From NCBI RefSeq assembly GCF_000178835.2, contig NC_015275.1, positions 1,633,001-1,697,000 of the forward strand: a stretch of 64,000 bases of DNA, in the 5' to 3' direction. This stretch comes from Cellulosilyticum lentocellum DSM 5427. GTDB taxonomy: Bacteria > Bacillota > Clostridia > Lachnospirales > Cellulosilyticaceae. Below, piece after piece: positions 1-64,000 of the stretch (positions are counted from its first letter, which is position 1; every line of letters starts with the position of its first letter). Under the pieces are notes generated by a model. The model made no database searches. It was not told where the DNA came from and was given only the letters and a program-made list of their open reading frames with translations. The position numbers were made by a program, and so were the translations under genes.

Positions 1-1
1 C

Positions 2-1348
2 AGTATTAAAAAGAACTTTGAGATTTATATTGATAATAATATTAGAGAAGCTGGTAATAGTATTGTAGCTATTGTAGAGAAACTTTATGAAAAAGGAGAA
101 TTAGAGAACAATACAATGCAGCAAGGTTTATTAGAAAATTATATGGGTAATTTTGCTGTAACGCTTCTAGGACCAGATAAGCATTTTATATGGGGAGAGA
201 CTGAGCAAAGCTTTATAGAAGATCTTAATCAAAAATATCCGAATCAAGTAGATCCTAGTTTATATAGGCAAGAAGAACGTCCGGTTCATAATAAAGCAGG
301 TGAGATTATTGCTTATGTGAAGATAGGCTATTATCCAAGCGATATACTAACGAAAAACGACTTAAAGTTTCAGAAGAACGTTAATGTTAGTATTGTTTGG
401 TGCTCTAGTATGATTTTAATGTGGTTTATCTTAGCTGGTCTTTATGTATCTAGGTTATTTACTTATCATATTTATGGTATTAGCAAGACCTCTATTGCTT
501 TAGCAGATGGTAAGCTTAATGCAAGGTATCCATTTAAAAGTAAGATTAAAGAAATTGAAACCTTGCGCCATAGTATGAACTATTTAGGTGAAAAACTAGA
601 AAGACAGGATACCATTCGTAAAAAGCTTATTTCAGACGTTTCACATGAAATACGTACGCCACTTCATATTTTACAAAGTAATCTAGAAGCCATGATTGAC
701 GGTATTTATCCTATCGATGAGGAACAAATGAACGTTCTTTATCAAGAGGTTGTACGTTTTGGAAAACTGCTTAATAATCTAGACCTTCTTAAAAATGTTG
801 AAGAAAATGAATCACGTATGAATTTTAGGGTTATTAATTTAAATGAAAGCGTACAAGAAGTATTTGATGCTTTTAAAATAGTGGCTAAAGAAAAGAAAAT
901 AAACTATCATATAAAACATACTGAAACAGAAAATGTTATGGTATCAGCAGATAAAGATGCACTGAAGCAGCTTTGGATGAATCTATTATCTAATGCCTTT
1001 AAATTTAGTGATCATAAAGGAGAAATAAAAGTATATACAGGTATGCAAGGAAAAGAGTGTACCATTACAGTAGAAGACCATGGGATTGGTATTGCAGAAG
1101 AAGATTTACCCTATGTATTTGAACGTATGTATCGCGGTGATAAAAGCAGGGAGCAGTACCAAGGTAGTGGCATAGGCCTTACAATGGTAAAAAATATTGT
1201 AGAGAAGCACAATGGTAAAGTAGCTATAGAAAGTGTGGAAGGAGAATATACTAAGATTATAGTAACACTTCCTATCCATACGAAAATGCTGGAACCTAAT
1301 AATATTAGTGGTAAAATGCGTAACTATATGAAAATGACTAAAAATTAA
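2..1348 (+). CDS. Sensor histidine kinase, 5' end outside window
   Basis: The reading frame is open from the left edge, so the start lies upstream. Extracytoplasmic sensor residues lead to a membrane helix near 390-460, a HAMP-like linker, the HisKA phosphoacceptor box SDVSHEIRTP (about 630-665) and a HATPase_c domain. That domain has the N box (LWMNLLSNAFKFS), G1 (DHGIGIAEEDL) and G2 (GSGIGLTMVKNIV). It would autophosphorylate on the HisKA histidine and signal to a response regulator that is probably encoded just upstream and not seen. The gene ends directly in a strong terminator. The signal sensed cannot be told. Confidence 0.9.
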   Translation, partial: SIKKNFEIYIDNNIREAGNSIVAIVEKLYEKGELENNTMQQGLLENYMGNFAVTLLGPDKHFIWGETEQSFIEDLNQKYPNQVDPSLYRQEERPVHNKAGEIIAYVKIGYYPSDILTKNDLKFQKNVNVSIVWCSSMILMWFILAGLYVSRLFTYHIYGISKTSIALADGKLNARYPFKSKIKEIETLRHSMNYLGEKLERQDTIRKKLISDVSHEIRTPLHILQSNLEAMIDGIYPIDEEQMNVLYQEVVRFGKLLNNLDLLKNVEENESRMNFRVINLNESVQEVFDAFKIVAKEKKINYHIKHTETENVMVSADKDALKQLWMNLLSNAFKFSDHKGEIKVYTGMQGKECTITVEDHGIGIAEEDLPYVFERMYRGDKSREQYQGSGIGLTMVKNIVEKHNGKVAIESVEGEYTKIIVTLPIHTKMLEPNNISGKMRNYMKMTKN

Positions 1349-1378
1349 AGGGGTGTTGCTAAGCAACATCCCCTTTTT
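1347..1378. terminator. Bidirectional terminator between kinase and folT
   Basis: A perfect stem GGGGTGTTGCT/AGCAACATCCCC is flanked by A and T runs on both sides. It can therefore serve the kinase on the plus strand and the convergent folT on the minus strand. Confidence 0.9.
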
Positions 1379-1421
1379 CACTATGGACAGTTGGTAAATT
1401 AAGTATTACTGATGCTTATTA

Positions 1422-1964
1422 TTAGATAATTGTACGAAGCTTTCTTAAATGACCACCTAAATAGTTAAAGATACCACTTAGTACAATCGACTCTACTGGA
1501 ATAAGTAATATATTTTTAAGCATTCTAGGCTTAAGTAAAACCATGAAAGATTTTCCTATAACCATACTAGTCCAAATCGTACCTAAGATTAAATTACAGA
1601 AAATAGCTACAATACTCACGGCCAAAATTAAACGTATATGGAACTTTAAAGAAGATGATGTAGGCCATTTTTTGTAATAAAGGAAATACCCATAAACAAA
1701 ACCGGAAATAGCCGCAGAAAGGGTATAACCAGGGAAATAAGCAAAGGTTTGAGGAAAGCCAAAGTAACCCAAGATATCTCCTATAGCACCCATGCCGGCG
1801 CCTACCCAAGGACCGAATAAGTAGCCTATTAGGGCATTGACTACAAAAGCAAAGGAAATACGTACAATAGTAAAGTCGATAGCTAAGTAGCGCCCTAATA
1901 TAATCTTAAGAGCAAGTAATAGACCTAATAAAGCTAAGTCTTTAGTTGTTATTTTTCTATTCAT
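1422..1964 (-). CDS. folT: Folate ECF transporter S component (FolT-like)
   Basis: A 180-aa protein with about five to six hydrophobic helices and the layout of ECF S components: a short charged N-terminus, then helix-rich sequence with GPWVGAGMGAIGDILGYF. It would bind folate in the membrane and share the EcfA/A'/T energy module encoded elsewhere. The assignment is greatly strengthened by a THF riboswitch in its leader. A start at 1964 is supported by AAGGAG at about 1973-1978 (minus strand). Confidence 0.88.
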   Translation of the reverse strand: MNRKITTKDLALLGLLLALKIILGRYLAIDFTIVRISFAFVVNALIGYLFGPWVGAGMGAIGDILGYFGFPQTFAYFPGYTLSAAISGFVYGYFLYYKKWPTSSSLKFHIRLILAVSIVAIFCNLILGTIWTSMVIGKSFMVLLKPRMLKNILLIPVESIVLSGIFNYLGGHLRKLRTII

Positions 1965-2029
1965 TTTAGCAACTCCTTATAATTAATGACTTTAGCTAAA
2001 AAAGCTAAAGGTAAAGAAGCGCTGCTTTT

Positions 2030-2132
2030 GGCAGCGGAATGCGACATAAGTACCGCAAATCTAAAGAGATTTTTCGTCTAGTGGCAACTTCCCGTCCATC
2101 TAGCACTTAACGCACTTACATCTACTCTGCCA
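2030..2132 (-). promoter_or_regulatory. Tetrahydrofolate (THF) riboswitch
   Basis: Read on the minus strand, the leader contains the conserved THF aptamer blocks: GGCAGAGTAGATG at the 5' side, GCGTTAAGTG, GGGAAGTTGCCAC, CGAAAAAT, GCGGTACTTATG and the closing CATTCCGCTGCC. The P1 strands are GGCAG...CTGCC. Just downstream, GCAGCG can pair with the 3' P1 strand, and a CTTTAGCT/AGCTAAAG hairpin (1990-2010) lies 12 bases before the folT ribosome site. This suggests translational control. High folate would be expected to lower FolT synthesis. Confidence 0.88.
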
Positions 2133-2290
2133 ACTGATCTATAGTGATAGTAATATTATAACAAAAATAATAGTGAGCACAATAAATAAAAATACACAAA
2201 GAAAACTCATACTAATAAAGAAATATAGTAGCCGTTTACAAATTTTATTTAGCTACCTATAATAATATAAGACGAACAAGGAGGAAGAAT

Positions 2291-2473
2291 ATGTTAAATC
2301 AAAAGGATCCCTATTTATTATTAAGTGTTGTTAATATGAAGCTTAGAGATGAAGCAGATAGTTTAGACGAACTGTGTAAGACTTATGATCAAGACCCGCA
2401 ACTATTAATAGAAAGATTATCAACTATTGGCTATCACTATGAAGAAGGTCATAATCAATTCGTAGCTGTGTAA
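2291..2473 (+). CDS. Small DUF4250-type protein
   Basis: A 60-aa protein starting MLNQKDPYLLLSVVNMKLRD, which matches my recollection of the DUF4250 family of short clostridial proteins of unknown role. It has no membrane segment or signal peptide and is mostly helical and acidic. AAGGAGGAAGAAT gives a strong ribosome site. It precedes the aminopeptidase by 31 bp and may be co-transcribed with it. Confidence 0.75.
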   Translation: MLNQKDPYLLLSVVNMKLRDEADSLDELCKTYDQDPQLLIERLSTIGYHYEEGHNQFVAV

Positions 2474-2504
2474 AATAGATGATAACTATAAAGGAGATAA
2501 AGTT

Positions 2505-3734
2505 ATGGATTTAAAAAGTAATTTATACAAGTATGCCAAACTAGTAGTAGAAGTAGGTGTTAACGTACAAAAAGACCAAGTATTAGTGATTCGTACACCT
2601 ATTGAAGGAGCTACCTTTGCCAGAGCCATGACAGAGTGTGCTTACAAAGTAGGAGCTAAAAAAGTTATTGTAGAGTATAGTGATGAGCAAATTGGAAAAT
2701 TAACTTATACTTATGCTTCCGAAGAAACTTTAGGAGATTTTCCGGCATGGGAAGTCAAGAAGTATGAGGATCTAGTAGCACAAAAAGCAGCTTTTATTAG
2801 TATTAGTGCAGGAGATCCAGATTTGCTGAAAGATATCGAGCCTAACAAAATTGCTATCGCACAAAAAGCTTCTGGCAAAGCACTTACAGTATTTAGAAAA
2901 GCAGTAAGCAGTTCGCAGGTGTGTTGGTGCGTGGTATCTATGCCTACACCATCATGGAGTAAAAAAGTATTTCCAGATGCTAGGGAAGAAGAAAGAGAAG
3001 CAATGTTATGGGATAAAATTTTCACTGCCACTCGTATTTATGAAGAAGACCCAGTGGCAGCTTGGAAGGCACATACGGACAATTTGGCTAAGAAATGTGC
3101 TTTCTTAAATGAAAAGAAAATTAAAACCTTACATTATGTGGCTCCAGGAACAGATTTAACAGTTGAACTTCCAGAAGGACATAAGTGGGAAGGGGGAGGA
3201 GAATGCAGTGGTAAGGGAACTTACTTTGTGGCTAATATGCCTACAGAAGAGATTTTTACCATGCCTCACAAATATGGTGTCAATGGTACCTTAAAAGCAA
3301 CTAAGCCACTTGTATTTGGTGGTAATCTCATAGAAGATTTCAGCTTTACCTTTAAAGATGGAAAAATCGTAGATTTTGATGCGGCAATAGGCAAAGCTGT
3401 CCTCGAAAAGCTTATCGAAACAGATGAAGGTGCTTGTTACTTAGGAGAAGTGGCCATTGTACCAGAAAGTTCACCTGTTTCTAAGACTAATACCATTTTC
3501 TTTAATACTTTATTTGATGAAAATGCGTCTTGTCACTTTGCTATTGGTAGTAGCTATCCTACTAATATAGAAGGCGGCACAACTATGACCGATGAGGAAT
3601 TAGAAGCAGCAGGAGCAAATACTTCTATTACCCATAATGATTTTATGGTAGGAAGTAGTGCCTTAGATATTAAAGCAACGACAACGGCAGGAGAAAGCTT
3701 TTATATTTTAAAAGCTGGAGAATGGGCATTTTAA
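2505..3734 (+). CDS. M29-family metallo-aminopeptidase (AmpS/PepS type)
   Basis: 409 aa, typical for family M29 thermophilic-type aminopeptidases. These release N-terminal residues from peptides in the cytoplasm using two metal ions. The family signature near the C-terminus is present as THNDFMVGSSALDIKA, whose His and Asp are metal ligands. The acidic ligands lie in PEGHKWEGGGECSGKGTY and the EDFSF region. AAGGAGAT lies 8 bp before the start. A role in peptide nitrogen salvage fits the nearby oligopeptide importer. Confidence 0.92.
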   Translation: MDLKSNLYKYAKLVVEVGVNVQKDQVLVIRTPIEGATFARAMTECAYKVGAKKVIVEYSDEQIGKLTYTYASEETLGDFPAWEVKKYEDLVAQKAAFISISAGDPDLLKDIEPNKIAIAQKASGKALTVFRKAVSSSQVCWCVVSMPTPSWSKKVFPDAREEEREAMLWDKIFTATRIYEEDPVAAWKAHTDNLAKKCAFLNEKKIKTLHYVAPGTDLTVELPEGHKWEGGGECSGKGTYFVANMPTEEIFTMPHKYGVNGTLKATKPLVFGGNLIEDFSFTFKDGKIVDFDAAIGKAVLEKLIETDEGACYLGEVAIVPESSPVSKTNTIFFNTLFDENASCHFAIGSSYPTNIEGGTTMTDEELEAAGANTSITHNDFMVGSSALDIKATTTAGESFYILKAGEWAF

Positions 3735-3825
3735 GTATGCTTCAAAGAAGCTATAGCAAACCGATGTAGAGAGGCTATGGCTATTTAGAAGATTTCTTGG
3801 TATACTTAGGTTAAATGATGTTTTG

Positions 3826-3850
3826 AGGCTTCATAAGAAGCTATTTTTAA
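3826..3850 (+). terminator. Weak hairpin after aminopeptidase
   Basis: GCTTC/GAAGC (3828-3841) is followed by TATTTTT. The stem is only five base pairs, so this is a tentative terminator just before the next gene's ribosome site. Confidence 0.35.
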
Positions 3851-3871
3851 ACGAATCAAGGGGGTTTTGGA

Positions 3872-4999
3872 ATGGGATTTTTTAAAAAGCAACTTCTAGA
3901 CATTATTCAGTGGTTAGATGAAAGTAGTAATACACTTGTTTATATGTTTCCTATGGAAGATCAAGAAATTCAAAATGGCGCACAGCTTACGGTTAGACCG
4001 GGTCAAGTGGCCATCTTTGTAGAACAAGGACAAATAGCTGATGTTTTTGGCCCGGGTATGTATAATCTAGAAACTAAGAATTTACCACTTTTAAGTGACT
4101 TAAAGGGATGGGCCTATGGTTTTAAATCACCTTTTAAATCAGATGTCTACTTCTTAAATATGAAAGAGTTCTTAAATAATAAATGGGGGACCAATAATCC
4201 AGTTTGGATTCCAGATAGCCAGTTTGGGCAAGTTCAAGTAAGAGCACATGGTAATTATGCCTTTAAGATTGAAAATCCAGTTGTTTTTTTAACGAATATT
4301 GTGGGTACTAAATCACGTTATCGTTTAGAAGACATAACTGAACAGTTAAGAGGATTCATTGTCAATCAGTTTACTGATATCATTGGTAGCCTACAGTTAA
4401 CAGTAACTCAAATTGCATCTAATTATAATGAAATTGCAGCAGCTTTATCAGACACTTTAGGGGAACCTTTCGGTAAATTAGGTTTAAGTGTGACACACTT
4501 TACGATTGGCAATATTGGTTTGCCAGAAGAAATTGAAAAGCACCTTAAAGAATTAACAGGCATGAATATTTTAGGTAGTGTTCAAAATGATAAATTAAGT
4601 AAGATTCAAATCTTAAAGCAGCTAGAGATTATGAGTAAGTCAACCGAAAATGATGGGCTTAATGCTATGATGCAAAATGGTATGGGCTTAGGCATGGGGC
4701 TCCATATGGGCAATGCCTTTGCAGGAGGGTTAAACCAAATGAATGCCAATCAAATGGCACAGGCTGCCGCTATGAATGCTCAGCCAGTAAGTACACCAGT
4801 GGCTCCAGCAACACCAGCAGGGGAACTTATGCCATGTCCTAACTGTCAAAGTATGATTAAACAGGGGAGTAAATTCTGTCCTGAATGTGGTCAAAAGATA
4901 GAAGTGGCAGAAAAGAAAAGATTTTGTACAGGATGTGGGAAGCAGGTAGAAGGTGGCGTAAAATTCTGTCCTGAATGTGGAACAAAGATTGGAGAATAA
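3872..4999 (+). CDS. SPFH-domain protein with C-terminal zinc ribbons (YdjI-like)
   Basis: 375 aa. The N-terminal two thirds resemble the SPFH/virion-core-like family (FKKQLLDIIQW start, ENPVVFLTNIVG, TVTQIASNYNEIAAAL). A low-complexity Met/Gln/Ala-rich linker (about 265-305) and two zinc ribbons follow: CPNC...CPEC and CTGC...CPEC. In bacilli, members of this family take part in membrane stress complexes with PspA-like proteins. No such partner gene is seen here. AGGGGG before the start is a good ribosome site. Confidence 0.85.
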   Translation: MGFFKKQLLDIIQWLDESSNTLVYMFPMEDQEIQNGAQLTVRPGQVAIFVEQGQIADVFGPGMYNLETKNLPLLSDLKGWAYGFKSPFKSDVYFLNMKEFLNNKWGTNNPVWIPDSQFGQVQVRAHGNYAFKIENPVVFLTNIVGTKSRYRLEDITEQLRGFIVNQFTDIIGSLQLTVTQIASNYNEIAAALSDTLGEPFGKLGLSVTHFTIGNIGLPEEIEKHLKELTGMNILGSVQNDKLSKIQILKQLEIMSKSTENDGLNAMMQNGMGLGMGLHMGNAFAGGLNQMNANQMAQAAAMNAQPVSTPVAPATPAGELMPCPNCQSMIKQGSKFCPECGQKIEVAEKKRFCTGCGKQVEGGVKFCPECGTKIGE

Positions 5000-5003
5000 T
5001 AGC

Positions 5004-5963
5004 ATGAAACTCTGTATACTAGATGCATTGACACTAGGAGCGGACATAGATATTACACCCTTTGAAAGCTGTGGTGAAGTGGTCGTTTATGACTTAACAG
5101 CACCAGAAGAAGTGGAAGAACGTATAAAAGATGTAGATGTTATTATTACGAATAAGGTTGTATTAAATGGAAGTAATTTAAAGCATGCGGAGCGTTTGAA
5201 ATTGATTACCTTGTTAGCTACAGGCTATAATAATATCGATACTTCATACGCTAAAGAAAGAGGTATTGCAGTAGCTAATGTGGCTGGCTATTCAACAGAA
5301 AGTGTAGCGCAGCATACTTTTGCCATGTTACTGCATTTAATTGAACATAACAGTGCTTATGATGCTTATGTAAAAAGTAAACGTTATGCAAGTAGTGAAA
5401 CCTTTACTTATATTGCATGGCCATTTCATCAGCTTTCGGGGAAAACTTTAGGTATTATTGGACTTGGTGCAATTGGTAAAGCTGTAGCTAGAATAGGTAT
5501 AGCTTTTGGGATGAAGGTGATTTATTATTCTACTTCAGGCAAAAATATCAGTGATACTCAATATGAGAATGTTACTTTGGAAGAACTTTTGGCATCCAGC
5601 GATGTTGTTTCTATCCACGCACCTTATAATGAAAAAACTCATGGCTTAATAGGATATAAAGAAATAGCACAAATGAAGTCAACGGCTTATCTACTTAATT
5701 TAGGTCGTGGTAAGATTGTAGTAGAAGAGGAATTAGCTAAAGCATTAAATGATAATCTGATTGAGGGTGCTGCATTAGATGTGCTGGCTAATGAACCTAT
5801 TGATGCAGAGAATCCTTTGTTTGAGGTGAAGGAGCAAGAGAAGCTTTTCATCACACCTCATATAGCTTGGGCTAGTGTGGAAGCACGTCAGGTGTTAGTG
5901 CAGGAAGTGATTGAAAATATTAGAGCTTTTGAAGTAGGCGAAATGCGTAATCGCATAGTTTAA
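5004..5963 (+). CDS. D-2-hydroxyacid dehydrogenase
   Basis: 319 aa, NAD(P)-dependent 2-hydroxyacid dehydrogenase of the glycerate/hydroxypyruvate reductase type. Visible features are the Rossmann loop GLGAIGKAVARIGIAFGM, the substrate-binding LLATGYNNID, the arginine in NLGRGKIV, the acidic residue of LANEPI and the catalytic-type His in TPHIAW. The start at 5004 is chosen because GGAG lies 9 bp upstream; the longer frame from 4977 would overlap the SPFH gene. The 2-oxoacid substrate cannot be fixed from sequence. Confidence 0.9.
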   Translation: MKLCILDALTLGADIDITPFESCGEVVVYDLTAPEEVEERIKDVDVIITNKVVLNGSNLKHAERLKLITLLATGYNNIDTSYAKERGIAVANVAGYSTESVAQHTFAMLLHLIEHNSAYDAYVKSKRYASSETFTYIAWPFHQLSGKTLGIIGLGAIGKAVARIGIAFGMKVIYYSTSGKNISDTQYENVTLEELLASSDVVSIHAPYNEKTHGLIGYKEIAQMKSTAYLLNLGRGKIVVEEELAKALNDNLIEGAALDVLANEPIDAENPLFEVKEQEKLFITPHIAWASVEARQVLVQEVIENIRAFEVGEMRNRIV

Positions 5964-5984
5964 AATAAAAATCAAAAAATAGTT

Positions 5985-6022
5985 AAAGACTTATAGGAAT
6001 AAAAACTATAAGTCTTTTTTTA
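5985..6022 (+). terminator. Terminator after 2-hydroxyacid dehydrogenase
   Basis: A perfect 12-bp stem AAAGACTTATAG/CTATAAGTCTTT is followed by seven or more T residues. Confidence 0.92.
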
Positions 6023-6255
6023 TTTATATTTTTTAGTGAAGCGACAAGTCAGACTTATTTGAAAAGTAGGTGAGTATGATATTGGCACTTATGTATACTT
6101 TTTAGGTGAAAAATACTTAAAAGTTATGTAATCAGATTAAGAAAAGAATTGGACAAATACAAAAGAAATTTGCAAGATAATCAGCAGACTTCTGTCAAAA
6201 AACATCGTCCAATAGCATAAAATAATGGTTAAAATAAAAAAATGGCGATACTAAC

Positions 6256-6284
6256 TTGCAAAACATCATAAAATAATGTATTAT
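6256..6284 (+). promoter_or_regulatory. Probable sigma-A promoter of opp operon
   Basis: TTGCAA (6256-6261), a 17-bp spacer and TATTAT (6279-6284), 66 bp before oppB. The 6023-6349 gap otherwise holds only AT-rich sequence. An ATGGCG...ACATCATAAAAT block there resembles blocks upstream of two other genes in the window. Confidence 0.65.
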
Positions 6285-6349
6285 GTTAATCAGTTAAATT
6301 AATTGGATTTGAATTAAACAATCAGATATTTGAGAGAAGGAGGAAGGTT

Positions 6350-7270
6350 ATGTTCAAATATAGTTTAAAACGTATCGTATCGATGCTCATAACTTTATTT
6401 TTAATTGCAACGATTACATTTATCTTAATGCGTTCTATACCAGGGGGACCATTTACAAGTGAGAGAGCATTAACGCCAGAAATTGAGAAGGCCTTAGCAG
6501 AAAAATATAACCTAGATGCACCTTTATGGGAGCAGTACTTAGATTATATAGGAGATTTAGCAAAAGGAGATCTGGGGGTTTCCTTTAAAAAGAAAGGTGT
6601 AACGGTAAATGAAATTATTATTAAAACTTTCCCAGCATCAGCACAAATCGGTGCTCTAGCTGTTGTTTTAATTTTAGTAATAGGTATACCGTTAGGCGTA
6701 CTTTCTGCACTTAAACAAAATCATGCAATAGATTATGTGATTATGATTATTGCAACTATAGGGGTAACTATACCAAGCTTTGTTATTGGTACATTCATTA
6801 TGTACATATTCGGAGAGAAACTTGCATGGATTCCTGCAGGCGGACTTGAAAGTTGGAAGGGGTATATTGGACCGGTTATTGCTTTAGGAGGATTTTCAAT
6901 AGCTTATGTAACAAGATTAACACGTTCTAGTATGTTAGAAGTATTACGTCAAGATTACATCCGTACAGCAAGAGCGAATGGACTTAGCAAGTTGAGAGTT
7001 ATCGGTAAGCATGCTCTTAAAAATGCACTTATTCCAGTTGTAACTTATGTAGGACCAATGGTGGCATCTATTCTTACAGGTTCTTTTGTTGTAGAAAAAA
7101 TCTTTGCTGTGCCAGGTATGGGTAAATACTTCGTAGAAAGTGTATCTAGTCGTGACTACACCGTTATTATGGGACTTACTATATTCTATGCAGCAATTTA
7201 TATCGTAATGGTCTTTATTGTAGATATTGCTTATGCATATATTGACCCTAGAATTAAAATTAAAGGTTAG
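6350..7270 (+). CDS. oppB: Oligopeptide ABC transporter permease OppB
   Basis: 306 aa, six membrane helices, starting MFKYSLKRIVSMLITLFLIATITFILMRSIPGGPF as in OppB/DppB. The EAA loop (RTARANGLSKLRVIGKHALKNALIP) contacts the ATPases. This is one of two permease subunits forming the membrane channel for imported oligopeptides. It is first in a five-gene operon and followed 10 bp later by oppC. GGAGGAAGG gives a strong ribosome site. Confidence 0.95.
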   Translation: MFKYSLKRIVSMLITLFLIATITFILMRSIPGGPFTSERALTPEIEKALAEKYNLDAPLWEQYLDYIGDLAKGDLGVSFKKKGVTVNEIIIKTFPASAQIGALAVVLILVIGIPLGVLSALKQNHAIDYVIMIIATIGVTIPSFVIGTFIMYIFGEKLAWIPAGGLESWKGYIGPVIALGGFSIAYVTRLTRSSMLEVLRQDYIRTARANGLSKLRVIGKHALKNALIPVVTYVGPMVASILTGSFVVEKIFAVPGMGKYFVESVSSRDYTVIMGLTIFYAAIYIVMVFIVDIAYAYIDPRIKIKG

Positions 7271-7280
7271 GAGGCAGATC

Positions 7281-8465
7281 ATGAGTCAACATTCAGAGTG
7301 GGAATTATTAGATAACAGCGAAAAACAATCACAACAAATATCGAGACCAAGTCATACTTATTGGCAAGATGCATGGCGTATGCTTCGCAAAAATGTATTA
7401 GCTATGATAGGCCTTGTTACAATTATATTAATCACATTAACAGCGGTTTTAGTACCGATGTTTTCAGAGGTAAGTTATTCAGACCAAAAACCAGGTTTTG
7501 GGAATATACCTCCGAAGTTCCCCATTACTAAACTTTGGGATGGTCAATATGTATATGTACATAATGAGTACAAACTTATAGAAGTAAGTGAAAAGGGTGA
7601 ATTACTTGCAGCACCAGATACTATAGAAGAAGATATGGCTTTTTCTACTAAAACCTATGAAATTGGTGGGAAAGAAGTTGTTCTTGACTATTCTTATGCT
7701 AAAAAAGCAAAGAAAAATGGTGGTGTTAAATATAAAATTTTTGTAGAAGGTAAAGAAATCGATACAACACCAGTAAAAACGGTAAGAAATAGAACTAATT
7801 TATTAGGGACTGACCGTTTAGGAAGAGATGTTTGGATTCGTATTTTATATGGAGCAAGAATTTCTTTAACAGTAGGTCTTGTAGCTTCATTAGTTAATTT
7901 ATTTATCGGTGTTATTTATGGTGGTATCGCCGGCTATGAAGGCGGAAGAGTAGATAACATCATGATGCGTATTGTAGATATCATTAATTCAGTACCGTCT
8001 TTATTAGTGGTTATTTTATTAATGGTTGTTTACAAACCAGGTCTTACAACGATTATTGTAACCATTGGTCTTATTTATTGGGTAGGTATGGCTAGACTTG
8101 TACGTGGACAGGTACTGAGCTTAAAAGAGCAAGAATTCGTTCTAGCTGCTAGAACTATTGGTGTATCTAAATTCAAAATTATTATGAGACACCTTATTCC
8201 AAATGCTATGGGACCTATTATTGTTTCTTTAACAATGAGTATTCCAAGTGCTATCTTTACTGAGTCTTTCTTAAGCTTCATTGGTTTAGGGGTATCTGCA
8301 CCAGAAGCTTCTTGGGGAACACTCGCTAATGATGCATTAGGTGGTATTCGTTCATACCCTTACCAACTTATTGCACCAGCAGTAGCTATTGCGATTACTA
8401 TGTTTGCATTCAACTTCTTGGGTGATGGGCTTAGAGATGCACTAGATCCAAGACTCCGTAAATAG
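7281..8465 (+). CDS. oppC: Oligopeptide ABC transporter permease OppC
   Basis: 394 aa, longer than the usual 300. After the first membrane helix (about 45-70) an extra hydrophilic segment of roughly 110 residues, containing lysine-rich beta-like sequence, precedes the conserved RTNLLGTDRLGRDVWIRILYGARISL. The EAA loop is AARTIGVSKFKIIMRHLIPN. The start at 7281 is set by TTAGGAGG; the longer frame has no ribosome site. Long extracytoplasmic loops of this kind occur in some Gram-positive OppC proteins and may contact the lipoprotein OppA. Confidence 0.93.
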   Translation: MSQHSEWELLDNSEKQSQQISRPSHTYWQDAWRMLRKNVLAMIGLVTIILITLTAVLVPMFSEVSYSDQKPGFGNIPPKFPITKLWDGQYVYVHNEYKLIEVSEKGELLAAPDTIEEDMAFSTKTYEIGGKEVVLDYSYAKKAKKNGGVKYKIFVEGKEIDTTPVKTVRNRTNLLGTDRLGRDVWIRILYGARISLTVGLVASLVNLFIGVIYGGIAGYEGGRVDNIMMRIVDIINSVPSLLVVILLMVVYKPGLTTIIVTIGLIYWVGMARLVRGQVLSLKEQEFVLAARTIGVSKFKIIMRHLIPNAMGPIIVSLTMSIPSAIFTESFLSFIGLGVSAPEASWGTLANDALGGIRSYPYQLIAPAVAIAITMFAFNFLGDGLRDALDPRLRK

Positions 8466-8483
8466 AAAGCGAGGTTATTAAAG

Positions 8484-9512
8484 ATGAATAAAGAAAAGAT
8501 ATTAGAAGTCAGAGGATTAAAAACTTCGTTTTATACCCATTTAGGAGAAGTTCAATCTGTTAGAGATGTAGATTTTGATTTATATAAAGGAGAAGTATTA
8601 GGGGTAGTAGGAGAATCAGGAAGTGGTAAATCTGTTACTTGTTCTTCTGTTATGAGATTACTTCAACATCCAGGGAAAATTAAAGAAGGAACAGTACTCT
8701 TCAAAGGTGAAGACCTTGTTCAAAAATCAGAAAAGGAAATGCGTAAGATTCAAGGAAATGAAATCTCAATGATTTTCCAAGATCCTATGAGTGCACTTAA
8801 TCCTGTCTATACCATTGGAAATCAAATGACAGAAGTGATTCGTAATCATAAAAAAGTAAGTCAAAAAGAAGCAGAAGAAATTGCTATTAATATGTTAACT
8901 TTAGTAGGAATTCCTTCACCAGAAGAACGTATGAAGAACTATCCTCATGAATTTAGTGGTGGGATGAGACAAAGAGCGGTTATTGCAATGGCACTTTCTT
9001 GTGATCCGGAGCTCATTATTGCAGATGAACCAACTACAGCTTTAGACGTAACCATTCAAGCACAAATTTTAGAGCTCATGAAAGATATTCAAAACCGTTT
9101 AAATAGCTCAATTATTTTCATTACACATGACTTAGGGGTTATTGCTCAGCTTTGCACTCGTGTCATTGTTATGTATGGTGGGATGGTCATGGAAGAAGGA
9201 ACAGTTGAAGAACTTTTCTACGATGCGAAGAATCCTTACACAATGGGATTACTGAACTCAGTACCAAATCCTAAATCAGATGTTAAAGAAAGGCTTGAAC
9301 CTATTCCAGGAACACCACCTGACCTTTTAAATCCACCAAAAGGCTGTGCATTTTGTAACCGTTGTAAATTTGCAATGAAAAAATGTTTAGAAGAGATTCC
9401 AGAAGTTTATGAAGTGACTAAAACGCATAAATCAAGATGTCATTTATTACATCCAAATGCACCAACAGTAGAAGGTTTTGTAAAGGAGGCTAGAGCGCAT
9501 GAACATAGATAA
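8484..9512 (+). CDS. oppD: Oligopeptide ABC transporter ATPase OppD
   Basis: 342 aa ABC ATPase. Walker A is GESGSGKSV, signature FSGGMRQRAV, Walker B LIIADEPTTALD and H-loop ITHDLG. The C-terminal oligopeptide-transporter domain carries the cysteine-rich segment GCAFCNRCKFAMKKC, which binds an Fe-S cluster in some OppD/DppD proteins. Its 3' end overlaps oppF by 14 bp, pointing to translational coupling. Confidence 0.96.
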   Translation: MNKEKILEVRGLKTSFYTHLGEVQSVRDVDFDLYKGEVLGVVGESGSGKSVTCSSVMRLLQHPGKIKEGTVLFKGEDLVQKSEKEMRKIQGNEISMIFQDPMSALNPVYTIGNQMTEVIRNHKKVSQKEAEEIAINMLTLVGIPSPEERMKNYPHEFSGGMRQRAVIAMALSCDPELIIADEPTTALDVTIQAQILELMKDIQNRLNSSIIFITHDLGVIAQLCTRVIVMYGGMVMEEGTVEELFYDAKNPYTMGLLNSVPNPKSDVKERLEPIPGTPPDLLNPPKGCAFCNRCKFAMKKCLEEIPEVYEVTKTHKSRCHLLHPNAPTVEGFVKEARAHEHR

Positions 9513-10488
9513 AAGAGACAACTTAATAGAAGTTCAAAACCTTAAGAAATACTTTACTAAAACCAGTGGGCTATGGGGAAAAAATGTACAATACATTAAA
9601 GCCCTAGATGATGTTTCTTTTTATATTAAAAAAGGAGAAACTTTAGGGCTTGTAGGAGAATCAGGTTGTGGTAAATCCACAACAGGACGTACACTTATTA
9701 AGTTATATGAACCTACAGATGGGAAGATTCTATTTGATGGTGAAGATATTACTAAATACTCTGAAAAGCAAATGCTACCTTATAGAAAACGTATGCAAAT
9801 GGTATTCCAAGATCCCTATGCTTCACTTAATAGCCGTATGACAATTAACGATATTATTGGAGAAGCTATTGAGACACACCATATTGCCACAGGAAAAGAA
9901 AAAAATGACCGTATTCACTATCTTTTAGAACGAGTAGGATTAATGAGAGATCATGCTAGTCGTTATCCTCATGAATTTAGTGGTGGTCAAAGACAACGTG
10001 TTGGAATCGCACGTGCTTTAGCAGTAGAGCCTGAGTTCATCATTTGTGATGAACCTATTTCAGCACTTGATGTATCTATTCAAGCACAGGTTATTAATAT
10101 GCTTGAAGATTTACAAAATGATATGGGACTTACTTATTTATTTATCGCCCATGATTTATCTATGGTAAAACATATTTCAAATCGTATAGGGGTTATGTAT
10201 TTAGGTAACCTTGTAGAGATAGGTGGGAGTGAAGAAATTAATAAACACCCTGCACATCCTTATACCAAGGCGCTACTATCAGCAGTACCATTACCAGATC
10301 CAGATCTCGCAAGAGGTAAAAAACGTATTGTACTAGAAGGGGATGTACCAAGTCCTCTTAATCCACCATCAGGTTGTCGCTTCCGTACACGTTGCAGTGA
10401 GTGCATGAAGATTTGTTCAGAGGTAACACCAACACTTCAAGAGGTGGCACCAGGGCATCAAGTTGCTTGCCACTTATATTCGAAATAA
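9499..10488 (+). CDS. oppF: Oligopeptide ABC transporter ATPase OppF
   Basis: 329 aa, partner ATPase of OppD. Walker A is [10 protein letters not shown], signature [10 protein letters not shown] and Walker [13 protein letters not shown]. The C-terminal cysteine segment [15 protein letters not shown] is present. The start overlaps the end of oppD, with AAAGGAGG 11 bp upstream inside oppD. Confidence 0.96.
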
Positions 10489-10573
10489 TTAGTGCACTGT
10501 CATTAAAAGATAGGCCTATTTATAAATAAATAGTTATTAAACTAAATAAAAATAGATATTAGGAGGAAAGAAT

Positions 10574-12268
10574 ATGAAGAAGAAACTTACACTAGGACTT
10601 GCTATGCTTATGGCATCAAGTATGGCGCTTGCTGGATGTGCCAGTAAAACAGAAACAGCAGGGGGAAATGCAACTGGTTCAGAAGCAACTACAGGTGAAA
10701 CAGGAACAGATTCAGATGAGGACTATGTACTTGCTGCAGACCAAACACTTCGCTATAACTTAGGAGCAGACCCATTAACATTAGACCCACAACTTAATTC
10801 AGCTACTGATGCTAGCCATATCATTAACAATGTTTTTGAAGGACTTATGAGGGAAAAAGATGGAGAGGTAGTACCAGGTATTGCAGAAAGTTATACTTTA
10901 TCAGAAGATGGTCTTGTATATACTTTCACATTAAGAGATGCAACTTGGGCTGATGGACAACCTGTGAAAGCTGGTGACTTTGAGTTTGCATGGAAGCGTG
11001 GTGCAAATCCAGCAACTGCTTCAGAATATATGTATCTTTTTGAATCAGCAAATATTTTAAATGCAGGTGCTATTGCTAAAGGTGAAAAATCTATCGATGA
11101 GCTTGGTGTTAAAGCTATTGATGATAAAACTTTAGAAGTAACACTTAGTGCACCAACAGACTACTTCTTAGGACTTACAGGCTTTGCTACGCTTATGCCA
11201 GTAAGAGAAGATATGGTAGATGATGAAGGAGCATGGGCTAAAGATACAGCTAAATATATTGGAAACGGTCCATTTAAAATGTCAGAATACAAAATGGGAG
11301 ACCAAATTGTACTTGTTAAAAATGAAAACTACTGGAATGCAGAAAATGTAAATCTTGAAAAAATTGTAATGTATATGATTGTAGATGAATCAACAGCACA
11401 TACAAGATACACAGCAGGCGAATTAGATGTGAATGAACTCATTCCAACAGATGAAATTCCAACACTTATTGCAGAGGATCCAACATTCTATATCATGCCT
11501 AAAATCGGGACATACTACTATGCATTTAATATGAATAATGAAGCGCTTAAAGATGCACGTGTACGTCAAGCATTATCACTTGCAATTAACCGTGAACAAA
11601 TCGTAAAAGAAGTAACTAAAGGTGGACAAAAAGTAGCTTATGGTTTCATGCCAGAAGGTATTACAGATAATGAAGGAAAATCATTTACAGAAACAGCTGG
11701 AGACTACGGTGTTAATCCAAAAGGTGATGTAGAAAAAGCTAAAGCATTACTTGCAGAAGCTGGTTACCCAGATGGAGCAGGACTTCCAGAAATTGAAATC
11801 CTCTATAACACAAGTGAAAGTCATAAATTAATTGCAGAAGCAATGCAAGAAATGTGGAAACAAAACCTTGGTATTAATGTTAAATTAACTAATCAAGAAT
11901 GGGCTGTATTCCAAGAAACAACTAACAATAATGCCTTCGATTCATTAGCACGTCGTGGTTGGATTGGCGATTACAATGACCCACAAACAATGCTTGAAAT
12001 CTTTGAATCTACTAATACACAAAACATTGGTCGTTACAGCAGTGAAACTTTTGATACAGAAATGCAATTATCAAGAGAAACAATGGGTGCAGAACGTATG
12101 GAACACTTATACAAAGCTCATGATATCTTAATGGAAGATATGCCAATAATTCCTGTATACTACTATGTAACAAACATGATGATTCAAGATTCTGTACATG
12201 ACTTAGAATTAACATCAACAAGCAAACTTTGGTTTGGTGATGCTGAAATGATTGAAGTACAAGAATAA
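10574..12268 (+). CDS. oppA: Oligopeptide-binding lipoprotein OppA
   Basis: 564 aa, solute-binding protein family 5. The lipoprotein signal peptide ends in the lipobox LAGC (Cys22) and is followed by a Gly/Thr/Glu-rich linker. The body has the family pattern (LRYNLGADPLTLDPQL, FNMNNEALKDARVRQALSLAINRE). It captures peptides outside the membrane for OppBCDF. Its place as last gene, 85 bp after oppF with its own AGGAGG, differs from the common oppA-first order. Confidence 0.95.
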   Translation: MKKKLTLGLAMLMASSMALAGCASKTETAGGNATGSEATTGETGTDSDEDYVLAADQTLRYNLGADPLTLDPQLNSATDASHIINNVFEGLMREKDGEVVPGIAESYTLSEDGLVYTFTLRDATWADGQPVKAGDFEFAWKRGANPATASEYMYLFESANILNAGAIAKGEKSIDELGVKAIDDKTLEVTLSAPTDYFLGLTGFATLMPVREDMVDDEGAWAKDTAKYIGNGPFKMSEYKMGDQIVLVKNENYWNAENVNLEKIVMYMIVDESTAHTRYTAGELDVNELIPTDEIPTLIAEDPTFYIMPKIGTYYYAFNMNNEALKDARVRQALSLAINREQIVKEVTKGGQKVAYGFMPEGITDNEGKSFTETAGDYGVNPKGDVEKAKALLAEAGYPDGAGLPEIEILYNTSESHKLIAEAMQEMWKQNLGINVKLTNQEWAVFQETTNNNAFDSLARRGWIGDYNDPQTMLEIFESTNTQNIGRYSSETFDTEMQLSRETMGAERMEHLYKAHDILMEDMPIIPVYYYVTNMMIQDSVHDLELTSTSKLWFGDAEMIEVQE

Positions 12269-12293
12269 GAAATTAAAGAAGAAATAGTTAAGA

Positions 12294-12326
12294 AAAAAAC
12301 CGTCTCATATGAGACGGTTTTTTCTT
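12294..12326 (+). terminator. opp operon terminator
   Basis: AAAAAACCGTCTCATATGAGACGGTTTTTT-type perfect palindrome: stem ACCGTCTC/GAGACGGT with A and T flanks. It may also stop the convergent spore-protein gene. Confidence 0.95.
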
Positions 12327-12335
12327 ACTTATCAA

Positions 12336-12500
12336 CTATTTTGATCCTTTGTAGCTTTCAAACACTTTTTGTACGATTGTTCCACCGATTTTTCCAGCTT
12401 CTCTAGCTGTAAGGTCTCCGTTGTATCCTTGTTTTAAAGGTACTCCAACTTCTTTTGCTACTTCGTATTTCATAGATTCAAAAGCTTGTTTGTTTGACAT
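12336..12500 (-). CDS. Alpha/beta-type small acid-soluble spore protein
   Basis: A 54-aa protein read on the minus strand: it starts MSNKQAFESMKYEVAKEVGV and continues with a segment containing GYNGDLTAREAGKIGG. These are the two conserved alpha/beta SASP boxes: MKYEvA..lGv near the germination-protease site, and the DLTaReaG.iGG DNA-binding turn. Such proteins coat spore DNA and protect it. AGGGGG lies about 9 bp before the start. It should be made in the forespore under sigma-G, but I see no clear sigma-G promoter. It is slightly shorter than the usual 60-70 aa. Confidence 0.9.
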   Translation of the reverse strand: MSNKQAFESMKYEVAKEVGVPLKQGYNGDLTAREAGKIGGTIVQKVFESYKGSK

Positions 12501-12810
12501 AATGGTTGCCCCCTATAAGGTTTTTAGTTTTTTAGTAACCACGAAATATTCTATGCTCTTTGAAGAGGTGGAATGTTTTGCGGTTACTATGGTATTAATA
12601 TGTGTAGTATGATTTTTTTTATTCTAGTATTTTTTTCCTATTAGGTTGGGAGTAGTCAGCAGTTAAAATTAAAGTAACCGTTTATAAAAAATTATATTTT
12701 TTGTAAAGAATTCTAAAATCAAGTTTATGAACAATACATTTATTATATGCACTAAAAAAAATGTTATACTTCAAATAAGACAACAAGTATAAAGTAGCAA
12801 ATCAAAATAA
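12501..12810. other. Intergenic region, no gene seen
   Basis: 310 bp of AT-rich sequence between the divergent-facing end of the spore protein gene and the aldolase terminator. It should hold the spore-protein promoter on the minus strand. I see no convincing coding frame or RNA structure. Confidence 0.5.
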
Positions 12811-12846
12811 AAGAAGGTATTGCAAATTTACAATACCTTCTTTTAT
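12811..12846. terminator. Aldolase terminator
   Basis: AAGAAGGTATTG/CAATACCTTCTT forms a perfect 12-bp stem with A/T tracts on both sides. It ends fba on the minus strand. Confidence 0.92.
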
Positions 12847-12854
12847 AAAAAGAA

Positions 12855-13718
12855 TTATGCTTGGCCAACTGAGCCGAATAATTCCATTTTTTCTTTTACA
12901 GTTGCTTTAATAGCTTCAAAACCTGGAGCTAATAATTTACGTGGGTCGAAACCTTTACCTTGTTGGTCTTTACCAGCTTCGATGTAACCACGTGTAGCAG
13001 CAGCGAATGATAATTGACATTCTGTATTAACGTTGATTTTAGCAACGCCTAATGAGATTGCTTTTTTAATCATTTCTTCAGGGATACCTGTACCACCGTG
13101 AAGTACGAGAGGAGTAGTTCCTGTTACTGCGTTGATTTGTTCAAGTGCATCAAATGCTAAGCCTTTCCAATTTTCTGGGTATTGACCGTGAATATTACCA
13201 ATACCAGCTGCAAGCATTGTTACACCAAGATCAGCGATTCTCTTACATTCTGCTGGATCAGCGATTTCGCCAGCACCAACAACACCATCTTCTTCGCCAC
13301 CGATTGAACCAACTTCAGCTTCTAAAGAAAGTCCTTTTTCAGTTGTGATTTTAACAAGTTCAGTTGTTTTAGCAACGTTTTCGTCGATTGGATAGTGTGA
13401 ACCATCGAACATAATTGAAGAGAAACCAGCTTCGATGCATTTTAAAGCACCTTCATATGAACCGTGGTCTAAGTGAAGTGCTACTGGTACAGTAATGTTT
13501 AATTCTTCAATCATACCATTAACCATACCTACGATTGTTTTATAACCACCCATGTATTTACCTGCACCTTCAGATACACCTAAAATAACTGGGGAATTAT
13601 TTTCTTGTGCTGTAAGAAGAACAGCTTTTGTCCATTCAAGATTGTTGATATTGAATTGTCCAACAGCGTATTTACCTTCTCTTGCTTTGTTTAACATGTC
13701 TTTTGCTGAAACTAACAT
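12855..13718 (-). CDS. fba: Class II fructose-bisphosphate aldolase
   Basis: 287 aa, zinc-dependent class IIB aldolase that cleaves fructose 1,6-bisphosphate in glycolysis. Visible are the catalytic and zinc residues in VALHLDHGSYEGALKCIEAG, GSIGGEEDGV, AAGIGNIHGQYP and VLHGGTGIPEEMIKKAI. The last is the phosphate and zinc loop. Strong codon bias suits a highly expressed gene. GGAGGG precedes the start (minus strand). Confidence 0.96.
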   Translation of the reverse strand: MLVSAKDMLNKAREGKYAVGQFNINNLEWTKAVLLTAQENNSPVILGVSEGAGKYMGGYKTIVGMVNGMIEELNITVPVALHLDHGSYEGALKCIEAGFSSIMFDGSHYPIDENVAKTTELVKITTEKGLSLEAEVGSIGGEEDGVVGAGEIADPAECKRIADLGVTMLAAGIGNIHGQYPENWKGLAFDALEQINAVTGTTPLVLHGGTGIPEEMIKKAISLGVAKINVNTECQLSFAAATRGYIEAGKDQQGKGFDPRKLLAPGFEAIKATVKEKMELFGSVGQA

Positions 13719-13785
13719 ATTACGCCCTCCATCTATTCATTTTTGAGAAAATAATAATCACTATATTATTTGTCTTCCTGCTTTT

Positions 13786-13856
13786 ATTATAACGGTATTT
13801 TGATAAAAAATAAACAGCAAATTAATCATTAGGAAGTACAAAAATTTGTTGTTTAT
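13786..13856 (-). promoter_or_regulatory. Aldolase promoter region with inverted repeat
   Basis: A TATAAT -10 is read on the minus strand at about 13786-13791. Upstream of it lies an imperfect inverted repeat, ATAAACAGCAAATT (13810-13823) and AATTTGTTGTTTAT (13843-13856), with one mismatch and a 19-bp gap. The repeat would cover or sit just upstream of the -35 region, so it could be an operator. The rest of the 13719-14115 gap is AT-rich and holds a TATAAT (14052-14057) that may serve the next plus-strand gene. Confidence 0.45.
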
Positions 13857-14115
13857 CATAAAATATTAATTAATTTGGCTTCTTTATAAAAGTAATTATA
13901 AGAAAAAGCTGAATACTATACAAAAAATACAAGAAATACTTGTTAATATGTTACAATTTCACTTACTTATAACCAATAAAACTCAAAAATAGATTTTGAA
14001 ATATTTCTTTAAAGTTTTAACTCATAAAATGGCAATAATGACAAAACATGATATAATAAAAAAGCTGTATATTATAAAATACGACAAAAGCTAGAAGGAG
14101 AGAGTAGGAAAAAGT

Positions 14116-15252
14116 ATGAAAGAGCATTTTGGACTAATGAAAATAAAAACTTGGATCAAAAAAGAAATAGTGCTTGTAGTAGCAGTAGTATTAGCGGTTA
14201 TTTCTTGTTTCTGGGAAGCACCCAAGTGGTCATACATAGATTTCAAGGTACTTTTGTTACTTTTTAATTTAATGGTTGTTATAGCAGCTTTTAAAGAGCA
14301 GCTCCTGTTAGACTATTTAGCAGTTAACCTGTTAAGGCATTGTCAAAATAGTAAGCAAACGGGTTTGGTATTGATAGGTATTACTTTTGTTGCAGCTATG
14401 TTTATGACAAATGATGTGGCACTTATTACCTTCATCCCTCTTACGCTGATTATAGGAAGAAAACTCAAAATCGTACCCATTAAGTGGGTTGTATTTCAAA
14501 CGCTAGCGGCTAACTTAGGAAGTAGCTTAACGCCTATGGGAAATCCGCAAAACCTCTTTATTTATACTTATTATGGTGTGCATTTAGGTGAGTTTTTAAA
14601 AGTAGCTACTGGCCTAGTTATTTTATCTGCTATTTTCCTAGGCTGTTTATTGTTAAAAGAGAGAAAGACAGATATTACCATAGTTCTAGAACCAGTACAG
14701 ATGAAGGCACCTAAACAACTCATGGTGTTTCTAATACTTTTTATCATTATTTTAAGCTCTGTTGTTGGCGTTTTAGATTATCGTATTGCCTTTTGTATAA
14801 CCATTATTGTAACACTTTTAGTAAATAGACATTTGTTATTTCAAGTAGATTATACACTTTTATTGACATTTATAGGTTTTTTTATTTTTATAGGTAATTT
14901 GGCAGCTATCCCTGCAATTAAAGCTACACTGCAAAGTTTTTTAAAAGAAGAGGGATATACCTATTTAAGTGGGCTCGTGATGAGTCAGGTCATTAGTAAT
15001 GTACCGGCTACCATGTTACTAGCACCTTTCACGGAAAATTGGCAAGAGCTTGTATTAGGTGTAGATATAGGTGGCATGGGAACGCTGATTGCTTCTTTAG
15101 CAAGTGTTATTTCTTATAAACTCTTTGTCAAAGAATATCAGCAAGAAGCGAAAGCCTATTTTAAGAGTTTTACATGGTATAATGTGTTAGGACTAATTTT
15201 ATTAGCACCTCTAGGTTATGGACTATTGCAGCTTCTACATTTACTATTTTAA
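14116..15252 (+). CDS. SLC13/citrate-transporter-like membrane permease
   Basis: 378 aa, about ten membrane helices. MTNDVALITFIPLT and NLGSSLTPMGNPQNLFIY match the conserved anion/Na+ permease (CitMHS/ArsB-like) pattern. The second inverted half has MSQVISNVPATMLLAPFT. The substrate is probably a carboxylate or oxyanion, but cannot be read from sequence. No arsenic or citrate genes are next to it. AGAAGGAGAGAG lies upstream of the start. Confidence 0.8.
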   Translation: MKEHFGLMKIKTWIKKEIVLVVAVVLAVISCFWEAPKWSYIDFKVLLLLFNLMVVIAAFKEQLLLDYLAVNLLRHCQNSKQTGLVLIGITFVAAMFMTNDVALITFIPLTLIIGRKLKIVPIKWVVFQTLAANLGSSLTPMGNPQNLFIYTYYGVHLGEFLKVATGLVILSAIFLGCLLLKERKTDITIVLEPVQMKAPKQLMVFLILFIIILSSVVGVLDYRIAFCITIIVTLLVNRHLLFQVDYTLLLTFIGFFIFIGNLAAIPAIKATLQSFLKEEGYTYLSGLVMSQVISNVPATMLLAPFTENWQELVLGVDIGGMGTLIASLASVISYKLFVKEYQQEAKAYFKSFTWYNVLGLILLAPLGYGLLQLLHLLF

Positions 15253-15306
15253 ATTTTGATGATAAACTAGAATTACTAAGTTTTAGAGGCAAAAAGGAGA
15301 AAAATC

Positions 15307-16290
15307 ATGAAAATTGTATTTATTAATGTACCATGGATGAAATATTATACAGGTGAAGGTGATGAAGAAAAGCTAGTGCCTACATGCGGCTATAATTTTC
15401 AACACGTAAATGGTTATTATTATGGCTATGGTGAAGGCTTAGACCAAATTGCCTTAGAACAAATAGACGATGGTTTAGCAAATGATACACAAGTAGAAGA
15501 TGTAACAGTTGTATGGACTTCAAAGAACAGAGAAGGCGAAAATAAAGTGATCGGCTGGTATAAAAAGGCTACCATTTATCGTGAAGCTAAGACTTATTTG
15601 AGTATGGATGGTGAACGTTTGTTTTTTAAATATAGCATTGTAGCACCAGCAGCAGAAGCATTATTATTACCTGTAGAACTTCGCTTATTAGATGCAAAAG
15701 AAATGTCTGAAGGTATTTCTTTTGAAAAAGATGAAAAAATCATTGCAGATGTGGCTATGTATATACATAACTATGCAGGAGATAAAATGAATTACCTCTT
15801 TGCTAAAAAAGACTTAGAAGGTGCTTCTATTTTAAATTTCCCTGAATATGAAATGTATTTTGCTAAAGCAGATGAGTTTTTAGCCAAAGATTTATATGGA
15901 AAGGCAGTACGTTGTTTTAATAAAGCTATTGTCCTAGAACCTGAGCTAGCTATTGGTTACGAATGTAAAGGAAGCATTTTCTTAAGTCTTAAGATGTATG
16001 ATGAAGCTTTAGAGGTTTACAAAAAAGTACTTGAAATTGAACCTGATAATGAAAATGCACATTATTGTTTAGGTCTTATTTATGGGCTCATTGGTGATTA
16101 TAAAAATTGTGTGGAAGAAATGAACTTCTATATTAATAGAAGAAAAGATGATATGAATGCCTTGGCAGAAAGAGGAATTGCATATTATCATCTAGGTGAA
16201 AAGGAGTTGGCAAGTAAAGCTTTTAAAAAAGCTTACGCTGCTGAACCAGAAAACCTGATTTTTAAACAGCTTGTAGACTGTTTAGGATAG
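15307..16290 (+). CDS. TPR protein with uncharacterised N-terminal domain
   Basis: 327 aa without signal peptide or membrane segment. Residues 1-190 form a beta-rich domain I do not recognise, beginning MKIVFINVPWMKYYTG, with IGWYKKATIYREAKTY. Residues about 190-320 contain three to four TPR units (AVRCFNKAIVLEPELAIGYE, ALEVYKKVLEIEPDNENAHY, and others). The same N-terminal style occurs in proteins next to restriction-type enzymes, but no such enzyme is adjacent here. AAAAGGAGA is the ribosome site. Confidence 0.7.
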   Translation: MKIVFINVPWMKYYTGEGDEEKLVPTCGYNFQHVNGYYYGYGEGLDQIALEQIDDGLANDTQVEDVTVVWTSKNREGENKVIGWYKKATIYREAKTYLSMDGERLFFKYSIVAPAAEALLLPVELRLLDAKEMSEGISFEKDEKIIADVAMYIHNYAGDKMNYLFAKKDLEGASILNFPEYEMYFAKADEFLAKDLYGKAVRCFNKAIVLEPELAIGYECKGSIFLSLKMYDEALEVYKKVLEIEPDNENAHYCLGLIYGLIGDYKNCVEEMNFYINRRKDDMNALAERGIAYYHLGEKELASKAFKKAYAAEPENLIFKQLVDCLG

Positions 16291-16331
16291 ATAAGAACGC
16301 TAACTAGATCGTTAATTAAATTAATAAAACC

Positions 16332-16394
16332 TGATAAGGTCAGATAGTAAAATGGATTTTGTAGATTCATTTGCTACGTGACCTTATTATTTTG
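16332..16394 (+). terminator. Long terminator hairpin
   Basis: ATAAGGTCA...TAGTAAAATG pairs with CATTTGCTA...TGACCTTAT in a stem of about 20 bp, followed by TATTTT. It ends the TPR gene. Confidence 0.85.
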
Positions 16395-16535
16395 GAATGA
16401 AAATAAATACTTGTATAAAAAAACGATGTGGAATAAAATGGATATAGCAATTATATTACCTAACTTATAATGGATAATCAATTTTAAAAAGTAAATAGAT
16501 AAAATTGTTAAAATTGTGTATAAAAAATTAAAACG

Positions 16536-16546
16536 TGTGCTATAAT
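16536..16546 (+). promoter_or_regulatory. Extended -10 promoter
   Basis: TGTGCTATAAT: a perfect -10 (16541-16546) with the TGn extension and no clear -35. It lies 43 bp before the TTG start of the next gene. Confidence 0.55.
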
Positions 16547-16588
16547 TGTAAAGATGGAAAATTTAGATAAATAGGAGGGGGTAAGCAT

Positions 16589-17011
16589 TTGGGTGTATTT
16601 TTAATAGGTGCTATTATTTTTGCTATAGGGGTAGCAATTTTAGTAGGTTTTAGTTTAGTAAGAACCTTAAAACAGAAAAAAAGCAATAACAATGTAAGTA
16701 TGCATTATCAGCATAGTTCACTAGAATATATAGAGCCATGGAAAGAAGAAAAAGAAGTTGTTTCCTCGGAAAAGATTAAGTTACTTAAAGAAAAGGAATT
16801 AGACAAGAAAGCGAAAGAAGAAACTAGAAGTAAAGAACAAGAAAAGCAAACCTATAAAGAACAAGAAAGAGGCAAAATGAGTGAAGTATTACAATCACTT
16901 GAAGAAGTTAGACCAGGAGAAGTACAAAGAAATGGGCAAGAACAGTTTAATTTGCGAAAAGATGAACAGCCTACTATTAAGTCTGATGAAGATGGGAAAT
17001 GGTGGGTTTAA
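16589..17011 (+). CDS. Membrane-anchored protein with charged tail
   Basis: 140 aa with a single N-terminal membrane helix (residues 2-24, GVFLIGAIIFAIGVAILVGF), then a hydrophilic Lys/Glu-rich probable coiled coil. I do not recognise the family. The start is an unusual TTG, chosen because AGGAGGGG ends 8 bp before it and no ATG is near. The topology suggests a cytoplasmic tail tethered to the membrane. Confidence 0.7.
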   Translation: MGVFLIGAIIFAIGVAILVGFSLVRTLKQKKSNNNVSMHYQHSSLEYIEPWKEEKEVVSSEKIKLLKEKELDKKAKEETRSKEQEKQTYKEQERGKMSEVLQSLEEVRPGEVQRNGQEQFNLRKDEQPTIKSDEDGKWWV

Positions 17012-17028
17012 TCATATGAATTTCTCTT

Positions 17029-17068
17029 AAAGGTGCCAGCGGCAGTTTATCACGCTAGGCACTTTTTA
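17029..17068 (+). terminator. Terminator
   Basis: AAAGGTGCCAGCG pairs with CGCTAGGCACTTT (one bulge), followed by a T run. Confidence 0.75.
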
Positions 17069-17128
17069 TTAGTTATAAAATAGCATAAAATAGAGGAAGA
17101 AAGTGACGTGAATGGAGGGAATAACATA

Positions 17129-18019
17129 GTGACTGGAATAACAGGTTGGTTGATAGTGAATGGATCACTTAAAACGGACACATTTATGGAGATGGTAGAT
17201 CATTATAAAAAGGCGGCTGCTCAAGTAGAATTAGGACTAGAACTGATTTTTAATAATGAACTCATAATAGGAGTAGGAGAGGATCAGCTGTTTTTAAAAG
17301 GTGCTAAGCCTAGTCAGCTTCCTAAATTCGTCTTATTTCTAGATAAGGATATAAGGCTTGCCATGCAATTAGAGCAACTTGGAGTAAGGGTATTTAATAG
17401 TGCAAAGGTAATAGAAATTTGTGATGATAAAGCAAAGACCTTTCAGTATTTAGCAGGTAAGGGGATTCATATGCCTAATACCATTATGGCACCTTTAATG
17501 TTCAGGGAAGTAGAGAAGGAGGAAGAGTATCTCTTACAGGTAGAAAAAATATTAGGTTATCCCATGGTAGTTAAAGAATGCTATGGTTCTTTTGGAGAAC
17601 AAGTTTACTTAGTGACAAATAGAGAAGAGTTGGCAGCTAAGAGACAAGAATTAATAACAGTACCTCATTTATATCAGCAATATATTGACTATAGCAAAGG
17701 GAAGGATATAAGAATTTATATAGTAGGAAATGAAATAGTAGCAACGATGTTAAGGACCTCTGAAACAGATTTTAGAGCCAATATTAATAATGGTGGTATA
17801 GGAGTAGCTTATGAGCCACCTACTGCTTTTAAGCTGTTGGCATTAGAGGTAAGTAAAGCTTTAGGAGCAGATTTCCTAGGGATTGATTTGCTTTTTGAAG
17901 ATGAGGAGACGCCTATATTATGTGAAGTAAATTCCAATGCACATATTAAAGCTATTCAAAGTTGTACAGGTGTTAATGTAGCAGAGAAGATTACAAGTCA
18001 TATAATAGCACAGTTATAA
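17129..18019 (+). CDS. RimK-like ATP-grasp ligase
   Basis: 296 aa from a GTG start at 17129, which has GGAGGG 9 bp upstream. A longer frame begins at 17108. The C-terminal two thirds form an ATP-grasp fold of the RimK/glutathione-synthase type: GYPMVVKECYGSFGEQVYLV (ATP lysine loop), QQYIDYSKGKDIRIYIVG, DFRANINNGG, and FLGIDLLFE...CEVNSNAH for the Mg ligands. Such enzymes join an amino acid to a carboxylate or tag. The substrate is unknown and the gene stands alone between terminators. Confidence 0.85.
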   Translation: MTGITGWLIVNGSLKTDTFMEMVDHYKKAAAQVELGLELIFNNELIIGVGEDQLFLKGAKPSQLPKFVLFLDKDIRLAMQLEQLGVRVFNSAKVIEICDDKAKTFQYLAGKGIHMPNTIMAPLMFREVEKEEEYLLQVEKILGYPMVVKECYGSFGEQVYLVTNREELAAKRQELITVPHLYQQYIDYSKGKDIRIYIVGNEIVATMLRTSETDFRANINNGGIGVAYEPPTAFKLLALEVSKALGADFLGIDLLFEDEETPILCEVNSNAHIKAIQSCTGVNVAEKITSHIIAQL

Positions 18020-18127
18020 TCAGGTGATAGATTGGTAGGCATATTAAAAAAGTAGGCTTAATTTAGTGATATGAACGAATAGTTAACTTGTGTAAGCCAG
18101 ATTGTTGTAATAAGTGGAAGCCAATAT

Positions 18128-18169
18128 AAAAGGAAGAGGTATTACTTTTGAGTAATCCTCTTCCTTTTA
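18128..18169. terminator. Bidirectional terminator
   Basis: AAAAGGAAGAGGTATTAC/GTAATCCTCTTCCTTTT stem with A/T tracts. It lies between the convergent ATP-grasp and aminotransferase genes. Confidence 0.93.
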
Positions 18170-18172
18170 TAG

Positions 18173-19351
18173 TTATCTGTTTTTAATGACTTTAGCTAAG
18201 CGTTTAATACCTTCTTCAATCGTTTCACTATCTGAATTAGTATAGTTTAGGCGGAAGGTACGAGAAGTAAGTTCTTCTGTATAAAATGGCTCACCAGGAA
18301 CAAAAGCAACATTTTCTTTAGAAGCTAAGTCGAATAACTCTAAAGAAGACGTTCCTTCTGGCAAGGTAGCCCATAAAAACATACCACCCTCAGGAATAGT
18401 GATTTGAATATTGCCAGGGAAATACGTTTTAATAGCGTTTACCATAGCTGAGCTTTGTTCTTTATAAAGTGACTTGATTTTACGAATATGTTCATCTAAA
18501 TCGTTGTGGGCAAGATAGTCAGAAATCACACATTGTGAGAAGAAATTTGTATGTAAGTCAGAAGCCTGTTTGGCAATAATAAGCTTATCCATAAGCTTAC
18601 TGTCTTTTGTACAAATCCAGCCAATACGCATACCTGGCGTAACAATCTTTGAAAATGAACCTAATAAAATGCTATGTTCTAACCCGCGGGAACCAATATA
18701 AGGTAAATCTTCTCCTGAAAAACGAAGTTCTCCGTAAGGGTCATCTTCAATAAGATAAGTCGAAGTTGTTTTAAGTAATTCACAAATCGCTTCACGTTTT
18801 TCTTTACTGTAGGTAAGGCCTGTAGGATTTTGAAAGTTAGGTACAGTGTAAAGTAATTTAGGAGCATAAGCTTTAAGTGCTGCCTCTAAAGATTGTATGT
18901 CTAAGCCATCTTCTAATAAGTTAATACCGTGAAATTGAGGCTCATAAAGTGATAAAGCTTGAATGGTACCTAAGTAACCGGGTTTCTCAATGAGGATGTG
19001 GTCATCTTTATTGATTAAAGCCTTGCCAATAAGGTCAAGGGCTTGTTGAGAACCACTGGTGATTAAGATATCATTAGGGCTTACTTCTAAACCAAAACGT
19101 TTTTTATAACGTGTGGCAATTTGTTCACGTAAAGGTAAGTAACCTTCTGTGGTAGCATATTGAAAAGCATTACTGCCATTTTCATCTACCACTCTGTTCA
19201 TAGAAGTTTTAAGTGCTTCTATAGGAAAAGAAATAGGATTTGGAAGTCCACCTGCAAAAGAAATGACCTCTTTATTTTGGGTAACTTTAAGAATTTCTCT
19301 AATAAAAGACTTCTTGGTATTTAAAATACGATTTGAAAACATTTCACTCAT
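18173..19351 (-). CDS. PLP-dependent class I/II aminotransferase
   Basis: 392 aa, 2-aminoadipate/aromatic-type aminotransferase fold. Landmarks are SFAGGLPNPISFP, ITSGSQQALDLI, YTVPNFQNPTG, LIEDDPYGELRF, the PLP-lysine region GSFSKIVTPGMRIGW, and FRLNYTNSD with the substrate-carboxylate Arg. The start at 19351 follows AGGTGGG. It lies 19 bp after an ArsR-type regulator gene and is probably co-transcribed with it, an unusual pairing. It lacks the GntR domain of MocR proteins. Confidence 0.9.
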   Translation of the reverse strand: MSEMFSNRILNTKKSFIREILKVTQNKEVISFAGGLPNPISFPIEALKTSMNRVVDENGSNAFQYATTEGYLPLREQIATRYKKRFGLEVSPNDILITSGSQQALDLIGKALINKDDHILIEKPGYLGTIQALSLYEPQFHGINLLEDGLDIQSLEAALKAYAPKLLYTVPNFQNPTGLTYSKEKREAICELLKTTSTYLIEDDPYGELRFSGEDLPYIGSRGLEHSILLGSFSKIVTPGMRIGWICTKDSKLMDKLIIAKQASDLHTNFFSQCVISDYLAHNDLDEHIRKIKSLYKEQSSAMVNAIKTYFPGNIQITIPEGGMFLWATLPEGTSSLELFDLASKENVAFVPGEPFYTEELTSRTFRLNYTNSDSETIEEGIKRLAKVIKNR

Positions 19352-19370
19352 GTGTATCCCACCTTTAGTT

Positions 19371-19727
19371 TTATTCATTGATATGTTCAAGGCCTGTATT
19401 TAAAATCGCCGTTACATGTGAGTCGGCTAAAGAATAATAAACAACTTTTCCCTCTTTACGTGGTTTGACGAGATTATAGGCCTTTAAAACACGTAGTTGA
19501 TGTGAAATAGCTGAATGTGTCATGTTTAAGCAAGCAGCGAGGTCGCAAACACACATCTCAGAACATTTCAGGGCATTTAAAATTTTAATACGAGTAGCAT
19601 CACCAAAAATCTTAAAAAGTTCAGCTAAGCTGCTAGTTGTATCAGCGGGGAGCATCGCTTTATAAGCAGCTTGTACAACATCTTGATGAATGACGGTACA
19701 GGTACAAGTATCTATCTTTTGGGACAT
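19371..19727 (-). CDS. ArsR/SmtB-family metal-responsive repressor
   Basis: 118 aa winged-helix repressor. A Cys-rich N-terminus (DTCTCTVIH) and the recognition-helix motif CSEMCVCDLAACLNMTHSAISHQL resemble CadC/ArsR-type sensors, where Cys thiolates bind soft metals such as Cd or Pb and release DNA. The start at 19727 is chosen for AGAGGTG upstream; the longer frame lacks one. The metal and target are inferred only; its likely first target is its own operon with the aminotransferase. Confidence 0.88.
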   Translation of the reverse strand: MSQKIDTCTCTVIHQDVVQAAYKAMLPADTTSSLAELFKIFGDATRIKILNALKCSEMCVCDLAACLNMTHSAISHQLRVLKAYNLVKPRKEGKVVYYSLADSHVTAILNTGLEHINE

Positions 19728-19963
19728 TGTGGACACCTCTTTTATGTGAAGACACATTATTTTAATATTTAGGGTACATAGTTTTTAAGAAACTGTCAAG
19801 TCACAAGGCTTAAACATTAATAATGAGAAAGCAAAAAACTTTAAAAAATATAGTAGAATTGAACGATTTATATTGATAAACTAAATGGTACGTTGTACTA
19901 TGAAATAAGAATAATTGACAATATTTATATAAATTTTATTTTTAGAGGGAAAGAGGGGGAAAA

Positions 19964-20137
19964 ATGATTAATTTTGAAAAAGAATTAGAGAAATTTAGAC
20001 CTATCCTTAATGTAAATCGTATTGAGGAGCGCATTAGCCAAGAAGATATGATGGATATGATAGATATATTTAAGTTTTTTGATAATGACATTTATAATGA
20101 AGCAAGTGCCTTAAGAGAGATGAAGGATGGGGAATAA
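19964..20137 (+). CDS. Small acidic protein of unknown function
   Basis: 57 aa (MINFEKELEKFRPILNVNRI...), preceded by AGAGGGGGA. It ends two bases before the TPR protein start, so the two are probably translated together. It is helical, acidic and methionine-rich in the middle (ISQEDMMDMIDIFKFF). I do not recognise the family. Confidence 0.65.
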   Translation: MINFEKELEKFRPILNVNRIEERISQEDMMDMIDIFKFFDNDIYNEASALREMKDGE

Positions 20138-20138
20138 G

Positions 20139-21512
20139 ATGATGGAGTATGTATGTCCATATTGTGGAAATAAAGCAAAGCATGACGTTTATTGCCATAC
20201 CTGCCACCGCAAAATAGACTGGGTCAAAGAAATCTGGGAGAGAAGCATAGCTTACTATAATAGAGGTTATTATGCAGCAGAAGAAAAGAATTTGACTTTA
20301 GCAATAGATTATTTACAGAAAGCACTTCATCTTAATAAATATAATACGGAAGCAAGGAATTTATTGGGGCTTATTTATTTTGAAGTGGGAAGAGTAGGGG
20401 AAGCATTAAAAGAGTGGATTATAAGTCATTCCTTAAATAAGGAAGATGAAGTATCTACGCACTATATTAATGAAATTCAGAAATCACCTAAACAGCTAGT
20501 TAGTTATAAGGAAGTGATTCATTTATATAATAAAGCTTTGGAGTATTTAAAGCAAAAAAACACTGATGTAGCCATTATTAGATTAAAGAAGGCAGTAGGT
20601 GTCAATCCTAATTTTGTAGAAGCAAAGGTTTTATTAGGTTTATGTTATATACAAGATAAGCAATTTTACAAAGCAAATGAACAAATAAAAGGTGCACTAA
20701 AGATAGATAGTGGACATCAAAAGGCATTAAGATATTTTAAGGCATTGAGCGGTGAGGACACTTCTACAGTTCAGCCTTATGAGCTAGAATACATTCCAAC
20801 TAACCAGTCTCATAAAAAAGTAAAGCCAGTCCGTGTTATTGATCGTAGTATATCTTTAAGGTATTCAGTGCTTTATTTTATTATAGGGCTTATAGCTATG
20901 TTTGTGATTTATCATTTCCTCATACATCCTAATCAAGTAAAGTCCTATGAACAAGAAATTACAAGACTTACTAATAAGCAAGATGAGTTAAGTGATGAAC
21001 TTAATCAAATTATTAAAGATACTAACTTAAAAGCTGCTACTTTAGAAGCTGATAATACAAAATTAAAAACACAGACACAAGAATATGAAAAGCAACTAGG
21101 TGCTTATGTACAAAAGGATAAGCTAGTTACAGCAAAAACACATATAGAGGAAAGAATGTATGTTGAAGCAGCAGAAGCTTTATATAATATTGCACCTTCT
21201 TTATTAGATGAAGAAAGTAAAATGACTTATGAGGCTCTTAAAGAAGCTTGTTATGAAAAGGCAGCAGCGGAACTGTATAACGAGGGATATCAATTACTTA
21301 GTGGAGAAGATTATGCAGGGGCTAAAGGGAAATTAGAAGCTGCCCTTATATATGACGGGACTTCACAAACAGCTAGAAGAAGTTTATATTACTTAGGTGA
21401 AACAGAAGAGAAACTAGGGAATATAACAGAGGCACAAAATTACTATAACAAAGTGATCACAGAGTTTCCTGATACTTATGAAGCAAGACGTGCAAAAGAA
21501 AGGATTCAATAA
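20139..21512 (+). CDS. Zinc-ribbon/TPR membrane protein
   Basis: 457 aa from an ATG at 20139 (GGATGGGG upstream). Order: an N-terminal zinc ribbon (CPYCGNK...CHTC), cytoplasmic TPR units (about 35-200), one membrane helix near 255 (LYFIIGLIAMFVIYHFLI), a coiled coil (about 275-335), and a second TPR set (SLYYLGETEEKLGNITEAQNYYNKV). This bitopic layout suggests a scaffold linking cytoplasm and cell surface, of the tol-pal/YbgF-like repeat type. The partner is unknown. Confidence 0.75.
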   Translation: MMEYVCPYCGNKAKHDVYCHTCHRKIDWVKEIWERSIAYYNRGYYAAEEKNLTLAIDYLQKALHLNKYNTEARNLLGLIYFEVGRVGEALKEWIISHSLNKEDEVSTHYINEIQKSPKQLVSYKEVIHLYNKALEYLKQKNTDVAIIRLKKAVGVNPNFVEAKVLLGLCYIQDKQFYKANEQIKGALKIDSGHQKALRYFKALSGEDTSTVQPYELEYIPTNQSHKKVKPVRVIDRSISLRYSVLYFIIGLIAMFVIYHFLIHPNQVKSYEQEITRLTNKQDELSDELNQIIKDTNLKAATLEADNTKLKTQTQEYEKQLGAYVQKDKLVTAKTHIEERMYVEAAEALYNIAPSLLDEESKMTYEALKEACYEKAAAELYNEGYQLLSGEDYAGAKGKLEAALIYDGTSQTARRSLYYLGETEEKLGNITEAQNYYNKVITEFPDTYEARRAKERIQ

Positions 21513-21644
21513 TTAGTTTTAAAGTACTAAGCCATAAAGTTACGATTGATGATAGTGGCAAAATGGTTACGAATAGGAATATAAATACATAAAAATGGCA
21601 CTAATCATAAAAATACATGATATTAGTTAATAACTGGAAAATGA

Positions 21645-21673
21645 TTGACAATTATTGGAAAAGGCGCTATTCT
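21645..21673 (+). promoter_or_regulatory. Probable spoIIA operon promoter
   Basis: TTGACA (21645-21650), 17 bp, TATTCT (21668-21673), 35 bp before spoIIAA. In bacilli this operon is sigma-H and Spo0A driven. I cannot see a convincing sigma-H site here. Confidence 0.55.
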
Positions 21674-21707
21674 TATAAGAGATTAAAGATAAGGAGGCGC
21701 GAGGACA

Positions 21708-22055
21708 TTGCGAATGGAATTTATTATGGTGGAGCGAACATTAGTGGTTGTCTTAGAAGGGGAGATTGACCACCATACTTGTGTTGAAATTAGACGCGAG
21801 GTAGATAGGGAATATCAAAAAAATAGAGCAAAAGATTTACTTTTTGATTTTGAAAAAGTGAATTTTATGGATAGTTCAGGTATAGGTATGCTTATGGGAA
21901 GGTATAGAAGTGTGGCTATATGTGGGGGAAGTATTGGATTATACAACGTTTCAAGAGAAGCAGGAAGAATACTCAGTATGTCAGGTATTTACAAATTAAT
22001 GAAAACTTATAATAGTAAACAAGAAGCACTGGAAGCATTAGCAGCTTTTGCTTAA
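21708..22055 (+). CDS. spoIIAA: Anti-sigma F factor antagonist SpoIIAA
   Basis: 115 aa STAS-domain protein. The phosphorylatable serine lies in FMDSSGIGMLMGRY. Unphosphorylated SpoIIAA pulls SpoIIAB off sigma-F and starts forespore gene expression. Two starts are possible. TTG at 21708 lies 10 bp after a full AGGAGG. ATG at 21714 lies 8 bp after GAGGA. First gene of the spoIIA operon. Confidence 0.95.
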   Translation: MRMEFIMVERTLVVVLEGEIDHHTCVEIRREVDREYQKNRAKDLLFDFEKVNFMDSSGIGMLMGRYRSVAICGGSIGLYNVSREAGRILSMSGIYKLMKTYNSKQEALEALAAFA

Positions 22056-22079
22056 GAGAAGCATGAGGGGGACAAAAAA

Positions 22080-22508
22080 GTGCCAAAGAAAAATCAAATG
22101 CAAATACAATTTGCAAGTAGTTCTATTAATGAAGGTTTTGCTAGGGTAGCTATTAGTTCGTTTGTTTCTCAATTAGATCCAACAATTGAGGAACTTTATG
22201 ACATTAAAATGGCCGTTTCAGAAGCTGTTACAAATTGTATTATTCATGGTTATAGTAATAAAGAAGATGGCTTAATTACCATTAGATGTGCTTATGAAGA
22301 ACGCACTGTAGAAATAGAAGTTGTGGATGAGGGGAAAGGCATACCGAATGTAGATGATGCTATGACAGCACTTTATACTACTTCATTAGAAGAGGAAAGA
22401 GCAGGTCTAGGCTTTACGGTAATGCAATCCATGATGGATGAGGTCGAGGTATTCTCACAAATGGGCAAAGGAACAAGTGTAAAAATGAAAAGATCTCTCG
22501 CGGTCTAA
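22080..22508 (+). CDS. spoIIAB: Anti-sigma F factor SpoIIAB
   Basis: 142 aa serine kinase/anti-sigma factor of the GHKL fold. N box VSEAVTNCIIHGYSN, G1 VVDEGKGIPNVDDA and G2 RAGLGFTVMQSMMD. It holds sigma-F inactive and phosphorylates SpoIIAA. GTG start with GAGGGGG upstream. Confidence 0.95.
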   Translation: MPKKNQMQIQFASSSINEGFARVAISSFVSQLDPTIEELYDIKMAVSEAVTNCIIHGYSNKEDGLITIRCAYEERTVEIEVVDEGKGIPNVDDAMTALYTTSLEEERAGLGFTVMQSMMDEVEVFSQMGKGTSVKMKRSLAV

Positions 22509-22531
22509 GCCCGAGGTAAAGGTGGGATAAT

Positions 22532-23251
22532 ATGGATCATACCTTAGAACTCATACAACGTGCACAACAAGGTGATGAAATAGCCAAAAACATATTAGTA
22601 CAAGAGAATCTAGGACTAGTTTGGAGTTTAGTAAGAAGATTTAGTAATCGTGGTTATGATATGGAGGACTTATTTCAAATAGGGAGTATTGGACTTTTAA
22701 AAAGTATTGATAAATTTGATTTAAGCTTTAATGTTAAATTCTCTACCTATGCAGTGCCTATGATTGTAGGAGAGATTAAACGTTTTTTAAGGGATGACGG
22801 CATGATTAAGGTAAGTCGTTCTCTAAAGGAAACAGCTTATAAAGTAAGAATTCTAAAGGATGAGCTTATAAGGGAACTCAATAGAGAACCAACGATTAGT
22901 GAAATTGCAGCCGGCTTAGATTTACAAGTTGAAGAAGTGGTAGAGGCTTTAGAGTCAAATGCAGAGATAGAATCTTTAAATGCTGTTATTTATCAAGGAG
23001 ATGGCAAGCCTATTACGTTATCGGATAAAATCGATGAGGTGCCAACACTCCAAAATAGCTTAGTAGACAAAATGATTCTGACAGAGCTCATAGAAAGGCT
23101 ACTACCCATTGAAAGAGAGATTATTCATATGCGATATTTTGAAGACCGTACGCAAACAGAAATTGCTAGTGCCTTAGATATATCCCAAGTTCAAGTGTCG
23201 CGAATTGAAAAACGTATTTTAAAGAAAATGCGAGAAATGTTAGGAAGCTAA
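22532..23251 (+). CDS. sigF: RNA polymerase sporulation sigma-F factor
   Basis: 239 aa sigma-70 family protein with region 2 (NRGYDMEDLFQIGSIGLLKS, KFSTYAVPMIVGEIKRF), region 3 and region 4 helix-turn-helix (RTQTEIASALDISQVQVSRIEKRIL). It directs early forespore transcription. Last gene of the spoIIA operon. Confidence 0.96.
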   Translation: MDHTLELIQRAQQGDEIAKNILVQENLGLVWSLVRRFSNRGYDMEDLFQIGSIGLLKSIDKFDLSFNVKFSTYAVPMIVGEIKRFLRDDGMIKVSRSLKETAYKVRILKDELIRELNREPTISEIAAGLDLQVEEVVEALESNAEIESLNAVIYQGDGKPITLSDKIDEVPTLQNSLVDKMILTELIERLLPIEREIIHMRYFEDRTQTEIASALDISQVQVSRIEKRILKKMREMLGS

Positions 23252-23279
23252 AGCTTAGCTCTCTATAAAAATAAGAAAT

Positions 23280-23336
23280 AAAAAGGCTAGATGAAGATAA
23301 GTTGCGCTGAAGCAACACTTGGTCTAGCTTTTATTT
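23280..23336 (+). terminator. spoIIA operon terminator
   Basis: AAAAAGGCTAGAT...GTCTAGCTTTT outer stem with an internal GTTGC/GCAAC hairpin, followed by TTATTTT. Confidence 0.75.
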
Positions 23337-23366
23337 TGCGTATAAAAAGACATGTTACAACTGATA

Positions 23367-23412
23367 AAACCGAACAACAAATAAAGAGCTAGAATGAAAA
23401 CGTTCGGTAAAA
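23367..23412 (+). promoter_or_regulatory. PurR-type operator pair, upstream
   Basis: AAACCGAACAA (23367-23377) faces GTTCGGTAAAA (23402-23412). These are two PurBox halves in inverted orientation, with 26 bp between the CCGAAC and GTTCGG cores, as in the paired PurBoxes of bacilli. Confidence 0.75.
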
Positions 23413-23497
23413 TGCCTGCATAAGGGAAGTGTAACCGAGAAAAAAATTAAAAAATATAGGGTTAAATGTTAAAAATATCCAAAAAGCGAGACACATG

Positions 23498-23533
23498 TCG
23501 AACGATAAATAAAACTTAAACTATATTGTTCGA
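23498..23533 (+). promoter_or_regulatory. PurR-type operator pair, promoter-proximal
   Basis: TCGAAC (23498-23503, with GATAAA after it) and GTTCGA (23528-23533) are inverted and 24 bp apart. The pair ends 8 bp before the -35 of the pur promoter. It is a second copy of the double PurBox. Confidence 0.75.
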
Positions 23534-23541
23534 TAAAATGA

Positions 23542-23570
23542 TTGACGCTATTATTAAATTATGATACGCT
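23542..23570 (+). promoter_or_regulatory. pur operon promoter
   Basis: TTGACG (23542-23547), a 17-bp spacer and TACGCT (23565-23570) with a TGA extension. It lies 44 bp before purL. Confidence 0.6.
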
Positions 23571-23614
23571 TACAATAGCTAATTAAGGTTAATTCATACG
23601 AAAGGGGAACCACG

Positions 23615-26600
23615 ATGAGTGTTTTCAGAGTATATGTAGAGAAGAAGAATGGTTTTGATGTAGAAGCGAAGCGTATGGAGAGCGAGTTAAAAGAGTTTTT
23701 ACATATAAAAGCTGTTAAGGGAGTAAGAATTTTAAACAGATATGATATTGAGCATATTACAAACAAGGTTTATGAAAAAGCATTAAACACGATTTTTTCA
23801 GAACCTCAATCAGATACATTAGTAGAGAAACTGGCTTTAACAAGTGGCAAGGCTTTTGCTGTAAGTTATTTAAGAGGACAATATGATCAAAGAGCAGACT
23901 CTTGTGAGCAATGTATTCGTATTATTGATAGCACCCTTAAACCTACTGTGAGAACAGCCAGAGTTTACATTGTGGATGGCGAATTAACAAACGAAGAATT
24001 ATTAAAGATTAAAAAGCATGTGATTAACCCTGTAGAAGCTGAAGAAGTTTCTTTAGAGCCAGTAGCAAGTTTAGATATGACTTATCCTGTTCCAGAGGAT
24101 GTCAAGGTATTAGTAGATTTTATTAATATGGATGAAGTAGCTTTAGAAAATTTTAGAAAAGAACAAGGCTTAGCAATGAATTTGGATGACCTTATTTATT
24201 TCCAAGGTTATTTTAAAGGGATTAATAGAAATCCAAGCTTTACAGAATTAAAAGTAGTTGATACCTATTGGTCAGATCACTGTCGTCATACAACTTTTAT
24301 GACGGAGCTTACTAAGATAGAGGTTGAAGAAGGTGAATATGCAGCACCTATTAAAGCAGCTTTAGATGAATACTATGGTATGCGTGAAGAACTAGGACGT
24401 AATCATAAAAAAGTATCTCTTATGGATATGGCAACCATTATTGTAAAACATCTTAAAGCACAAGGTGGCTTAAAAGAATTATTCGAGACAGCGGAAATCA
24501 ATGCTTGTACAATTGTAGATAACATTAAGGTAGATGGTAAAGATGAAGAATACCTTATCTTATTTAAAAATGAAACACATAATCACCCAACTGAAATCGA
24601 ACCTTTCGGTGGTGCAGCAACATGTCTTGGTGGTGCTATTCGTGATCCACTTTCAGGACGTAGCTATGTTTATCAAGCTATGCGTGTAACGGGTGCAGCT
24701 GATCCTAATGAATCATTAGAAAATACAATGGCTGGTAAATTACCACAACGTGTGATTACAAAAACAGCTGCTAATGGTTATAGTGCTTATGGTAACCAAA
24801 TAGGACTTGCAACAGGTGAAGTTAAAGAATATTATCACCCAGGATATAAAGCAAAACGTCTTGAAGTAGGAGCTGTAGTAGGAGCAGTTAAACGCTCAAA
24901 TGTAAAGCATGAAGAGCCAGTCCCAGGCAATGTGATTTTACTTTTAGGTGGCGCAACCGGTCGTGATGGTTGTGGTGGTGCAACAGGTTCTTCTAAAGAG
25001 CATACAGAAGAATCATTACATACTTGTGGTTCTGAGGTACAAAAAGGTAATCCAGTAGAAGAAAGAAAACTTCAAAGATTATTTAGAAACCCAGAATTTT
25101 CAAAACGAATTATTCGTTGTAATGATTTTGGTGCAGGTGGTGTGTGTGTAGCAATCGGTGAAATCGCTGAAGGGCTTCGTATTAACCTTGACCTTGTACC
25201 AGTTAAATATATGGGACTTGATGCAACAGAACTTGCTATTTCTGAGTCTCAAGAAAGAATGGCAATTGCCATTGATAAAAATGATTTAGATTTGATGATT
25301 AATCTAGCTAATAAAGAAAACTTAAATGCAGTTTGTGTAGCAGAGGTAACAAAGGAAAAACGTCTTGTAATGACTTGGAGGAACAAAGAAGTTGTTAATA
25401 TTGATAGAAGTTTCTTAGACAGCGCAGGTGTAACACAGCAAAGAGAAGCAAAAGTAACAGCTCCTGAAATTGAAATTGAAGTGAAGAAACTTTCAAAAGA
25501 TAATGTACTTGCTACCTTAAAAGACTTAAATGTAGGTCTCCAAAAAGGGTTAGGGATGCAGTTTGATGGTACCATTGGAGCAGGTTCAGTACTTATGCCA
25601 TATGGCGGTAAAAACCAATTAACAAAAGAAAATGGTATGGTGGCTAAAGTGCCTTTAGTAAAAGGTGAAACAACAGCAGCAACCTTTATGACACATGGAT
25701 TTGATCCATATCTTTCAGAAAAATCACCATTCCACGGTGCTCTTTATGCAGTAGTAGAAAGTATTGCAAAAATTGTAGCATTAGGTGCAGATTACAAGAA
25801 GACTTACCTTTCTTTCCAGGAATACTTTGAGAGATTAAATGGTGAAACGAGCTGGGGTAAACCAGTAGCAGCACTTCTTGGCGCATTAAAAGCTCAAAAA
25901 GAATTAGGGCTTGCAGCAATTGGTGGTAAAGATAGTATGTCTGGTACTTTTGAAAATATCAGCGTTCCTCCAACACTTATTTCTTTTACCTGTAACTTAG
26001 GAGACGCTAAGGAATGTGTAAGTGGTAGCTTAAAAGCAGCAGGTAATCGTCTTGTTTATGTTGCTATTCCAAAAGATAATGTTTACATGCCAGACTTTAG
26101 TATAATGCATGAAGCTTATAGTAAGATTTATGAACTTGTTAAAGCGGATAAAGTACAAAGTGCCTATGCTATTGGTGCTGGAGGAGTAGTAGCTGCACTT
26201 AGTCAAATGGCTATTGGTAATGAAATCGGAGTAAAAGTAGAATTACCACCAGAAATAGCACCATTTGTAGCATCCTATGGAGATATTGTATTAGAAGTAG
26301 CACCAGAAGTAGCAACAAGCTTAAAAGAAGATTACGTTACTGTCATTGGTGAAACTGTAACAGAAAAAGTAGTAACTATAGATGAAGTGACTTTAGAAAT
26401 CAGTGAAATCATTAAAGCCATGTTAGCACCAACGGCTAATGTCTTTACTCAAAAAGTAGATAGTCCATTAGCAGCAACAGATGCAACCTTCACTGGGGAG
26501 CGAAAAATCTATGTGGCTAAACAAAAAATCGCACAGCCGGAAGTACTTATTCCAGTATTCCCAGGGACTAACTGTGAAGTAGATACAAGACGTGCTTTTG

Positions 26601-27331
26601 AAAGAGCCGGTGCTAAGGTAAATGAAGTACTATTTATTAACCGTACAAACAGTGACATTGAAGATTCAATTGAACGTTTATACCAAGGTATTAAGTCAGC
26701 ACAAATTATTGCTTTCCCAGGTGGGTTCTCAGCTGGTGATGAGCCAGATGGTAGTGGTAAGTTCATTGCTTCCACTTTTAGAAATGAAAGATTAAAAGAA
26801 GCCATTCATGAACACCTTTATACGCAAGATGGATTAATGTTAGGAATCTGTAATGGGTTCCAAGTACTTGTTAAATTAGGGTTATTACCATATGGTGAAA
26901 TTAGAGAAATGGATGGAGAATGCCCAACATTAACCTTTAATACGATTGGTAAACATATTTCTCTTATGGCTAGAACAAAAATTACAAGTGTGCAATCTCC
27001 ATGGCTTAACGGGGTTAGCTTAGGTGATCTTCATGAAATCCCACTTTCACATGGTGAAGGTCGTTTCGTAGCACCAGAAGCTATGTTGAAAGAGCTTATT
27101 GCTAAAGGTCAAGTATTTAGCCAATATGTAGATGAAAATGGTTTTGCAAGCCAAGATGGCAATGTCAATGTGAATGGTAGTATGCATAACATCGAGGGGA
27201 TTATATCTGCTGATGGCCGTATTATAGGTAAGATGGGACATAGTGAACGTGTGGGTAAATTTGTTCATAAAAATATTCCAGGTAATAAAGAGCAAAATCT
27301 GTTTACATCTGGGGTGAATTACTTTAAATAA
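23615..27331 (+). CDS. purL: Phosphoribosylformylglycinamidine synthase, single chain
   Basis: 1238 aa, large fused form in which synthetase and glutaminase are one chain. It converts FGAR, ATP and glutamine to FGAM. The synthetase half has KNETHNHPTEIEPFGGAATC and FDGTIGAGSVLMPYGG. The glutaminase tail (about 980-1238) has the nucleophile in LGICNGFQVLVKLG and the His/Glu pair in LSHGEGRF. Many bacilli instead use PurS+PurQ+PurL, so no purS or purQ is needed here. It opens the pur cluster directly after the PurR operators. Confidence 0.96.
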   Translation: MSVFRVYVEKKNGFDVEAKRMESELKEFLHIKAVKGVRILNRYDIEHITNKVYEKALNTIFSEPQSDTLVEKLALTSGKAFAVSYLRGQYDQRADSCEQCIRIIDSTLKPTVRTARVYIVDGELTNEELLKIKKHVINPVEAEEVSLEPVASLDMTYPVPEDVKVLVDFINMDEVALENFRKEQGLAMNLDDLIYFQGYFKGINRNPSFTELKVVDTYWSDHCRHTTFMTELTKIEVEEGEYAAPIKAALDEYYGMREELGRNHKKVSLMDMATIIVKHLKAQGGLKELFETAEINACTIVDNIKVDGKDEEYLILFKNETHNHPTEIEPFGGAATCLGGAIRDPLSGRSYVYQAMRVTGAADPNESLENTMAGKLPQRVITKTAANGYSAYGNQIGLATGEVKEYYHPGYKAKRLEVGAVVGAVKRSNVKHEEPVPGNVILLLGGATGRDGCGGATGSSKEHTEESLHTCGSEVQKGNPVEERKLQRLFRNPEFSKRIIRCNDFGAGGVCVAIGEIAEGLRINLDLVPVKYMGLDATELAISESQERMAIAIDKNDLDLMINLANKENLNAVCVAEVTKEKRLVMTWRNKEVVNIDRSFLDSAGVTQQREAKVTAPEIEIEVKKLSKDNVLATLKDLNVGLQKGLGMQFDGTIGAGSVLMPYGGKNQLTKENGMVAKVPLVKGETTAATFMTHGFDPYLSEKSPFHGALYAVVESIAKIVALGADYKKTYLSFQEYFERLNGETSWGKPVAALLGALKAQKELGLAAIGGKDSMSGTFENISVPPTLISFTCNLGDAKECVSGSLKAAGNRLVYVAIPKDNVYMPDFSIMHEAYSKIYELVKADKVQSAYAIGAGGVVAALSQMAIGNEIGVKVELPPEIAPFVASYGDIVLEVAPEVATSLKEDYVTVIGETVTEKVVTIDEVTLEISEIIKAMLAPTANVFTQKVDSPLAATDATFTGERKIYVAKQKIAQPEVLIPVFPGTNCEVDTRRAFERAGAKVNEVLFINRTNSDIEDSIERLYQGIKSAQIIAFPGGFSAGDEPDGSGKFIASTFRNERLKEAIHEHLYTQDGLMLGICNGFQVLVKLGLLPYGEIREMDGECPTLTFNTIGKHISLMARTKITSVQSPWLNGVSLGDLHEIPLSHGEGRFVAPEAMLKELIAKGQVFSQYVDENGFASQDGNVNVNGSMHNIEGIISADGRIIGKMGHSERVGKFVHKNIPGNKEQNLFTSGVNYFK

Positions 27332-27451
27332 AAAACAAGCTATGTGAAGCGTAGTTTTAAATAGATGGTTTATGAAATAGCAGAGAATAGATAGTCGGTT
27401 ATATAGTCTAAAAAGAGTAGATTACAAGAGAGTGTAACTTAGGAGGTTATT

Positions 27452-27940
27452 ATGAAAGTAGCTTTTGTTATGGGAAGTGACTCAGATCTTCCAGTTGTAG
27501 AAAAAGGTGTAAAAACAGTTAAGGATTTTGGCGTAGAGGTAGAGGTTAGAGTTATTTCGGCTCACCGCACACCTTATGCTGCTGAAGAATTTGCGAGAGA
27601 TGCAGAGAAAAATGGCATTGGTGTCATTATTGCAGCAGCAGGTAAAGCGGCTCATTTAGGCGGTGTTATTGCTGCTTTTACGACATTGCCTGTTATTGGG
27701 CTTCCTATTAAGTCTAGTACTATGGATGGTCTTGATTCACTTTTATCAATGGTACAAATGCCTCCAGGTATTCCGGTAGCTACAGTGGCTATTGATGGTG
27801 CTGAGAATGCGGGGATTTTAGCTGTTCAAATGCTTGCTTTAAGTAGCCCAGAATTAAAAGAAAAGTTAGCGCTTCACAAGAAAAATATGGCGGAAAAAGT
27901 AGCAGAAAAGGATGCAGCAGTAAGCGCTAGATTCCAATAA
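27452..27940 (+). CDS. purE: N5-carboxyaminoimidazole ribonucleotide mutase PurE
   Basis: 162 aa, class I PurE with MGSDSDLPVV, ISAHRTPYAAEEFA and GLPIKSSTMDGLDSLLSMVQMP. It moves the carboxylate to C4 of the imidazole. No purK is adjacent. AGGAGGT lies before the start. Confidence 0.95.
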   Translation: MKVAFVMGSDSDLPVVEKGVKTVKDFGVEVEVRVISAHRTPYAAEEFARDAEKNGIGVIIAAAGKAAHLGGVIAAFTTLPVIGLPIKSSTMDGLDSLLSMVQMPPGIPVATVAIDGAENAGILAVQMLALSSPELKEKLALHKKNMAEKVAEKDAAVSARFQ

Positions 27941-27966
27941 ATCAATTTAAAAAATAAATTCAAAAA

Positions 27967-28040
27967 AGAAGAATTAAAGAAGCAAGAGCGTGATAAGGGG
28001 ATGAGTTAACTCATTCTTCCCTCTTGATTCTTAATTCTTC
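27967..28040 (+). repeat. Long stem-loop between purE and purC
   Basis: GAAGAATTAAAGAAGCAAGAG (21 bases, 27968-27988) pairs almost fully with its complement at 28021-28040. Inside it is a perfect 14-bp palindrome, ATGAGTTAACTCAT (28001-28014). No T run follows, so it is unlikely to be a simple terminator. It could be an RNA stability element or a small mobile repeat. Confidence 0.6.
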
Positions 28041-28065
28041 ATTCAAAAAATGGAGGGAATTTAAA

Positions 28066-28770
28066 ATGGAAAAAAGAGAGCAACTTTACGAAGGAAAAGC
28101 AAAAAAAGTATTTAAAACAGATGATGAAAGATATTACATTGTAAGTTATAAAGATGATGCAACAGCATTTAACGGTGAGAAAAAAGGAACAATCGTAGGT
28201 AAAGGTGTTGTTAATAACCGTATGAGCAACATTATGTGTCGTATGTTAGAACAAAATGGTATTGAAACACACTTAGTAGAAGAACTTAATGATAGAGAAA
28301 CAGTTGTTAAGGCTGTAGAAATCGTACCATTAGAAGTTATCGTACGTAATGTAGCTGCTGGTTCATTCTCAAAACGTTTTGGAGTAGAAGAGGGAACAGT
28401 ACTTAAAAATCCAACACTTGAATTCTGTTTAAAAGATGATGCTCTTGGTGATCCAATGATTAATGACTATCAAATCTTAGCACTTGATATTGCTACAGAA
28501 GAAGAGCTTAAAGTAATGAGTGAGATGACTTTCAAAATTAATGAACTTCTTAAAGCATATTTCTTAAAAATTGGTGTTAAACTCATTGACTTTAAAATCG
28601 AGCTTGGCCGTGTAGATGGCAAGATTATTTTAGCTGATGAAATTTCTCCAGACACATGCCGTTTCTGGGATGCTGAAACAAACAAAAAATTAGACAAAGA
28701 CCGTTTCAGAAGAGATCTTGGCGGTGTAGAAGAAGTTTATGCAGAAATGCTCGCAAGAGTAACCAAATAA
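28066..28770 (+). CDS. purC: SAICAR synthetase PurC
   Basis: 234 aa. Joins aspartate to CAIR. Signatures are [43 protein letters not shown] and [14 protein letters not shown]. The start at 28066 follows TGGAGGG; the longer frame from 28024 runs through the intergenic stem-loop. Confidence 0.95.
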
Positions 28771-28785
28771 TAGGGGAGCGGTCAT

Positions 28786-30183
28786 ATGAAGTTTTTGCAA
28801 GATGATTCACTACATGAAGAATGTGGCGTAATTGGAGTTTATAGAGAAGAAAAAAGTGCCTCAAGACTTGCGTATTATGGACTTTTTGCTCTTCAACATA
28901 GAGGGCAAGAGTGTGCAGGTATTGCAGTTAATTGTGAAGGGGACATTGAAGTTAGAAAAGGCATGGGACTTGTAGCAGATGTATTTGATGAAACAGCTCT
29001 TAATGAACTTCAAGGAAATATTGCTATTGGCCATGTACGCTACTCGACAGCAGGAGATAAAGATGTGAGAAATGCACAACCTTTGGTAGCTAAATACAAA
29101 AAAGGTGATATCGGACTTGCTCACAATGGAAACCTTGTAAATGCGGAGAATATTAGAGAGATTCTAGAAGATAGTGGTGTTATTTTTCATAGTACCACAG
29201 ATACTGAATCTATTTTAAACTTGATTGCTAGATACAGTAATAAAGGCATTGAAACAGGGATTAAAAATACGATGAGTCTTTTAAAGGGTGCATATGCCCT
29301 AGTTTTAACCACAGGAGAAGACCTTATTGGTATTCGTGATCCACATGGTCTTAGACCACTTTGCATTGGAAAACTTAAAGATGGATATGTATTTGCCTCT
29401 GAAAGCTGTGCACTAGATGTATTAGATGCGGAGTTCATAAGAGATGTAGAACCAGGAGAAATTGTGGTGATTAATAAGGAGGGTCTAAGAAGTATAGAGC
29501 CTTCTAATATGTGTCAAAAACATCTTTGCGTGTTTGAACTTATTTACTTTGCACGACCAGACAGCGTTATAGATGGGGATAGTGTGTATGATTTTCGTGT
29601 GAATGCAGGTAGAATGTTAGCAAAACAGAAAAAGATTGAAGCAGATATGGTGATGCCAGTACCAGACTCAGGCGTACCATCAGCTATTGGATATGCTAAG
29701 GAATCAGGTATTCCTTATGGAGAAGGTCTTGTAAAAAATAGATACATAGGAAGGACGTTCATCCAACCTACTCAAGAGATGAGAGAAAATGCAGTAAAAA
29801 TTAAGCTTTCTCCACTTAAACAAAATCTTGAAGGTAAACGAGTTGTTATGATTGATGACTCAATTGTAAGGGGAACCACTTGTAAACGTATTGTAGAACA
29901 AGTGAGAAAAGCAGGCGCTAAAGAAATACATGTTTGTATTACTTCACCTCCAGTACAATATTCTTGTTATTTTGGGATTGATACACCTTATAGAGAATTT
30001 TTGATAGGAGCGCAAAAATCAGTCGATGAAATTTGTGAATACTTAGGAGCAGATTCTCTAACTTACTTAAGTGAAGATGGTCTTCGTGAAGTATGCAATC
30101 ATAAGAGTCAATTCTGTAAAGCTTGTTTTAATGGTAAGTATCCAATGGAAGTACCTATTGGCACACCACCTTCACAATGTTAA
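28786..30183 (+). CDS. purF: Amidophosphoribosyltransferase PurF
   Basis: 465 aa, first committed step of purine synthesis. The N-terminal glutaminase nucleophile follows a short propeptide (ECGVIGVY, Cys13). The PRPP loop is VVMIDDSIVRGTTC. Cysteines in CVFELIYFARPDS and FCKACFNGKYP fit the [4Fe-4S]-containing Bacillus type. 15 bp after purC. Confidence 0.96.
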   Translation: MKFLQDDSLHEECGVIGVYREEKSASRLAYYGLFALQHRGQECAGIAVNCEGDIEVRKGMGLVADVFDETALNELQGNIAIGHVRYSTAGDKDVRNAQPLVAKYKKGDIGLAHNGNLVNAENIREILEDSGVIFHSTTDTESILNLIARYSNKGIETGIKNTMSLLKGAYALVLTTGEDLIGIRDPHGLRPLCIGKLKDGYVFASESCALDVLDAEFIRDVEPGEIVVINKEGLRSIEPSNMCQKHLCVFELIYFARPDSVIDGDSVYDFRVNAGRMLAKQKKIEADMVMPVPDSGVPSAIGYAKESGIPYGEGLVKNRYIGRTFIQPTQEMRENAVKIKLSPLKQNLEGKRVVMIDDSIVRGTTCKRIVEQVRKAGAKEIHVCITSPPVQYSCYFGIDTPYREFLIGAQKSVDEICEYLGADSLTYLSEDGLREVCNHKSQFCKACFNGKYPMEVPIGTPPSQC

Positions 30184-30190
30184 TAAAGAA

Positions 30191-30222
30191 AGTACCCTAG
30201 ATTATCATCTGTCTAGGGTACA
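30191..30222 (+). terminator. Hairpin between purF and purM
   Basis: GTACCCTAGA/TCTAGGGTAC perfect 10-bp stem, 14-base loop. The following tract (ATTCTGTT) is poor in T, so it may be a processing site or attenuator rather than a full stop. Confidence 0.55.
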
Positions 30223-30317
30223 TTCTGTTATAATAGTGAATGAAATACTTTTCTAAAAATGATAAAATATAAAAATAATAGCTATAGCGTGCTATGGCTG
30301 ATATAGGAGGAAGAAAA

Positions 30318-31361
30318 ATGTCTAATAGTAAAATCACATATAAAGATGCTGGGGTGGACGTTCACCGTGGATATGAAGCAGTAGCACAGATGAAAGAGCA
30401 TGTTAAATCAACTTTTATCCCAGGGGTACTCACAGATATCGGAAGCTTTGGCGGTGCCTTTTCGCTTGGTGCTTTTGCAGGTATGAAAGAACCTGTACTT
30501 GTATCAGGAACAGACGGAGTTGGTACTAAATTAAAATTAGCTTTTGATATGGACAAACACGATACAATCGGTATCGATGCAGTAGCCATGTGTGTGAATG
30601 ATATTATTTGTGGTGGCGCTGAGCCTTTATTCTTCTTAGACTACATTGCAACAGGACGTATTGCACCAGAACATATTGCAAGCATTGTAAAAGGTATTGC
30701 AGATGGTTGTAAAGAAAGCTTATGTGCCTTAGTTGGTGGTGAAACAGCAGAAATGCCAGGTTTTTATCCAGATGGTGAATATGATGTAGCTGGTTTTGCT
30801 GTAGGTATTGTAGATCGCCAGGAAATGATTGATGGAAGCACTATTAAAGTAGGAGATGTGATTATTGGACTTCCTTCAACAGGTGTACATAGTAATGGTT
30901 ACTCACTTGTTAGAAAATTAGTGGAAACAGCAGGTGTAGACCTTAAAGCATATAGTGAAGAACTTGGTGAAACTTACGGTGAAGCACTGCTTAAGCCAAC
31001 TAAACTATATGTCAAAGCAGTCAAAGCAGCAAAAGCAGCAGCTAGAATTAAAGGGATTGCACATATTACAGGTGGCGGTTTCATCGAAAATGTACCACGT
31101 ATGCTTCCAAAAGGTGTAGATGCTAAAATCAATATCAATGTTATCGAAAAACCTCCTATTTATAAATTTTTAGAAGAAACCTCAAACCTTGATGTTAATG
31201 AACTTTATAATACTTTTAACATGGGTATTGGTATGATGTTAGTAGTTGATGTAGCTGACAGCGAAAAAGTATTAGCAGCACTTCATGGGGCAGATGAAAA
31301 AGCATTAGTTATCGGTGAAATCGTAGCAGGTAACAAGGGTGTGATCTTATGTCAAGATTAA
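30318..31361 (+). CDS. purM: AIR synthetase PurM
   Basis: 347 aa. Closes FGAM to AIR. Motifs: VSGTDGVGTKLKLAFDMDKH, GGETAEMPGFY, IGLPSTGVHSNGYSLVRK and HITGGGFIENVPRMLP. The start at 30318 follows TAGGAGGAAG. It overlaps purN by 13 bp. Confidence 0.95.
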   Translation: MSNSKITYKDAGVDVHRGYEAVAQMKEHVKSTFIPGVLTDIGSFGGAFSLGAFAGMKEPVLVSGTDGVGTKLKLAFDMDKHDTIGIDAVAMCVNDIICGGAEPLFFLDYIATGRIAPEHIASIVKGIADGCKESLCALVGGETAEMPGFYPDGEYDVAGFAVGIVDRQEMIDGSTIKVGDVIIGLPSTGVHSNGYSLVRKLVETAGVDLKAYSEELGETYGEALLKPTKLYVKAVKAAKAAARIKGIAHITGGGFIENVPRMLPKGVDAKININVIEKPPIYKFLEETSNLDVNELYNTFNMGIGMMLVVDVADSEKVLAALHGADEKALVIGEIVAGNKGVILCQD

Positions 31362-31930
31362 GAATAGGTGTACTTGTATCAGGTGGCGGCACCAATTTGC
31401 AAAGCATTATAGATGCAGTAGAAAATGGTACGCTAGCAAGTAAGGTTGTCTGTGTTATTTCTAATAAAGCATCAGCTTATGGGCTTGAACGTGCTAGAAA
31501 ACACAATATCCCTGCTTTTCATGTGGATCCAAAGAATGGGCATTATGATGAGGAGTTGCTGGCTTTACTATTAGAACAAAAAGTAGACCTTGTAGTTTGC
31601 GCGGGATACTTAAAAATCATGGATGAAAAGTTAGTAAATACCTTTAAAGGACGCATTATTAATATTCATCCTTCACTTCTTCCCAAATACGGGGGTATGG
31701 GTTATTTTGGCATTCATGTCCATGAAGCCGTAATTGCTGCAGGTGAAAAAGAAAGTGGTGCAACTGTTCATTATATTGACACAGGTGTAGATACGGGTGA
31801 AATTATTCTTCAACGTCAATTAGAAGTATTGGAAGACGATACACCAGAAAGCTTACAACAACGTATTTTAGCTGAAATTGAACACAAAATTTTGGTAGAA
31901 GCTATCAAACAGATAGAGGGGAGCAACTAA
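31349..31930 (+). CDS. purN: GAR formyltransferase PurN
   Basis: 193 aa, 10-formyl-THF dependent. VSGGGTNLQSIID, the catalytic NIHPSLLP, and the Asp in HYIDTGVDTGEII are present. Translationally coupled to purM. Its need for folate links it to the folT riboswitch region at the start of the window. Confidence 0.95.
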   Translation: MSRLRIGVLVSGGGTNLQSIIDAVENGTLASKVVCVISNKASAYGLERARKHNIPAFHVDPKNGHYDEELLALLLEQKVDLVVCAGYLKIMDEKLVNTFKGRIINIHPSLLPKYGGMGYFGIHVHEAVIAAGEKESGATVHYIDTGVDTGEIILQRQLEVLEDDTPESLQQRILAEIEHKILVEAIKQIEGSN

Positions 31931-31933
31931 ACC

Positions 31934-33187
31934 ATGAAGATATTAATCATAGGAAATGGTGGGAGAGAATCGGCCATTGCACATACAGTGAGACGTTTTC
32001 ATCCAGAAGCTGAGATTTTTGTAGCACCAGGTAATGGGGGAACAGAAGAGGCTTTTACAAATATTCCTATTAAAGTAGAGGAACTTGAAGCATTAGCCAA
32101 CTTTGCAGAAGAAAAGCAAGTGGATCTTACTATTGTAGGGCCAGAAGTACCACTTGTATTAGGTATTGTAGATGTTTTTGAAAAAAGAGGTTTAAATATT
32201 TTTGGGCCTAATAAAGAGTGTGCTCAATTTGAAGGAAGTAAACACTTTACAAAACAGTTTTTAATTCGTAATGATATTCCAACAGCAGCATACGCTAGCT
32301 TTAAAAGAGATGCAGTAGAAGCTTGTGTAGCAGAAGCAAAAAACTTTAGTTTACCAGTAGTTGTTAAAGCAGATGGTTTAGCTGCAGGAAAAGGAGTATT
32401 AATTTGTGAGACATATGAAGATGCAGAAGCTGCCATAAGAGAAATCTTTAGTGGTAAATTTGCTGAAGCGGGTAGCACTATCGTATTAGAAGAATTCCTA
32501 ACAGGAACAGAAGCCTCCCTTCTTTGCTTCGTAGATGGGGATAGTATTGTACCAATGGAAACAGCTAGAGACTATAAACGTGCTCTAGATAATGACAAAG
32601 GGCTCAACACAGGTGGTATGGGTGGCTTCTCACCAAATCCAATTATCACAGCAGAAGTTAAAGCCAATATTGATACACAAATTCTAGAGCCAATTATAAG
32701 TGGCTTCAAGAAAGAGAATCTTAAATTTAAAGGGGTGCTTTTCATCGGCTTAATGATTGAAAACAATATACCAAAAGTGCTAGAATTCAATGTACGTTTT
32801 GGTGATCCAGAAACTCAAAGTGTACTTCCAAGATTAAAAACAGATCTAATAGAAATCATGCAAGCTTGCATCGATGGCAACCTTGCTAGTACACCTATTA
32901 AATGGGATGAAAGACAAAGTGTGACTTTAGTACTTGCTAGCAAAGGTTATCCAGAAACCTCTCATAAAGGTGATGTTATTACAGGTCTTGATGATTTAAA
33001 TGAAGATACTTATTTATTCCATGCTGGCACCAAAAAAGTAAATGGGACTATTCAAACAGATGGTGGACGTGTATTAGCCATTACAAGTTTAGGGGCTAGC
33101 TTAAGAGAGGCTAGAGCGACTATATATGAAGAAGTAAAAAAGATTGAGTTTGATGGTATGCAATACAGAAGTGATATAGCAAAATAG
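31934..33187 (+). CDS. purD: GAR synthetase PurD
   Basis: 417 aa, ATP-grasp ligase joining glycine to phosphoribosylamine. GNGGRESAIAHTVRR, FGPNKECAQFEGSKHFTKQF, VVKADGLAAGKGV and NVRFGDPETQ are present. It is full length. A phage-like element has inserted at its last six codons, and the integration core restores the stop. Therefore its natural terminator now lies 21.8 kb away. Confidence 0.95.
   Translation: MKILIIGNGGRESAIAHTVRRFHPEAEIFVAPGNGGTEEAFTNIPIKVEELEALANFAEEKQVDLTIVGPEVPLVLGIVDVFEKRGLNIFGPNKECAQFEGSKHFTKQFLIRNDIPTAAYASFKRDAVEACVAEAKNFSLPVVVKADGLAAGKGVLICETYEDAEAAIREIFSGKFAEAGSTIVLEEFLTGTEASLLCFVDGDSIVPMETARDYKRALDNDKGLNTGGMGGFSPNPIITAEVKANIDTQILEPIISGFKKENLKFKGVLFIGLMIENNIPKVLEFNVRFGDPETQSVLPRLKTDLIEIMQACIDGNLASTPIKWDERQSVTLVLASKGYPETSHKGDVITGLDDLNEDTYLFHAGTKKVNGTIQTDGGRVLAITSLGASLREARATIYEEVKKIEFDGMQYRSDIAK
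33167..33186 (+). other. attL core (end of purD)
   Basis: AGAAGTGATATAGCAAAATA, identical to the sequence at 54927-54946. It encodes the purD C-terminus (RSDIAK) and the first two bases of its stop codon. Confidence 0.92.
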
Positions 33188-33225
33188 GTTTTTTTCCTTT
33201 GATAGTCAAGTGACTATGAAATGTT

Positions 33226-33246
33226 GGGACAAATTTAGGACAAATA
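33226..33246 (+). repeat. Integrase arm-type repeat, left
   Basis: GGGACAAATTTAGGACAAAT is two direct copies of GGACAAAT. The same 20 bases recur at the right end (54792-54811). Placement 40 bp inside attL fits integrase arm sites. Confidence 0.7.
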
Positions 33247-33279
33247 AAATTTAAAAAATAATTAAGGGTAGGCGAAAGC

Positions 33280-34401
33280 TTATCCTTTTTTCTTTATTTT
33301 AGAATAGATATCATCAAATTCAGTAGCAACTCGTTTATCCCTTTCTTCAACCGTATGAGTGTAAAATTTAAGAGTTGTAGCAATACTTTTATGCCCTAGA
33401 CGTTTGCTTACTGTAGCTATGTCCATATTATTATTAATCATTAAGGTAGCATGTATATGCCTTAAATCATGAAATCGTATTAGTGGAAGGTCATTGGCGA
33501 TTAAGACCTCTCTTAAGTGATTACTAAGTGTATGGCTATTAATAGGCTTGTTTTTTGATATGGTGAAGATAAGAGCATTTATAGGTATAGCAGGCATACT
33601 GTCAATATGCTCCTTAATAGCTTTCATTACAAATTCAGGAGCATATATCTTTCTTTTGGATCCACTTGTTTTAGTAGAGGTGAATAAGTCCTTTTCATCA
33701 TCATAAAGGCCTATTTGCTTATCAACAGTAATTGTATTTAGGTTGAAATCTATATCTTTAAGTGTTAGTGCCCTTATCTCACTATTTCTAAGACCACACC
33801 CAACAGCTAGAAAGAAAGCTGCTCGATGTAATGGCCATTTATCATTTTCATATAGTTTAATTAGTGTTTGAATATTATCTAAACTCATTAACTCATCTAA
33901 GCTTTTACTTTCTGCTTGTCCTAGTTCAATATGCTTATAGGGAGAATTAGAGATAATCCCCCATTTTTCAGCAAGAGATAAACAAGTATTAAGTTTAGAC
34001 ATTATTACTCTGACAGTATTGTATTTATACTCTTCTAAAAGGTCAGTAGCAAATTCTTGAATGTCTATAGGTTTTATATCACATAGTTTCATATCGTCAA
34101 ATGCAGGTCCGATATGGTTGTCATATGAATTTCTATAAGTGATACGTGAATTAGCTTTGAGTTTATCAATATACTCTCGCTGAACCTTTTTGTATAAATC
34201 CTTAAATAACATATTTTCACTACTACCCATCATGCCTTTATCAATTTGGTATATAAAATCTTTCTCAGCTTGCTCAGCTTCTTTTTTGTTTCCAAAGAAG
34301 GTAGTTTCATATTTATGACCATTCCTAGTAACACGTATTCTCCATTTAGCTGGCTTTCTGCCGGATTTATCTTCTAAATTAGTTCTTTTTGTTAGTGCCA
34401 T
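33280..34401 (-). CDS. Tyrosine-recombinase integrase
   Basis: 373 aa phage integrase. Order: an Arm-type DNA-binding N-terminus (WRIRVTRNGHKYETTFFGNK), a SAM-like core-binding domain (about 65-160), and a catalytic domain. Catalytic residues are Arg in GCGLRNSEIRALTL, His and Arg in HDLRHIHATL, His in LGHKSIATTL and Tyr in KFYTHT. The gene abuts attL and follows the repressor with no gap, so the two form one transcript. Confidence 0.95.
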   Translation of the reverse strand: MALTKRTNLEDKSGRKPAKWRIRVTRNGHKYETTFFGNKKEAEQAEKDFIYQIDKGMMGSSENMLFKDLYKKVQREYIDKLKANSRITYRNSYDNHIGPAFDDMKLCDIKPIDIQEFATDLLEEYKYNTVRVIMSKLNTCLSLAEKWGIISNSPYKHIELGQAESKSLDELMSLDNIQTLIKLYENDKWPLHRAAFFLAVGCGLRNSEIRALTLKDIDFNLNTITVDKQIGLYDDEKDLFTSTKTSGSKRKIYAPEFVMKAIKEHIDSMPAIPINALIFTISKNKPINSHTLSNHLREVLIANDLPLIRFHDLRHIHATLMINNNMDIATVSKRLGHKSIATTLKFYTHTVEERDKRVATEFDDIYSKIKKKG

Positions 34402-34971
34402 TTACTCACCTTCTTTAGAATTCAATGTAGTAAGTTCGTGTAGCTTATATTTTATAAATTCATTTATTGCATTTATAGCATCTAGGTATTTATTCTTATC
34501 AACATTTTCATGTTTTATTGGCAGGTTAGAATATGTTAAAAGTTCCGATAAAGATTCTAGTAATCTTTCTGTATGGTAGGAATAGCGCGTAACAAAATCT
34601 TTTTCATTCTTATTTAAAGAAATATATATACTTCCCACTAATGAACTTATAGGTACTTCTAACCCTGAATAGCCACGTGTATTTTCCTCAATTTCCTTGA
34701 TACTATTTAGATCAGTATCCATCATGCCACGCCAATAATCTACTGTTATATTTTTTTGAGTATCACTTACAATATCAGATATTGTAACATCTAAAATTTC
34801 ACAGATTTTTTCAATAGTTTTAAGGTTTGGCTCTCGATTGTTATTTTCATAATTTGAATAAGTTGTACGATTAACACCTATTTTTTCAGCCATATATGCT
34901 TGACTAAATCCTTTGGATTTCCTAATTTCTTTTATTCTAGTTCCTATTTGTATAAAATCATTTATTCCCAA
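34402..34971 (-). CDS. Phage CI-like XRE repressor
   Basis: 189 aa. HTH_3 domain at residues 9-66 (RIKEIRKSKGFSQAYMAEKI, GVNRTTYSNYENNNREPNL) and an uncharacterised helical C-terminus with no visible LexA-type Ser/Lys protease motif. It is divergent from the cro-like gene across a region with two 16-bp palindromes. It should maintain the lysogenic state; SOS self-cleavage is not predicted from sequence. Confidence 0.88.
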   Translation of the reverse strand: MGINDFIQIGTRIKEIRKSKGFSQAYMAEKIGVNRTTYSNYENNNREPNLKTIEKICEILDVTISDIVSDTQKNITVDYWRGMMDTDLNSIKEIEENTRGYSGLEVPISSLVGSIYISLNKNEKDFVTRYSYHTERLLESLSELLTYSNLPIKHENVDKNKYLDAINAINEFIKYKLHELTTLNSKEGE

Positions 34972-35007
34972 ATTATCACCTTCCTATAGATGAATAATAA
35001 TACATAT

Positions 35008-35101
35008 GATTCAAAAATACAACATTATTTAAAAATATTTATTGACAGATTCAAATACGAATCATATAATGTTATTATTAAAAGTGATTCGTATTTGAAT
35101 C
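35008..35101 (+). promoter_or_regulatory. Lysogeny-switch promoter and operators
   Basis: A consensus promoter, TTGACA (35042-35047), 17 bp, TATAAT (35065-35070), has its spacer made of the palindrome GATTCAAATACGAATC (35048-35063). A second copy, GATTCGTATTTGAATC, lies at 35086-35101 in inverted sense, covering the transcript start. A half site, GATTCAAAAATAC, lies at 35008. Repressor bound in the spacer would block the early promoter. Confidence 0.85.
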
Positions 35102-35124
35102 GTTGATAAGGGAGGTGAATCATA

Positions 35125-35325
35125 ATGGGATTGAAATTAAAAATTCGTCGTATTGAATTAGGGATAAAGCAGGGTTTTGCAGCTAATGAAATAGGGGTTA
35201 GTCAGCAATACTTAGCTAATCTTGAAAGTGGTAGAAGTACAAATCCTAGTCGGGAAGTAATGTTAAAGTTAGCTAAATTATATGGATGCTCGGTTCAGGA
35301 ACTTTTCTTTACTGAAGATCAGTAA
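35125..35325 (+). CDS. Cro-like XRE regulator
   Basis: 66 aa, one HTH_3 domain (KQGFAANEIGVSQQYLANLE) and almost nothing else, as in Cro proteins. GGGAGGTG lies before the start. First gene under the early promoter, divergent from the repressor. Confidence 0.85.
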   Translation: MGLKLKIRRIELGIKQGFAANEIGVSQQYLANLESGRSTNPSREVMLKLAKLYGCSVQELFFTEDQ

Positions 35326-35374
35326 CAAGCCTTTCAATGTAGCAAAAACATAAAAATATGAGAGGAGTATAAAA

Positions 35375-35575
35375 ATGGTTAGAGGTTTTTATTCATTAAA
35401 TGCATTAAGAAGAAAAGCTAAAGAAATAGGCTATAGTATCAAGCAATCAGAGGATGCAGCATTATATATATTAATCGAAAATGAAAGTGGTTCAAAGTCA
35501 TTACCTTTAGAATTGAATGAGGTTGAAAAGATGGTTCTTGAATTATATAAGTCTTCAAAAGAGAACTTGAAATGA
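35375..35575 (+). CDS. Small phage protein, unknown
   Basis: 66 aa (MVRGFYSLNALRRKAKEIGY...), basic N-terminus and an acidic end. GAGAGGAG before the start. Family not recognised. Lies between cro and an HTH remnant. Confidence 0.6.
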   Translation: MVRGFYSLNALRRKAKEIGYSIKQSEDAALYILIENESGSKSLPLELNEVEKMVLELYKSSKENLK

Positions 35576-35663
35576 TGCTAAAGTATCAAAAGAAGTAATG
35601 CTAAAACTGGCTTCTGTTCTTGATAGTACTGTAGATTATTTATTCTTCAGTGAAGAAAATTAA
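35571..35663 (+). pseudogene. Remnant of an XRE regulator C-terminal half
   Basis: The frame reads KVSKEVMLKLASVLD then STVDYLFFSEEN and a stop. This matches the end of the cro-like protein 240 bp upstream (SREVMLKLAKLYGCSVQELF), but the helix-turn-helix half and start are missing. It looks like a partial duplication or a displaced older regulator. Confidence 0.7.
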
Positions 35664-35768
35664 TTCACGAAGTAGTGAAAATGTAAAAACTTAACCTGGC
35701 AGTGTGAGGGTAGAACTGCCAATGTCCAAACAATATTAAAAAATAGAAAATCAAAGGAGAAGATGAAA

Positions 35769-36092
35769 ATGAAAAGAGAAGCAATTGAAAAGGTAGTTAG
35801 ACATGGAGTAGAGATGGGTATTATTAGCTCAAAGGATTTTAGTATCCCAGAAGAAGAGCGCATAGAGGAGATTGTGACCATAATTCAAAATAATATTGAA
35901 GAAGAAAAAGGTAAAACTATTGCAGCCTTAAGATATGATTTAGGCGAGTTTATTAGAGGGATAGAAAACGATACAAAACAGGATGATGTAACAGGTGAAT
36001 CAAGAGGTTTAACTTTAGGCGAAGCTATCAATATAATCTTGCATGAATACTGGACGACCCAAGGACTCATCGATGAAATTTTGAGTGAGTAA
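35769..36092 (+). CDS. Early phage protein, unknown
   Basis: 107 aa from ATG 35769, which has AAAGGAG 9 bp upstream; an in-frame ATG at 35763 is too close to it. Soluble, acidic C-terminus (LGEAINIILHEYWTTQGL). No family recognised. Confidence 0.6.
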   Translation: MKREAIEKVVRHGVEMGIISSKDFSIPEEERIEEIVTIIQNNIEEEKGKTIAALRYDLGEFIRGIENDTKQDDVTGESRGLTLGEAINIILHEYWTTQGLIDEILSE

Positions 36093-36116
36093 TTAAAAAA
36101 TAAGGAGATCAGAGCA

Positions 36117-36296
36117 ATGACAAGACAAATGTTAATTGACAAGATTGTATATATGCTGAGAGAAGAAGGAACACTTGAAAAAAGCAATTATTGCACAAGG
36201 GTTGAGCAATGCCAGGATGTAAAAAAAGTTATAGAAAAATGCCTTGATGGTTATGAGATTATTGAGGGTAAAGTGCTTTTAAGAGAGGGGGTTTAG
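36117..36296 (+). CDS. Small phage protein, unknown
   Basis: 59 aa (MTRQMLIDKIVYMLREEGTL...CLDGYEIIEGKVLLREGV). AAGGAGATC precedes the start. It ends 2 bases before the next start, so translation is coupled. Resembles a small winged-helix-like fold, but I would not name it. Confidence 0.6.
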   Translation: MTRQMLIDKIVYMLREEGTLEKSNYCTRVEQCQDVKKVIEKCLDGYEIIEGKVLLREGV

Positions 36297-36298
36297 CA

Positions 36299-36583
36299 AT
36301 GAGTATAGAGGAGACTATAAAAGAAAGTGTTAAAGTAGCAATTGCAGAGGCGCTTAAGGAGTTTCAAGTAAAGGCAGGATATGATGAACTACCTGAAATT
36401 ATGAACGTAAAGCAAGCAGCAAAATTTTTAAACGTGGGAACTAGTTTCTTATACCTTAACATTGAGGCTATACCTCATTTTCAAATGGGTGGAAGTTATA
36501 AGTTTATTAAGAGTGAGCTCATGAAGTATTGCCTAGATAAAACTGGTAGAAGCTTCAAGGTTGTTAGAAGTAATAGTAAGTAG
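36299..36583 (+). CDS. Excisionase-type helix-turn-helix protein
   Basis: 94 aa. N-terminal amphipathic helix, then an HTH_17 DNA-binding domain (PEIMNVKQAAKFLNVGTSFL, YLNIEAIPHFQMGGSYKFIK). Such proteins act as excisionases or transcriptional regulators. A distant second copy lies at 53887-54210. AGAGGGGG before the start. Confidence 0.75.
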   Translation: MSIEETIKESVKVAIAEALKEFQVKAGYDELPEIMNVKQAAKFLNVGTSFLYLNIEAIPHFQMGGSYKFIKSELMKYCLDKTGRSFKVVRSNSK

Positions 36584-36609
36584 AAAAATTACATAGAGAG
36601 GAAAATGGC

Positions 36610-37335
36610 ATGGAAGGATGGATAAGCTTATACAGAAAAGTTATGGATAATCCTATTGTATGTAAAGATGCTGAATACTTTTCGGTATGGGTATATCTAC
36701 TGCTAAATGCAACACATAAGGAATATCCTGCAGTGTTTAAGGGAGAAAGAATAACTCTTAAACCAGGACAACTTATTACAGGTCGTAAGAGCATATCAGA
36801 GAAATTTAGTATTAATGAAAGTAAGGTTCAAAGAATCTTAAAATCATTCGAAAACGAACATCAAATTGAACAACAAACAGGAAATAAAAACCGACTAATA
36901 TCAATAGTTAGATGGGAAGAATATCAAAAATATGAACATCAAACTGAACTTCTACTGAACAACAACTGGACAACAAGTGAACAACAACTGAACACAAACA
37001 ATAATGTAATAACAAAACAACATAATAATGTAAATAAAAAAGAGAGTAGTCGTTTCACTCCACCTACACTAGATCAAGTTAGAGAATACTGTTTAGAAAG
37101 AAATAACATAGTAGATGCTGAACGATTCATAGACTTCTATTCATCAAAAGGATGGTGCATAGGTCGAAACAAGATGAAGGACTGGAAGGCAGCTATACGT
37201 ACATGGGAGAGAAGCGATAATAGCAAAGGAGGAAAACAAGATGAGTCTCGTGGAAGAAACGCTGAAGAAGAAAGAGCAATGGAAGAGCACAGAAGAGAAA
37301 AAGGACAATGGCTTATTGACAACGGATATGTATAA
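36610..37335 (+). CDS. Phage replisome organiser (DnaD-like)
   Basis: 241 aa. N-terminal winged-helix domain beginning MEGWISLYRKVMDNPIVCKD, typical of phage replication initiators (KFSINESKVQRILKSFENEH). An Asn/Gln-rich linker follows (about 120-145), then a C-terminal DnaD-like tail (YCLERNNIVDAERFIDFYSS, KGWCIGRNKMKDWKAAIRTW). It would open the element's origin and recruit the helicase loader encoded next, whose start lies inside this gene. Confidence 0.85.
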   Translation: MEGWISLYRKVMDNPIVCKDAEYFSVWVYLLLNATHKEYPAVFKGERITLKPGQLITGRKSISEKFSINESKVQRILKSFENEHQIEQQTGNKNRLISIVRWEEYQKYEHQTELLLNNNWTTSEQQLNTNNNVITKQHNNVNKKESSRFTPPTLDQVREYCLERNNIVDAERFIDFYSSKGWCIGRNKMKDWKAAIRTWERSDNSKGGKQDESRGRNAEEERAMEEHRREKGQWLIDNGYV

Positions 37336-38158
37336 ATTTGATCCTGAAGAGTTTATACCAGTTAATTCAGAACTAGAGCAATATGTACCTGAGTCTACTC
37401 CTTTTTGCTTAATCAAGGACAAGAATGGAGTTTGTATTCAATATTCAATGATGGTTCCATCATTAAAAAATAGGAATAAGTTAAGTAGAATCGAATTTGG
37501 AGGATCTCCTAGTGATAATACTTTTATTCAAGGAGATAGGTTTACTAGATCTAATGTACCTCATGAATTTGTTAATAAGGGTATAAAGGAATTTAAAACT
37601 TCTTTATACAACAATACTAAATTCGCAGAGGAGTCACTAAAAGCAGCATGTACATACATAAGGAAATTTAAAGAACTTGATACTAATCTGTACATATACA
37701 GTAAGTCAGCAGGTTCCGGAAGAACTATGATGGGGTCATTAATACTCAATGAAATTATGAAACGGTATAACATGCCAGGTAAATACATTTTAATGCCAAT
37801 GTTAATCAACGAGCTTAAGAAGCAAATTAAGCAAGATGATCCTTACAATCAAAAGAATTCTCTTAGAAGTGCTATAGATACTCCACTATTGCTTTTAGAT
37901 GATTTGGGAGACGAGGTTAATTCTAAAAATGGGTGGGTTGATGAGATACTATTGAAAATACTTAACGAAAGAGAAAAGAGCAAGTCATTAACAATTTATA
38001 TAAGCAGGTTTACTCCGGACCAACTTAAGTATAACAAGTCTATGATCAGCAGAATTAAAAATGCAATAACTATTGAGCTACCGGATGAAAACATTAGGGA
38101 AAACTTTGCAACAGCAAATAATATTAAATTCGAGAAGCTGATGAAAGAAATAACATAA
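37241..38158 (+). CDS. DnaC-like helicase loader with altered Walker A
   Basis: 305 aa. C-terminal AAA+ domain: Walker A is YSKSAGSGRTMMGSLI, with Arg where the ATP-binding Lys is expected. Walker B is TPLLLLDDLGDE, followed by a sensor I-like region (TIYISRFTPDQ) and arginine-finger-like region (MISRIKNAITIEL). It would load the host replicative helicase at the element origin. Start at 37241 with AAAGGAGG; overlaps the replisome organiser by 95 bp in another frame. Confidence 0.82.
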   Translation: MSLVEETLKKKEQWKSTEEKKDNGLLTTDMYKFDPEEFIPVNSELEQYVPESTPFCLIKDKNGVCIQYSMMVPSLKNRNKLSRIEFGGSPSDNTFIQGDRFTRSNVPHEFVNKGIKEFKTSLYNNTKFAEESLKAACTYIRKFKELDTNLYIYSKSAGSGRTMMGSLILNEIMKRYNMPGKYILMPMLINELKKQIKQDDPYNQKNSLRSAIDTPLLLLDDLGDEVNSKNGWVDEILLKILNEREKSKSLTIYISRFTPDQLKYNKSMISRIKNAITIELPDENIRENFATANNIKFEKLMKEIT

Positions 38159-38162
38159 AAAA

Positions 38163-38197
38163 TAGCCTTAGTTAACAGCACATTAACAAAAGGCTAC
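38163..38197 (+). terminator. Hairpin after helicase loader
   Basis: TAGCCTT/AAGGCTA outer and GTTAA/TTAAC inner arms. No T run, so possibly an attenuator. Confidence 0.45.
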
Positions 38198-38277
38198 AGT
38201 GATTTATTAATCTCGCAAGTTAATAATATCAGGAATGTAGGATGAAATCAATAGGGGAAGATAGGGGGATAAGGGGC

Positions 38278-38457
38278 ATGGAGACAAATGAACTAATATC
38301 AAAAACAGTTGAAGTATTAAAGGAATTGCCAGACCAAAAGATAGATTATGAGAAAGTAGAGGCTTTCTTAAATAATGAGAACGTGACAGAAGAACAGAAA
38401 GATTTATTTAGACTATTTATAAGAATAGAAAAATCACGAAGACAAGTTGCATGTTAA
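38278..38457 (+). CDS. Small phage protein, unknown
   Basis: 59 aa from ATG 38278 (METNELISKTVEVLKELPDQ...), chosen for ATAAGGGG directly upstream; a longer frame starts at 38242. Helical and acidic, basic C-terminus. No family recognised. Confidence 0.55.
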   Translation: METNELISKTVEVLKELPDQKIDYEKVEAFLNNENVTEEQKDLFRLFIRIEKSRRQVAC

Positions 38458-38507
38458 ATTACCTTACATCGCTTTTGGGGTACAAAGGAAGAGGAGGAGT
38501 GAAGCTG

Positions 38508-38930
38508 ATGAAGTTGTTAGATGTTAATATGTTTAATCAAATAAGGGTACCAGGTAGTAATCATATTGAAAACATAAATAGGATAGATAAGGCAAATAGA
38601 GATAGTGGACATGCTCCTATATTTGGTTTAATTGCTGCTTTTCAATATGGACTTATGATTGGCAAAAGGGAAGAAAGGGCCAAGAGAACAGAGGATAAAA
38701 TTGAAAGCATATTAATAACTGATGAAGCGACTATTGATATGTATCATATTTTTCATGAAAAGATGCTTGAATTAGGGGTAGAAGATGATGAAGTTGAATC
38801 TTTTATTGAGAAATACAAAGAAAGCTTACTGGGCATATTTGATGGGAATGTTCCTGACTATGTTATAAGTTGCGTATACAGAGCTAAAGAGATTGAAATT
38901 TTAGCAAGAAAAGAAGTAGCTGCTAAATGA
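38508..38930 (+). CDS. Phage protein, unknown
   Basis: 140 aa from ATG 38508 (MKLLDVNMFNQIRVPGSNHI), with GAGGAGG about 12 bp upstream. Contains a small hydrophobic stretch (FGLIAAFQYGLMIGK) and an acidic helical C-terminus. Not recognised. Confidence 0.6.
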   Translation: MKLLDVNMFNQIRVPGSNHIENINRIDKANRDSGHAPIFGLIAAFQYGLMIGKREERAKRTEDKIESILITDEATIDMYHIFHEKMLELGVEDDEVESFIEKYKESLLGIFDGNVPDYVISCVYRAKEIEILARKEVAAK

Positions 38931-38968
38931 TTAATTAGAACTTGAATAATAAATTAGGAGGGACAGAC

Positions 38969-39040
38969 ATGAGGATTAGAGCCGAACCATACTCAGTATT
39001 GATTACTACATATGGAGGGATAGAGAATGAAAGACTCTAA
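38969..39040 (+). CDS. Leader-peptide-like small ORF
   Basis: 23 codons (MRIRAEPYSVLITTYGGIENERL) with an ideal AGGAGGG site 6 bp before the ATG. It overlaps the following regulator start by 14 bp and contains that gene's own GGAGGG. It may couple translation of the regulator. Confidence 0.45.
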   Translation: MRIRAEPYSVLITTYGGIENERL

Positions 39041-39467
39041 GTATAGTAAAGTAGAGGACTTACTTTATAGCTACCCAATGCTAAAGGTAAGTGTAGCTAA
39101 TCTTAAACTTGACCTTGAAGAAGCTGTGGAAGAGCTTCAACTAGACATGCAAAGTAAAGATAAAGTAAGTTCCTCTAAATACGATAATGCCCCTAATAAA
39201 GAGGCTGCCAATATTGTAGCACAAGATAGAGTGAAGCGTATAGAAAATAGTATCAGAAATAAAGAGCGTACTATCAAGAAGATAGACAATGCTTTAACTG
39301 TTCTATCAGAAAAAGATAGGAAGGTAATAGAATTGTATTATTTTGAAAAGATGATGTTTGAAGGTGTTATGAATTACCTGGAGATTAGTACAAGCAATGT
39401 TACGTTTCATAAGAAGAATGCATTGTCTATATTGCAAGATGTTCTTTTGATAGAAGGTGAGGAGTAA
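39027..39467 (+). CDS. Sigma-like/ArpU-type late regulator, first copy
   Basis: 146 aa. Two coiled-coil-like helices, then a sigma-region-4-like helix-turn-helix (ALTVLSEKDRKVIELYYFEK and MNYLEISTSNVTFHKKNALS). Proteins of this type sit before the packaging genes of many Bacillota phages and switch on late transcription. A second, diverged copy follows immediately. Confidence 0.75.
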   Translation: MKDSKYSKVEDLLYSYPMLKVSVANLKLDLEEAVEELQLDMQSKDKVSSSKYDNAPNKEAANIVAQDRVKRIENSIRNKERTIKKIDNALTVLSEKDRKVIELYYFEKMMFEGVMNYLEISTSNVTFHKKNALSILQDVLLIEGEE

Positions 39468-39468
39468 A

Positions 39469-39921
39469 ATGGACACCACAAAAGAAAAGATTAAGGCTAT
39501 TGAAGGATTATTATTTAGCTATTCAGATATTGATGTTCGTGTAGAGTCTATGAGAACAGAGATAGATATAAGACAGAACGACTATGATACCTTATATGGA
39601 AACAATGATAACCAAAGAGCAAGCACACCAACAAACCAAACAATTAGTCTTGTAGAAAGTAAGGTGACAAACAAGGAAGCTAGGATTGAAAGCCTTAAGA
39701 GAAAGATTGATATAGAGTTGCTTAACAAGAGGTTAATTGATAATGCTATGAAGGTGCTAAATGAAGAGGACAGAAAGTTTATTGAGGATAGATATTTCAA
39801 GAAGATAAGTCCTAGTGCATTAGCAGACCATAAATACTACTGTAGTCATTCTTATATTTTTATTAGAAGTAAGAACATCATAAAGAATCAATTAGCGGAA
39901 TACATACGTATTATTCAATAG
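39469..39921 (+). CDS. Sigma-like/ArpU-type late regulator, second copy
   Basis: 150 aa from ATG 39469 (GGTGAGGAG upstream; a GTG start at 39457 is possible). Same plan as the first copy: IEGLLFSYSDIDVRVESM, coiled coil, NAMKVLNEEDRKFIEDRYFK, HTH end. The pair arose by tandem duplication. Confidence 0.72.
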   Translation: MDTTKEKIKAIEGLLFSYSDIDVRVESMRTEIDIRQNDYDTLYGNNDNQRASTPTNQTISLVESKVTNKEARIESLKRKIDIELLNKRLIDNAMKVLNEEDRKFIEDRYFKKISPSALADHKYYCSHSYIFIRSKNIIKNQLAEYIRIIQ

Positions 39922-39978
39922 CATGTAAGCACGTATAATCGTCATGGACAAGCCTAAAGTTTGAGTGGTAGTTAGTGA

Positions 39979-40160
39979 GGGTAGAGGGGTATAAACCTCT
40001 ACAACACTCGTGAGAGAAGTGTAAAAGGTACTGTGGGAGGATTAAAAGGACTGCGGGTGCGCGATGCCACATATTTTTTCTAGTTGCCAAAAATTTTTTC
40101 GCCGATTTCCTTTCCGCTTTGAAGGAGGGGGAGACTATAGAGAGGGAGAAAGGATTATTT
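39979..40160 (+). other. Structured GC-richer noncoding block, cos-like
   Basis: Hairpins GTAGAGG/CCTCTAC (39981-40002) and ACACT/AGTGT (40004-40022) are followed by a GC-richer stretch (GGACTGCGGGTGCGCGATGC) and two T6 runs (40073-40140). It lies where cos-phages carry their packaging site, just before terS. No gene is visible in 39922-40249. The packaging role is inferred from position and texture only. Confidence 0.4.
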
Positions 40161-40249
40161 AATAATTAATAAGGTATAACATAGTTGTCAGATTAAATTA
40201 TTTGAAGTAAAAGATGAAATTTTAAATATGAAAAAGGAGAAATGGAATC

Positions 40250-40975
40250 ATGCAAAATACAGAAAAAATGATTAGTGAATTTTTGGAACAAATTGAGAGG
40301 GATAAAGTATTAGCAGCTGAGAAACTTAATGCAATGGAAGAACAAAAATGTGTTTTAGATAGGGAGCGTAGTGAGATTTCAAAAGCAGTAATCCGTTTGG
40401 AGAATGAGGGGGACCAAGAAGCAGTACAAAAACTTACTAAAGAGTTATCTAAGAGAGTTAATGATATTAGCGTATTAGCTAGCAAGATTGAAGCTTACAA
40501 AGAGATGGGAAACAACTATGAAGCCGAAGCTGAAAAGGTATTTGCTTTAGCTGCTAAGGAATTTAATGAGGAGCAAGTGCAAAGAGAAAAGAAATGTAGG
40601 GAAGGGATTAGTAAAGCTGAAGTGGAAGTGAAAGAAGCAGAAAAAGTACTTGAAGAAAAAAACAAGATATTAGAAGAACAAGAAAGAATCTTTGATTCAG
40701 TTAAATATGACAAGCGCAGATTAATTGAATTTCAATTACCTGGAATTATGAAATACATGCCCAGAAAAATTAGAGATTTTAATCCTAATGTTAAGGTTAC
40801 TGTACCTACAAAAGTTCCAGGAGGGACTGTATATAGAGATAACTATGTAGAGTTCTATGGACAAGAAGGACTGGAGGCACAACTTAATTACTATTATCAA
40901 AAAGTATTAAATGGTGATGGTAAAGAGTCGGTACCAAAAAGAAAATCAGTAGTTGATAAAATTTTAGGTCGTTAG
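40250..40975 (+). CDS. Coiled-coil protein, scaffold-like position
   Basis: 241 aa. Residues 1-150 are an almost continuous Glu/Lys-rich coiled coil. Residues 160-241 are a folded tail (RRLIEFQLPGIMKYMPRKIR, EFYGQEGLEAQLNYYYQKVL). It lies where packaging genes would be expected. It could be a scaffold or an inhibitor of a helper phage, but I do not recognise it. GGAG lies 10 bp before the ATG. Confidence 0.6.
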   Translation: MQNTEKMISEFLEQIERDKVLAAEKLNAMEEQKCVLDRERSEISKAVIRLENEGDQEAVQKLTKELSKRVNDISVLASKIEAYKEMGNNYEAEAEKVFALAAKEFNEEQVQREKKCREGISKAEVEVKEAEKVLEEKNKILEEQERIFDSVKYDKRRLIEFQLPGIMKYMPRKIRDFNPNVKVTVPTKVPGGTVYRDNYVEFYGQEGLEAQLNYYYQKVLNGDGKESVPKRKSVVDKILGR

Positions 40976-40984
40976 GTGATTGGC

Positions 40985-41161
40985 ATGAAAACAATACCTA
41001 TAAGAGCTAGTGATAGTACGATAGAAAAGATTAATTACATAAGAGAAGCATTACAATGCTCAAGAGCTGATGTATTAGAAGTATGTGCAACAATTGTATA
41101 TTCGGCAATCGTTGCAGAGCAGAAAAAAGAAGGGAGAAAGCACAATGAATTTCATGGATAG
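40985..41161 (+). CDS. Small ribbon-helix-helix-like protein
   Basis: 58 aa from ATG 40985 (TAGGTG upstream). MKTIPIRASDSTIEKINYIR fits an RHH beta-strand plus first helix, then a second helix. Its end overlaps the next start by 17 bp. Confidence 0.5.
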   Translation: MKTIPIRASDSTIEKINYIREALQCSRADVLEVCATIVYSAIVAEQKKEGRKHNEFHG

Positions 41162-41708
41162 GATGACGGAAATTTTAAATGAGGAACGAAGAAGGCACGG
41201 AAAACCTCAGTTAAACGGTGCTGAAATAGAAGGCGCAAAAGATTACTTTGCATCAAAGTTAGAAGAGATAAAGGATACAGAATGGTATAAATCAGCTTCA
41301 GCGGAGGATAAGTGCCGTCTTAATGATTTTGTCATTGGGAAAACGGAGCAAAGACAGAGCATGCCTACCTGTAGTATCAATTCAAATAATGGGGGTATTA
41401 AGGTAATGAATGAAAAAGAGCAAATTAATAGCTTTAGGGGTTTAGGGTATGACAACATTATTGAGGATGGTTTAAGTAAAGGTTTATCAGCAGGAGATAT
41501 TGCAATTAAAATTCTTAATGAAATACCGGCTAATAGATACGTTGATCAGCAGAGAGCTATTAATTTATTAGTTGAAGCTAGTAAGAAGATAAGAAAAACA
41601 AATAATGACATAGGGAATATAACTAAAGCATCTAATGTTTCTGAGCAACAACAAGCAGTTAATTTATTAGTCAATGCAGCTAAATCAATTACAGGAGGTA
41701 CAAAATAA
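41145..41708 (+). CDS. Phage protein with internal duplication, unknown
   Basis: 187 aa from ATG 41145 (AGGGAG upstream). The C-terminus has a repeat: DQQRAINLLVEASKKI and EQQQAVNLLVNAAKSI. It is coupled to the next gene by TAATG overlap. Possibly a virion or scaffold-like protein by position; family unknown. Confidence 0.6.
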   Translation: MNFMDRMTEILNEERRRHGKPQLNGAEIEGAKDYFASKLEEIKDTEWYKSASAEDKCRLNDFVIGKTEQRQSMPTCSINSNNGGIKVMNEKEQINSFRGLGYDNIIEDGLSKGLSAGDIAIKILNEIPANRYVDQQRAINLLVEASKKIRKTNNDIGNITKASNVSEQQQAVNLLVNAAKSITGGTK

Positions 41709-42067
41709 TGGAGTATGCATGTAAACAAGTAGGAGAATATAAGCCAGACAAGCTTATTGCAGGTAACACACATCCCATAGATACAAAAGGGATAACATTG
41801 TCTATGGGAAGTGGTACATATTTAAGAGGGACTTTGATTAATAGGCAAGGAACTATATGCAACATTCAAATAGTGGAAGAGGAAGAAGTGCTTGATCAAC
41901 CCATTGGTATTTTGACTGATGATATAAATCTTTCAGAAACAGATGTAACAAAAGTAGTTATTTATATTAGTGGAGAGTTTAGAGCAAGTGAAATTATTGT
42001 AGGTGATGACGTTACCATTGATGATTTTGAAAGAGATTTAAGAATGCTAGGTATCTTCCTTAAATGA
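41708..42067 (+). CDS. Head decoration protein (gpD-like)
   Basis: 119 aa, beta-rich. GTYLRGTLINRQGTICNIQI, QPIGILTDDINLSETDVTKV and VVIYISGEFRASEIIV match the pattern of lambda gpD-like capsid decoration proteins (gain tag, 'initial value plus alternative' loop). These trimers stabilise expanded capsids. No capsid gene is present to go with it, which suggests use of another phage's head. Confidence 0.65.
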   Translation: MEYACKQVGEYKPDKLIAGNTHPIDTKGITLSMGSGTYLRGTLINRQGTICNIQIVEEEEVLDQPIGILTDDINLSETDVTKVVIYISGEFRASEIIVGDDVTIDDFERDLRMLGIFLK

Positions 42068-42082
42068 TAAAGGAGAATAAAC

Positions 42083-42343
42083 ATGGAATTAGAGTTTTAT
42101 GGCATGATAACGGACATCATGTACTGTAAAGAATATGAAATATGTAAATTTACTATAAGAATGCTGAGCAAGAGACAGTATAGTGTAAGATGTACAATCG
42201 TAAGAAGAAATTTAGATCTATATAAAAAGCTAGAACTAGGTAAGATGGTTAGAGTGGTGGGAGAGCTAACCGAGTATAGAAAGCCTTCTAGTGATGGAAC
42301 TGAGTTAGTTGGTAATAATTTTTATGTATCTAGTATTGATTAG
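42083..42343 (+). CDS. Small OB-fold-like protein
   Basis: 86 aa with alternating strands (MELEFYGMITDIMYCKEYEI, GKMVRVVGELTEYRKPSSDG) reminiscent of an OB fold such as single-strand DNA-binding proteins. AAAGGAG lies before the start. Function uncertain. Confidence 0.5.
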   Translation: MELEFYGMITDIMYCKEYEICKFTIRMLSKRQYSVRCTIVRRNLDLYKKLELGKMVRVVGELTEYRKPSSDGTELVGNNFYVSSID

Positions 42344-42353
42344 TAATGAAATA

Positions 42354-42386
42354 CATAAAGGGCTTAGTGTAACAGCTAGGCCTTTA
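42354..42386 (+). terminator. Hairpin before tail chaperone
   Basis: AAAGGGCTTAG/CTAGGCCTTTA stem with a TATTAAT tail. Probably a weak terminator or attenuator. Confidence 0.5.
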
Positions 42387-42405
42387 TTAATAGGAGGAAT
42401 TTGAA

Positions 42406-42783
42406 GTGAATAAACAAGAAGATGAACTATGTATAAGTATTACTTTATTTGATGAAGATGATAGCAAGAGAAAAGAATACAGGACTTCAAGTATAAGTGT
42501 TGAGAGTTATGAACAGGCTTATGAACTGAATGAGAAGATGCTTGAAGGTGTTTGTAATAAGGATGATCTATTACATGAATTGATTAATTTTATAATAGAG
42601 TTTTTTGATAACCAATTTACATATCAAGATGTGGTATTCGGTATTAAACCAGAAGATTTAAGTAAGCTAATAAGTGTTTTGTTTATGATATGTGGAAGCC
42701 AGATGGCTTTTGAAGGACAACAAGAAAAAGCAGAAAGATTATTAGGAGCAGCAACTAACTTATACAATGAGGTGGTGAAATAA
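42406..42783 (+). CDS. Probable tail assembly chaperone
   Basis: 125 aa, GTG start after AGGAGG. LHELINFIIEFFDNQFTYQD followed by LSKLISVLFMIC resembles tail assembly chaperones of siphophages. It lies one base before the tape measure gene, its invariable place. No slippery frameshift site is obvious at its end. Confidence 0.7.
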   Translation: MNKQEDELCISITLFDEDDSKRKEYRTSSISVESYEQAYELNEKMLEGVCNKDDLLHELINFIIEFFDNQFTYQDVVFGIKPEDLSKLISVLFMICGSQMAFEGQQEKAERLLGAATNLYNEVVK

Positions 42784-42784
42784 G

Positions 42785-45700
42785 ATGGCAACCCAAGATA
42801 TAGAAGGCTTAGCAGTCAGAGCCACCATGGAGGATAGCGACCTCAAAAAAGGGATGAAAGACCTTGCATCACAACTAAAATCAATTAAAAGCGAGTTCAC
42901 ATTGGCACAAGCTGGTGTTAAAGGATTTTCTACTAGTTTAGAAGGTATGAAAGCTAAATCTGAGAATCTAGCTAAACAGATCAATGTGCAATCTCAAATG
43001 GTTGATAAGTTTAAAGAAGCACTTAGTAGATCAGAAACTGCATTAACTAATAGTAAAAATAAGCAAGAAGAATTAAGGGTAGCAATGGAAGCTACGAAAA
43101 GGCAGTATGACGAAGAAGTAGCTGCTAATGGTAAAAGAAGTGACAAGGCTAAAGAATTAAACGAAGCCTATAAGAAACTAGAACAACAGTATGCTAAGAA
43201 CACATCTAAGATGCAAAACAATAATAAGTCTGTAGCAGATGCTAATACCAGGTACAATCAAGCACAAGCAACCCTTAGAACCATGACAGCAGAATTAGGT
43301 GAAACCAATCAAGCAATAGTTAAACAATCTAGTGCATGGTATGCGTTAGCAAAAGCTTGTGAAGCATCATCGAAAAAACTTAGAGCAGTAGGCAATACAA
43401 TGAATAGCGTAGGTAATTCACTTTCTATGTACGCAACAATGCCTATATTAGCAGTTGGAACAGCTACCGTTAAAGCTGCATCAAGTTTTGAAGCTGCAAT
43501 GAGCGAAGTAAAGGCTATAAGTGGAGCCACAGGAGAGGAATTTGACGCGCTAGTTGAAAAAGCTAGACATATGGGAGAGACAACAAAATATTCAGCTACA
43601 CAGTCAGCAGAAGCCTTAAAATATATGGCTATGGCTGGATGGAGAACCCAACAAATGCTAGATGGACTTGAAGGTATTATGTACTTAGCAGCCAGTTCAG
43701 GAGAAGAACTCGGCTCGGTATCAGATATTGTTACGGATTCTATGACAGCTTTTGGAATGAGTGCCGAAGAAGCTTCACACTTTGCAGACGTATTAGCGGC
43801 AGCATCGGCAGCAAGTAACTCTAGTGTTGCAACCATGGGAGAATCTTTTACATATGCAGCACCTTTAGCTGGAACATTTGGCTACTCTATCGAAGATGTT
43901 GCACTAGCATTAGGATTAATGGCCAACAATGGTATTAAAGCTTCACAAGGTGGTACAGCACTAAGAAAAATATTTGCTCAAATGTCAGATGATATTGAAG
44001 TACTTCAAGCAAATGGAGAGAAGCTAATTGTTAAAACAACCAATGCTGATGGAAGTATGAGAAGCTTGGATAGTGTATTAAGAGACTTAAGAGCAGCATT
44101 TAACGGTATGAGTGATGCATCTAAAACGGCTATTAATGATGATCTAGTACAATCTGCCAAAGACTTAGGTGTTGAGCTTACAGATGAAAAAGGAACATTA
44201 AAAGATACAGCTACGTTATATGGAGAAGTTCAAGAAGCAGTAGAAGCATTAACTAAAAGCACAGATGGTTTAACGGATGCTCAAAAAGTGCAAGAAGCCG
44301 AAGCTATTGGTGGTAAAACTGCTATGGCTGGGTTACTAACTCTCATAAATAGTAGTGAAGAAGATTACAATAAGCTATCTGATGCAATATATAATTGCGA
44401 AGGTGCTGCCGAAGAAATGGCCGAAATAATGAACGATAACCTACAAGGTCAGTTTGTTCTTCTAAAATCACAATTAGAGGGTGTTGCCATTCAATTAGGA
44501 GAAACATTTATCCCTATGTTTAGGGATGCACTTACAACGGTATCCGGATGGATTACTAAGTTTAGTGAGTTAGATCAAGAGACTCAAAAAAATATTATCA
44601 AGTGGACTATGTTAGCCGCAGCTATAGGACCTGTACTTAAAGTAGGTGGTACCTTCTTAAAATTATCAAGTAGTATTATTTCAGGAATAGGCAAGATAAG
44701 TGGGAAGATGGATGGTTTAATCAGTGTTGTTAAAGCTTCTCCTAAGGCATTCACCGCAGCTGGTCTTGCTATTACAGCATTAGTTACAGTTCTGGCACTT
44801 TGGAAGAAGTCAGCAGATGAAGCTAGGGAAGCACAAGAAAAAGCCTTAGAGTCTGCTAGAAACTATAGTAAAACAGCTAAGTCACTTGAAGATTTAAAGA
44901 AACAGTACAAGGAAGTTAACGAACTTCAAGAAGATGATAAGGATAAAAAAGAACAACTTAAGGCTATACAGGAAGAACTTATTGACTCATATGGACTAGA
45001 AGCAAGTGGCATTGATATTGTAAATGGTAAGTATAGTGAACAAATAGAGCTACTCAACAAGTTAAAAGAAAAGAAAAAAGTTGATGCTGGAATAGCATTA
45101 GGTCAAGAATTAATAGACTCTAAAGATGAATTAGACAAATTAGCAAAAAGTAGTTGGTTTTCTGCTGGCTCAAGTAATTTGGGTGGGAACAAAAACATGG
45201 AGGCATGGGGTAAAGCTCTATCTGAGATAAGCAAAGAGTACAAGGACTTAATAGAAATATCCTCATACAATGGTAGTGGTATTCAGATGAAATTTGACTC
45301 TGAAGATGCAGAAAAATACAAAGATTTGTTAGGAGAAATCGTTCAGAATGCTAGAAAATATGGAATAGATGACACAGGGTTGTATGACAAATTATATACT
45401 GAGTGGTCTAATCTAAGTGAAGCACTTGAAAGGTATTCACAAGCGCAATATGAAGCTTTTAACTTTGATTATTCTAATCAACTTAAAGAAGTCAAGAAAC
45501 AGTTAGGGCTACAAGAAGTGGTAGAATATACAGAAGAACAATCCAAAGCTATTAAAATGATGTTTGGACAGTCTATATTAAACATGGATACTGAATATCA
45601 AGAATTTGTAGCAGATATGCTTAAGTCTTTGCCTGTTGTAGGAAAAGCTATGAATGATAATTTAGATCCTAAAGGTGTTGCTGACGGACTGGAAGATCTC

Positions 45701-47575
45701 GGAGAAGAGGCAGATGAATTAGCTAAACGACTAGAAGAAATCTCAGGAAAGACTGAAACCTATTCTGGTAAACTGGATGAACTCGAAAAGGTAATACAAA
45801 AGGTTAAAGAAGGCAATGAATTAAGTGCAGATGAAATCATCAATCTTACCAGGCAATATCCAGAATTAGAGGCATGTATTGATAGCACAACAGGTAAATA
45901 CACTTTAGAAGCTTCTGCATTAGAAAAGGTTAAAAATGGACTTACAACCTCTACTAAGCAGCAACTAGAGAATGAAGCGTCAAAGACAAAGCAGGTAATG
46001 ACTCAAACGCAAGCTAGAATTAAGTTGTACTTGCAAGAAATCAAAGCACAGCAAGCATTAAGTGGACTGAAATTTAATGATGATGGTTCTATTCAAGATT
46101 CGGGTGCATTTACATATAAAATGTCTCAAAGTAAAGAACTTCAAGATATGTATAACGAGTACAACAACAAACTTATCGAGTTTAAGAAAATCCAAGAAGA
46201 AATTAAAAATATAGATATTGTAACAGCCAATGTGGGGGCAGGTGGTTCTTCTAGTGGAAAAGATAAAGACAGTCCTTTAAATAAGGCACTTGAAGCGTTT
46301 GAGAAAAGTAGAAAAATAGGTGAAGTAGGCCTTAATGAAGAAATGACCCAACTTGAAAAGATTAAAGCAGCTTATGCTTCTACTGCTGAAGAAAAAGTAG
46401 ATATTGAAGAGTACATGTATAACAACTATCTTGACATCATGGAAAGAAAGAGAAGTCTAGGTCAACTTTCTTATGATAATGAGATTAAAATGTACGAAGA
46501 AGCTTTGAACAAGTATAGTTTTACAGAATATCAAAAAGCTGAAATCTCTTCTAAATTACTTGATACTAAAATTGAGAAATCTAAAGAATGGGTTGAACAA
46601 GAAAAGTATTACAATAGGTTGTCTTTGGAAGAAGAGAGGAAAGCTTATGAACGTATCGCAGAGTACTCTAAGCAATCCGCTGAATACAAGAAAGAAATGG
46701 CTAAGGAGATTTATAGAGTTGAAAAAGAACTAGCCGAACAGCAAGAAGAACTTGAAAAAAAGAAGCAAGAAGCTGTTAAAAAGACTGTGGAAGCTAATAT
46801 TAAAGCCAAGGAAGAGGAATACAACAAGACTATTGCCATGATTGATGATGAATGCAATAGGAAAGTTGAAGCTTACCAGGCTCAAATTGATGCCTTACAG
46901 GAGCAATACGATAAGGAAGAAGAGCTTCAAAAGCAAAAAGAGTATGATGAAAAAATAGCTGACCTAGAAGCTAGAATGAAAAATGCTAGAACTCAAGAAG
47001 AGTTTGAAAAACTAGCAGAGGAACTTAATGACACACAACAAGCTAAAAGAGATTATACAAGACAGCAACAGCTTAAGAGTGATAAAGAATTGCTTCAAGA
47101 CAAAATAGATCAGACTAAAAATGAAGCCACTATTGCTAAGAATGTTGAAAAAGAGAAGTTGGATGCTTATAAAGAGACTCAAAACAAGATGTTAGAAGAG
47201 TCTACAAGGATAGAAACTAGCATCACTGAAATACTGAAACAGCAGCTAACAGAAAGAGAAAACGCTTTTATAAACAGTATAAAGGTGCAGCTAGCAGCAG
47301 CTAATACTTTGAAAAGTGCATTTAGTAGTTTAGGTTTAGGTGGTGCAGGAGGTATTGCTGGCGGTATAAGTGGAATGACTTTAGCAGCTGCTTCTAATAA
47401 GCTTCAAAGTGCATCTAGCAATAACTATAATACATCTTCTTATAGTACGAATAATAATACAAATGCAAATATGACAGTGACAAATGTCGTTAAAAATTCT
47501 AGTGATATTAGCAAGATTATGAACCAATTAACAGCATTCATGCAACAGTTAAATAGGGCAAAAGGAATAAAGTAA
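42785..47575 (+). CDS. Tail tape measure protein (TP901 type)
   Basis: 1596 aa. Order: N-terminal coiled coil (10-170), the TP901 core domain (about 233-440, AMSEVKAISGATGEEFDALV, MGESFTYAAPLAGTFGYSIE), hydrophobic helices near 610-670, long coiled coils (700-1000, 1280-1500) and a Ser/Asn-rich tail. By length it would set a tail of roughly 240 nm if the usual 1.5 A per residue holds. It is intact, yet no tail tube or baseplate genes follow. Confidence 0.93.
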   Translation: MATQDIEGLAVRATMEDSDLKKGMKDLASQLKSIKSEFTLAQAGVKGFSTSLEGMKAKSENLAKQINVQSQMVDKFKEALSRSETALTNSKNKQEELRVAMEATKRQYDEEVAANGKRSDKAKELNEAYKKLEQQYAKNTSKMQNNNKSVADANTRYNQAQATLRTMTAELGETNQAIVKQSSAWYALAKACEASSKKLRAVGNTMNSVGNSLSMYATMPILAVGTATVKAASSFEAAMSEVKAISGATGEEFDALVEKARHMGETTKYSATQSAEALKYMAMAGWRTQQMLDGLEGIMYLAASSGEELGSVSDIVTDSMTAFGMSAEEASHFADVLAAASAASNSSVATMGESFTYAAPLAGTFGYSIEDVALALGLMANNGIKASQGGTALRKIFAQMSDDIEVLQANGEKLIVKTTNADGSMRSLDSVLRDLRAAFNGMSDASKTAINDDLVQSAKDLGVELTDEKGTLKDTATLYGEVQEAVEALTKSTDGLTDAQKVQEAEAIGGKTAMAGLLTLINSSEEDYNKLSDAIYNCEGAAEEMAEIMNDNLQGQFVLLKSQLEGVAIQLGETFIPMFRDALTTVSGWITKFSELDQETQKNIIKWTMLAAAIGPVLKVGGTFLKLSSSIISGIGKISGKMDGLISVVKASPKAFTAAGLAITALVTVLALWKKSADEAREAQEKALESARNYSKTAKSLEDLKKQYKEVNELQEDDKDKKEQLKAIQEELIDSYGLEASGIDIVNGKYSEQIELLNKLKEKKKVDAGIALGQELIDSKDELDKLAKSSWFSAGSSNLGGNKNMEAWGKALSEISKEYKDLIEISSYNGSGIQMKFDSEDAEKYKDLLGEIVQNARKYGIDDTGLYDKLYTEWSNLSEALERYSQAQYEAFNFDYSNQLKEVKKQLGLQEVVEYTEEQSKAIKMMFGQSILNMDTEYQEFVADMLKSLPVVGKAMNDNLDPKGVADGLEDLGEEADELAKRLEEISGKTETYSGKLDELEKVIQKVKEGNELSADEIINLTRQYPELEACIDSTTGKYTLEASALEKVKNGLTTSTKQQLENEASKTKQVMTQTQARIKLYLQEIKAQQALSGLKFNDDGSIQDSGAFTYKMSQSKELQDMYNEYNNKLIEFKKIQEEIKNIDIVTANVGAGGSSSGKDKDSPLNKALEAFEKSRKIGEVGLNEEMTQLEKIKAAYASTAEEKVDIEEYMYNNYLDIMERKRSLGQLSYDNEIKMYEEALNKYSFTEYQKAEISSKLLDTKIEKSKEWVEQEKYYNRLSLEEERKAYERIAEYSKQSAEYKKEMAKEIYRVEKELAEQQEELEKKKQEAVKKTVEANIKAKEEEYNKTIAMIDDECNRKVEAYQAQIDALQEQYDKEEELQKQKEYDEKIADLEARMKNARTQEEFEKLAEELNDTQQAKRDYTRQQQLKSDKELLQDKIDQTKNEATIAKNVEKEKLDAYKETQNKMLEESTRIETSITEILKQQLTERENAFINSIKVQLAAANTLKSAFSSLGLGGAGGIAGGISGMTLAAASNKLQSASSNNYNTSSYSTNNNTNANMTVTNVVKNSSDISKIMNQLTAFMQQLNRAKGIK

Positions 47576-47580
47576 AGCTT

Positions 47581-47748
47581 AAGCCTATCATCCAAGCTAA
47601 GGCTAAGGAAAGACAAGGTACAAGAAATGATTTAAACATAGTGCAGAAATCTGCACCAAGTGAAAATAAATCACTTAAAGCGCGTGACGAACTAGCCAAA
47701 CTAGCAGGAGTATCCCACACTATAGAAAAGGAAAGAAGCTTAGCGTAA
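47581..47748 (+). pseudogene. Remnant of a ParB-like/HTH plasmid-type protein
   Basis: The frame has no start and reads KPIIQAKAKERQGTRNDLNI, then ENKSLKARDELAKLAGVSH and a stop. This is the segment seen in the middle of ParB-like nuclease/HTH proteins of conjugative and phage elements (ARDELAKLAGVS helix-turn-helix). It marks a deletion joint directly after the tape measure gene. Confidence 0.6.
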
Positions 47749-47768
47749 AAACTAAGGTTCTTTCCTTA
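47726..47768 (+). terminator. Terminator after tape measure region
   Basis: AAGGAAAGAAGCTTAG pairs with CTAAGGTTCTTTCCTT with one mismatch, followed by ATTAT. Confidence 0.75.
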
Positions 47769-47845
47769 TTATACATATATCGGAAAGTTGGCAGTTGAAG
47801 TATAGACATATTCTAACTTGGCTATAATATATCTGAGGTGATTAT

Positions 47846-48004
47846 ATGAAATACATTATTTTACTTAATGGTAAACCTATAGAAGAAGCTACACCAGAAG
47901 AACGAAGGGCACTAGAAGAAAAGGCTAAAAAATCTTTTGAGAAACATTTAGGACTTAAGTACATAGGAGATGCAATGGCAAATAATATAGAAGATAAAAG
48001 GTAG
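47846..48004 (+). CDS. Small PIEE-motif protein, copy 1
   Basis: 52 aa (MKYIILLNGKPIEEATPEER...). GAGGTG before the ATG. It shares the 'G.PIEE.(T/S).EE' beginning with two other small genes in the element (53693 and 54248). Function unknown. Confidence 0.65.
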   Translation: MKYIILLNGKPIEEATPEERRALEEKAKKSFEKHLGLKYIGDAMANNIEDKR

Positions 48005-48030
48005 GGCAAAAAGCCTTACCCTTCTTTTTT
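47997..48030 (+). terminator. Terminator
   Basis: AAGGTAGGGC/GCCTTACCCTT stem and CTTTTTT. The 48031-48339 stretch after it holds no convincing gene. Confidence 0.7.
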
Positions 48031-48339
48031 GCCTAAAAACGTAGATTTTTTCAGGTAGATTAACTAATAATAAGACAAAATCGTGTGGTTGTGAAGGAGT
48101 TAGGATAGCAAAAGAAGAGAGAGACAGGATACAATCAAGTAATTTAGTAGAAAATACATATAACCGCCACACTTAGGACATTTTACCATATACATTCTCT
48201 CCTTTATAAAATACAGATAACAGACTGTGTATTGAACAAACAGCCATTCATTATGGTATTATTGTCCCCCCTTGGAAAGGGCGTTATCACTTAACCCCTT
48301 AAATGACTTCATAAGCATGGCCATTTCCTAATTTGATTA

Positions 48340-48364
48340 TAAAAAACAGGTACACCTTGTTAAT
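48340..48364 (-). terminator. Terminator of minus-strand secreted protein
   Basis: On the minus strand AACAAGG/CCTGTT is followed by TTTTTTAT. Confidence 0.55.
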
Positions 48365-48374
48365 AAAAATGGGG

Positions 48375-48773
48375 TTATTGTTTTAGCACATATATGACAA
48401 TCATTTTTTCAGTTTCACCTATTCTTTTAATGGAAAATAGGTTGTATTGAAGTTCATTCAATTGAAAGCTGTCTCCAAATTCCTTAACAGCATCTAAACT
48501 ATCAAACGTTTTGATTATCTTTTCTTGTAATACATACACGACTTTATAATTATTTGTATTATCTATTCGTTCTATATAATCCAAGGTATAATTAAGCATA
48601 TTAATTTTTATTGTATCACCTTGTTCTTTGAGTAGATTGAAGTCTTTATAGATTTTTATTACTTTTTTAGGAACTTCTCTTTCAGTATGAGTGTTTGCAA
48701 ATAATGGCATACTAACCATTATAAGAATTATTATACTAAGCGTAAAAGTATAGTTTGTACGAAGTTTATTCAT
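48375..48773 (-). CDS. Secreted protein with tandem repeat domain
   Basis: 132 aa from ATG 48773, chosen for AAGGAGGTG. Signal peptide (residues 1-28, ends SMPLFANTH). The mature part is two copies of a 45-residue unit: KVIKIYKDFNLLKEQGDTIK...KVVYVL and KIIKTFDSLDAVKEFGDSFQ...IVIYVL. Divergent from another secreted protein gene. Not recognised; likely lysogenic-conversion cargo. Confidence 0.7.
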   Translation of the reverse strand: MNKLRTNYTFTLSIIILIMVSMPLFANTHTEREVPKKVIKIYKDFNLLKEQGDTIKINMLNYTLDYIERIDNTNNYKVVYVLQEKIIKTFDSLDAVKEFGDSFQLNELQYNLFSIKRIGETEKMIVIYVLKQ

Positions 48774-48906
48774 AAAATTCACCTCCTTAATCAACATAGT
48801 AATAATATAGACAATACCATAAATAAATAAAATTTTCAATATTTATTGATTTGTATACAAAATTATAGTATATTAAGATTATTACATCTATTTAGGAGGT
48901 TTAAAT

Positions 48907-49245
48907 ATGAAAAAACTATTTTTAAAATTATTAATTATGACATCTTCTCTAATGCTTTTATCAGCTCCTGTCTTTGCAACAACACCATCCGTAGCTATTG
49001 AACAACAGTTGATTTCTAATGCTCAAGAGACTTCAGTATCACCAAGAGCTGTTTTTAGGTATCCAAAGACAGTTAGAAGAACTTATCAATCAACCTCAGA
49101 AATTCCAAATAGTATTTTTTATGAAGAATATCATAACGTGTATGGAACATGTAGAGGGACTTTATATTTCGATTATGCCCAAAGTTTATCAAACGGATGG
49201 ATTGAAGTTTTTTATACAGGGACTATGATGTCAAACAATATTTAG
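48907..49245 (+). CDS. Small secreted protein, unknown
   Basis: 112 aa. Signal peptide MKKLFLKLLIMTSSLMLLSA with cleavage after VFA; mature part about 87 aa with YPKTVRRTYQSTSEIPNSIF and CRGTLYFDYAQSL. It has one Cys, so it is not a disulfide-rich toxin. AGGAGGT upstream. Family not recognised. Confidence 0.7.
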   Translation: MKKLFLKLLIMTSSLMLLSAPVFATTPSVAIEQQLISNAQETSVSPRAVFRYPKTVRRTYQSTSEIPNSIFYEEYHNVYGTCRGTLYFDYAQSLSNGWIEVFYTGTMMSNNI

Positions 49246-49332
49246 TCTAATACATAATTTATATTCAAAGAGTAAAAGAGGACGTATGAAAGGGCCTCTA
49301 TAATCGGGCAACATGAAGTAGAAATAAAGGTA

Positions 49333-49376
49333 AAAAACGCATCTAATCACTAACATTGTATTAGATGCGTTTTTTT
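49333..49376. terminator. Terminator
   Basis: ACGCATCTAAT/ATTAGATGCGT perfect 11-bp stem between A6 and T7 tracts. Confidence 0.93.
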
Positions 49377-49464
49377 ACATATAATTTTCAATATTTAATT
49401 ACTGAAAATTATTGAATCAAGTAATATAATTAGTTCATAAACAAATATTTCATTTGATAACCGA

Positions 49465-49956
49465 GTGTTTATTTTACAACAATTTTCCGATGAGGTGGTA
49501 AATAGATACTTATTTGATGCTGAGCCAATAAGTAATTTAGAAGAAGCCGATGAAATTATAGACTTCTATTTACAACCCGAGCCACGAGCACAGCATCGGT
49601 GGGTTATTGTATTAAAGAATAATGACGTTAAAATAGGAACTTGTGGATTTCATTGTTGGAGCAAAAAGGGAAATTGCGTTGATATAGGCTATGATTTACA
49701 AGAAGAATATTGGGGAAATGGCATAATGACAGAAGCATTAAAAGTTATCATATCATTTTGTATCAACAAAATGGGAGTCCATAGAATAAATGCACATATT
49801 TCTGTAGATAATGCAAGATCCATACATTTAACACAAAAACTTGGTTTTGTTTTTAATAGAAAGACTAAAATGTATTCTTTTAGGGGAAAAGAATATCTGC
49901 ATAATATTTATACTCTAGACTGCCTTTCGAAAAATGAGTGTCAGCTAAACAAATAG
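49465..49956 (+). pseudogene. GNAT acetyltransferase, N-terminus missing
   Basis: 163 aa, RimJ/RimL-like. The acetyl-CoA part is intact (IGYDLQEEYWGNGIMTEALK, HRINAHISVDNARSIHLTQK, LGF). The frame begins within strand 1 (ILQQFSDEVVNRYLF), lacking the usual ETERLxLR start. No ribosome site precedes the GTG at 49465. Probably 5'-truncated and inactive. Confidence 0.65.
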
Positions 49957-49992
49957 TTATTTAAATCAGTAATAAAAAGATAGTTTCTGTAG

Positions 49993-50024
49993 AGAGCCAT
50001 AGATTAATCTCTGGCTTCTTTTTT
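49993..50024 (+). terminator. Terminator
   Basis: AGCCATAGA/TCTCTGGCT stem (one mismatch) and CTTCTTTTTT. Confidence 0.8.
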
Positions 50025-50124
50025 ATGCCCCAAATGCGAATTTTATTGTGGTACAGTAAATTCGACAAAAACTTATGTAGATACATGGTATTATTAAGTA
50101 ATTATTAATCAAAGGAGTGATTTT

Positions 50125-50865
50125 ATGGAATTATTTGAAGTTACTTTTAGTCTCATTGTAGGTCTTGTGTGCTTTATATTAGGAAGTATTTTGAAAATAG
50201 GGTTTCCAGCGTACATAAGCAAAAAATTTGATAATATAGCAACAAAGGAAGATTTAGTAGCATTAACAGAGATACCAGAAAAAATTAAACTTGATTTTCA
50301 AAAAGAATTTGATGATTATACTAGAAGTAACACATTTCAAAATGACTTTTATTATAAAAGGTATACGGAGTTATACGCACCTCTCTATAGTATTGTATGT
50401 CAATCAGAAGGGTTCAGGGTATTTTCAGAAGATACCCAAAATAAAGCGTATAGTTTTAATGAATTTCCATTTCTAGAAATATGTAAAAAGAGAAGCCGAA
50501 CAAAGACAAATCTCTTTAATCAACAAGTTCTATCACATGAGGAAATAGTGGTAGAAGATGAATTAACAAAATTCAACAAAAAAGAACTTAGCCAATTCAT
50601 AATAGATCACGAAGAACTGGCATCTCCTAAATTAATAAAACTAGCTATATTTTATAGATATGTAAATGAAAATTATGGAGGAAGTGAAAAAAAAGTAGAA
50701 GAAGCATATATAGAATACTTTAATAAAAAAGAACTACAGTTAATAAGGGAAATCGTATCTCAGATAGTTAGAGAATATAATCAATTAAGAAGAGATTTAA
50801 ATCTTGATTATGATCAACATGAATTAAATAATGGTGAATTTAACAATGAAATTTATAGAGCATAA
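50125..50865 (+). CDS. Membrane-anchored protein of unknown function
   Basis: 246 aa. One N-terminal membrane helix (5-30), then FDNIATKEDLVALTEIPEKI and a long helical cytoplasmic part with DFYYKRYTELYAPLYSIV. The form is seen in small accessory genes of phages and defence islands, but I do not recognise a named family. AAAGGAG lies before the ATG. It precedes the DUF488 module by 170 bp. Confidence 0.65.
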   Translation: MELFEVTFSLIVGLVCFILGSILKIGFPAYISKKFDNIATKEDLVALTEIPEKIKLDFQKEFDDYTRSNTFQNDFYYKRYTELYAPLYSIVCQSEGFRVFSEDTQNKAYSFNEFPFLEICKKRSRTKTNLFNQQVLSHEEIVVEDELTKFNKKELSQFIIDHEELASPKLIKLAIFYRYVNENYGGSEKKVEEAYIEYFNKKELQLIREIVSQIVREYNQLRRDLNLDYDQHELNNGEFNNEIYRA

Positions 50866-50924
50866 CTAGATGTTTTAATAATAAAAAAATTTACACAAAT
50901 AATCATTTTAAAAGGTGTAAAAGC

Positions 50925-51022
50925 CACGAATTCGTGTTATACTATGAAAATACACGAATTCGTGGTAGCGGAATGCACGTACACGAATTCGTGTAGTAAA
51001 TGAAAAGATTAATGAATTCGTA
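50925..51022 (+). promoter_or_regulatory. Array of four palindromic operators
   Basis: CACGAATTCGTG occurs exactly at 50925-50936, 50953-50964 and 50982-50993. A weaker copy, ATGAATTCGTA, lies at 51012-51022. Centres are 28, 29 and 29 bp apart. GTTATACTAT (TATACT -10) lies between the first two. The array ends 15 bp before the HTH-DUF488 gene, whose HTH is the natural candidate to bind it. Confidence 0.8.
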
Positions 51023-51037
51023 AATTGGAGTGATTAT

Positions 51038-51685
51038 ATGAGTGAATTAAATAATGTTATTACTATTGCAGAAGCTGCTCAAACTTGGGATATGGCGACT
51101 TCTACATTACGCCATGCTATCAGCGATAATAAATTCAATGAGAGTGAAGTAAAAAAGAGCGGAGGTACATGGCTAATTCTTAAAACGGCTATGTATTCAA
51201 AATATGGTGACCCTAATGTAAAAAAGGGAAAAAGAGATGTAACCACACTATATACTATAGGTTATGAAGGGTTAACTATAGAATCATTTATATCTAGACT
51301 AAAAAAAGCAGGTGTGAACTATATTTTAGATGTAAGGGAGATACCTTTAAGTAGGAAAAAAGGGTTTTCCAAAAACACATTAGCAGAGGAACTAAAAAAA
51401 GCAGATATAAATTATAGTCATTTTAAAGTACTTGGAAGCCCTAAAGATATTAGAGAAAAACTAAAGGCTACACATGACTATGATAGTTTCTTTAAAGATT
51501 ATAAAAGGTATATATCTACACAGAAAGAAACTGTGGAGATATTAAATTCTGCAATAAGTGCTAATTTAAATATGAAGTTTTGCTTACTATGCTTTGAGAA
51601 AGACTATACTACATGTCACAGAATAGCTTTAGCACAGGAACTTATTAAGGGGAAGGAAGATAAGATGTGTATTAATAATTTATAA
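51038..51685 (+). CDS. HTH-DUF488 fusion protein
   Basis: 215 aa. Residues 1-60: a helix-turn-helix (ITIAEAAQTWDMATSTLRHA, GGTWLILKTAM). Residues 68-205: DUF488, with TIGYEGLTIESFI, DVREIPLSRKKGFSKNTLAE, FKVLGSPKDIREKL and the conserved Cys pair LLCFEKDYTTCHR. DUF488 is an uncharacterised, possibly catalytic family. The fusion suggests a self-regulating enzyme; TGGAG lies upstream. The stop is 26 bp before the partner gene. Confidence 0.85.
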   Translation: MSELNNVITIAEAAQTWDMATSTLRHAISDNKFNESEVKKSGGTWLILKTAMYSKYGDPNVKKGKRDVTTLYTIGYEGLTIESFISRLKKAGVNYILDVREIPLSRKKGFSKNTLAEELKKADINYSHFKVLGSPKDIREKLKATHDYDSFFKDYKRYISTQKETVEILNSAISANLNMKFCLLCFEKDYTTCHRIALAQELIKGKEDKMCINNL

Positions 51686-51711
51686 TAGTGGTATTTAGGG
51701 GAGGAAACTAA

Positions 51712-52560
51712 ATGATTCCAGATTTGCAGAAGAAAAAGATGTTGATGATTGTAAAAACCTATCCTACACCTAGCATAAAATATGGGGAAACAGTTTGTAC
51801 TGCAGGAATAACGGATGAAGGTGAATGGATAAGATTATATCCTTTAAGATATAGAAGATTAAATAAAAATCAGCAATTTAATAAATACACATGGATAGAA
51901 GCGACAGTTTATAGAAATCCTAAAGATTTAAGGGTGGAAAGCTATAAAATTGACGAGTCAACATTGAAAGTGTTAAATAAACTAGATGCAAAAAAAGACA
52001 TGGATGAACGTAAGAAATGGATATTACCATTGTGCAAAAATTCACTAGAAGAAGTTATAGAATCACATCAACAATTCAATACTTCCTTAGGAATATTCCA
52101 ACCTAAAGAAGTACTGGATCTAGTAATTACACCAGCAGATAAAAACTGGTCTTCAGAACAAGAAATGTGTTTAAACCAAATGGGGTTATTTGAAGATCAA
52201 AATATAGTGAAATTACAGAAAGTTCCATGGGATTTCTCATTTAAGTTTACCTGTAATAATGGTTGCAAATCTGTACATAAGTTAAAAATAACAGACTGGG
52301 AGATTTATCAAACGTATAGGAATTTTAAAAAATATTATGGAGATGAAAAAGTAGCATTAAAGAAGCTATCAGAAAAATGGATGAACTATTTTAATAATGA
52401 TAATAAAGATTCATATTTTATTGTTGGTACGGTGCATCCATGGCCTACTTTTATAATATTAGGAGTAGTATCATATTCTAAACAAAAAGTGAATAAAGAA
52501 AAAATCAAGACTAGTAGTAAAGTTAATAATCCTATAGAAGGACAGATAACGTTTATATAA
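51712..52560 (+). CDS. Conserved partner of DUF488 protein
   Basis: 282 aa, soluble. The N-terminus (MLMIVKTYPTPSIKYGETVC, then TAGITDEGEWIRLYPLRYR) and C-terminus (FIVGTVHPWPTFIILGVVSY) are strongly patterned and recall a family I have seen next to DUF488 genes, but no function is known to me. A central Cys/His group (FTCNNGCKSVHKLK) could bind metal. GGGGAGG before the start; in one operon with the HTH-DUF488 gene. Confidence 0.65.
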   Translation: MIPDLQKKKMLMIVKTYPTPSIKYGETVCTAGITDEGEWIRLYPLRYRRLNKNQQFNKYTWIEATVYRNPKDLRVESYKIDESTLKVLNKLDAKKDMDERKKWILPLCKNSLEEVIESHQQFNTSLGIFQPKEVLDLVITPADKNWSSEQEMCLNQMGLFEDQNIVKLQKVPWDFSFKFTCNNGCKSVHKLKITDWEIYQTYRNFKKYYGDEKVALKKLSEKWMNYFNNDNKDSYFIVGTVHPWPTFIILGVVSYSKQKVNKEKIKTSSKVNNPIEGQITFI

Positions 52561-52577
52561 AAGAATAGTTTAATCTA

Positions 52578-52606
52578 GAGCCATGGGTTATTCATGGCTC
52601 ATTTTG
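52578..52606 (+). terminator. Terminator of DUF488 operon
   Basis: GAGCCATG/CATGGCTC perfect 8-bp stem followed by ATTTTG. Confidence 0.8.
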
Positions 52607-53079
52607 ACATCGATCCTACAGTGGTAATAGAATTAACAATAAAAAATAACAAATTCATCATAAAACAAAATCTATTGCATACAATAAAAGTGTAGAATAC
52701 ATCATTACCTATCTAGTTGGTCCTGGTTAGGTAAAGAAGTAAAAACAGCAGTAAGATAATTGTTATAGTGTCACTTGAGTAGACGTTTAGTGTAATATTA
52801 AGCATAATATTTTGTGGACGTAGGAAGTTGATAATTTGTGAGATTATCTTTTTCATGACATCCTCTTTTTAATTATGTTCTCTTTTATACTTTATGCTAT
52901 AAACAATGACGCTATAACTAAATCTTATAAATATGTAAGATAGTTTTATTTTGATGTTCAAATATAAAATAAAAGAATAGTTTTAGTAGGACCAGGTGAA
53001 AACTTGGTTCTGTTTTTGTATAATAGAGAAAATATTTATTTTATAGAATTATAAATTTGAATTTGAAAGGAGTTCAAAA
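52607..53079. other. Intergenic stretch with leader hairpin
   Basis: No convincing gene. AGGACCAGGT/ACTTGGTTCT (52988-53010, with G-T pairs) and a T5 run form a terminator-like hairpin upstream of the next gene. A TGGTCCTGGT block at 52719-52728 resembles its complement, so the region may be decayed cargo. Confidence 0.4.
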
Positions 53080-53547
53080 ATGGCAAATTTAGAAGTAAAC
53101 GTGGAATATATAGAGCAACAGACGATATACGGACTATGGCAGAAATCAAACGATAAAACAATTTCTAAAGACATAAAATCTCTTTCCCAAAAATACCATA
53201 TGGCGGTTTCAGTACCAGAGGGAGAGGTACTTCCCTATTTTGTTCTATCTAGAAACTACGATGAACAAAGTAACAATTTTGAAATGTTTATAGGCAGTAC
53301 TTTTGATAAAGACGGCTTGGAAACCTTTATACTCCCTGCCAGTGAGTATGCTAAAATTACAGTAAAGCCGAAACTTGGCTTTTTGTGGGGTGCTTCCATT
53401 GGAGAAGCAAAACGATATTTTTACACAAAATGGCTACCTAAAAATTCTTATGAAGCTTTGAATATGGAATATGAATATCACACAGAAAAAAGCACTGGAA
53501 ATCAGCCAACGATTGATATTATTTTTGCTATTCAAAGAAAGTCCTAA
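53080..53547 (+). CDS. GyrI-like/effector-binding domain protein
   Basis: 155 aa. Pattern VEYIEQQTIYGLWQKS...YFVLSRNYDEQSNNFEMFIG...ASEYAKITVKPKLGFLWG, then a final strand matches stand-alone GyrI-like (AraC effector-binding, Cass2-like) domains. These bind hydrophobic small molecules and some inhibit gyrase. AAAGGAG before the ATG. Its role in the element is unknown. Confidence 0.72.
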   Translation: MANLEVNVEYIEQQTIYGLWQKSNDKTISKDIKSLSQKYHMAVSVPEGEVLPYFVLSRNYDEQSNNFEMFIGSTFDKDGLETFILPASEYAKITVKPKLGFLWGASIGEAKRYFYTKWLPKNSYEALNMEYEYHTEKSTGNQPTIDIIFAIQRKS

Positions 53548-53692
53548 ATTCCAGTTTATCGTAATAAATAGCTATTAAATTAGCAATTAAAAAGATAGTT
53601 CGTTAAGGCTAGAGAAAACTAGCCTTATTTTAGTGGATAAATTTCAAGTTGCTAGTCAATAATTTAATTATCAATCATAAAGGAGGATTATA

Positions 53693-53860
53693 ATGGCAGC
53701 TATAGTTGTGAATGGATGGAATGTTAGAAGATTTATAGGAGGGGTTCCTATAGAAGAATTCACTCAAGAAGAACTAGATGCATATTTTGAAAAGGCATTA
53801 GATGCAGCATTTTTAGCAATAGGATATGTGCCTGTAAAAAATGATATAAGTAAGGATTAA
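53693..53860 (+). CDS. Small PIEE-motif protein, copy 2
   Basis: 55 aa (MAAIVVNGWNVRRFIGGVPI...EEFTQEELDAYFEKAL). AAAGGAGG is an ideal site. Related to copy 3 at 54248 along its length (N.W...R.I...PIEEF..EE...A.GYV). Confidence 0.7.
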   Translation: MAAIVVNGWNVRRFIGGVPIEEFTQEELDAYFEKALDAAFLAIGYVPVKNDISKD

Positions 53861-53886
53861 TTTTTAAAAGGATGAGAGGGGATAAT

Positions 53887-54210
53887 ATGGGAATTGTAGA
53901 AACATTTTTTGATGATTTAAAGAAGAATATTAATGAAACTCTTAAGGATATGATAAGGGAGGTTATACATGAAGAAACAACAGATAAATGGCTTAATAAA
54001 AAGCAGCTTGCTGAATATTGGGGTGTGAGTCAAGGTTATATAAATAAAAATCTTAATGAAATCCCTCACTCTAAATCAACTCCAATTGCTTTTAAGAGGT
54101 CACTTGCAGATCAGTGGAGAATGGGAGAACTTAAACGATTAGAAGTTGAGAAGATGAACAAAGTAAGTATCAAAAATTATAAGAGTAACAACTTTAAAGT
54201 AGGACAGTGA
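53887..54210 (+). CDS. Second excisionase-type HTH protein
   Basis: 107 aa from ATG 53887 (GAGAGGGG upstream). Helical N-terminus (FDDLKKNINETLKDMIREVI), then an HTH (WLNKKQLAEYWGVSQGYINK). Same plan as the protein at 36299 but with little identity. By position near attR it is a candidate excisionase. Confidence 0.7.
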   Translation: MGIVETFFDDLKKNINETLKDMIREVIHEETTDKWLNKKQLAEYWGVSQGYINKNLNEIPHSKSTPIAFKRSLADQWRMGELKRLEVEKMNKVSIKNYKSNNFKVGQ

Positions 54211-54247
54211 TGTAGCTACAGGTACAAAAGGTAAGGAGGTCGAGAAT

Positions 54248-54481
54248 ATGGCCAAAAAGAAGTTTGATGTAAATGCTTGGACTATAGAAAGATATATAAA
54301 TGATATCCCAATAGAAGAGTTTTCAGAAGAAGAAAAAGAAATACTATTTACTCATATGCGTATTGATGCAGTCCATGCAATAGGATATGTATTTGAACAT
54401 GAAGATGAAGAAGAAGATACTTTATTAAGAATTAAGGCATCAGAAATAATAGATAGACATAGCAAGGGATTAAGTGAATGA
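54248..54481 (+). CDS. Small PIEE-motif protein, copy 3
   Basis: 77 aa. NAWTIERYINDIPIEEFSEE aligns with copy 2 (NGWNVRRFIGGVPIEEFTQE). An acidic insert EHEDEEEDTLL follows GYVF. Ribosome site AAGGAGG. Confidence 0.7.
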   Translation: MAKKKFDVNAWTIERYINDIPIEEFSEEEKEILFTHMRIDAVHAIGYVFEHEDEEEDTLLRIKASEIIDRHSKGLSE

Positions 54482-54569
54482 TTTAAACTTATGTAAGTAC
54501 CTAAGAATCTACAAATTAAGACTTCAAAAGGTGCTATACTGTATAAAAGATTTGACAGGGGGAATACAT

Positions 54570-54782
54570 ATGAAGTTTGGGATGAGAACACCTAGTTTAA
54601 AGAGGTCTATTAAAGCAAGGACTACAGGAAAAGCTAAAAGAGCAATTAAGAAAGCTATTGATCCTACTTATGGGAAAAAGGGAATGGGGATGATTAAGAA
54701 CCCTAAGAAGGCTATTTATAATAAGGTTTATAGAAAGACTACTTTTTCTCTAGGAGATTTGTTTAAGAAACTATTTAAATAG
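54570..54782 (+). CDS. Small basic phage protein
   Basis: 70 aa from ATG 54570 (AGGGGGA upstream). Lys/Arg-rich (MKFGMRTPSLKRSIKARTTG, AIDPTYGKKGMGMIKNPKKA). Members of this style occur near one end of many Bacillota mobile elements. Nucleic acid binding is likely from charge, function unknown. Confidence 0.65.
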   Translation: MKFGMRTPSLKRSIKARTTGKAKRAIKKAIDPTYGKKGMGMIKNPKKAIYNKVYRKTTFSLGDLFKKLFK

Positions 54783-54791
54783 TCTTTTTAG

Positions 54792-54822
54792 GGGACAAAT
54801 TTAGGACAAATTTGGGACAAAT
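54792..54822 (+). repeat. Integrase arm-type repeats, right
   Basis: GGGACAAATTTAGGACAAAT, identical to the left copy, plus a third unit TTGGGACAAAT immediately after. Direct orientation in both ends. Confidence 0.7.
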
Positions 54823-54878
54823 AAGTAATAAAAAATGAATAAAATACACTATAAATCATAAAAGTAAAACATTAAAAA

Positions 54879-54920
54879 GTACGGTTTATCAATACTTTGT
54901 ATAGTATGATGAACCGTACT
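54879..54920. repeat. Inverted repeat next to attR
   Basis: AGTACGGTTTATCAATAC pairs with GTATGATGAACCGTACT (stem about 15 bp, two mismatches). It lies 6 bp inside attR. It may be a terminator for the element's right end or part of attP. Confidence 0.65.
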
Positions 54921-54926
54921 CTATTT

Positions 54927-54946
54927 AGAAGTGATATAGCAAAATA
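54927..54946 (+). other. attR core
   Basis: AGAAGTGATATAGCAAAATA, identical to attL. Followed by A, so the reading frame RSDIAK-stop is kept with TAA. Confidence 0.92.
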
Positions 54947-54961
54947 AAACGAATAGATTTG

Positions 54962-55007
54962 AGCCTTACAATTACTTGATTTTCAATAATTGTGAGGCTT
55001 TTTATTT
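54962..55007 (+). terminator. Original pur operon terminator, displaced
   Basis: GCCTTACAATTA/TAATTGTGAGGC stem with TTTTT. It begins 16 bp after attR, so before integration it stood just behind purD. Confidence 0.88.
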
Positions 55008-55074
55008 TGAATCAATGATTAGGAAGTTTAATTAATAGCACTATGTAGTTTTTGCAGAAATGTTCTTACAGAAA

Positions 55075-55103
55075 TTGACATTTACTTTAAAAAGATGTAC
55101 AAT
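55075..55103 (+). promoter_or_regulatory. Sigma-A promoter of NlpC/P60 gene
   Basis: TTGACA, 17 bp, TACAAT. It shows that translation starts at 55168, not in the longer frame from 55060. Confidence 0.85.
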
Positions 55104-55167
55104 ATCTGTAACAAAATGTAATAAATTGTTAATATATACAACTTGTGGTGTGAAAATGGAGGTTTTT

Positions 55168-56076
55168 ATGTGGAATAGAAAGAAAATAACATTGATATTA
55201 GGAGCTAGCATGATGATGCTTCCTCAGTGTGCATTTGGTAAAACAGTAGGAACTGTTAATGCAAATGTTCTTAATGTGAGATCAAATCCTACAGCAACCT
55301 CATCTATTGTTAAGAAGGTTTATGCTAAAGAGTCAGTACAGATTGTTGATTTGATAGGAACAAGTGATGTATGGTATAAAGTTGATATTCAAGGTACAAA
55401 AGCTTATGCTAAAAGAGAATACCTAACACTCACAAAGGCTGATGGGACTGTTAAAGCAACAAGTTTAAATATAAGGAGCTATCCGGATACTCAAAAGTCA
55501 AAAGTTATTGGAAGTTTGAAAGGTGGAACTAATGTTGAAGTTTTATATAAAGTTAATGACTTTTATAAGATTATGGTTAATGGCAGTGCCGGGTTTGTGT
55601 CGAGTCAATATATAGACTGTAAGTATGGAGCTTATATTAGTACCCAGCCACTCAGTAATGTTGGAGAGATTCCTGTATGGACAGGTGGCACAACAACCAC
55701 TAATAGTTCAAAAGGTGAAAAAGTGGTTGATACAGCCATGAAGTATTTAGGAAACCCTTATGTATATGGTGGGACCAGTCTAACAAATGGGACAGATTGC
55801 TCTGGTTTTACACAAGGTGTTATGAAAATTCATGGAATAACTATTCCAAGAACTTCAAGTGACCAAAGCAAAGTGGGAGCATTAATTGCTAAAGAAAATC
55901 TTCAAAAAGGAGATTTATTATTCTTTGGAAAAAGTACATCTGCGATTAGTCATTGTGGCATATATATAGGAGACGGTAAGATGATTCATGCAAGTACACC
56001 ATCAACAGGTATTATTATTTCAGGTGCTTATACATCTGGCGGCGTACCACTTCAAGTAATTAGAAGAGTAATATAA
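55168..56076 (+). CDS. Secreted NlpC/P60 cell-wall endopeptidase with SH3 domains
   Basis: 302 aa. Signal peptide (1-25, ends CAFG). Two bacterial SH3 domains (about 28-92 and 95-155: GTVNANVLNVRSNPTATSSI, GTVKATSLNIRSYPD). A catalytic NlpC/P60 domain follows (185-302) with Cys in NGTDCSGFTQGVMK and His in SHCGIYIGDGKMIHAS. It cleaves peptidoglycan stem peptides. GGAGG lies 6 bp before the ATG. It is chromosomal, just outside attR. Confidence 0.93.
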   Translation: MWNRKKITLILGASMMMLPQCAFGKTVGTVNANVLNVRSNPTATSSIVKKVYAKESVQIVDLIGTSDVWYKVDIQGTKAYAKREYLTLTKADGTVKATSLNIRSYPDTQKSKVIGSLKGGTNVEVLYKVNDFYKIMVNGSAGFVSSQYIDCKYGAYISTQPLSNVGEIPVWTGGTTTTNSSKGEKVVDTAMKYLGNPYVYGGTSLTNGTDCSGFTQGVMKIHGITIPRTSSDQSKVGALIAKENLQKGDLLFFGKSTSAISHCGIYIGDGKMIHASTPSTGIIISGAYTSGGVPLQVIRRVI

Positions 56077-56161
56077 AATATAAAAATGTAAAATATTAGA
56101 ATTTGGTAGTTTTCCTAAATTATGTGTCATAAAATGATTTAGAATAAGTAAAAAATAATAG

Positions 56162-56202
56162 GTCTCTCAAGATATTGCTAGTTAATGTCTTGAGAGATTT
56201 TT
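56162..56202 (+). terminator. Terminator
   Basis: TCTCTCAAGAT/GTCTTGAGAGA stem and TTTTT. Confidence 0.85.
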
Positions 56203-56326
56203 GCGTTAGTAATAAAATAGTGCGTATTTTAAGTAATTGCAGGTAGTTAAGATGAGTTTTATATATTGCAACATTAAAGGGTAAGTATGAAAGACATCGA
56301 AGTCTTATATAGACAAATTCATTAGT

Positions 56327-56370
56327 TAAAAAGTCAACCTGTAAGTGAAAAGAATACTACAAGTTGATTT
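56327..56370 (-). terminator. MocR gene terminator
   Basis: On the minus strand AAATCAACTTGTA pairs with TACAGGTTGACTT, followed by TTTTAAC. Confidence 0.65.
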
Positions 56371-56381
56371 AAACGGTGGCA

Positions 56382-57821
56382 TTAGCCATTATTGCTGTTA
56401 TTAATCTGATTGTACCAAACAATAAGATTCTCTTTTAAAAGTGCAATACCTTTTTGAATCATTTCACAGGAAAGGTGGCTGTAGCCTAAAATAATACTGT
56501 TTTTGGGGTAATCTTTTCTTAGAGAGTGAATCCAAATAGGATAAATAGCAACACCGTTTTGATAAAGAAATTTTATTAGAGGCTCTGTAAATTCTACATG
56601 TTTAAACATAGCTATTAAATGTAACCCCGTTGATTCTCCTTGAATTGTTACGGAAATATCGAAGGTACTTAGGAGTGATTCAATAAGTGTATTATGGCGC
56701 TTAAAATATAGCTTGCGCATTTTAAGTATGTGTTTATTAAGGGACATATTATCTATAAATTTAGAAAGAAGCAGTTGATTAAGGGTGTTGGTGAAATAGT
56801 CACTTCTTTTTTTATATTCGCAAATGCAATCAACCAATTCGTAAGGAAGAATCATGTAGCCTATACGAAGAGAAGGTGAGAGAATTTTACTAAAAGTACC
56901 TACATAAATGACACGATTAGGAGCCAAATCATATAAGGCAGAAACAGGAGAGCCTAAATAATGAAATTCACTGTCATAGTCATCTTCTATAATATAGCAA
57001 TTTTTTTCTTCAGCATATTTAATTAATTCAATTCTACGTTGAATAGAAAGTAGACCACCTAATGGGTATTGATGTGAGGGTGTCACAAATATAAATGAAG
57101 GATTAATATTTTCAGGAAGAAAAGCAGTAAGAATACCTTGTTCATCTACTGGAACACTATAATGATTGATGCTAGCGGCTTCAAAGGTTTTTCTGATTTC
57201 ATAATGCAAAGGATCTTCAATGATATAGGAGGTATCTTGAGTCAGTAGAAGTTTCGATAGAAGAGAGAAGCTTTGAATGGACCCACTGGTAATAATAATT
57301 TGTGAGGGATCACAAATTAGACCACGTGTTCGTTGGAGGTAGGTACAAATAGAGGTGCGTAATTCAGGAGTTCCTTGAGGCGTACCATAATCAAAGCAAT
57401 TAGGGGATGTCTCTAAAGCAAGTTGAGATTCTAAAGTATACCATTTTTTTAGGGGGAATAAGTCTAGTGCAGGAATGCCTGAACGAAAATCTATGGTTTT
57501 TTCATTAGAAATAGAGTTTTTTGAAATTAGAGGAGATGATAAGTTTTGAGAAGGAGTCGTTAGAGTGTTGTCTAATAAGATGCCTTCTGCAACAAAAGTA
57601 CCAATAGAAGGTTTACTAATAATGTATCCTTCTAATAATAGTAAATTGTATGCCTCTAAAATCACGTTTCGAGAAATATGTAAGAAGATAGCTAATTCTC
57701 TAGAGGAAGGTAGTTTATCACCTGATTTTAATTGACCATTTAATATTTTACTTCGTAATTGCTGATAAACTTGTCTAATTAGGGGGAGTTTTTTTGTTTT
57801 ATCTATTTCTATCCAAATCAT
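56382..57821 (-). CDS. MocR-family transcriptional regulator (GntR-aminotransferase)
   Basis: 479 aa. N-terminal GntR winged helix (QVYQQLRSKILNGQLKSGDK, LPSSRELAIFLHISRNVILE) and a class I aminotransferase-like domain with ITSGSIQSFSLL, FVTPSHQYPLGG, EDDYDSEF and the PLP-lysine region GTFSKILSPSLRIGYM. Members sense amino acids or B6 vitamers through PLP. Start at 57821 after AAGGA. Divergent from the amino-acid operon next to it, with direct-repeat operators between. Confidence 0.93.
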   Translation of the reverse strand: MIWIEIDKTKKLPLIRQVYQQLRSKILNGQLKSGDKLPSSRELAIFLHISRNVILEAYNLLLLEGYIISKPSIGTFVAEGILLDNTLTTPSQNLSSPLISKNSISNEKTIDFRSGIPALDLFPLKKWYTLESQLALETSPNCFDYGTPQGTPELRTSICTYLQRTRGLICDPSQIIITSGSIQSFSLLSKLLLTQDTSYIIEDPLHYEIRKTFEAASINHYSVPVDEQGILTAFLPENINPSFIFVTPSHQYPLGGLLSIQRRIELIKYAEEKNCYIIEDDYDSEFHYLGSPVSALYDLAPNRVIYVGTFSKILSPSLRIGYMILPYELVDCICEYKKRSDYFTNTLNQLLLSKFIDNMSLNKHILKMRKLYFKRHNTLIESLLSTFDISVTIQGESTGLHLIAMFKHVEFTEPLIKFLYQNGVAIYPIWIHSLRKDYPKNSIILGYSHLSCEMIQKGIALLKENLIVWYNQINNSNNG

Positions 57822-57857
57822 AGAGAGTATCCTTTCGTAAAAAGTTGGTTTATTCAA

Positions 57858-57892
57858 TGTGGTACTAGAAAAAAAGTAAAATTGTGGTACTA
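57858..57892. promoter_or_regulatory. MocR operator direct repeats
   Basis: TGTGGTACTA at 57858-57867 and again at 57883-57892, 25 bp apart in the same orientation. MocR proteins often bind direct repeats. They lie between the divergent starts, and the second copy sits in the likely -35 region of the operon. Confidence 0.75.
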
Positions 57893-57964
57893 AAAATAAA
57901 TTTTAGTATATGTTATATTATATTAGAAAATTTTAAAAAAATAAACTATACTAAGGGTGATTTT

Positions 57965-58879
57965 ATGGAAAAAGAGTTTAGAAATACTGTTATAGACTAT
58001 ATAGGAAACACGCCATTGATTCAGTTAAGAAGAGTGGCGTCAGAAGATATGGCTGATGTGTATGTGAAATTAGAAGAATTTAATGCAGGGGGTAGCGTAA
58101 AAAGTAGGGTTGCAATTCAGATGATTAGAGAAGCCCAAGAAAAAGGGGTGTTAGTTCCTAACTCTAGACAGACAATTATAGAGCCAACAGGTGGAAACAC
58201 AGGAATAGGATTGGCTATGGCTGCGAGCATATTAGGGTATAATTTAATATTAGTTATTCCTGATAATTATAGTAAAGAAAAGATTAGGATGTTAGAAGCA
58301 TATGGTGCGAAGGTATATTTATCAGATAGTAGTACAGGAAATGATTCACATATTAGATTAGTTAAAGAAATGTTAAATGAACATCCAGAGTATATATGGC
58401 TAGATCAGTTAAGTAATATGGGAAATGTAGAGGCACACTATAGGGGGACGGGAAAGGAAATTGTTAGTGAATTGGAACAAATAGACTGTTTTGTTGCAGG
58501 AATGGGAAGTAGTGGAACTATAAGTGGTGTTGGAAAAGCTATTAGGGAGAAGTTTAGTAATGCAAATATAGTAGTAGTGCAGCCTAAAGGATGCCAGTCT
58601 TTAGAAGGTAATTCAGCTCCTCATAAAATCCAGGGTCTTTCAATAGGAATGATACCGCCTATTCTTCAAGGCGAGGTTATTGATAATGCCATTGATATAA
58701 CTTATGAAGAGGCTAATGAAATGATGAAACAATTAGCATGTAAAGAAGGCTTACTTGTGGGAATTTCAGCAGGTGCTAATATTTGTATAGCATTAAAGTT
58801 TGCAAAAGAATTAGGAAGGGGAAAAGTAGTGGTTACAGTCGCTCCGGATAGTGGGAGAAGTTATTTAGAACATTATTAA
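57965..58879 (+). CDS. Cysteine synthase-like PLP enzyme
   Basis: 304 aa, CysK/OASS fold type II. The PLP lysine lies in GGSVKSRVAIQM (usually GGSVKDR), the substrate loop is EPTGGNTGIGLAMAAS, the phosphate loop GMGSSGTISGVGKAI and SAGANICIALKFA is present. It would add sulfide or another nucleophile to O-acetylserine. The D-to-S change after the lysine and a specialised operon suggest that the product may not be ordinary cysteine. Start at 57965 after AAGGGTG. Confidence 0.88.
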   Translation: MEKEFRNTVIDYIGNTPLIQLRRVASEDMADVYVKLEEFNAGGSVKSRVAIQMIREAQEKGVLVPNSRQTIIEPTGGNTGIGLAMAASILGYNLILVIPDNYSKEKIRMLEAYGAKVYLSDSSTGNDSHIRLVKEMLNEHPEYIWLDQLSNMGNVEAHYRGTGKEIVSELEQIDCFVAGMGSSGTISGVGKAIREKFSNANIVVVQPKGCQSLEGNSAPHKIQGLSIGMIPPILQGEVIDNAIDITYEEANEMMKQLACKEGLLVGISAGANICIALKFAKELGRGKVVVTVAPDSGRSYLEHY

Positions 58880-58937
58880 TGGGAGATAAATAGTTTATTG
58901 ATGGGGACGATATAGGAATAAAAGGGGAAATGGACGG

Positions 58938-59918
58938 ATGGTTAAAAAAATTTATAAAATAATAAAAAATCAAATAGAAAATTTATTTTATTTATATCTA
59001 CCGAAAGAAGAATGGGATGATATCGGAATGATTACTGATATTAAAAATCAAGTTATAGATGAAATATGTACGCGTGTAGGAGATGATTTAATAGCACTAA
59101 GAGAAAAAGATCCTGCAGCAAATGACTTGGAGTATGTTTTTAATTCATATTTGAGTTTTAGAGCAGTTGTATATTATAGAATGGCTAATGCGATTTACTA
59201 TGAAAAGACATTAGAAGAAATTAAACGTAGACAAATCTCACGTTTAATTTCTGAAGAAGCTAAAGTAAAGACTCATGTAGAAATTCATCCAGCAGCTCAG
59301 ATTGGAAAGAGATTTGTAATTGATCATGGTGTAGGTAGTGTGATTGGAGAAACTGCAATTATAGGAGATAACTGTTATTTGTTGCAAGGTGTAATTATTG
59401 GTTCTAGAAGGATAGCTAATAATAAGCCGGGGAAAAGACATCCTACAATAGGTAATAATGTTCAGATAGGTGGAGGTGCAAGAATATTAGGACCTATAAA
59501 TATTGGAGATGATGTCGTCATTAATCCTAATTGTGTTGTAACGACGAATATTCCTTCTCAGACTGTAGTCTCTATTTCTAATCAGATGCAAATTATGTAT
59601 AACAAGGATAGGGAAAAGGTCTTAATTTATGGAGTAATACCTAAAAGTAACAATAAAATAGAAATACATGGGAGAAATTTAACTAAACCAAGGGTTTATT
59701 TGGTTGATGAAAATAATAATATAATATTAGGTGTTCAGCTTGAGGTGACTACTATTGAAGATAGTGTAATATGCTTAACAATTAAATTTACTGAAGAAAA
59801 AAAGAGTCCAGAATGCAAGAAAATGAATATACGAATTGATTTTGAGGATGATTTTCAAATAATTATTATAGAGGCAGTGGCATTAGGAAGAGAGGGTTAT
59901 AAAGAACAGATAGGATGA
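58938..59918 (+). CDS. Serine acetyltransferase with extra C-terminal domain
   Basis: 326 aa. CysE/EpsC-type: helical N-terminus, then a left-handed beta-helix with EIHPAAQIGKRFVIDHGVGS, VIGETAIIGDNCYLLQGVII and KRHPTIGNNVQIGGGARILG. It makes O-acetylserine for the enzyme before it. Residues about 235-326 are an added beta domain (IEIHGRNLTKPRVYLVDENN) resembling an IPT/Ig fold and absent in normal SATs. It replaces the usual C-terminal tail that docks in cysteine synthase. Confidence 0.88.
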   Translation: MVKKIYKIIKNQIENLFYLYLPKEEWDDIGMITDIKNQVIDEICTRVGDDLIALREKDPAANDLEYVFNSYLSFRAVVYYRMANAIYYEKTLEEIKRRQISRLISEEAKVKTHVEIHPAAQIGKRFVIDHGVGSVIGETAIIGDNCYLLQGVIIGSRRIANNKPGKRHPTIGNNVQIGGGARILGPINIGDDVVINPNCVVTTNIPSQTVVSISNQMQIMYNKDREKVLIYGVIPKSNNKIEIHGRNLTKPRVYLVDENNNIILGVQLEVTTIEDSVICLTIKFTEEKKSPECKKMNIRIDFEDDFQIIIIEAVALGREGYKEQIG

Positions 59919-59947
59919 TATTAAATATTAAAAGAGAGAGGTTTGCC

Positions 59948-60682
59948 ATGAAGAAGTTAAATCAAAATAAGCAAATGTTTATATGGGGACTAAAAAAAGG
60001 CATACCTATATTAATAGGTTTTATACCTATATCAATTGCATTTTCGGTAATTGCTGTTCAAACAGGATTATCTAAGCTTGAATGCATTGTCATGTCAATA
60101 ATGTTGTTAGCAGGAGCTAGTCAATTGATGGCAGTGAATATGTTATCTGTCGGTGCTGGAAGTTTAGAAATTATAATTGCTACATTAATTATTAATATTA
60201 GGCATTTAATTATGAGTACTTACATAATGAATCGATTAAAAAATGTACCTATATGGTTGCAATGGATATTGGCATTTGGCGTAACAGATGAAACCTTTGG
60301 AATTATGTCTATGGAAGAAGATAGCCATTGTAATCAATACTTTTTTGGTGGATTAGCATTAATAACATATGTTTCTTGGATTGGTGGAACCATATTGGGG
60401 ACAGTTATCATAGATATTATTCCAACAAGTATTTGTTCAAGTATGTCTATTGCACTATATGCTATGTTCATTGGTTTAATTATGCCAAGTATTCATGAAG
60501 ATTTTAAAGTTTTATATGTAGTACTTATCAGCATCTGTATCAATATATTATTAGGAATAATTATGAAGTCTAGCTGGGCAATTGTTTGTTCGACTATACT
60601 AGGTGGTGTTATAGGTGCCGAAATATTACGTGATACTAATGAAGAAGGGAAATACACTATGAGCAAAATCGACAAGGAATAA
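59948..60682 (+). CDS. azlC: AzlC-family amino-acid exporter subunit
   Basis: 244 aa, about seven helices. GIPILIGFIPISIAFSVIAV, MLLAGASQLMAVNML and INIRHLIMSTYIMNRL match AzlC. With AzlD it exports branched-chain amino acids and analogues. ATG 59948 is chosen for GAGAGAGG; a longer frame overlaps the acetyltransferase end. Confidence 0.9.
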   Translation: MKKLNQNKQMFIWGLKKGIPILIGFIPISIAFSVIAVQTGLSKLECIVMSIMLLAGASQLMAVNMLSVGAGSLEIIIATLIINIRHLIMSTYIMNRLKNVPIWLQWILAFGVTDETFGIMSMEEDSHCNQYFFGGLALITYVSWIGGTILGTVIIDIIPTSICSSMSIALYAMFIGLIMPSIHEDFKVLYVVLISICINILLGIIMKSSWAIVCSTILGGVIGAEILRDTNEEGKYTMSKIDKE

Positions 60683-60729
60683 AAGGGATTTTACATAAAT
60701 TAAAATTTGCTTCAAATGGAGGGAACTCA

Positions 60730-61041
60730 ATGGATATACAAATAGTTTTTATATTAATAGGAATGTCTTTAGTAACATATATTCCAAGAGTACTGCCTGT
60801 AATGATATTAGATAAAATGCATATATCTCAGAAGTTAGAAGGTATTTTAAAAGCTATACCCTATGCAGCATTAGGATCTTTGATATTTCCAAGCATTTTA
60901 TCAGTAAATACAAATTATCCTATAATAGGTATAGTAGGTGGATGTGTAGCAGTCATACTTTCTTATGCTAAGCTAAATATAACATATACTATTTGCGGAA
61001 CAGTAGCGGTAACTATTTTAATACAGTTATTTTTTATTTAA
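60730..61041 (+). CDS. azlD: AzlD-family amino-acid exporter subunit
   Basis: 103 aa, three to four helices. The conserved TYIPRVLPVMILDK near the N-terminus and YAALGSLIFPSIL match AzlD. It forms the exporter with AzlC, which ends 47 bp upstream. TGGAGGG before the ATG. Confidence 0.88.
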   Translation: MDIQIVFILIGMSLVTYIPRVLPVMILDKMHISQKLEGILKAIPYAALGSLIFPSILSVNTNYPIIGIVGGCVAVILSYAKLNITYTICGTVAVTILIQLFFI

Positions 61042-61051
61042 GGAGATATTA

Positions 61052-61816
61052 ATGATAAAAACAGAAAAAATATATTATGATGATTTGTATTTAACAACAT
61101 GTATTGCTACAGTAGTAGAAGTTAGTGAAATGGGTATTGTATGTGACCAAACGGTAGCTTTTCCAGAAGGAGGAGGACAACAGGCAGATAAAGGATGTTT
61201 TTTAATAGAAGATAATTTTAAGCAAAGGTTAAAAATTCTTTTTTTTAATGTAAAAAAAGGAGTAGGAGATGTTTTCTTGGAGCAAGACTTTCCAACTATA
61301 TCTGTTAATACTCCTATTTATCATTATATAGAGGTTGAATATCTAAGATATTTTAAAGTAGGAATGAAAGTGAAGATTTGTATAGATGTAGAAAGGCGAG
61401 CTAGATTAACTATTTCACATACAGCTATTCACCTTGTGCTAATGGCAATTGATAGAGTAAGGAAAGGAATAATAACGTATGTTAAAGGGGCAGATATTAG
61501 GGAAGATTTAGCTAGGCTGGATTTTTTTATACATGATAAATTGAATGATGATGAGATAATGAAAATTACAGAATGTGTAAATGAACTTATTTTAAACGAC
61601 TACAAAATAGAAACATATGCTCATGTTAAGCAAAAAGAAGCTGTTTACTGGAAATGCTTAGATTATGTATGTGCATGTGGAGGAACACACTTACCTTCTA
61701 CCAAATATATTGGTAATGTGCGTATCACTAAGAAAAGTAAAGGAAAAAATCTACAAAGAATTACAATAGAATTCCCTAATCATGTGTTACCAATGGAATT
61801 GTATCATAAAGATTAA
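61052..61816 (+). CDS. AlaX-type alanyl-tRNA editing protein
   Basis: 254 aa. Stand-alone editing domain of alanyl-tRNA synthetase: FPEGGGQQADKG, the zinc site HTAIH (ISHTAIHLVLMA) and Cys/His in CACGGTHLPSTKYIGNVRI. Such enzymes remove serine, glycine or other wrong amino acids from tRNA. It follows azlD by 10 bp and so belongs to the operon, suggesting protection from the amino acid made here. Confidence 0.9.
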   Translation: MIKTEKIYYDDLYLTTCIATVVEVSEMGIVCDQTVAFPEGGGQQADKGCFLIEDNFKQRLKILFFNVKKGVGDVFLEQDFPTISVNTPIYHYIEVEYLRYFKVGMKVKICIDVERRARLTISHTAIHLVLMAIDRVRKGIITYVKGADIREDLARLDFFIHDKLNDDEIMKITECVNELILNDYKIETYAHVKQKEAVYWKCLDYVCACGGTHLPSTKYIGNVRITKKSKGKNLQRITIEFPNHVLPMELYHKD

Positions 61817-61895
61817 GAAGGTTAAATTTTTATTAGGGATTCCACTTTTAGGGTACATATAATAGGTGTAAAAACATAACAAACAACTGCCATGG

Positions 61896-62308
61896 TATAA
61901 TCACCACAGTATCAACTTGACGAACTGACCGGGCTTGGACTAAGTCTCAATCTGCCTTGCAGGTACCTCTAGCTTTAAGGAAAATGTTCGCTTGTGTGCT
62001 GCAAGGGAGGCACCACTTATAAGTTGTCAAAAAACGTTTTTATAAAGTCTACAATTAAATAAAGTTTTAAACCAGAGTCTTAAAGTCTTAGTTTCCTAAC
62101 ATAAGGGTGCACCGGCTAAGACTTTTAAGAGCTCCTCACTCTTCGTTGAAACTTTTATAACTTATGCTATCAGGCCTTTGAAGTGCAAGGCGTACTGAGG
62201 AGCTATGACTATGCCCTTTTTTGGCAATAGCATAAGTAAGAAAAAGTGAATAATGAAGTGCTGGAGCATAAAAAGAGCCAAATGACAAATGTTGTTTGGC
62301 TCTTTTTG
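61896..62308 (+). ncRNA. Candidate structured noncoding RNA(s), unidentified
   Basis: About 400 bases with no coding frame. It opens with an extended -10 (TGGTATAAT, 61893-61901; another TATAAT at 61858) and closes in a strong terminator. Helices: CAACTT/AAGTTG (61913/62021), CCTTGCAG/CTGCAAGG (61955/61999), CTTAAAGTCTTAG/CTAAGACTTTTAAG (62079/62116), AGCTCCTCA/TGAGGAGCT (62130/62196), ACTTATGCTAT/ATAGCATAAGT (62160/62227). The last two interleave, as in a pseudoknot. It may be one RNA or two. I could not assign it to a known class. Confidence 0.55.
62271..62308 (+). terminator. Terminator of the structured RNA
   Basis: AGAGCCAAA/TTTGGCTCT perfect 9-bp stem, then TTTTT. It separates the RNA region from the ligase gene, whose own promoter must lie in 62309-62465. 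Confidence 0.9.
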
Positions 62309-62465
62309 CATGCTAAAGTCAGATTGCCACACTAATAGCATTAAAAAATAATTTATGACAAATTCGTAATGAAAATAGTAAGTGGATTGTTATAAAGAAT
62401 TGTTAATCTAGATATATAGCAAGTTTATAAAAATTTAACTGAGCGTATCAAAGGGAGAATGAGCG

Positions 62466-63518
62466 ATGAAAAAGAAAAATGTATTAGTAATCTTTGGTGG
62501 GATGTCAAATGAATATGAAGTATCTTTAAAGTCAGCTGCAGCAGCGATAGAAAATATGGATTTAAGCAAATATAACTTAATGATGTTAGGCATTACACAA
62601 GAAGGAAAATGGTTAAGGTTTTTCGGTGATGTTGAAATGATAAGAAATCATACATGGCTTACTGATAAAAGTTGCGTAGAAGCATTTATATCACCTTCTA
62701 GGGAACAAAAAGGGCTAATTGAGCTAAGTCCAGAAGGATATAAGGTGACTGAGGTAGATGTAGTTTTTCCAATCTTGCATGGAAAATTTGGAGAAGATGG
62801 AACGATACAAGGCCTTTTAGAATTATCAGGAATTCCTTTCGTAGGGTGTAGGACATTAGCTTCGGCAATCTGTATGGATAAGGCAATCACTCATCGTTTA
62901 GTTGCAAAAGAAGGGATTAAAGTAGCTAGATCAATTGTTTTATATAAGGAAGATAGAAATGCAGAACAAAGACTTGAAGAAGTAGACATAAAGCTACCAG
63001 TTTATATCAAACCAGCAAAATCAGGGTCTTCAATAGGCATTACCAAGGTGTTTCATTTTGAACAGTTAGAGGATGCAATAAGTAAAGCCTTCTTAGAAGA
63101 TGATAAGGTTGTTATAGAGGAAAATATAAATGGATTTGAAGTTGGATGTGCCATATTAGGGAATGAAAATCCTATGATAGGAGAGGTGGATGAGATTGAA
63201 CTCATGGGAGATTTCTTTGATTTTAATGAGAAGTATATGCTTGCTAATTCAAAAATCCATATGCCAGCTAGAGTGGAAAAAGAAGTGGCACATCAGATTA
63301 AGAAAACAGCAATTAAAATATATGAAATCCTATCTTGTACAGGACTTGCCAGAGTAGATATGTTTTTAACACAAGGTAATGAAATCTATTTTAATGAAGT
63401 CAATACGCTACCTGGTTTTACAAGTAGCAGTAGATATCCTAAAATGATGTCTTCCATTGGTCTAAGTTACACAGATGTCATTACGAGACTAATTGAGCTG
63501 GCTTTAGAGGAGGTATAG
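62466..63518 (+). CDS. vanG: VanG-type D-alanine-D-serine ligase
   Basis: 350 aa, D-Ala-D-X ligase of the ATP-grasp fold. VIFGGMSNEYEVSLKSAAAA, FPILHGKFGEDGTIQGLLEL, KPAKSGSSIGITKV and NEVNTLPGFTSSSRYPKMM are present. The omega loop reads FFDFNEKYMLANSKIHMPAR, like VanG (D-Ser) rather than housekeeping Ddl. Product D-Ala-D-Ser lowers vancomycin binding. AAAGGGAG precedes the ATG. The next gene, a VanXY-like peptidase, starts 2 bases after the stop. Confidence 0.78.
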   Translation: MKKKNVLVIFGGMSNEYEVSLKSAAAAIENMDLSKYNLMMLGITQEGKWLRFFGDVEMIRNHTWLTDKSCVEAFISPSREQKGLIELSPEGYKVTEVDVVFPILHGKFGEDGTIQGLLELSGIPFVGCRTLASAICMDKAITHRLVAKEGIKVARSIVLYKEDRNAEQRLEEVDIKLPVYIKPAKSGSSIGITKVFHFEQLEDAISKAFLEDDKVVIEENINGFEVGCAILGNENPMIGEVDEIELMGDFFDFNEKYMLANSKIHMPARVEKEVAHQIKKTAIKIYEILSCTGLARVDMFLTQGNEIYFNEVNTLPGFTSSSRYPKMMSSIGLSYTDVITRLIELALEEV

Positions 63519-63520
63519 AT

Positions 63521-64000
63521 ATGCATAAAATAGAAGAAAAGTTTTTAATTGATACAGCAGAGTATGTAGAGATAAATTTAACTAAAGAAGCTATTTACTC
63601 AGGAAATCTCATACTTGTTAATAGTAAGCATGAGTTTGTGAATCAACCACTTGCATTAACTACATTATCTCAGATACATTTTGAGAGCTATAGAAAAGAT
63701 GATATTTCTATGAACATAGAAGCACATGAAAAACTAATCGCTTTAATCGATGCATGTGATGCTAGAAAAAGGATGGTTGCTGTAAGTGGCTTTCGTACGG
63801 AAGAAGAGCAAAAAGAAATTTATGTCAATTCTATAGCAGAAAATGGTTTAGCTTTTACTAGACAATATGTGGCAAAGCCTATGGCAAGTGAACATCAAAG
63901 TGGTTTAGCTATAGATATAGGTGAGCAAGCAGATAGCATAGATTTTATTTCTCCTTCTTTTCCTAATGAAGGCGTATGTGGCGAATTTAAAGCGTTAGCA
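63521..64000 (+). CDS. vanXY: VanXY/VanY-like D,D-peptidase, 3' end outside window
   Basis: First 160 residues. M15B zinc peptidase signatures: VSGFRTEEEQKEIYVNSIAE and the zinc motif MASEHQSGLAIDIGE (SxHxxGxAxD). VanXY enzymes remove D-Ala-D-Ala precursors so that D-Ala-D-Ser prevails. AGGAGG inside the ligase end drives translation, so the two genes are one operon. A racemase (VanT) may follow beyond the window. Confidence 0.75.
   Translation, partial: MHKIEEKFLIDTAEYVEINLTKEAIYSGNLILVNSKHEFVNQPLALTTLSQIHFESYRKDDISMNIEAHEKLIALIDACDARKRMVAVSGFRTEEEQKEIYVNSIAENGLAFTRQYVAKPMASEHQSGLAIDIGEQADSIDFISPSFPNEGVCGEFKALA

Follow-up and report, generated by a model that had tools for sequence, protein, structure and literature searches.

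A DUF488 protein with an N-terminal HTH_59 domain and its downstream partner of 282 amino acids (aa) form, in our preferred reading, a prophage-borne, self-repressing variant of the candidate system PDC-M19 that protects the lysogen, and we assign a probability of roughly 0.55 to this reading as a whole. The module is located in a window of 64,000 nucleotides (the whole stretch of DNA analyzed here) from the chromosome of Cellulosilyticum lentocellum DSM 5427. The product of the first gene would be a repressor-effector fusion, whose HTH_59 head, presumably as a dimer, would bind the palindromes CACGARTTCGTG and whose DUF488 body would be a rhodanese/PTP-like cysteine domain. The extended -10 element and the transcript start of the operon coincide in part with these palindromes, so that the operon would repress itself. 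The tandem-OB-fold product of the second gene probably binds single-stranded nucleic acid, and both proteins would act jointly on such molecules, with replication intermediates of competing phages as the likely target, thus protecting the lysogen. PDC-M19 is widespread, and the tandem-OB prediction for M19B, the exchangeable heads of the DUF488 proteins, and a concrete operator provide three testable handles on its mechanism and control. The proposal of a defense function for PDC-M19 was already known. New are the promoter-located HTH_59 operator, the prediction of OB folds in M19B, and the picture of exchangeable heads.

Table 1. Features of the module and of the surrounding prophage (window coordinates)
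Feature	Position	Strand	Remark
Likely attL, 20-bp repeat	33167..33186	.	3' end of purD
Operator copy 1, exact CACGAATTCGTG	50925..50936	.	final TG one base before the -10 TATACT
Putative -10 TATACT of the module promoter	50938..50943	+	extended -10 with the TG of copy 1: TGtTATACT
Operator copy 2, exact CACGAATTCGTG	50953..50964	.	approximately at the expected transcription start
Operator copy 3, exact CACGAATTCGTG	50982..50993	.	inside the 16-bp perfect palindrome TACACGAATTCGTGTA, 50980-50995
Weak fourth copy AATGAATTCGTA	51011..51022	.	3 mismatches; directly 5' of the ribosome-binding site
PDC-M19A variant, ORF1	51038..51685	+	215 aa; HTH_59 residues 1-58, DUF488 80-200
PDC-M19B, ORF2	51712..52560	+	282 aa; predicted tandem-OB-fold, ssDNA-binding type, pLDDT 92.6
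Stem-loop 3' of the module, possible weak terminator	52578..52600	+	9-bp stem, tail ATTTTG
Likely attR, identical 20-bp repeat	54927..54946	.	module inside the repeats

An earlier reading of the sequence alone had described an HTH-DUF488 fusion followed by a 282-aa partner, and the Pfam domains and ORF positions bear this out. ORF1 matches HTH_59 (PF20038, E value 5.8e-14, 52.3 bits versus a cut-off of 27) and DUF488 (PF04343, 9.4e-28, 97.7 bits versus 22.2), and it scores barely above the cut-off for PF22751, the "Active DUF488-N3 subclade" (2.8e-6, 28.1 versus 27). It shares the domain and the motif LLCFEKD..CHR with the DUF488 family (PF04343/PF22751) but differs in that it carries a DNA-binding head and has an OB-fold protein as its partner. 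The conserved Cys pair that had been pointed out in this motif withstood comparison: both C185 and C193 are retained in each of 46 DUF488 partners, as are G75, Y76, D98, R100, Y126, G133, E187, H194, and R195. Given these residues and a weak match to the rhodanese/PTP-like fold, a catalytic role of the pair is plausible. Structure prediction modeled the DUF488 body at about 90-98 and the HTH part poorly. In Foldseek searches with the DUF488 model, the best E value (0.008) fell to SRP GTPases, and rhodanese/PTP-like matches had E values of 0.07 or worse. The better-shaped matches were PTP-fold proteins, i.e., the DUF442 phosphatase 3gxh (probability of 0.98, E value 0.067), SsoPTP (probability of 0.94), and KAP, none of which is significant alone or reaches an E value of ≤0.001. 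The modeled domain is weakly similar to rhodanese/PTP-fold enzymes. The CX5R active-site loop of this superfamily was not found in the 46 sequences; DUF488 instead has C185-X9-R195 with the second Cys at position 193, and because of this difference, membership in the superfamily is not claimed.

M19B starts 26 bp downstream on the same strand and has no Pfam match. Its confident model contains two OB folds, and among both solved structures and viral models the leading matches are tandem-OB binders of ssDNA or dsDNA: Teb1, RPA, TEBP, CST, and HIN-200 are the best among solved structures, with RecO and SSB ranking lower, and the named top matches among viral models are baculovirus LEF-3, an ssDNA-binding protein. 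The predicted fold resembles that of the tandem OB-fold ssDNA-binding proteins (Teb1, RPA, TEBP, HIN-200, and LEF-3), but sequence similarity to them is not detectable and the TM-scores are low (0.2-0.4), so that M19B is assigned to a fold class and not to a specific homologue. Within these terms, the placement of M19B among tandem-OB-fold proteins of the ssDNA-binding type is a high-confidence prediction. The end of the module, which had been regarded as closed by a terminator, fits this description in part: the hairpin is genuine (-14.3 kcal/mol, z -4.9), but with its short T tail it did not pass a terminator scan.

Both proteins match the PADLOC-DB profiles of PDC-M19, and their genes lie side by side, in agreement with the catalogue. 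The M19B profile (PDLC04508, 6.9e-72) is covered from position 2 to 263 of 269, whereas M19A profiles are matched over the DUF488 part alone (142-292 of 294 in PDLC04505, 7.2e-41; 81-227 of 234); here, HTH_59 takes the place of the N-terminal part that M19A usually has, and an operator array is added. According to a later article, which cites the source, PDC systems were put forward by Payne and colleagues in a preprint on "guilt by embedding" (cited in PMC12988326), and most of them remain untested (PMC12988326). Our literature search found no paper naming PDC-M19 and no experimental report of its anti-phage activity. M19B occurs in 7 Gordonia phage records, 25 plasmid records including those of Sulfolobus, 48 viral contigs, and at least 487 places in a species-level genome collection; among Bacillota, it is present in 12 of 399 genomes, and in the family of the host bacterium in 1 of 24. 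The viral contigs yielded nothing to a single-protein M19B search and required an alignment query; in the genome collection, a six-sequence alignment worked where one of 16 sequences had proved too diverse.

An M19B ORF was detectable in 144 of the 149 loci examined, and DUF488 adjoins it in 137 of these 144, proportions that are not population estimates since the genome list comprises the best 80 of at least 487 matches. At least three of the seven loci without DUF488 are truncated or near contig ends. The search for the pair across genomes that the sequence-only reading had proposed has thus been run, and the refuting outcome that it named, i.e., genes that are rarely adjacent elsewhere, did not occur. 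DUF488 precedes M19B in 110 loci, 23 pairs are convergent, and M19B comes first in 4, with listed gaps of at most 246 bp, mostly below 30 bp; the retention of adjacency across three gene orders argues for a joint function. Such pairs span bacteria, archaeal plasmids, phages, and prophages. In Gordonia phage Eviarto (L016:3033-5424), one of several temperate Gordonia phages, M19B (gp43) lies near the integrase, between gp44, the "immunity repressor," and the convergent DUF488 gene gp42. The idea that gp44 is itself an HTH-DUF488 protein was rejected, as gp44 is a separate HTH protein and DUF488 is gp42.

A role of the pair in phage defense, as proposed by the catalogue for this candidate system, is plausible. 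Neighbors of 46 chromosomal homologues matched 107 defense families (PADLOC, 1e-15) versus 41 for an equal number of control genes, a comparison that counts families, not genes, and whose control genomes are not taxon-matched. The former include several type II and III methyltransferases, DarG, DruA, and PDC-S04, and the control matches are mostly one PD-T4-6-type gene. This modest enrichment agrees with the catalogue's guess without proving defense. A possible, if less probable, explanation is a module for nucleic acid repair, recombination, or modification, in which an OB-fold ssDNA binder and a cysteine enzyme serve the mobile element or the host instead of defense. The resemblance of the OB folds to RPA, RecO, and LEF-3, the broad spread over plasmids, phages, and chromosomes of bacteria and archaea, and the position beside the integrase and immunity region of temperate Gordonia phages are all in line with such a function. 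However, PADLOC lists the pair as a defense candidate, and both its patchy occurrence in Bacillota and neighborhoods enriched in restriction-modification, DarG, and Druantia genes are easier to reconcile with a conflict system than with a housekeeping one.

The N-terminal domain of the DUF488 proteins is, judged from their sequences, exchangeable. Among 131 distinct M19A sequences, which remained after allowing for loci that represent the same record twice, 75 carry an extra N-terminal region and 56 have no head domain. The heads include 12 weak SocA/Panacea matches (E value of ≤0.01, best 1.4e-4), 3 HTH_59, 2 XRE-type, and 1 ParB domain. Since HTH_59 is found on just 3 of 75 heads, i.e., those of the window and of two loci from phage sequence (L025 and L026), this form is a rare variant. 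A head of 140-160 aa with the motif YDFVPYKYG..SF and a weak match to the SocA/Panacea antitoxin domain, e.g., in L005-L007, L011, and L012, is the commonest DUF488 fusion in the examined set. On the Sulfolobus plasmid pSOG1 (L021:3936-5864), the gene directly in front of M19B encodes a ParB-HTH-DUF488 fusion, so that its annotation as a partition protein may be wrong. A 2025 study (PMC12704722) reported CTP binding by an archaeal protein in which a ParB fold is joined to DUF488-HTH; as in the window, DUF488 is joined to a DNA-binding head, but that head is a CTP-binding ParB domain, whereas HTH_59 has no nucleotide fold.

These heads, which resemble the SocA/Panacea antitoxin domain or are HTHs, together with the two-gene autoregulated architecture, would also suit a toxin-antitoxin-like module with one toxic part that is restrained by the other part or by the N-terminal head, and with operators for autoregulation. 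We consider this unlikely: the Panacea matches lie under the Pfam cut-off where it is known (L011, 21.5 versus 25.7 bits), head domains are lacking in the 56 sequences mentioned above, and the convergent order of 23 loci is unusual for such operons. It is doubtful, too, that PDC-M19 is a modular immune platform with a DUF488/tandem-OB core acting on invading single-stranded nucleic acid and exchangeable DNA-binding or Panacea-like heads; the head of the present variant would be a repressor, and phage DNA engaging the core would pull the protein off its operators and thereby amplify expression upon infection.

Returning to the self-repressing PDC-M19 variant, its regulatory part is founded on the row of palindromes in front of ORF1. 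Three exact copies and one weak copy with start-to-start distances of 28, 29, and 29 bp were found just as previously described (Table 1). The exact 12-mer CACGAATTCGTG occurs at three places in the whole genome of 4,714,237 bases, all of them in this array, compared to a chance expectation of about 0.14 copies from base composition. The promoter of the module is missing from the output of a generic promoter scan, and its -35 element is weak; the same scan does call the equivalent promoters in L025, L026, and L165. The palindromes are best read as the operator of the HTH_59 domain itself, and occlusion of RNA polymerase, i.e., autorepression, is the simplest reading of putative sites that overlap a promoter, so that the DNA-binding head of M19A probably switches off its own promoter via this row. 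That the palindromes instead act as RNA, with a leader hairpin between copies 2 and 3, is very improbable, as the strong leader fold (-27.4 kcal/mol, z -4.8) involves inter-copy pairing that is an automatic outcome of repeated palindromes, copy 1 is upstream of the expected transcription start, other HTH_59 genes bear one or two copies at the same -10 position, and no Rfam match was found.

The operator recurs in the only two distinct HTH_59-DUF488 orthologues that were found, L025 and L026 (the latter being the same stretch as L073), with a protein identity of about 54%. In each, CACGA[AG]TTCGTG or a close variant of it stands three times 5' of the gene, and the multiplicity of copies is conserved. 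Their spacing is not: with 28-21 and 21-27 bp versus 28-29-29 bp in the window, a constant distance fails as a conserved feature, and because the interval varies from 2.0 to 2.8 turns, the argument for co-operative binding at a fixed phase of 2.7 turns falls. At least two neighboring palindromes were detected in only three of 2.9 million viral contigs, two of which are the orthologues; the third (L153) is a GC-rich repeat unrelated to the operator. Among 399 Bacillota genomes, the array is confined to the promoter described here, apart from one coding repeat.

HTH_59 genes without DUF488 also bear the site, with two copies in L165, one in L196, and a weaker one in L163. HTH_59 proteins (PF20038; phrog_2655 "excisionase") have the same DNA-binding domain, and relatives share the palindrome at the promoter, but most are small stand-alone or phage proteins lacking DUF488. 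When six HTH_59 promoters, three of them without DUF488, are aligned on the palindrome, the -10 hexamers (TATACT, TACAAT, TACAAT, TATGAT, TATGCT, and TATAAT) abut it, or in L026 its decayed first copy, in identical register, and five of the six have an extended -10 whose TG is supplied by the palindrome. In 5 of 52 HTH_59 loci, including both orthologues, the 200 bp upstream contain a site that matches at 11 or more of the 12 positions (masked control pieces: mean 0.38, maximum 3); two versions of this tally differ by one locus, since the window's own is included in only one of them. The site is missing from most of the 52 loci, including most of those with distant HTH_59 genes; the operator may apply to part of the family. 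No described binding site for HTH_59 was found in the literature search. In the reverse direction, the site combined with a -10 gave 17 matches in viral contigs, of which one precedes an HTH_59 gene and two precede small XRE regulators, and several resemble chance, e.g., one before an apparent Microviridae capsid gene; as most precede other genes, a single site is not diagnostic. In the viral contigs L255 and L260, TTCACGAATTCGTGATATAAT stands before a small XRE regulator in the same site-and--10 layout with an unrelated HTH.

The module is enclosed by a prophage, which spans about 21.8 kb from one 20-bp repeat to the other, with an integrase and a CI-like repressor at the left end (33280-34971), replication genes, and genes for a head decoration protein, a head-tail adaptor, and a tape measure protein. 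An NlpC/P60 gene lies just beyond the right repeat. The prophage proteins that were scanned include no recognizable terminase, portal, or capsid, for which reason the prophage may be a remnant, or a satellite. In phage sequence, both orthologues are located directly 3' of endolysin/holin genes, a usual place for accessory cargo. The earlier suggestion of a prophage cargo module that regulates itself is supported by an operator that recurs at promoters and by the nearly constant adjacency of the two families, which are often found on mobile elements. The head region of the prophage (38451-42783), comprising the head decoration and head-tail adaptor proteins, is very short. A second 20-bp repeat, GGGACAAATTTAGGACAAAT (33226 and 54792), is a possible arm site of the integrase, and the right end of the prophage additionally encodes a GyrI-like/Cass2 ligand-binding protein (53080-53547).

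What the first reader, a model, noticed from the sequence alone, without database searches (positions are those of the whole stretch)
57821..61816. MocR-controlled make-export-protect amino-acid operon
Seen: cysteine-synthase-like enzyme, serine acetyltransferase, AzlC, AzlD and AlaX in tight order, divergent from a MocR regulator with direct-repeat operators. Known: O-acetylserine enzymes can make non-protein amino acids, AzlCD exports amino acids, AlaX clears mischarged tRNA. Inference: the operon makes or handles a toxic or signalling amino acid (or excess cysteine/serine analogue), exports it and protects translation.
Basis: partly seen in the sequence, partly recalled or inferred. Interest (0 to 1): 0.8.

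Follow-up and report, generated by a model that had tools for sequence, protein, structure and literature searches.

The report
Amino-acid make-export-and-immunity gene cassette
A small set of genes that appears to make an unusual serine-derived amino acid, pump it out and strip it off tRNA before it corrupts proteins is found as a re-shuffled unit in two very different bacterial groups, which makes it a likely natural antimetabolite pathway with a built-in translational antidote.

Summary
Five genes (CysK-like, SAT, AzlC, AzlD, AlaX) are packed head-to-tail (gaps 58, -4, 47, 10 nt) and diverge from a MocR gene across two GTGGTACTA direct repeats 25 bp apart. Cellulosilyticum ruminicola has the same six genes in the same order, with three repeats; the other five genomes of the genus lack the set. 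New evidence: the gene content recurs, re-ordered, on Enterobacterales plasmids. A Salmonella plasmid has CysK*-SAT*-methyltransferase-AzlC-AzlD with AlaX* divergent; a Xenorhabdus plasmid has CysK*-SAT*-DMT exporter, AlaX* and an extra ValRS. Against ordinary relatives, the four CysK* and four SAT* each form one clade (SH-aLRT 100, 99). CysK* departs from cysteine synthases at near-invariant positions (EPTGGNTG, not EPTSGNTG). AlaX* carries an insertion absent from the ordinary AlaX/AlaRS domains compared; orphan AlaX* genes occur elsewhere, one divergent from a MocR. Best reading: a horizontally spread cassette that makes an O-acetylserine-derived beta-substituted alanine, exports it, and deacylates tRNA mischarged with it. 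It works like FthB/FthC of the 4-fluorothreonine locus but is built from other families. The product is unknown; nothing here is biochemical proof.

The parts
56382..57821 (-). MocR-type regulator (GntR wHTH + aminotransferase-like domain, PLP-lysine motif GTFSK)
   Evidence: 63% identical to the divergent MocR of C. ruminicola
57858..57892 (+). two direct repeats TGTGGTACTA (57858-57867 and 57883-57892), 25 bp apart: probable MocR operator
   Evidence: three copies at 25/26 bp in C. ruminicola
57965..58879 (+). CysK*: PLP-dependent beta-replacement enzyme, subfamily with EPTGGNTG
58938..59918 (+). SAT*: serine O-acetyltransferase, catalytic part about residues 46-215, plus an unassigned C-terminal region (window about 59590-59918)
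59915..60682 (+). AzlC, large subunit of an amino-acid exporter (native start perhaps 59951)
60730..61041 (+). AzlD, small subunit of the exporter
61052..61816 (+). AlaX*: trans-acting aminoacyl-tRNA deacylase of the AlaX family with metal motifs HTAIH and CGGTH and a subfamily insertion around DFPTISVN

Best explanation
A horizontally spread biosynthesis-plus-immunity cassette. SAT* acetylates L-serine to O-acetylserine. CysK* replaces the acetate with a small nucleophile (identity unknown) to give a beta-substituted alanine other than ordinary cysteine. AzlCD (a DMT-family carrier in Xenorhabdus) exports it. AlaX* hydrolyses tRNA, most likely tRNA(Ala), that AlaRS mischarges with the compound. 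MocR, probably sensing the product or a precursor as a PLP adduct, switches the operon through paired GTGGTACTA sites. Shown by sequence: gene content, conserved order in the genus, re-assembly of the set in two other lineages, separate clades of both enzymes, conserved operator repeats. Inferred: product class, export substrate, tRNA specificity, MocR ligand, and use as an antimetabolite or signal.
For: Six genes in identical order in C. ruminicola. Same set re-ordered on Salmonella (CysK*-SAT*-methyltransferase-AzlC-AzlD, AlaX* divergent) and Xenorhabdus (CysK*-SAT*-DMT exporter, AlaX* + ValRS) plasmids; these two records are the best CysK and SAT hits among 72,556 plasmids and both are among only seven with an AlaX relative. 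CysK* clade SH-aLRT 100, SAT* clade 99. Substitutions at near-invariant cysteine-synthase positions, including the residue after the PLP lysine and the substrate loop. AlaX* subfamily insertion; orphan AlaX* divergent from a MocR in Cetobacterium without CysK*. Housekeeping cysE, cysK and CBS-like genes elsewhere in the genome. AzlCD and EamA-family exporters both give resistance to the C3 amino acid 2,3-diaminopropionate in B. subtilis (PMC11005379). Precedent for deacylase + transporter self-protection: FthB/FthC (PMC7162832; PMC11295145).
Against: No product or activity is known. Only three independent loci were found. The four cassette AlaX* do not form a clade of their own (AU p 0.0085), so AlaX* was not simply inherited with the biosynthetic pair. 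In Xenorhabdus, AlaX* is about 7 kb from CysK*. AlaX metal and substrate motifs look ordinary, so plain Ser-tRNA(Ala) clearance would fit too. No nucleophile-supplying gene lies in the operon.
Confidence: 0.6

Rival explanations
1. Cysteine/serine homeostasis module: an inducible second cysteine-synthesis pair with an overflow exporter, where AlaX* only removes ordinary Ser-tRNA(Ala) when serine (or cysteine) rises.
For: SAT and CysK are the cysteine pathway enzymes; the best solved-structure relatives of CysK* are cysteine synthases; AlaXp is known to clear Ser- and Gly-tRNA(Ala) (PMC11295145); the EamA family is named after an E. coli cysteine/O-acetylserine exporter (PMC11005379).
Against: Housekeeping cysE and cysK exist elsewhere; CysK* is a distinct clade changed at near-invariant positions and below the cysteine-synthase cut-offs; a methyltransferase joins the set in Salmonella and an extra ValRS in Xenorhabdus; making an amino acid while exporting it is an odd form of homeostasis.
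Confidence: 0.2
2. Detoxification: the pair uses O-acetylserine to trap a toxic small nucleophile (for example cyanide, hydroxylamine or an amine), and the resulting amino acid is exported and kept off tRNA as waste.
For: Beta-substituting enzymes of this family include beta-cyanoalanine synthase (solved relatives); an inducible MocR switch suits detoxification; the Cetobacterium orphan AlaX* lies next to an hcp (hydroxylamine reductase) gene.
Against: No other detoxification genes in the three cassettes; the hcp neighbour occurs only where CysK* is absent; a methyltransferase step is not expected for waste.
Confidence: 0.12
3. Chance neighbourhood: unrelated amino-acid genes brought together next to a prophage.
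For: The upstream region is prophage-like (tape-measure-like ORF at 42785, NlpC/P60 protein at 55060), and flanks differ between the two Cellulosilyticum species.
Against: Tight genes with conserved order at 57-80% protein identity; the same families are linked in three lineages in different orders.
Confidence: 0.04

Closest known systems
4-fluorothreonine locus of Streptomyces cattleya / MA37 (FthB trans-acting deacylase + FthC transporter)
   Same: A biosynthetic locus for a translation-competent amino-acid analogue carrying its own transporter and a free-standing aminoacyl-tRNA deacylase (PMC7162832)
   Different: FthB is ProXp-ST1-related and acts on tRNA(Thr) (PMC11295145); here the deacylase is AlaX-family, the enzymes are CysK/SAT, the exporter is AzlCD or DMT, and the product is unknown
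AlaXp (AlaX-M) alanyl-tRNA editing proteins
   Same: Same fold family, HxxxH and CGGTH motifs
   Different: Extra insertion, below the curated AlaXM cut-off (111.9 against 300 bits), and sits in an amino-acid biosynthesis/export operon
CysK/CysM cysteine synthases and cystathionine beta-synthase
   Same: Fold type II PLP beta-replacement enzyme, 40-50% identical
   Different: Below all curated cut-offs (321.3 against 344.15 bits for cysKM); TGGNTG, SVKSR and other class-specific changes
AzlCD of Bacillus subtilis
   Same: Two-subunit amino-acid exporter, also able to confer 2,3-diaminopropionate resistance (PMC11005379)
   Different: B. subtilis AzlCD is controlled by AzlB and not linked to CysK/SAT or AlaX genes in that account; here it is in a MocR-linked operon
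MocR regulators (PdxR/GabR-like)
   Same: Domain architecture, PLP-lysine motif, divergent target, direct-repeat sites
   Different: Passes the PdxR cut-off (419.8 against 320 bits), but the neighbours are not pyridoxine genes, so the name is probably only a subfamily label

Membership tests
Cysteine synthase (CysK/CysM equivalog) | Score above the curated NCBIfam cut-off | tested here: not met
   cysKM 321.3 against 344.15; cysK 303.4 against 350.95; cysM 258.5 against 394.2 bits
Cysteine synthase (CysK/CysM equivalog) | Canonical substrate loop TSGNTG and SVKDR at the PLP lysine | tested here: not met
   TGGNTG and SVKSR in all four cassette enzymes; G76 and S47 absent from 61 ordinary enzymes
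Cysteine synthase (CysK/CysM equivalog) | Makes cysteine from O-acetylserine and sulfide | not testable with these tools
   needs an enzyme assay
SbnA-type 2,3-diaminopropionate synthase | Score above the TIGR03945 cut-off | tested here: not met
   235.5 against 349.95 bits
AlaX aminoacyl-tRNA deacylase | AlaRS-editing-like domain with HxxxH and CGGTH metal motifs | tested here: met
   subfamily AlaXM cut-off not reached (111.9 against 300 bits)
AlaX aminoacyl-tRNA deacylase | Hydrolyses Ser-/Gly-tRNA(Ala) | not testable with these tools
   needs a deacylation assay
Biosynthesis + export + trans-editing self-protection locus (FthB/FthC kind) | Enzymes for an amino-acid analogue linked to a transporter and a free-standing deacylase in several genomes | tested here: met
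   three lineages, four genomes; the product is inferred, not shown
Biosynthesis + export + trans-editing self-protection locus (FthB/FthC kind) | The product is charged to tRNA and the deacylase clears it | not testable with these tools
   needs the product
MocR regulator | GntR wHTH fused to an aminotransferase-like domain; direct-repeat sites in the divergent spacer | tested here: met

The most novel reading that the evidence does not exclude
[quoted passage not shown] the Salmonella-type cassette would finish with its methyltransferase. This matches the CysK-like-plus-methyltransferase BMAA route proposed for cycads, and BMAA is charged by AlaRS and evades its proofreading (PMC9414260), exactly the gap a dedicated AlaX would fill. 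AzlCD and an EamA-family exporter both give resistance to 2,3-diaminopropionate (PMC11005379). The cassette would then be a gene set for a free diaminopropionate-type amino acid with its own translational antidote.
Probability: 0.12. Interest if true: 0.92.

Novelty: new variant of a known kind. Interest (0 to 1): 0.72.

Why it matters
If right, this is an AlaX-based counterpart of FthB self-protection, and a compact, mobile gene set that predicts a new small amino-acid antimetabolite. Known AlaXp substrates are Ser- and Gly-tRNA(Ala); a member tied to a biosynthetic operon makes the question of other natural substrates directly testable. It also gives a genome-mining handle (CysK* with TGGNTG next to SAT*, an amino-acid exporter and AlaX*) for overlooked amino-acid natural products in gut- and insect-associated bacteria.

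Tried and rejected
The genome-contig scan with CysK recovered only C. ruminicola as a cassette; the rest were ordinary CysKs or distant hits. Class, order and phylum searches with SAT, AlaX and CysK found no further cassette: phylum AlaX hits were ORFs of AlaRS length (about 720-930 aa), and the best phylum CysK hits carry EPTSGNTG. Viral-contig scans with CysK* and AlaX* found no relative; phage records gave only hits of about 43% identity or less. The idea that SAT* ending without Ile shows loss of the cysteine synthase complex was dropped: the housekeeping SAT L027 also lacks it. The idea that the downstream D-Ala-D-Ala ligase belongs to the operon was rejected: about 650 nt away and not beside the cassette in C. 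ruminicola. Literature searches joining AlaX with AzlC, MocR, cysteine synthase or biosynthetic clusters found no such locus.
Full report
What is there. The six genes are as described: MocR (57821-56382, -), CysK-like (57965-58879), SAT (58938-59918), AzlC (59915-60682), AzlD (60730-61041), AlaX (61052-61816). Gaps are 58, -4, 47 and 10 nt. The MocR-CysK spacer holds TGTGGTACTA twice, 25 bp apart; the C. ruminicola spacer holds GTGGTAC three times at 25/26 bp. None of 5000 dinucleotide-preserving shuffles of either spacer contained two copies, although the heptamer was chosen after the fact and the 10-nt repeat by itself is not significant.

Conservation in the genus. C. ruminicola has the same six genes in the same order, with identities of 80, 57, 76, 59, 67 and 63% for CysK, SAT, AzlC, AzlD, AlaX and MocR, between different flanking genes. 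The AlaX profile finds nothing in the other five genomes of the genus or the other sampled genomes of the family, and the full-length SAT match is likewise limited to these two species. Searches of about 390 Clostridia, 390 genomes of the order and up to 200 of the phylum gave no other member. The cassette is rare and patchy.

Recurrence in other lineages. tblastn against 72,556 plasmids gave the key result. For both CysK and SAT the two best records are Xenorhabdus sp. TH1 plasmid unnamed2 and a 473-kb Salmonella India plasmid, and both are among only seven records with an AlaX relative. The Salmonella locus reads CysK*-SAT*-class I methyltransferase-AzlC-AzlD, with AlaX* divergent 79 bp from CysK* and an integrase-like gene beside it (AzlD is not annotated there but is found by Pfam). 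The Xenorhabdus locus has CysK*-SAT*-DMT exporter in one block, and AlaX* followed by a complete valyl-tRNA synthetase about 7 kb away, with a gene annotated as serine ammonia-lyase between them. That ValRS is 83% identical to Proteus ValRS; it may be a resistance copy, but that is a guess.

Enzyme families. In trees of 50 CysK and 49 SAT proteins the four cassette members form one clade each (SH-aLRT 100 with stem 0.77; 99), apart from clostridial, Bacillus and own-genome enzymes. CysK* has EPTGGNTG; of 65 other sequences 55 have EPTSGNTG and none has TGGNTG. At 14 positions the four share a residue that differs from the near-invariant residue of 61 ordinary enzymes, and at 12 of these none of the 61 has it; they include the residue after the PLP lysine (S47 for D), the substrate loop (G76 for S), H129 and the phosphate loop (S182) (the roles are assigned from knowledge of the family). 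CysK* falls below the curated NCBIfam cut-offs for cysteine synthases, SbnA and cystathionine beta-synthase. The genome separately encodes cysE, a cysK beside an Rrf2-like gene, and a CBS-like gene beside a cystathionine-lyase-like gene. The SAT carries about 100 extra C-terminal residues, seen only in Cellulosilyticum.

AlaX. All four cassette copies and the Cetobacterium copy keep HxxxH and CGGTH. They and the orphan copies from Cetobacterium and Comamonas plasmids share an insertion (like DFPSIKVN) missing from the ordinary AlaX and AlaRS editing domains compared. An AU test does not reject one clade of cassette plus orphans (p 0.65, likelihood higher than the free tree) but rejects the four cassette copies alone (p 0.0085). 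So AlaX* is older than, or moves independently of, the biosynthetic pair. In Cetobacterium the orphan is divergent from a MocR gene (32% identical to the window's MocR) without CysK*, which looks like immunity without production. The Comamonas copy has an in-frame stop and CGGIH, so it looks degraded.

Mechanism. The parts read as serine -> O-acetylserine (SAT*) -> beta-substituted alanine (CysK*) -> export (AzlCD or DMT), with AlaX* clearing mischarged tRNA and MocR as the switch. The exporter swap makes sense: in B. subtilis, AzlCD over-expression and the EamA-family AexA both give resistance to 2,3-diaminopropionate, and AexA exports C3 amino acids (PMC11005379). AlaXp proteins act on Ser- and Gly-tRNA(Ala) (PMC11295145). 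The closest known arrangement is the 4-fluorothreonine locus, where a deacylase of another family (FthB, ProXp-ST1-related) and a transporter (FthC) protect the producer. The product here is not identified. One concrete candidate class is 2,3-diaminopropionate or its N-methyl derivative BMAA: a CysK-like enzyme plus a methyltransferase has been proposed for BMAA, and BMAA is charged by AlaRS and evades its proofreading (PMC9414260). I give that about one chance in eight. The rivals are cysteine/serine homeostasis and nucleophile detoxification.

Limits. Nothing here is biochemical. Three independent loci are few, and the wider collections could be scanned only once or in samples. No paper found describes such a locus, but the paper library is partial.

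Noticed in passing
window 61840-62320 (+), between the AlaX gene and a D-Ala-D-Ala ligase gene: A structured-looking non-coding element of about 400 nt with at least 26 copies (75-83% identity) in this genome and none in 25 relatives; no Rfam match; several copies end in a hairpin plus T-run with different stem sequences; 11 of 79 predicted pairs show changes on both sides that keep pairing in 8 copies. Possibly an undescribed dispersed RNA or mobile element.
   Followed up: partly
window about 59590-59918 (+): C-terminal region of about 100 aa fused to the SAT, with no Pfam match, found only in the two Cellulosilyticum cassettes; possibly a regulatory domain.
   Followed up: partly
L131 950-3847: A complete valyl-tRNA synthetase gene directly downstream of AlaX* on a 40-kb Xenorhabdus plasmid; possible target-duplication resistance.
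   Followed up: partly
L129 7452-11536: Cetobacterium plasmid: MocR divergent from an orphan AlaX*, followed by an hcp (hydroxylamine reductase) gene.
   Followed up: partly
window 40250-56076: Prophage-like region (tape-measure-like ORF at 42785, NlpC/P60 protein at 55060) ending just before the MocR gene.
   Followed up: no
L036 1456-3072: In the same genome a CBS/CysK-like enzyme is continuous with a SAM-methyltransferase-like region in one 538-aa ORF, next to a cystathionine-lyase-like gene (domain reading by eye).
   Followed up: no

Follow-up and report, generated by a model that had tools for sequence, protein, structure and literature searches.

A structured noncoding element precedes a VanG-type operon

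We analyzed a 64,000-nt window of the Cellulosilyticum lentocellum DSM 5427 genome (NC_015275.1, positions 1,633,001 to 1,697,000), to which all coordinates refer unless stated otherwise; the genome is a single contig of 4,714,237 bp (4.71 Mb). Between a 254-aa ORF that ends at 61816 and the ligase ORF of a VanG-type operon, which starts at 62466, lies a noncoding element (61833–62307) on the plus strand. It opens with two promoter-like boxes, TTAGGGA (61833–61839) and ACATATA (61855–61861), separated by a variable 15-nt spacer, and closes with an intrinsic terminator, AAAAAGAGCCAAATGACA-AATG-TTGTTTGGCTCTTTTT (62270–62307), recognized from sequence and fold. The initial annotation of a noncoding stretch with a strong terminator was thus borne out, and the 5′ end of the RNA probably lies close to 61866. 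The element folds more stably than its shuffled versions (MFE −130.2 kcal/mol, z −4.1).

No family in Rfam 15—including 6S, raiA, T-box, ROOL, GOLLD and OLE—scored above its gathering threshold in the element, and the matches returned at a permissive E ≤ 10 were at chance level, far under those thresholds. The covariance-model search that had been suggested as a check hence yields no family that explains the element. Across the whole window, only the THF riboswitch reached its gathering threshold (aptamer RF01831; 2030–2131, minus strand; 86.7 bits). A literature search for the species together with noncoding RNA or ncRNA found no paper in the collection searched. Judged by its absence from the known-RNA catalogues searched, the RNA gene family described below is new.

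The element belongs to a dispersed family of about 40 copies

With the 441-bp element as query, a genome-wide search returned 36 dispersed copies, whose matched parts share 72–84% identity with the window copy, and a covariance model of the core (R2) raised this number to 38. Two further, more divergent RNAs (L051 and L053) were found behind the same promoter, bringing the family to ~40 (38 plus at least two). This multiplicity had escaped the description as an unidentified structured RNA, which otherwise stood, both in its lack of an Rfam match at gathering scores and in the clear covariation presented below. Full-length copies account for 29 of the 36; among them, pairwise transcript identity is 75% at the median and reaches 95%, the highest values falling within a younger subgroup. 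Hairpins with T runs comparable to the window terminator are present in most copies, and their sequences differ. The unit is a predicted stand-alone gene for an RNA of ~440 nt, scattered through the genome. A second dispersed repeat of ~200–300 bp abuts many of the copies upstream or downstream (L017, L020–L023, L027, L029, L030, L038), and at L017 the RNA copy lies next to a chemotaxis-receptor-like reading frame that looks truncated, perhaps by an insertion.

The position upstream of the VanG-type operon, in the same direction and with a terminator at its end, would be compatible with a cis-acting leader or riboswitch of that operon. While true of the window copy, this position is incidental: elsewhere the family has unrelated neighbors, in either orientation, and in a hand count of 36 loci the closest ORF downstream was antisense in 23. 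Because of these unrelated neighbors and antisense ORFs, the RNA is not to be regarded as the leader of the VanG operon; we rejected the riboswitch or leader reading, to which we assign a negligible probability, as a position upstream of co-oriented, related genes is not conserved among the copies.

Copies share a promoter putatively read by an alternative sigma factor

The promoter-like start proposed in the initial annotation turned out to be common to nearly all copies, although it is not of the sigma-70 type (a scan found no such promoter at the start). In the 34 copies compared, the boxes are 91–100% conserved and the spacer is variable. The exact pattern TTAGGGA-N15-ACATATA occurs at 34 sites in the genome versus one for the reversed control, and at 0–4 sites in each other genome of the comparison set, drawn at the level of the family Cellulosilyticaceae. 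We infer that the boxes (61833–61861 in the window) are the target of an alternative sigma factor.

Elsewhere in the source genome, this promoter, exact or with one or two mismatches, precedes a DUF1659–DUF2922 gene pair, a YvrJ gene, a gene for a RepA_N protein and a tRNA-Gln gene, and a form with a 16-base spacer precedes a DUF6273 gene. The tRNA-Gln (CTG) gene has the pattern directly before it and an RNA copy shortly after it (L061 295–403; G000:C1:102095). In relatives, it precedes DUF1659–DUF2922–YvrJ operons, an Amidase_2 gene and a protein family without a Pfam or NCBIfam match. Members of this family begin with a motif like LKYYPELN..GSVNA and are found under the same promoter in several relatives (L092, L095, L096, L099, L101, L141, L143, L144); the member tested (L096) matched nothing in Pfam or NCBIfam, and G014 carries at least three copies.

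In several genomes, a sigma-70 family gene (TIGR02937) lies directly upstream of the promoter and the DUF1659–DUF2922–YvrJ operon. The RNA promoter is the same as that of this sigma-linked operon, and because the promoters are identical, the RNAs look like members of a YvrJ-cluster sigma regulon. In the source genome, the sigma gene is located separately (L122; G000:C1:4133187–4133666, minus strand) and is intact in frame except for a single TAG at a glutamine that is conserved in relatives (DLEQECY; here DLK*ECY). This in-frame stop might leave the RNA genes silent in this strain. The sigma match in the congener G005 likewise contains one TAG. In B. subtilis, YvrJ is controlled by the unusual sigma factor SigO-RsoA (PMC8103513). 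Placing YvrJ genes under an unusual sigma factor would be common to both systems, whereas here the candidate is one single-chain sigma-70 family protein and the putative regulon includes RNAs.

Covariation supports a modular fold

RNAalifold analysis of the 29 full-length copies gave a structure of 74 pairs, in which 97.2% of cells are paired and 13 pairs show changes on both sides; neither value was reached in 500 shuffles, a test that ignores the relatedness of the copies, and slid versions of the structure drop to 34–47% paired. The comparative alignment for compensatory changes, proposed along with the initial annotation, thus supports the fold.

The 5′ module is bounded by an outer helix, P0, of ten pairs (GTGTAAAAAC, 61866–61875, with GTTTTTATAA, 62036–62045), four of which show both-sided changes and the last of which is mismatched in the window copy. 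The 5′ domain itself (61881–62029) is closed by P1 (ACAACT, 61883–61888, with AGTTGT, 62022–62027) and matches model R1 with E = 2.5e-36, the window copy being among the sequences from which that model was built. With a heterozygosity of 0.11, it is well conserved where present, and it is nonetheless an optional module that seven of the 36 copies do not carry intact: it is cleanly missing in four (L035, L042, L043, L044) and reduced or replaced in three (L039, L040, L045).

The 3′ core, which model R2 matches at 62069–62144, is closed by P5 (CCAG, 62072–62075, with CTGG, 62261–62264), paired in 98.3% of cells and represented by TCAG/CTGA in G005. It continues with P6 (CTTAAAGTCTTAG, 62079–62091, with CTAAGACTTTTAAG, 62116–62129), where alignment pair 246/282 alternates between GC (14 copies) and AU (nine), and ends in P8 (62140–62259), a hypervariable hairpin of ~40 bp whose strands span ~62140–62195 and 62204–62259 and form 41 pairs in the window copy.

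CsrB/RsmZ-type sponges of CsrA are trans-acting structured RNAs, sometimes multicopy, that carry GGA motifs. A sponge in which repeated loop GGA motifs titrate CsrA (or RsmE) would fit with the single csrA gene of the genome (E 4.9e-24) and with several conserved GGA positions, including one in the P8 loop. Yet GGA is not clearly enriched, unlike in CsrB/RsmZ, and only slightly exceeds the expectation from composition (6.6 vs 5.2 per copy), two of the conserved motifs (columns 69 and 120) fall within or next to helices of the predicted fold, and a long hypervariable rod with the loop-base pairing described next is foreign to that design. We consider such a sponge highly improbable.

A near-invariant plug and socket flank a hypervariable rod

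Since the shuffles ignore relatedness, P8 was tested separately. In each copy, the ~57 nt that follow GAGCUCCUCAC form ~40 bp with the ~57 nt that follow UGAGGAGC, and none of 10,000 permutations of strands between copies paired as well, whether all copies or a divergent subset of 20 were considered. The apical loop of P8, 8–29 nt long (median 11) over 41 cores, presents UGAGGAGC; its complement, GAGCUCCUCA, immediately precedes the hairpin on the 5′ side. We refer to the helix between the two as P7, with the "socket" GAGCTCCTCA (62129–62138) as its 5′ strand and the "plug" TGAGGAGCT (62196–62204) as its 3′ strand. No part of the RNA varies less than P7, whose heterozygosity is 0.021 as compared to 0.37–0.40 for P8. 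Where its strands do change, they change together: to AACUCCUCA/UGAGGAGU in the divergent paralogue L053, to GAGCCCCUC/GAGGGGCU in the congener G005, and to AAGCUCCCA/UGGGAGCUU in the congeners G001 and G006.

Both interleaved helices marked in the initial annotation are therefore real components of the fold. The first, AGCTCCTCA (62130–62138) with TGAGGAGCT, is P7, with its both-sided changes in divergent paralogues and orthologues; the second, ACTTATGCTAT with ATAGCATAAGT, is part of the ~40-bp hairpin that outperformed 10,000 of 10,000 permutations. The two exclusive folds it envisaged, as in a switch, found no support in that form, as only 2 of 36 copies could pair GCTAT (62202) locally with ATAGC. 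A different exclusivity, between P7 and the long P8 hairpin, does follow from the conserved anatomy. P8 is favored over a nested P7 by a mean of 15.7 kcal/mol, and in all 36 copies. A perfect palindrome, AGGAGCTCCT, overlaps the socket of most copies (AAGAGCTCCT in the window copy; 62128–62138) and could by itself permit dimerization.

As to how P7 forms, two answers appear about as likely as each other. One is pairing in cis by one of two routes: a pseudoknot for which P8 bends at an internal loop, or a hairpin that forms early during transcription and then gives way to P8, a folding switch. By either route the RNA would be a monomeric scaffold or a protein-binding RNA. That P7 and P8 both covary, that transcription completes both P7 strands ahead of the second P8 strand, giving P7 the chance to form first, and that P8 contains internal loops all speak for this reading, which we regard as possible but short of probable. 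Conversely, 0–3 nt link the P7 5′ strand to P8, which averages ~40 pairs, so that a pseudoknot needs a sharp bend, and a single hinge position was not found. The other answer is pairing in trans: in a straight A-form rod, an assumption on which the figure depends, plug and socket would be ~10 nm apart, and this distance across ~40 bp favors P7 pairing between molecules over pairing within one.

The socket sequence permits yet another reading, a regulatory sRNA whose CUCC-containing socket AGCUCCUCAC binds mRNA Shine-Dalgarno (SD) sequences in trans, with the SD-like loop (GAGGAG) as a built-in competitor. CUCC or CCCC is kept in all aligned relatives, and C-rich UCCC motifs that bind the SD are typical of sRNAs in low-GC bacteria, among them the multicopy LhrC of Listeria, whose five copies of 111–114 nt are controlled by the two-component system LisRK (PMC4132741). 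As with LhrC, several near-redundant sRNA genes of a low-GC genome would answer to one regulatory system and carry a CU-rich, SD-complementary motif; multiple copies (38 with a core) under a common promoter, and so presumably under common regulation, are indeed found here. The present RNAs differ from LhrC in having ~40 copies, ~440 nt, a sigma-type promoter, a long rod and a plug/socket helix. Against an SD-targeting role, the RNA is about four times as long as LhrC, and changes in its socket are matched by changes in its own loop, for which a strand acting purely as an mRNA seed would have no need. We hold this role to be unlikely, albeit less so than the CsrA sponge.

Congeners encode single, divergent relatives

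Three congeners (G005, G001 and G006) contain one divergent RNA each. That of G005, first found through its promoter, is a clear core copy (R2 E 1.9e-9, a score that is not independent, as the G005 sequence is among those from which R2 was built). Those of G001 and G006 were likewise found via the promoter and share it together with the plug, socket and hairpin architecture; neither was matched by models R1 or R2. In G007, which belongs to another genus, one decayed 5′ domain lies beside an apparent insertion sequence (E 1.8e-12). Searching 392 genomes sampled from the order with R1 found nothing beyond the source genome and this decayed copy of the sister genus; these searches for relatives detect sequence-level similarity, among the genomes searched. 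A DNA pattern derived from the 5′ domain had no match among the genome contigs searched and one in viral contigs, which sits in apparently coding DNA and was set aside as chance.

This distribution bears on whether the family is a selfish, non-autonomous dispersed element (MITE-like), with promoter and fold as by-products of its origin. The ~40 dispersed copies in one genome as opposed to one in each of three congeners, the degenerate remnants L055 and L057, and the younger subgroup with up to 95% identity are all in line with such an element. However, neither terminal inverted repeats nor target duplications are evident by eye in the aligned flanks, P8 and the terminators are free to change in sequence as long as they still pair, a pattern that selection for the RNA would produce, and RNAs of the same design are single genes in congeners. 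The VanG-type ligases of congeners are only ~45% identical to that of the source genome, so that the ligase locus is uninformative about empty sites. Overall, we find a selfish element improbable, ranking between SD targeting and the CsrA sponge.

A tentative model of sigma-triggered RNA assembly

Our working proposal is a new family of stand-alone, trans-acting RNAs of ~440 nt that are transcribed by a dedicated sigma factor and in which P7 pairs between molecules. We advance it tentatively and on a par with P7 in cis; SD targeting, a selfish element and a CsrA sponge are weaker alternatives to either. In this proposal, the dedicated alternative sigma factor would transcribe the ~40 RNA genes, the DUF1659–DUF2922–YvrJ operon and a few other genes. 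Each RNA would expose a P8 rod of ~40 bp, tipped by the plug loop UGAGGAGC and carrying the socket GAGCUCCUCA at its base, and, once the sigma factor switches the genes on, the RNAs would form head-to-tail dimers or oligomers. The near-invariance of plug and socket would let every copy dock with every other one. The full version of this model—sigma-triggered, self-assembling RNAs with ~40 copy-specific rods and a universal plug/socket, joined into mixed head-to-tail oligomers—is somewhat more doubtful still than trans pairing as such. The geometry of the rod and the invariance of P7 suggest homo-oligomers; on the other hand, the internal loops of P8 could let it bend, allowing P7 in cis, and P7 invariance could instead stem from a protein or mRNA partner, the 5′ domain also being well conserved.

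A precedent exists in GOLLD, ROOL and OLE, which form RNA-only oligomers through covarying intermolecular contacts (PMC12286853). Like these, the RNAs described here are large, intricately folded noncoding RNAs with a predicted pseudoknot-type pairing; they differ in lacking an Rfam match and evidence of a phage link and in occurring as ~40 diverged copies per genome, and their oligomers are a prediction.

A structured RNA of ~440 nt in ~40 diverged copies, apparently under one alternative sigma factor, is unusual when set against the five short copies of LhrC. The copies provide a natural alignment for structure and would make the family a tractable case for what large ornate RNAs do. They would also bring RNA into the YvrJ/DUF1659/DUF2922 regulon, which is poorly understood.
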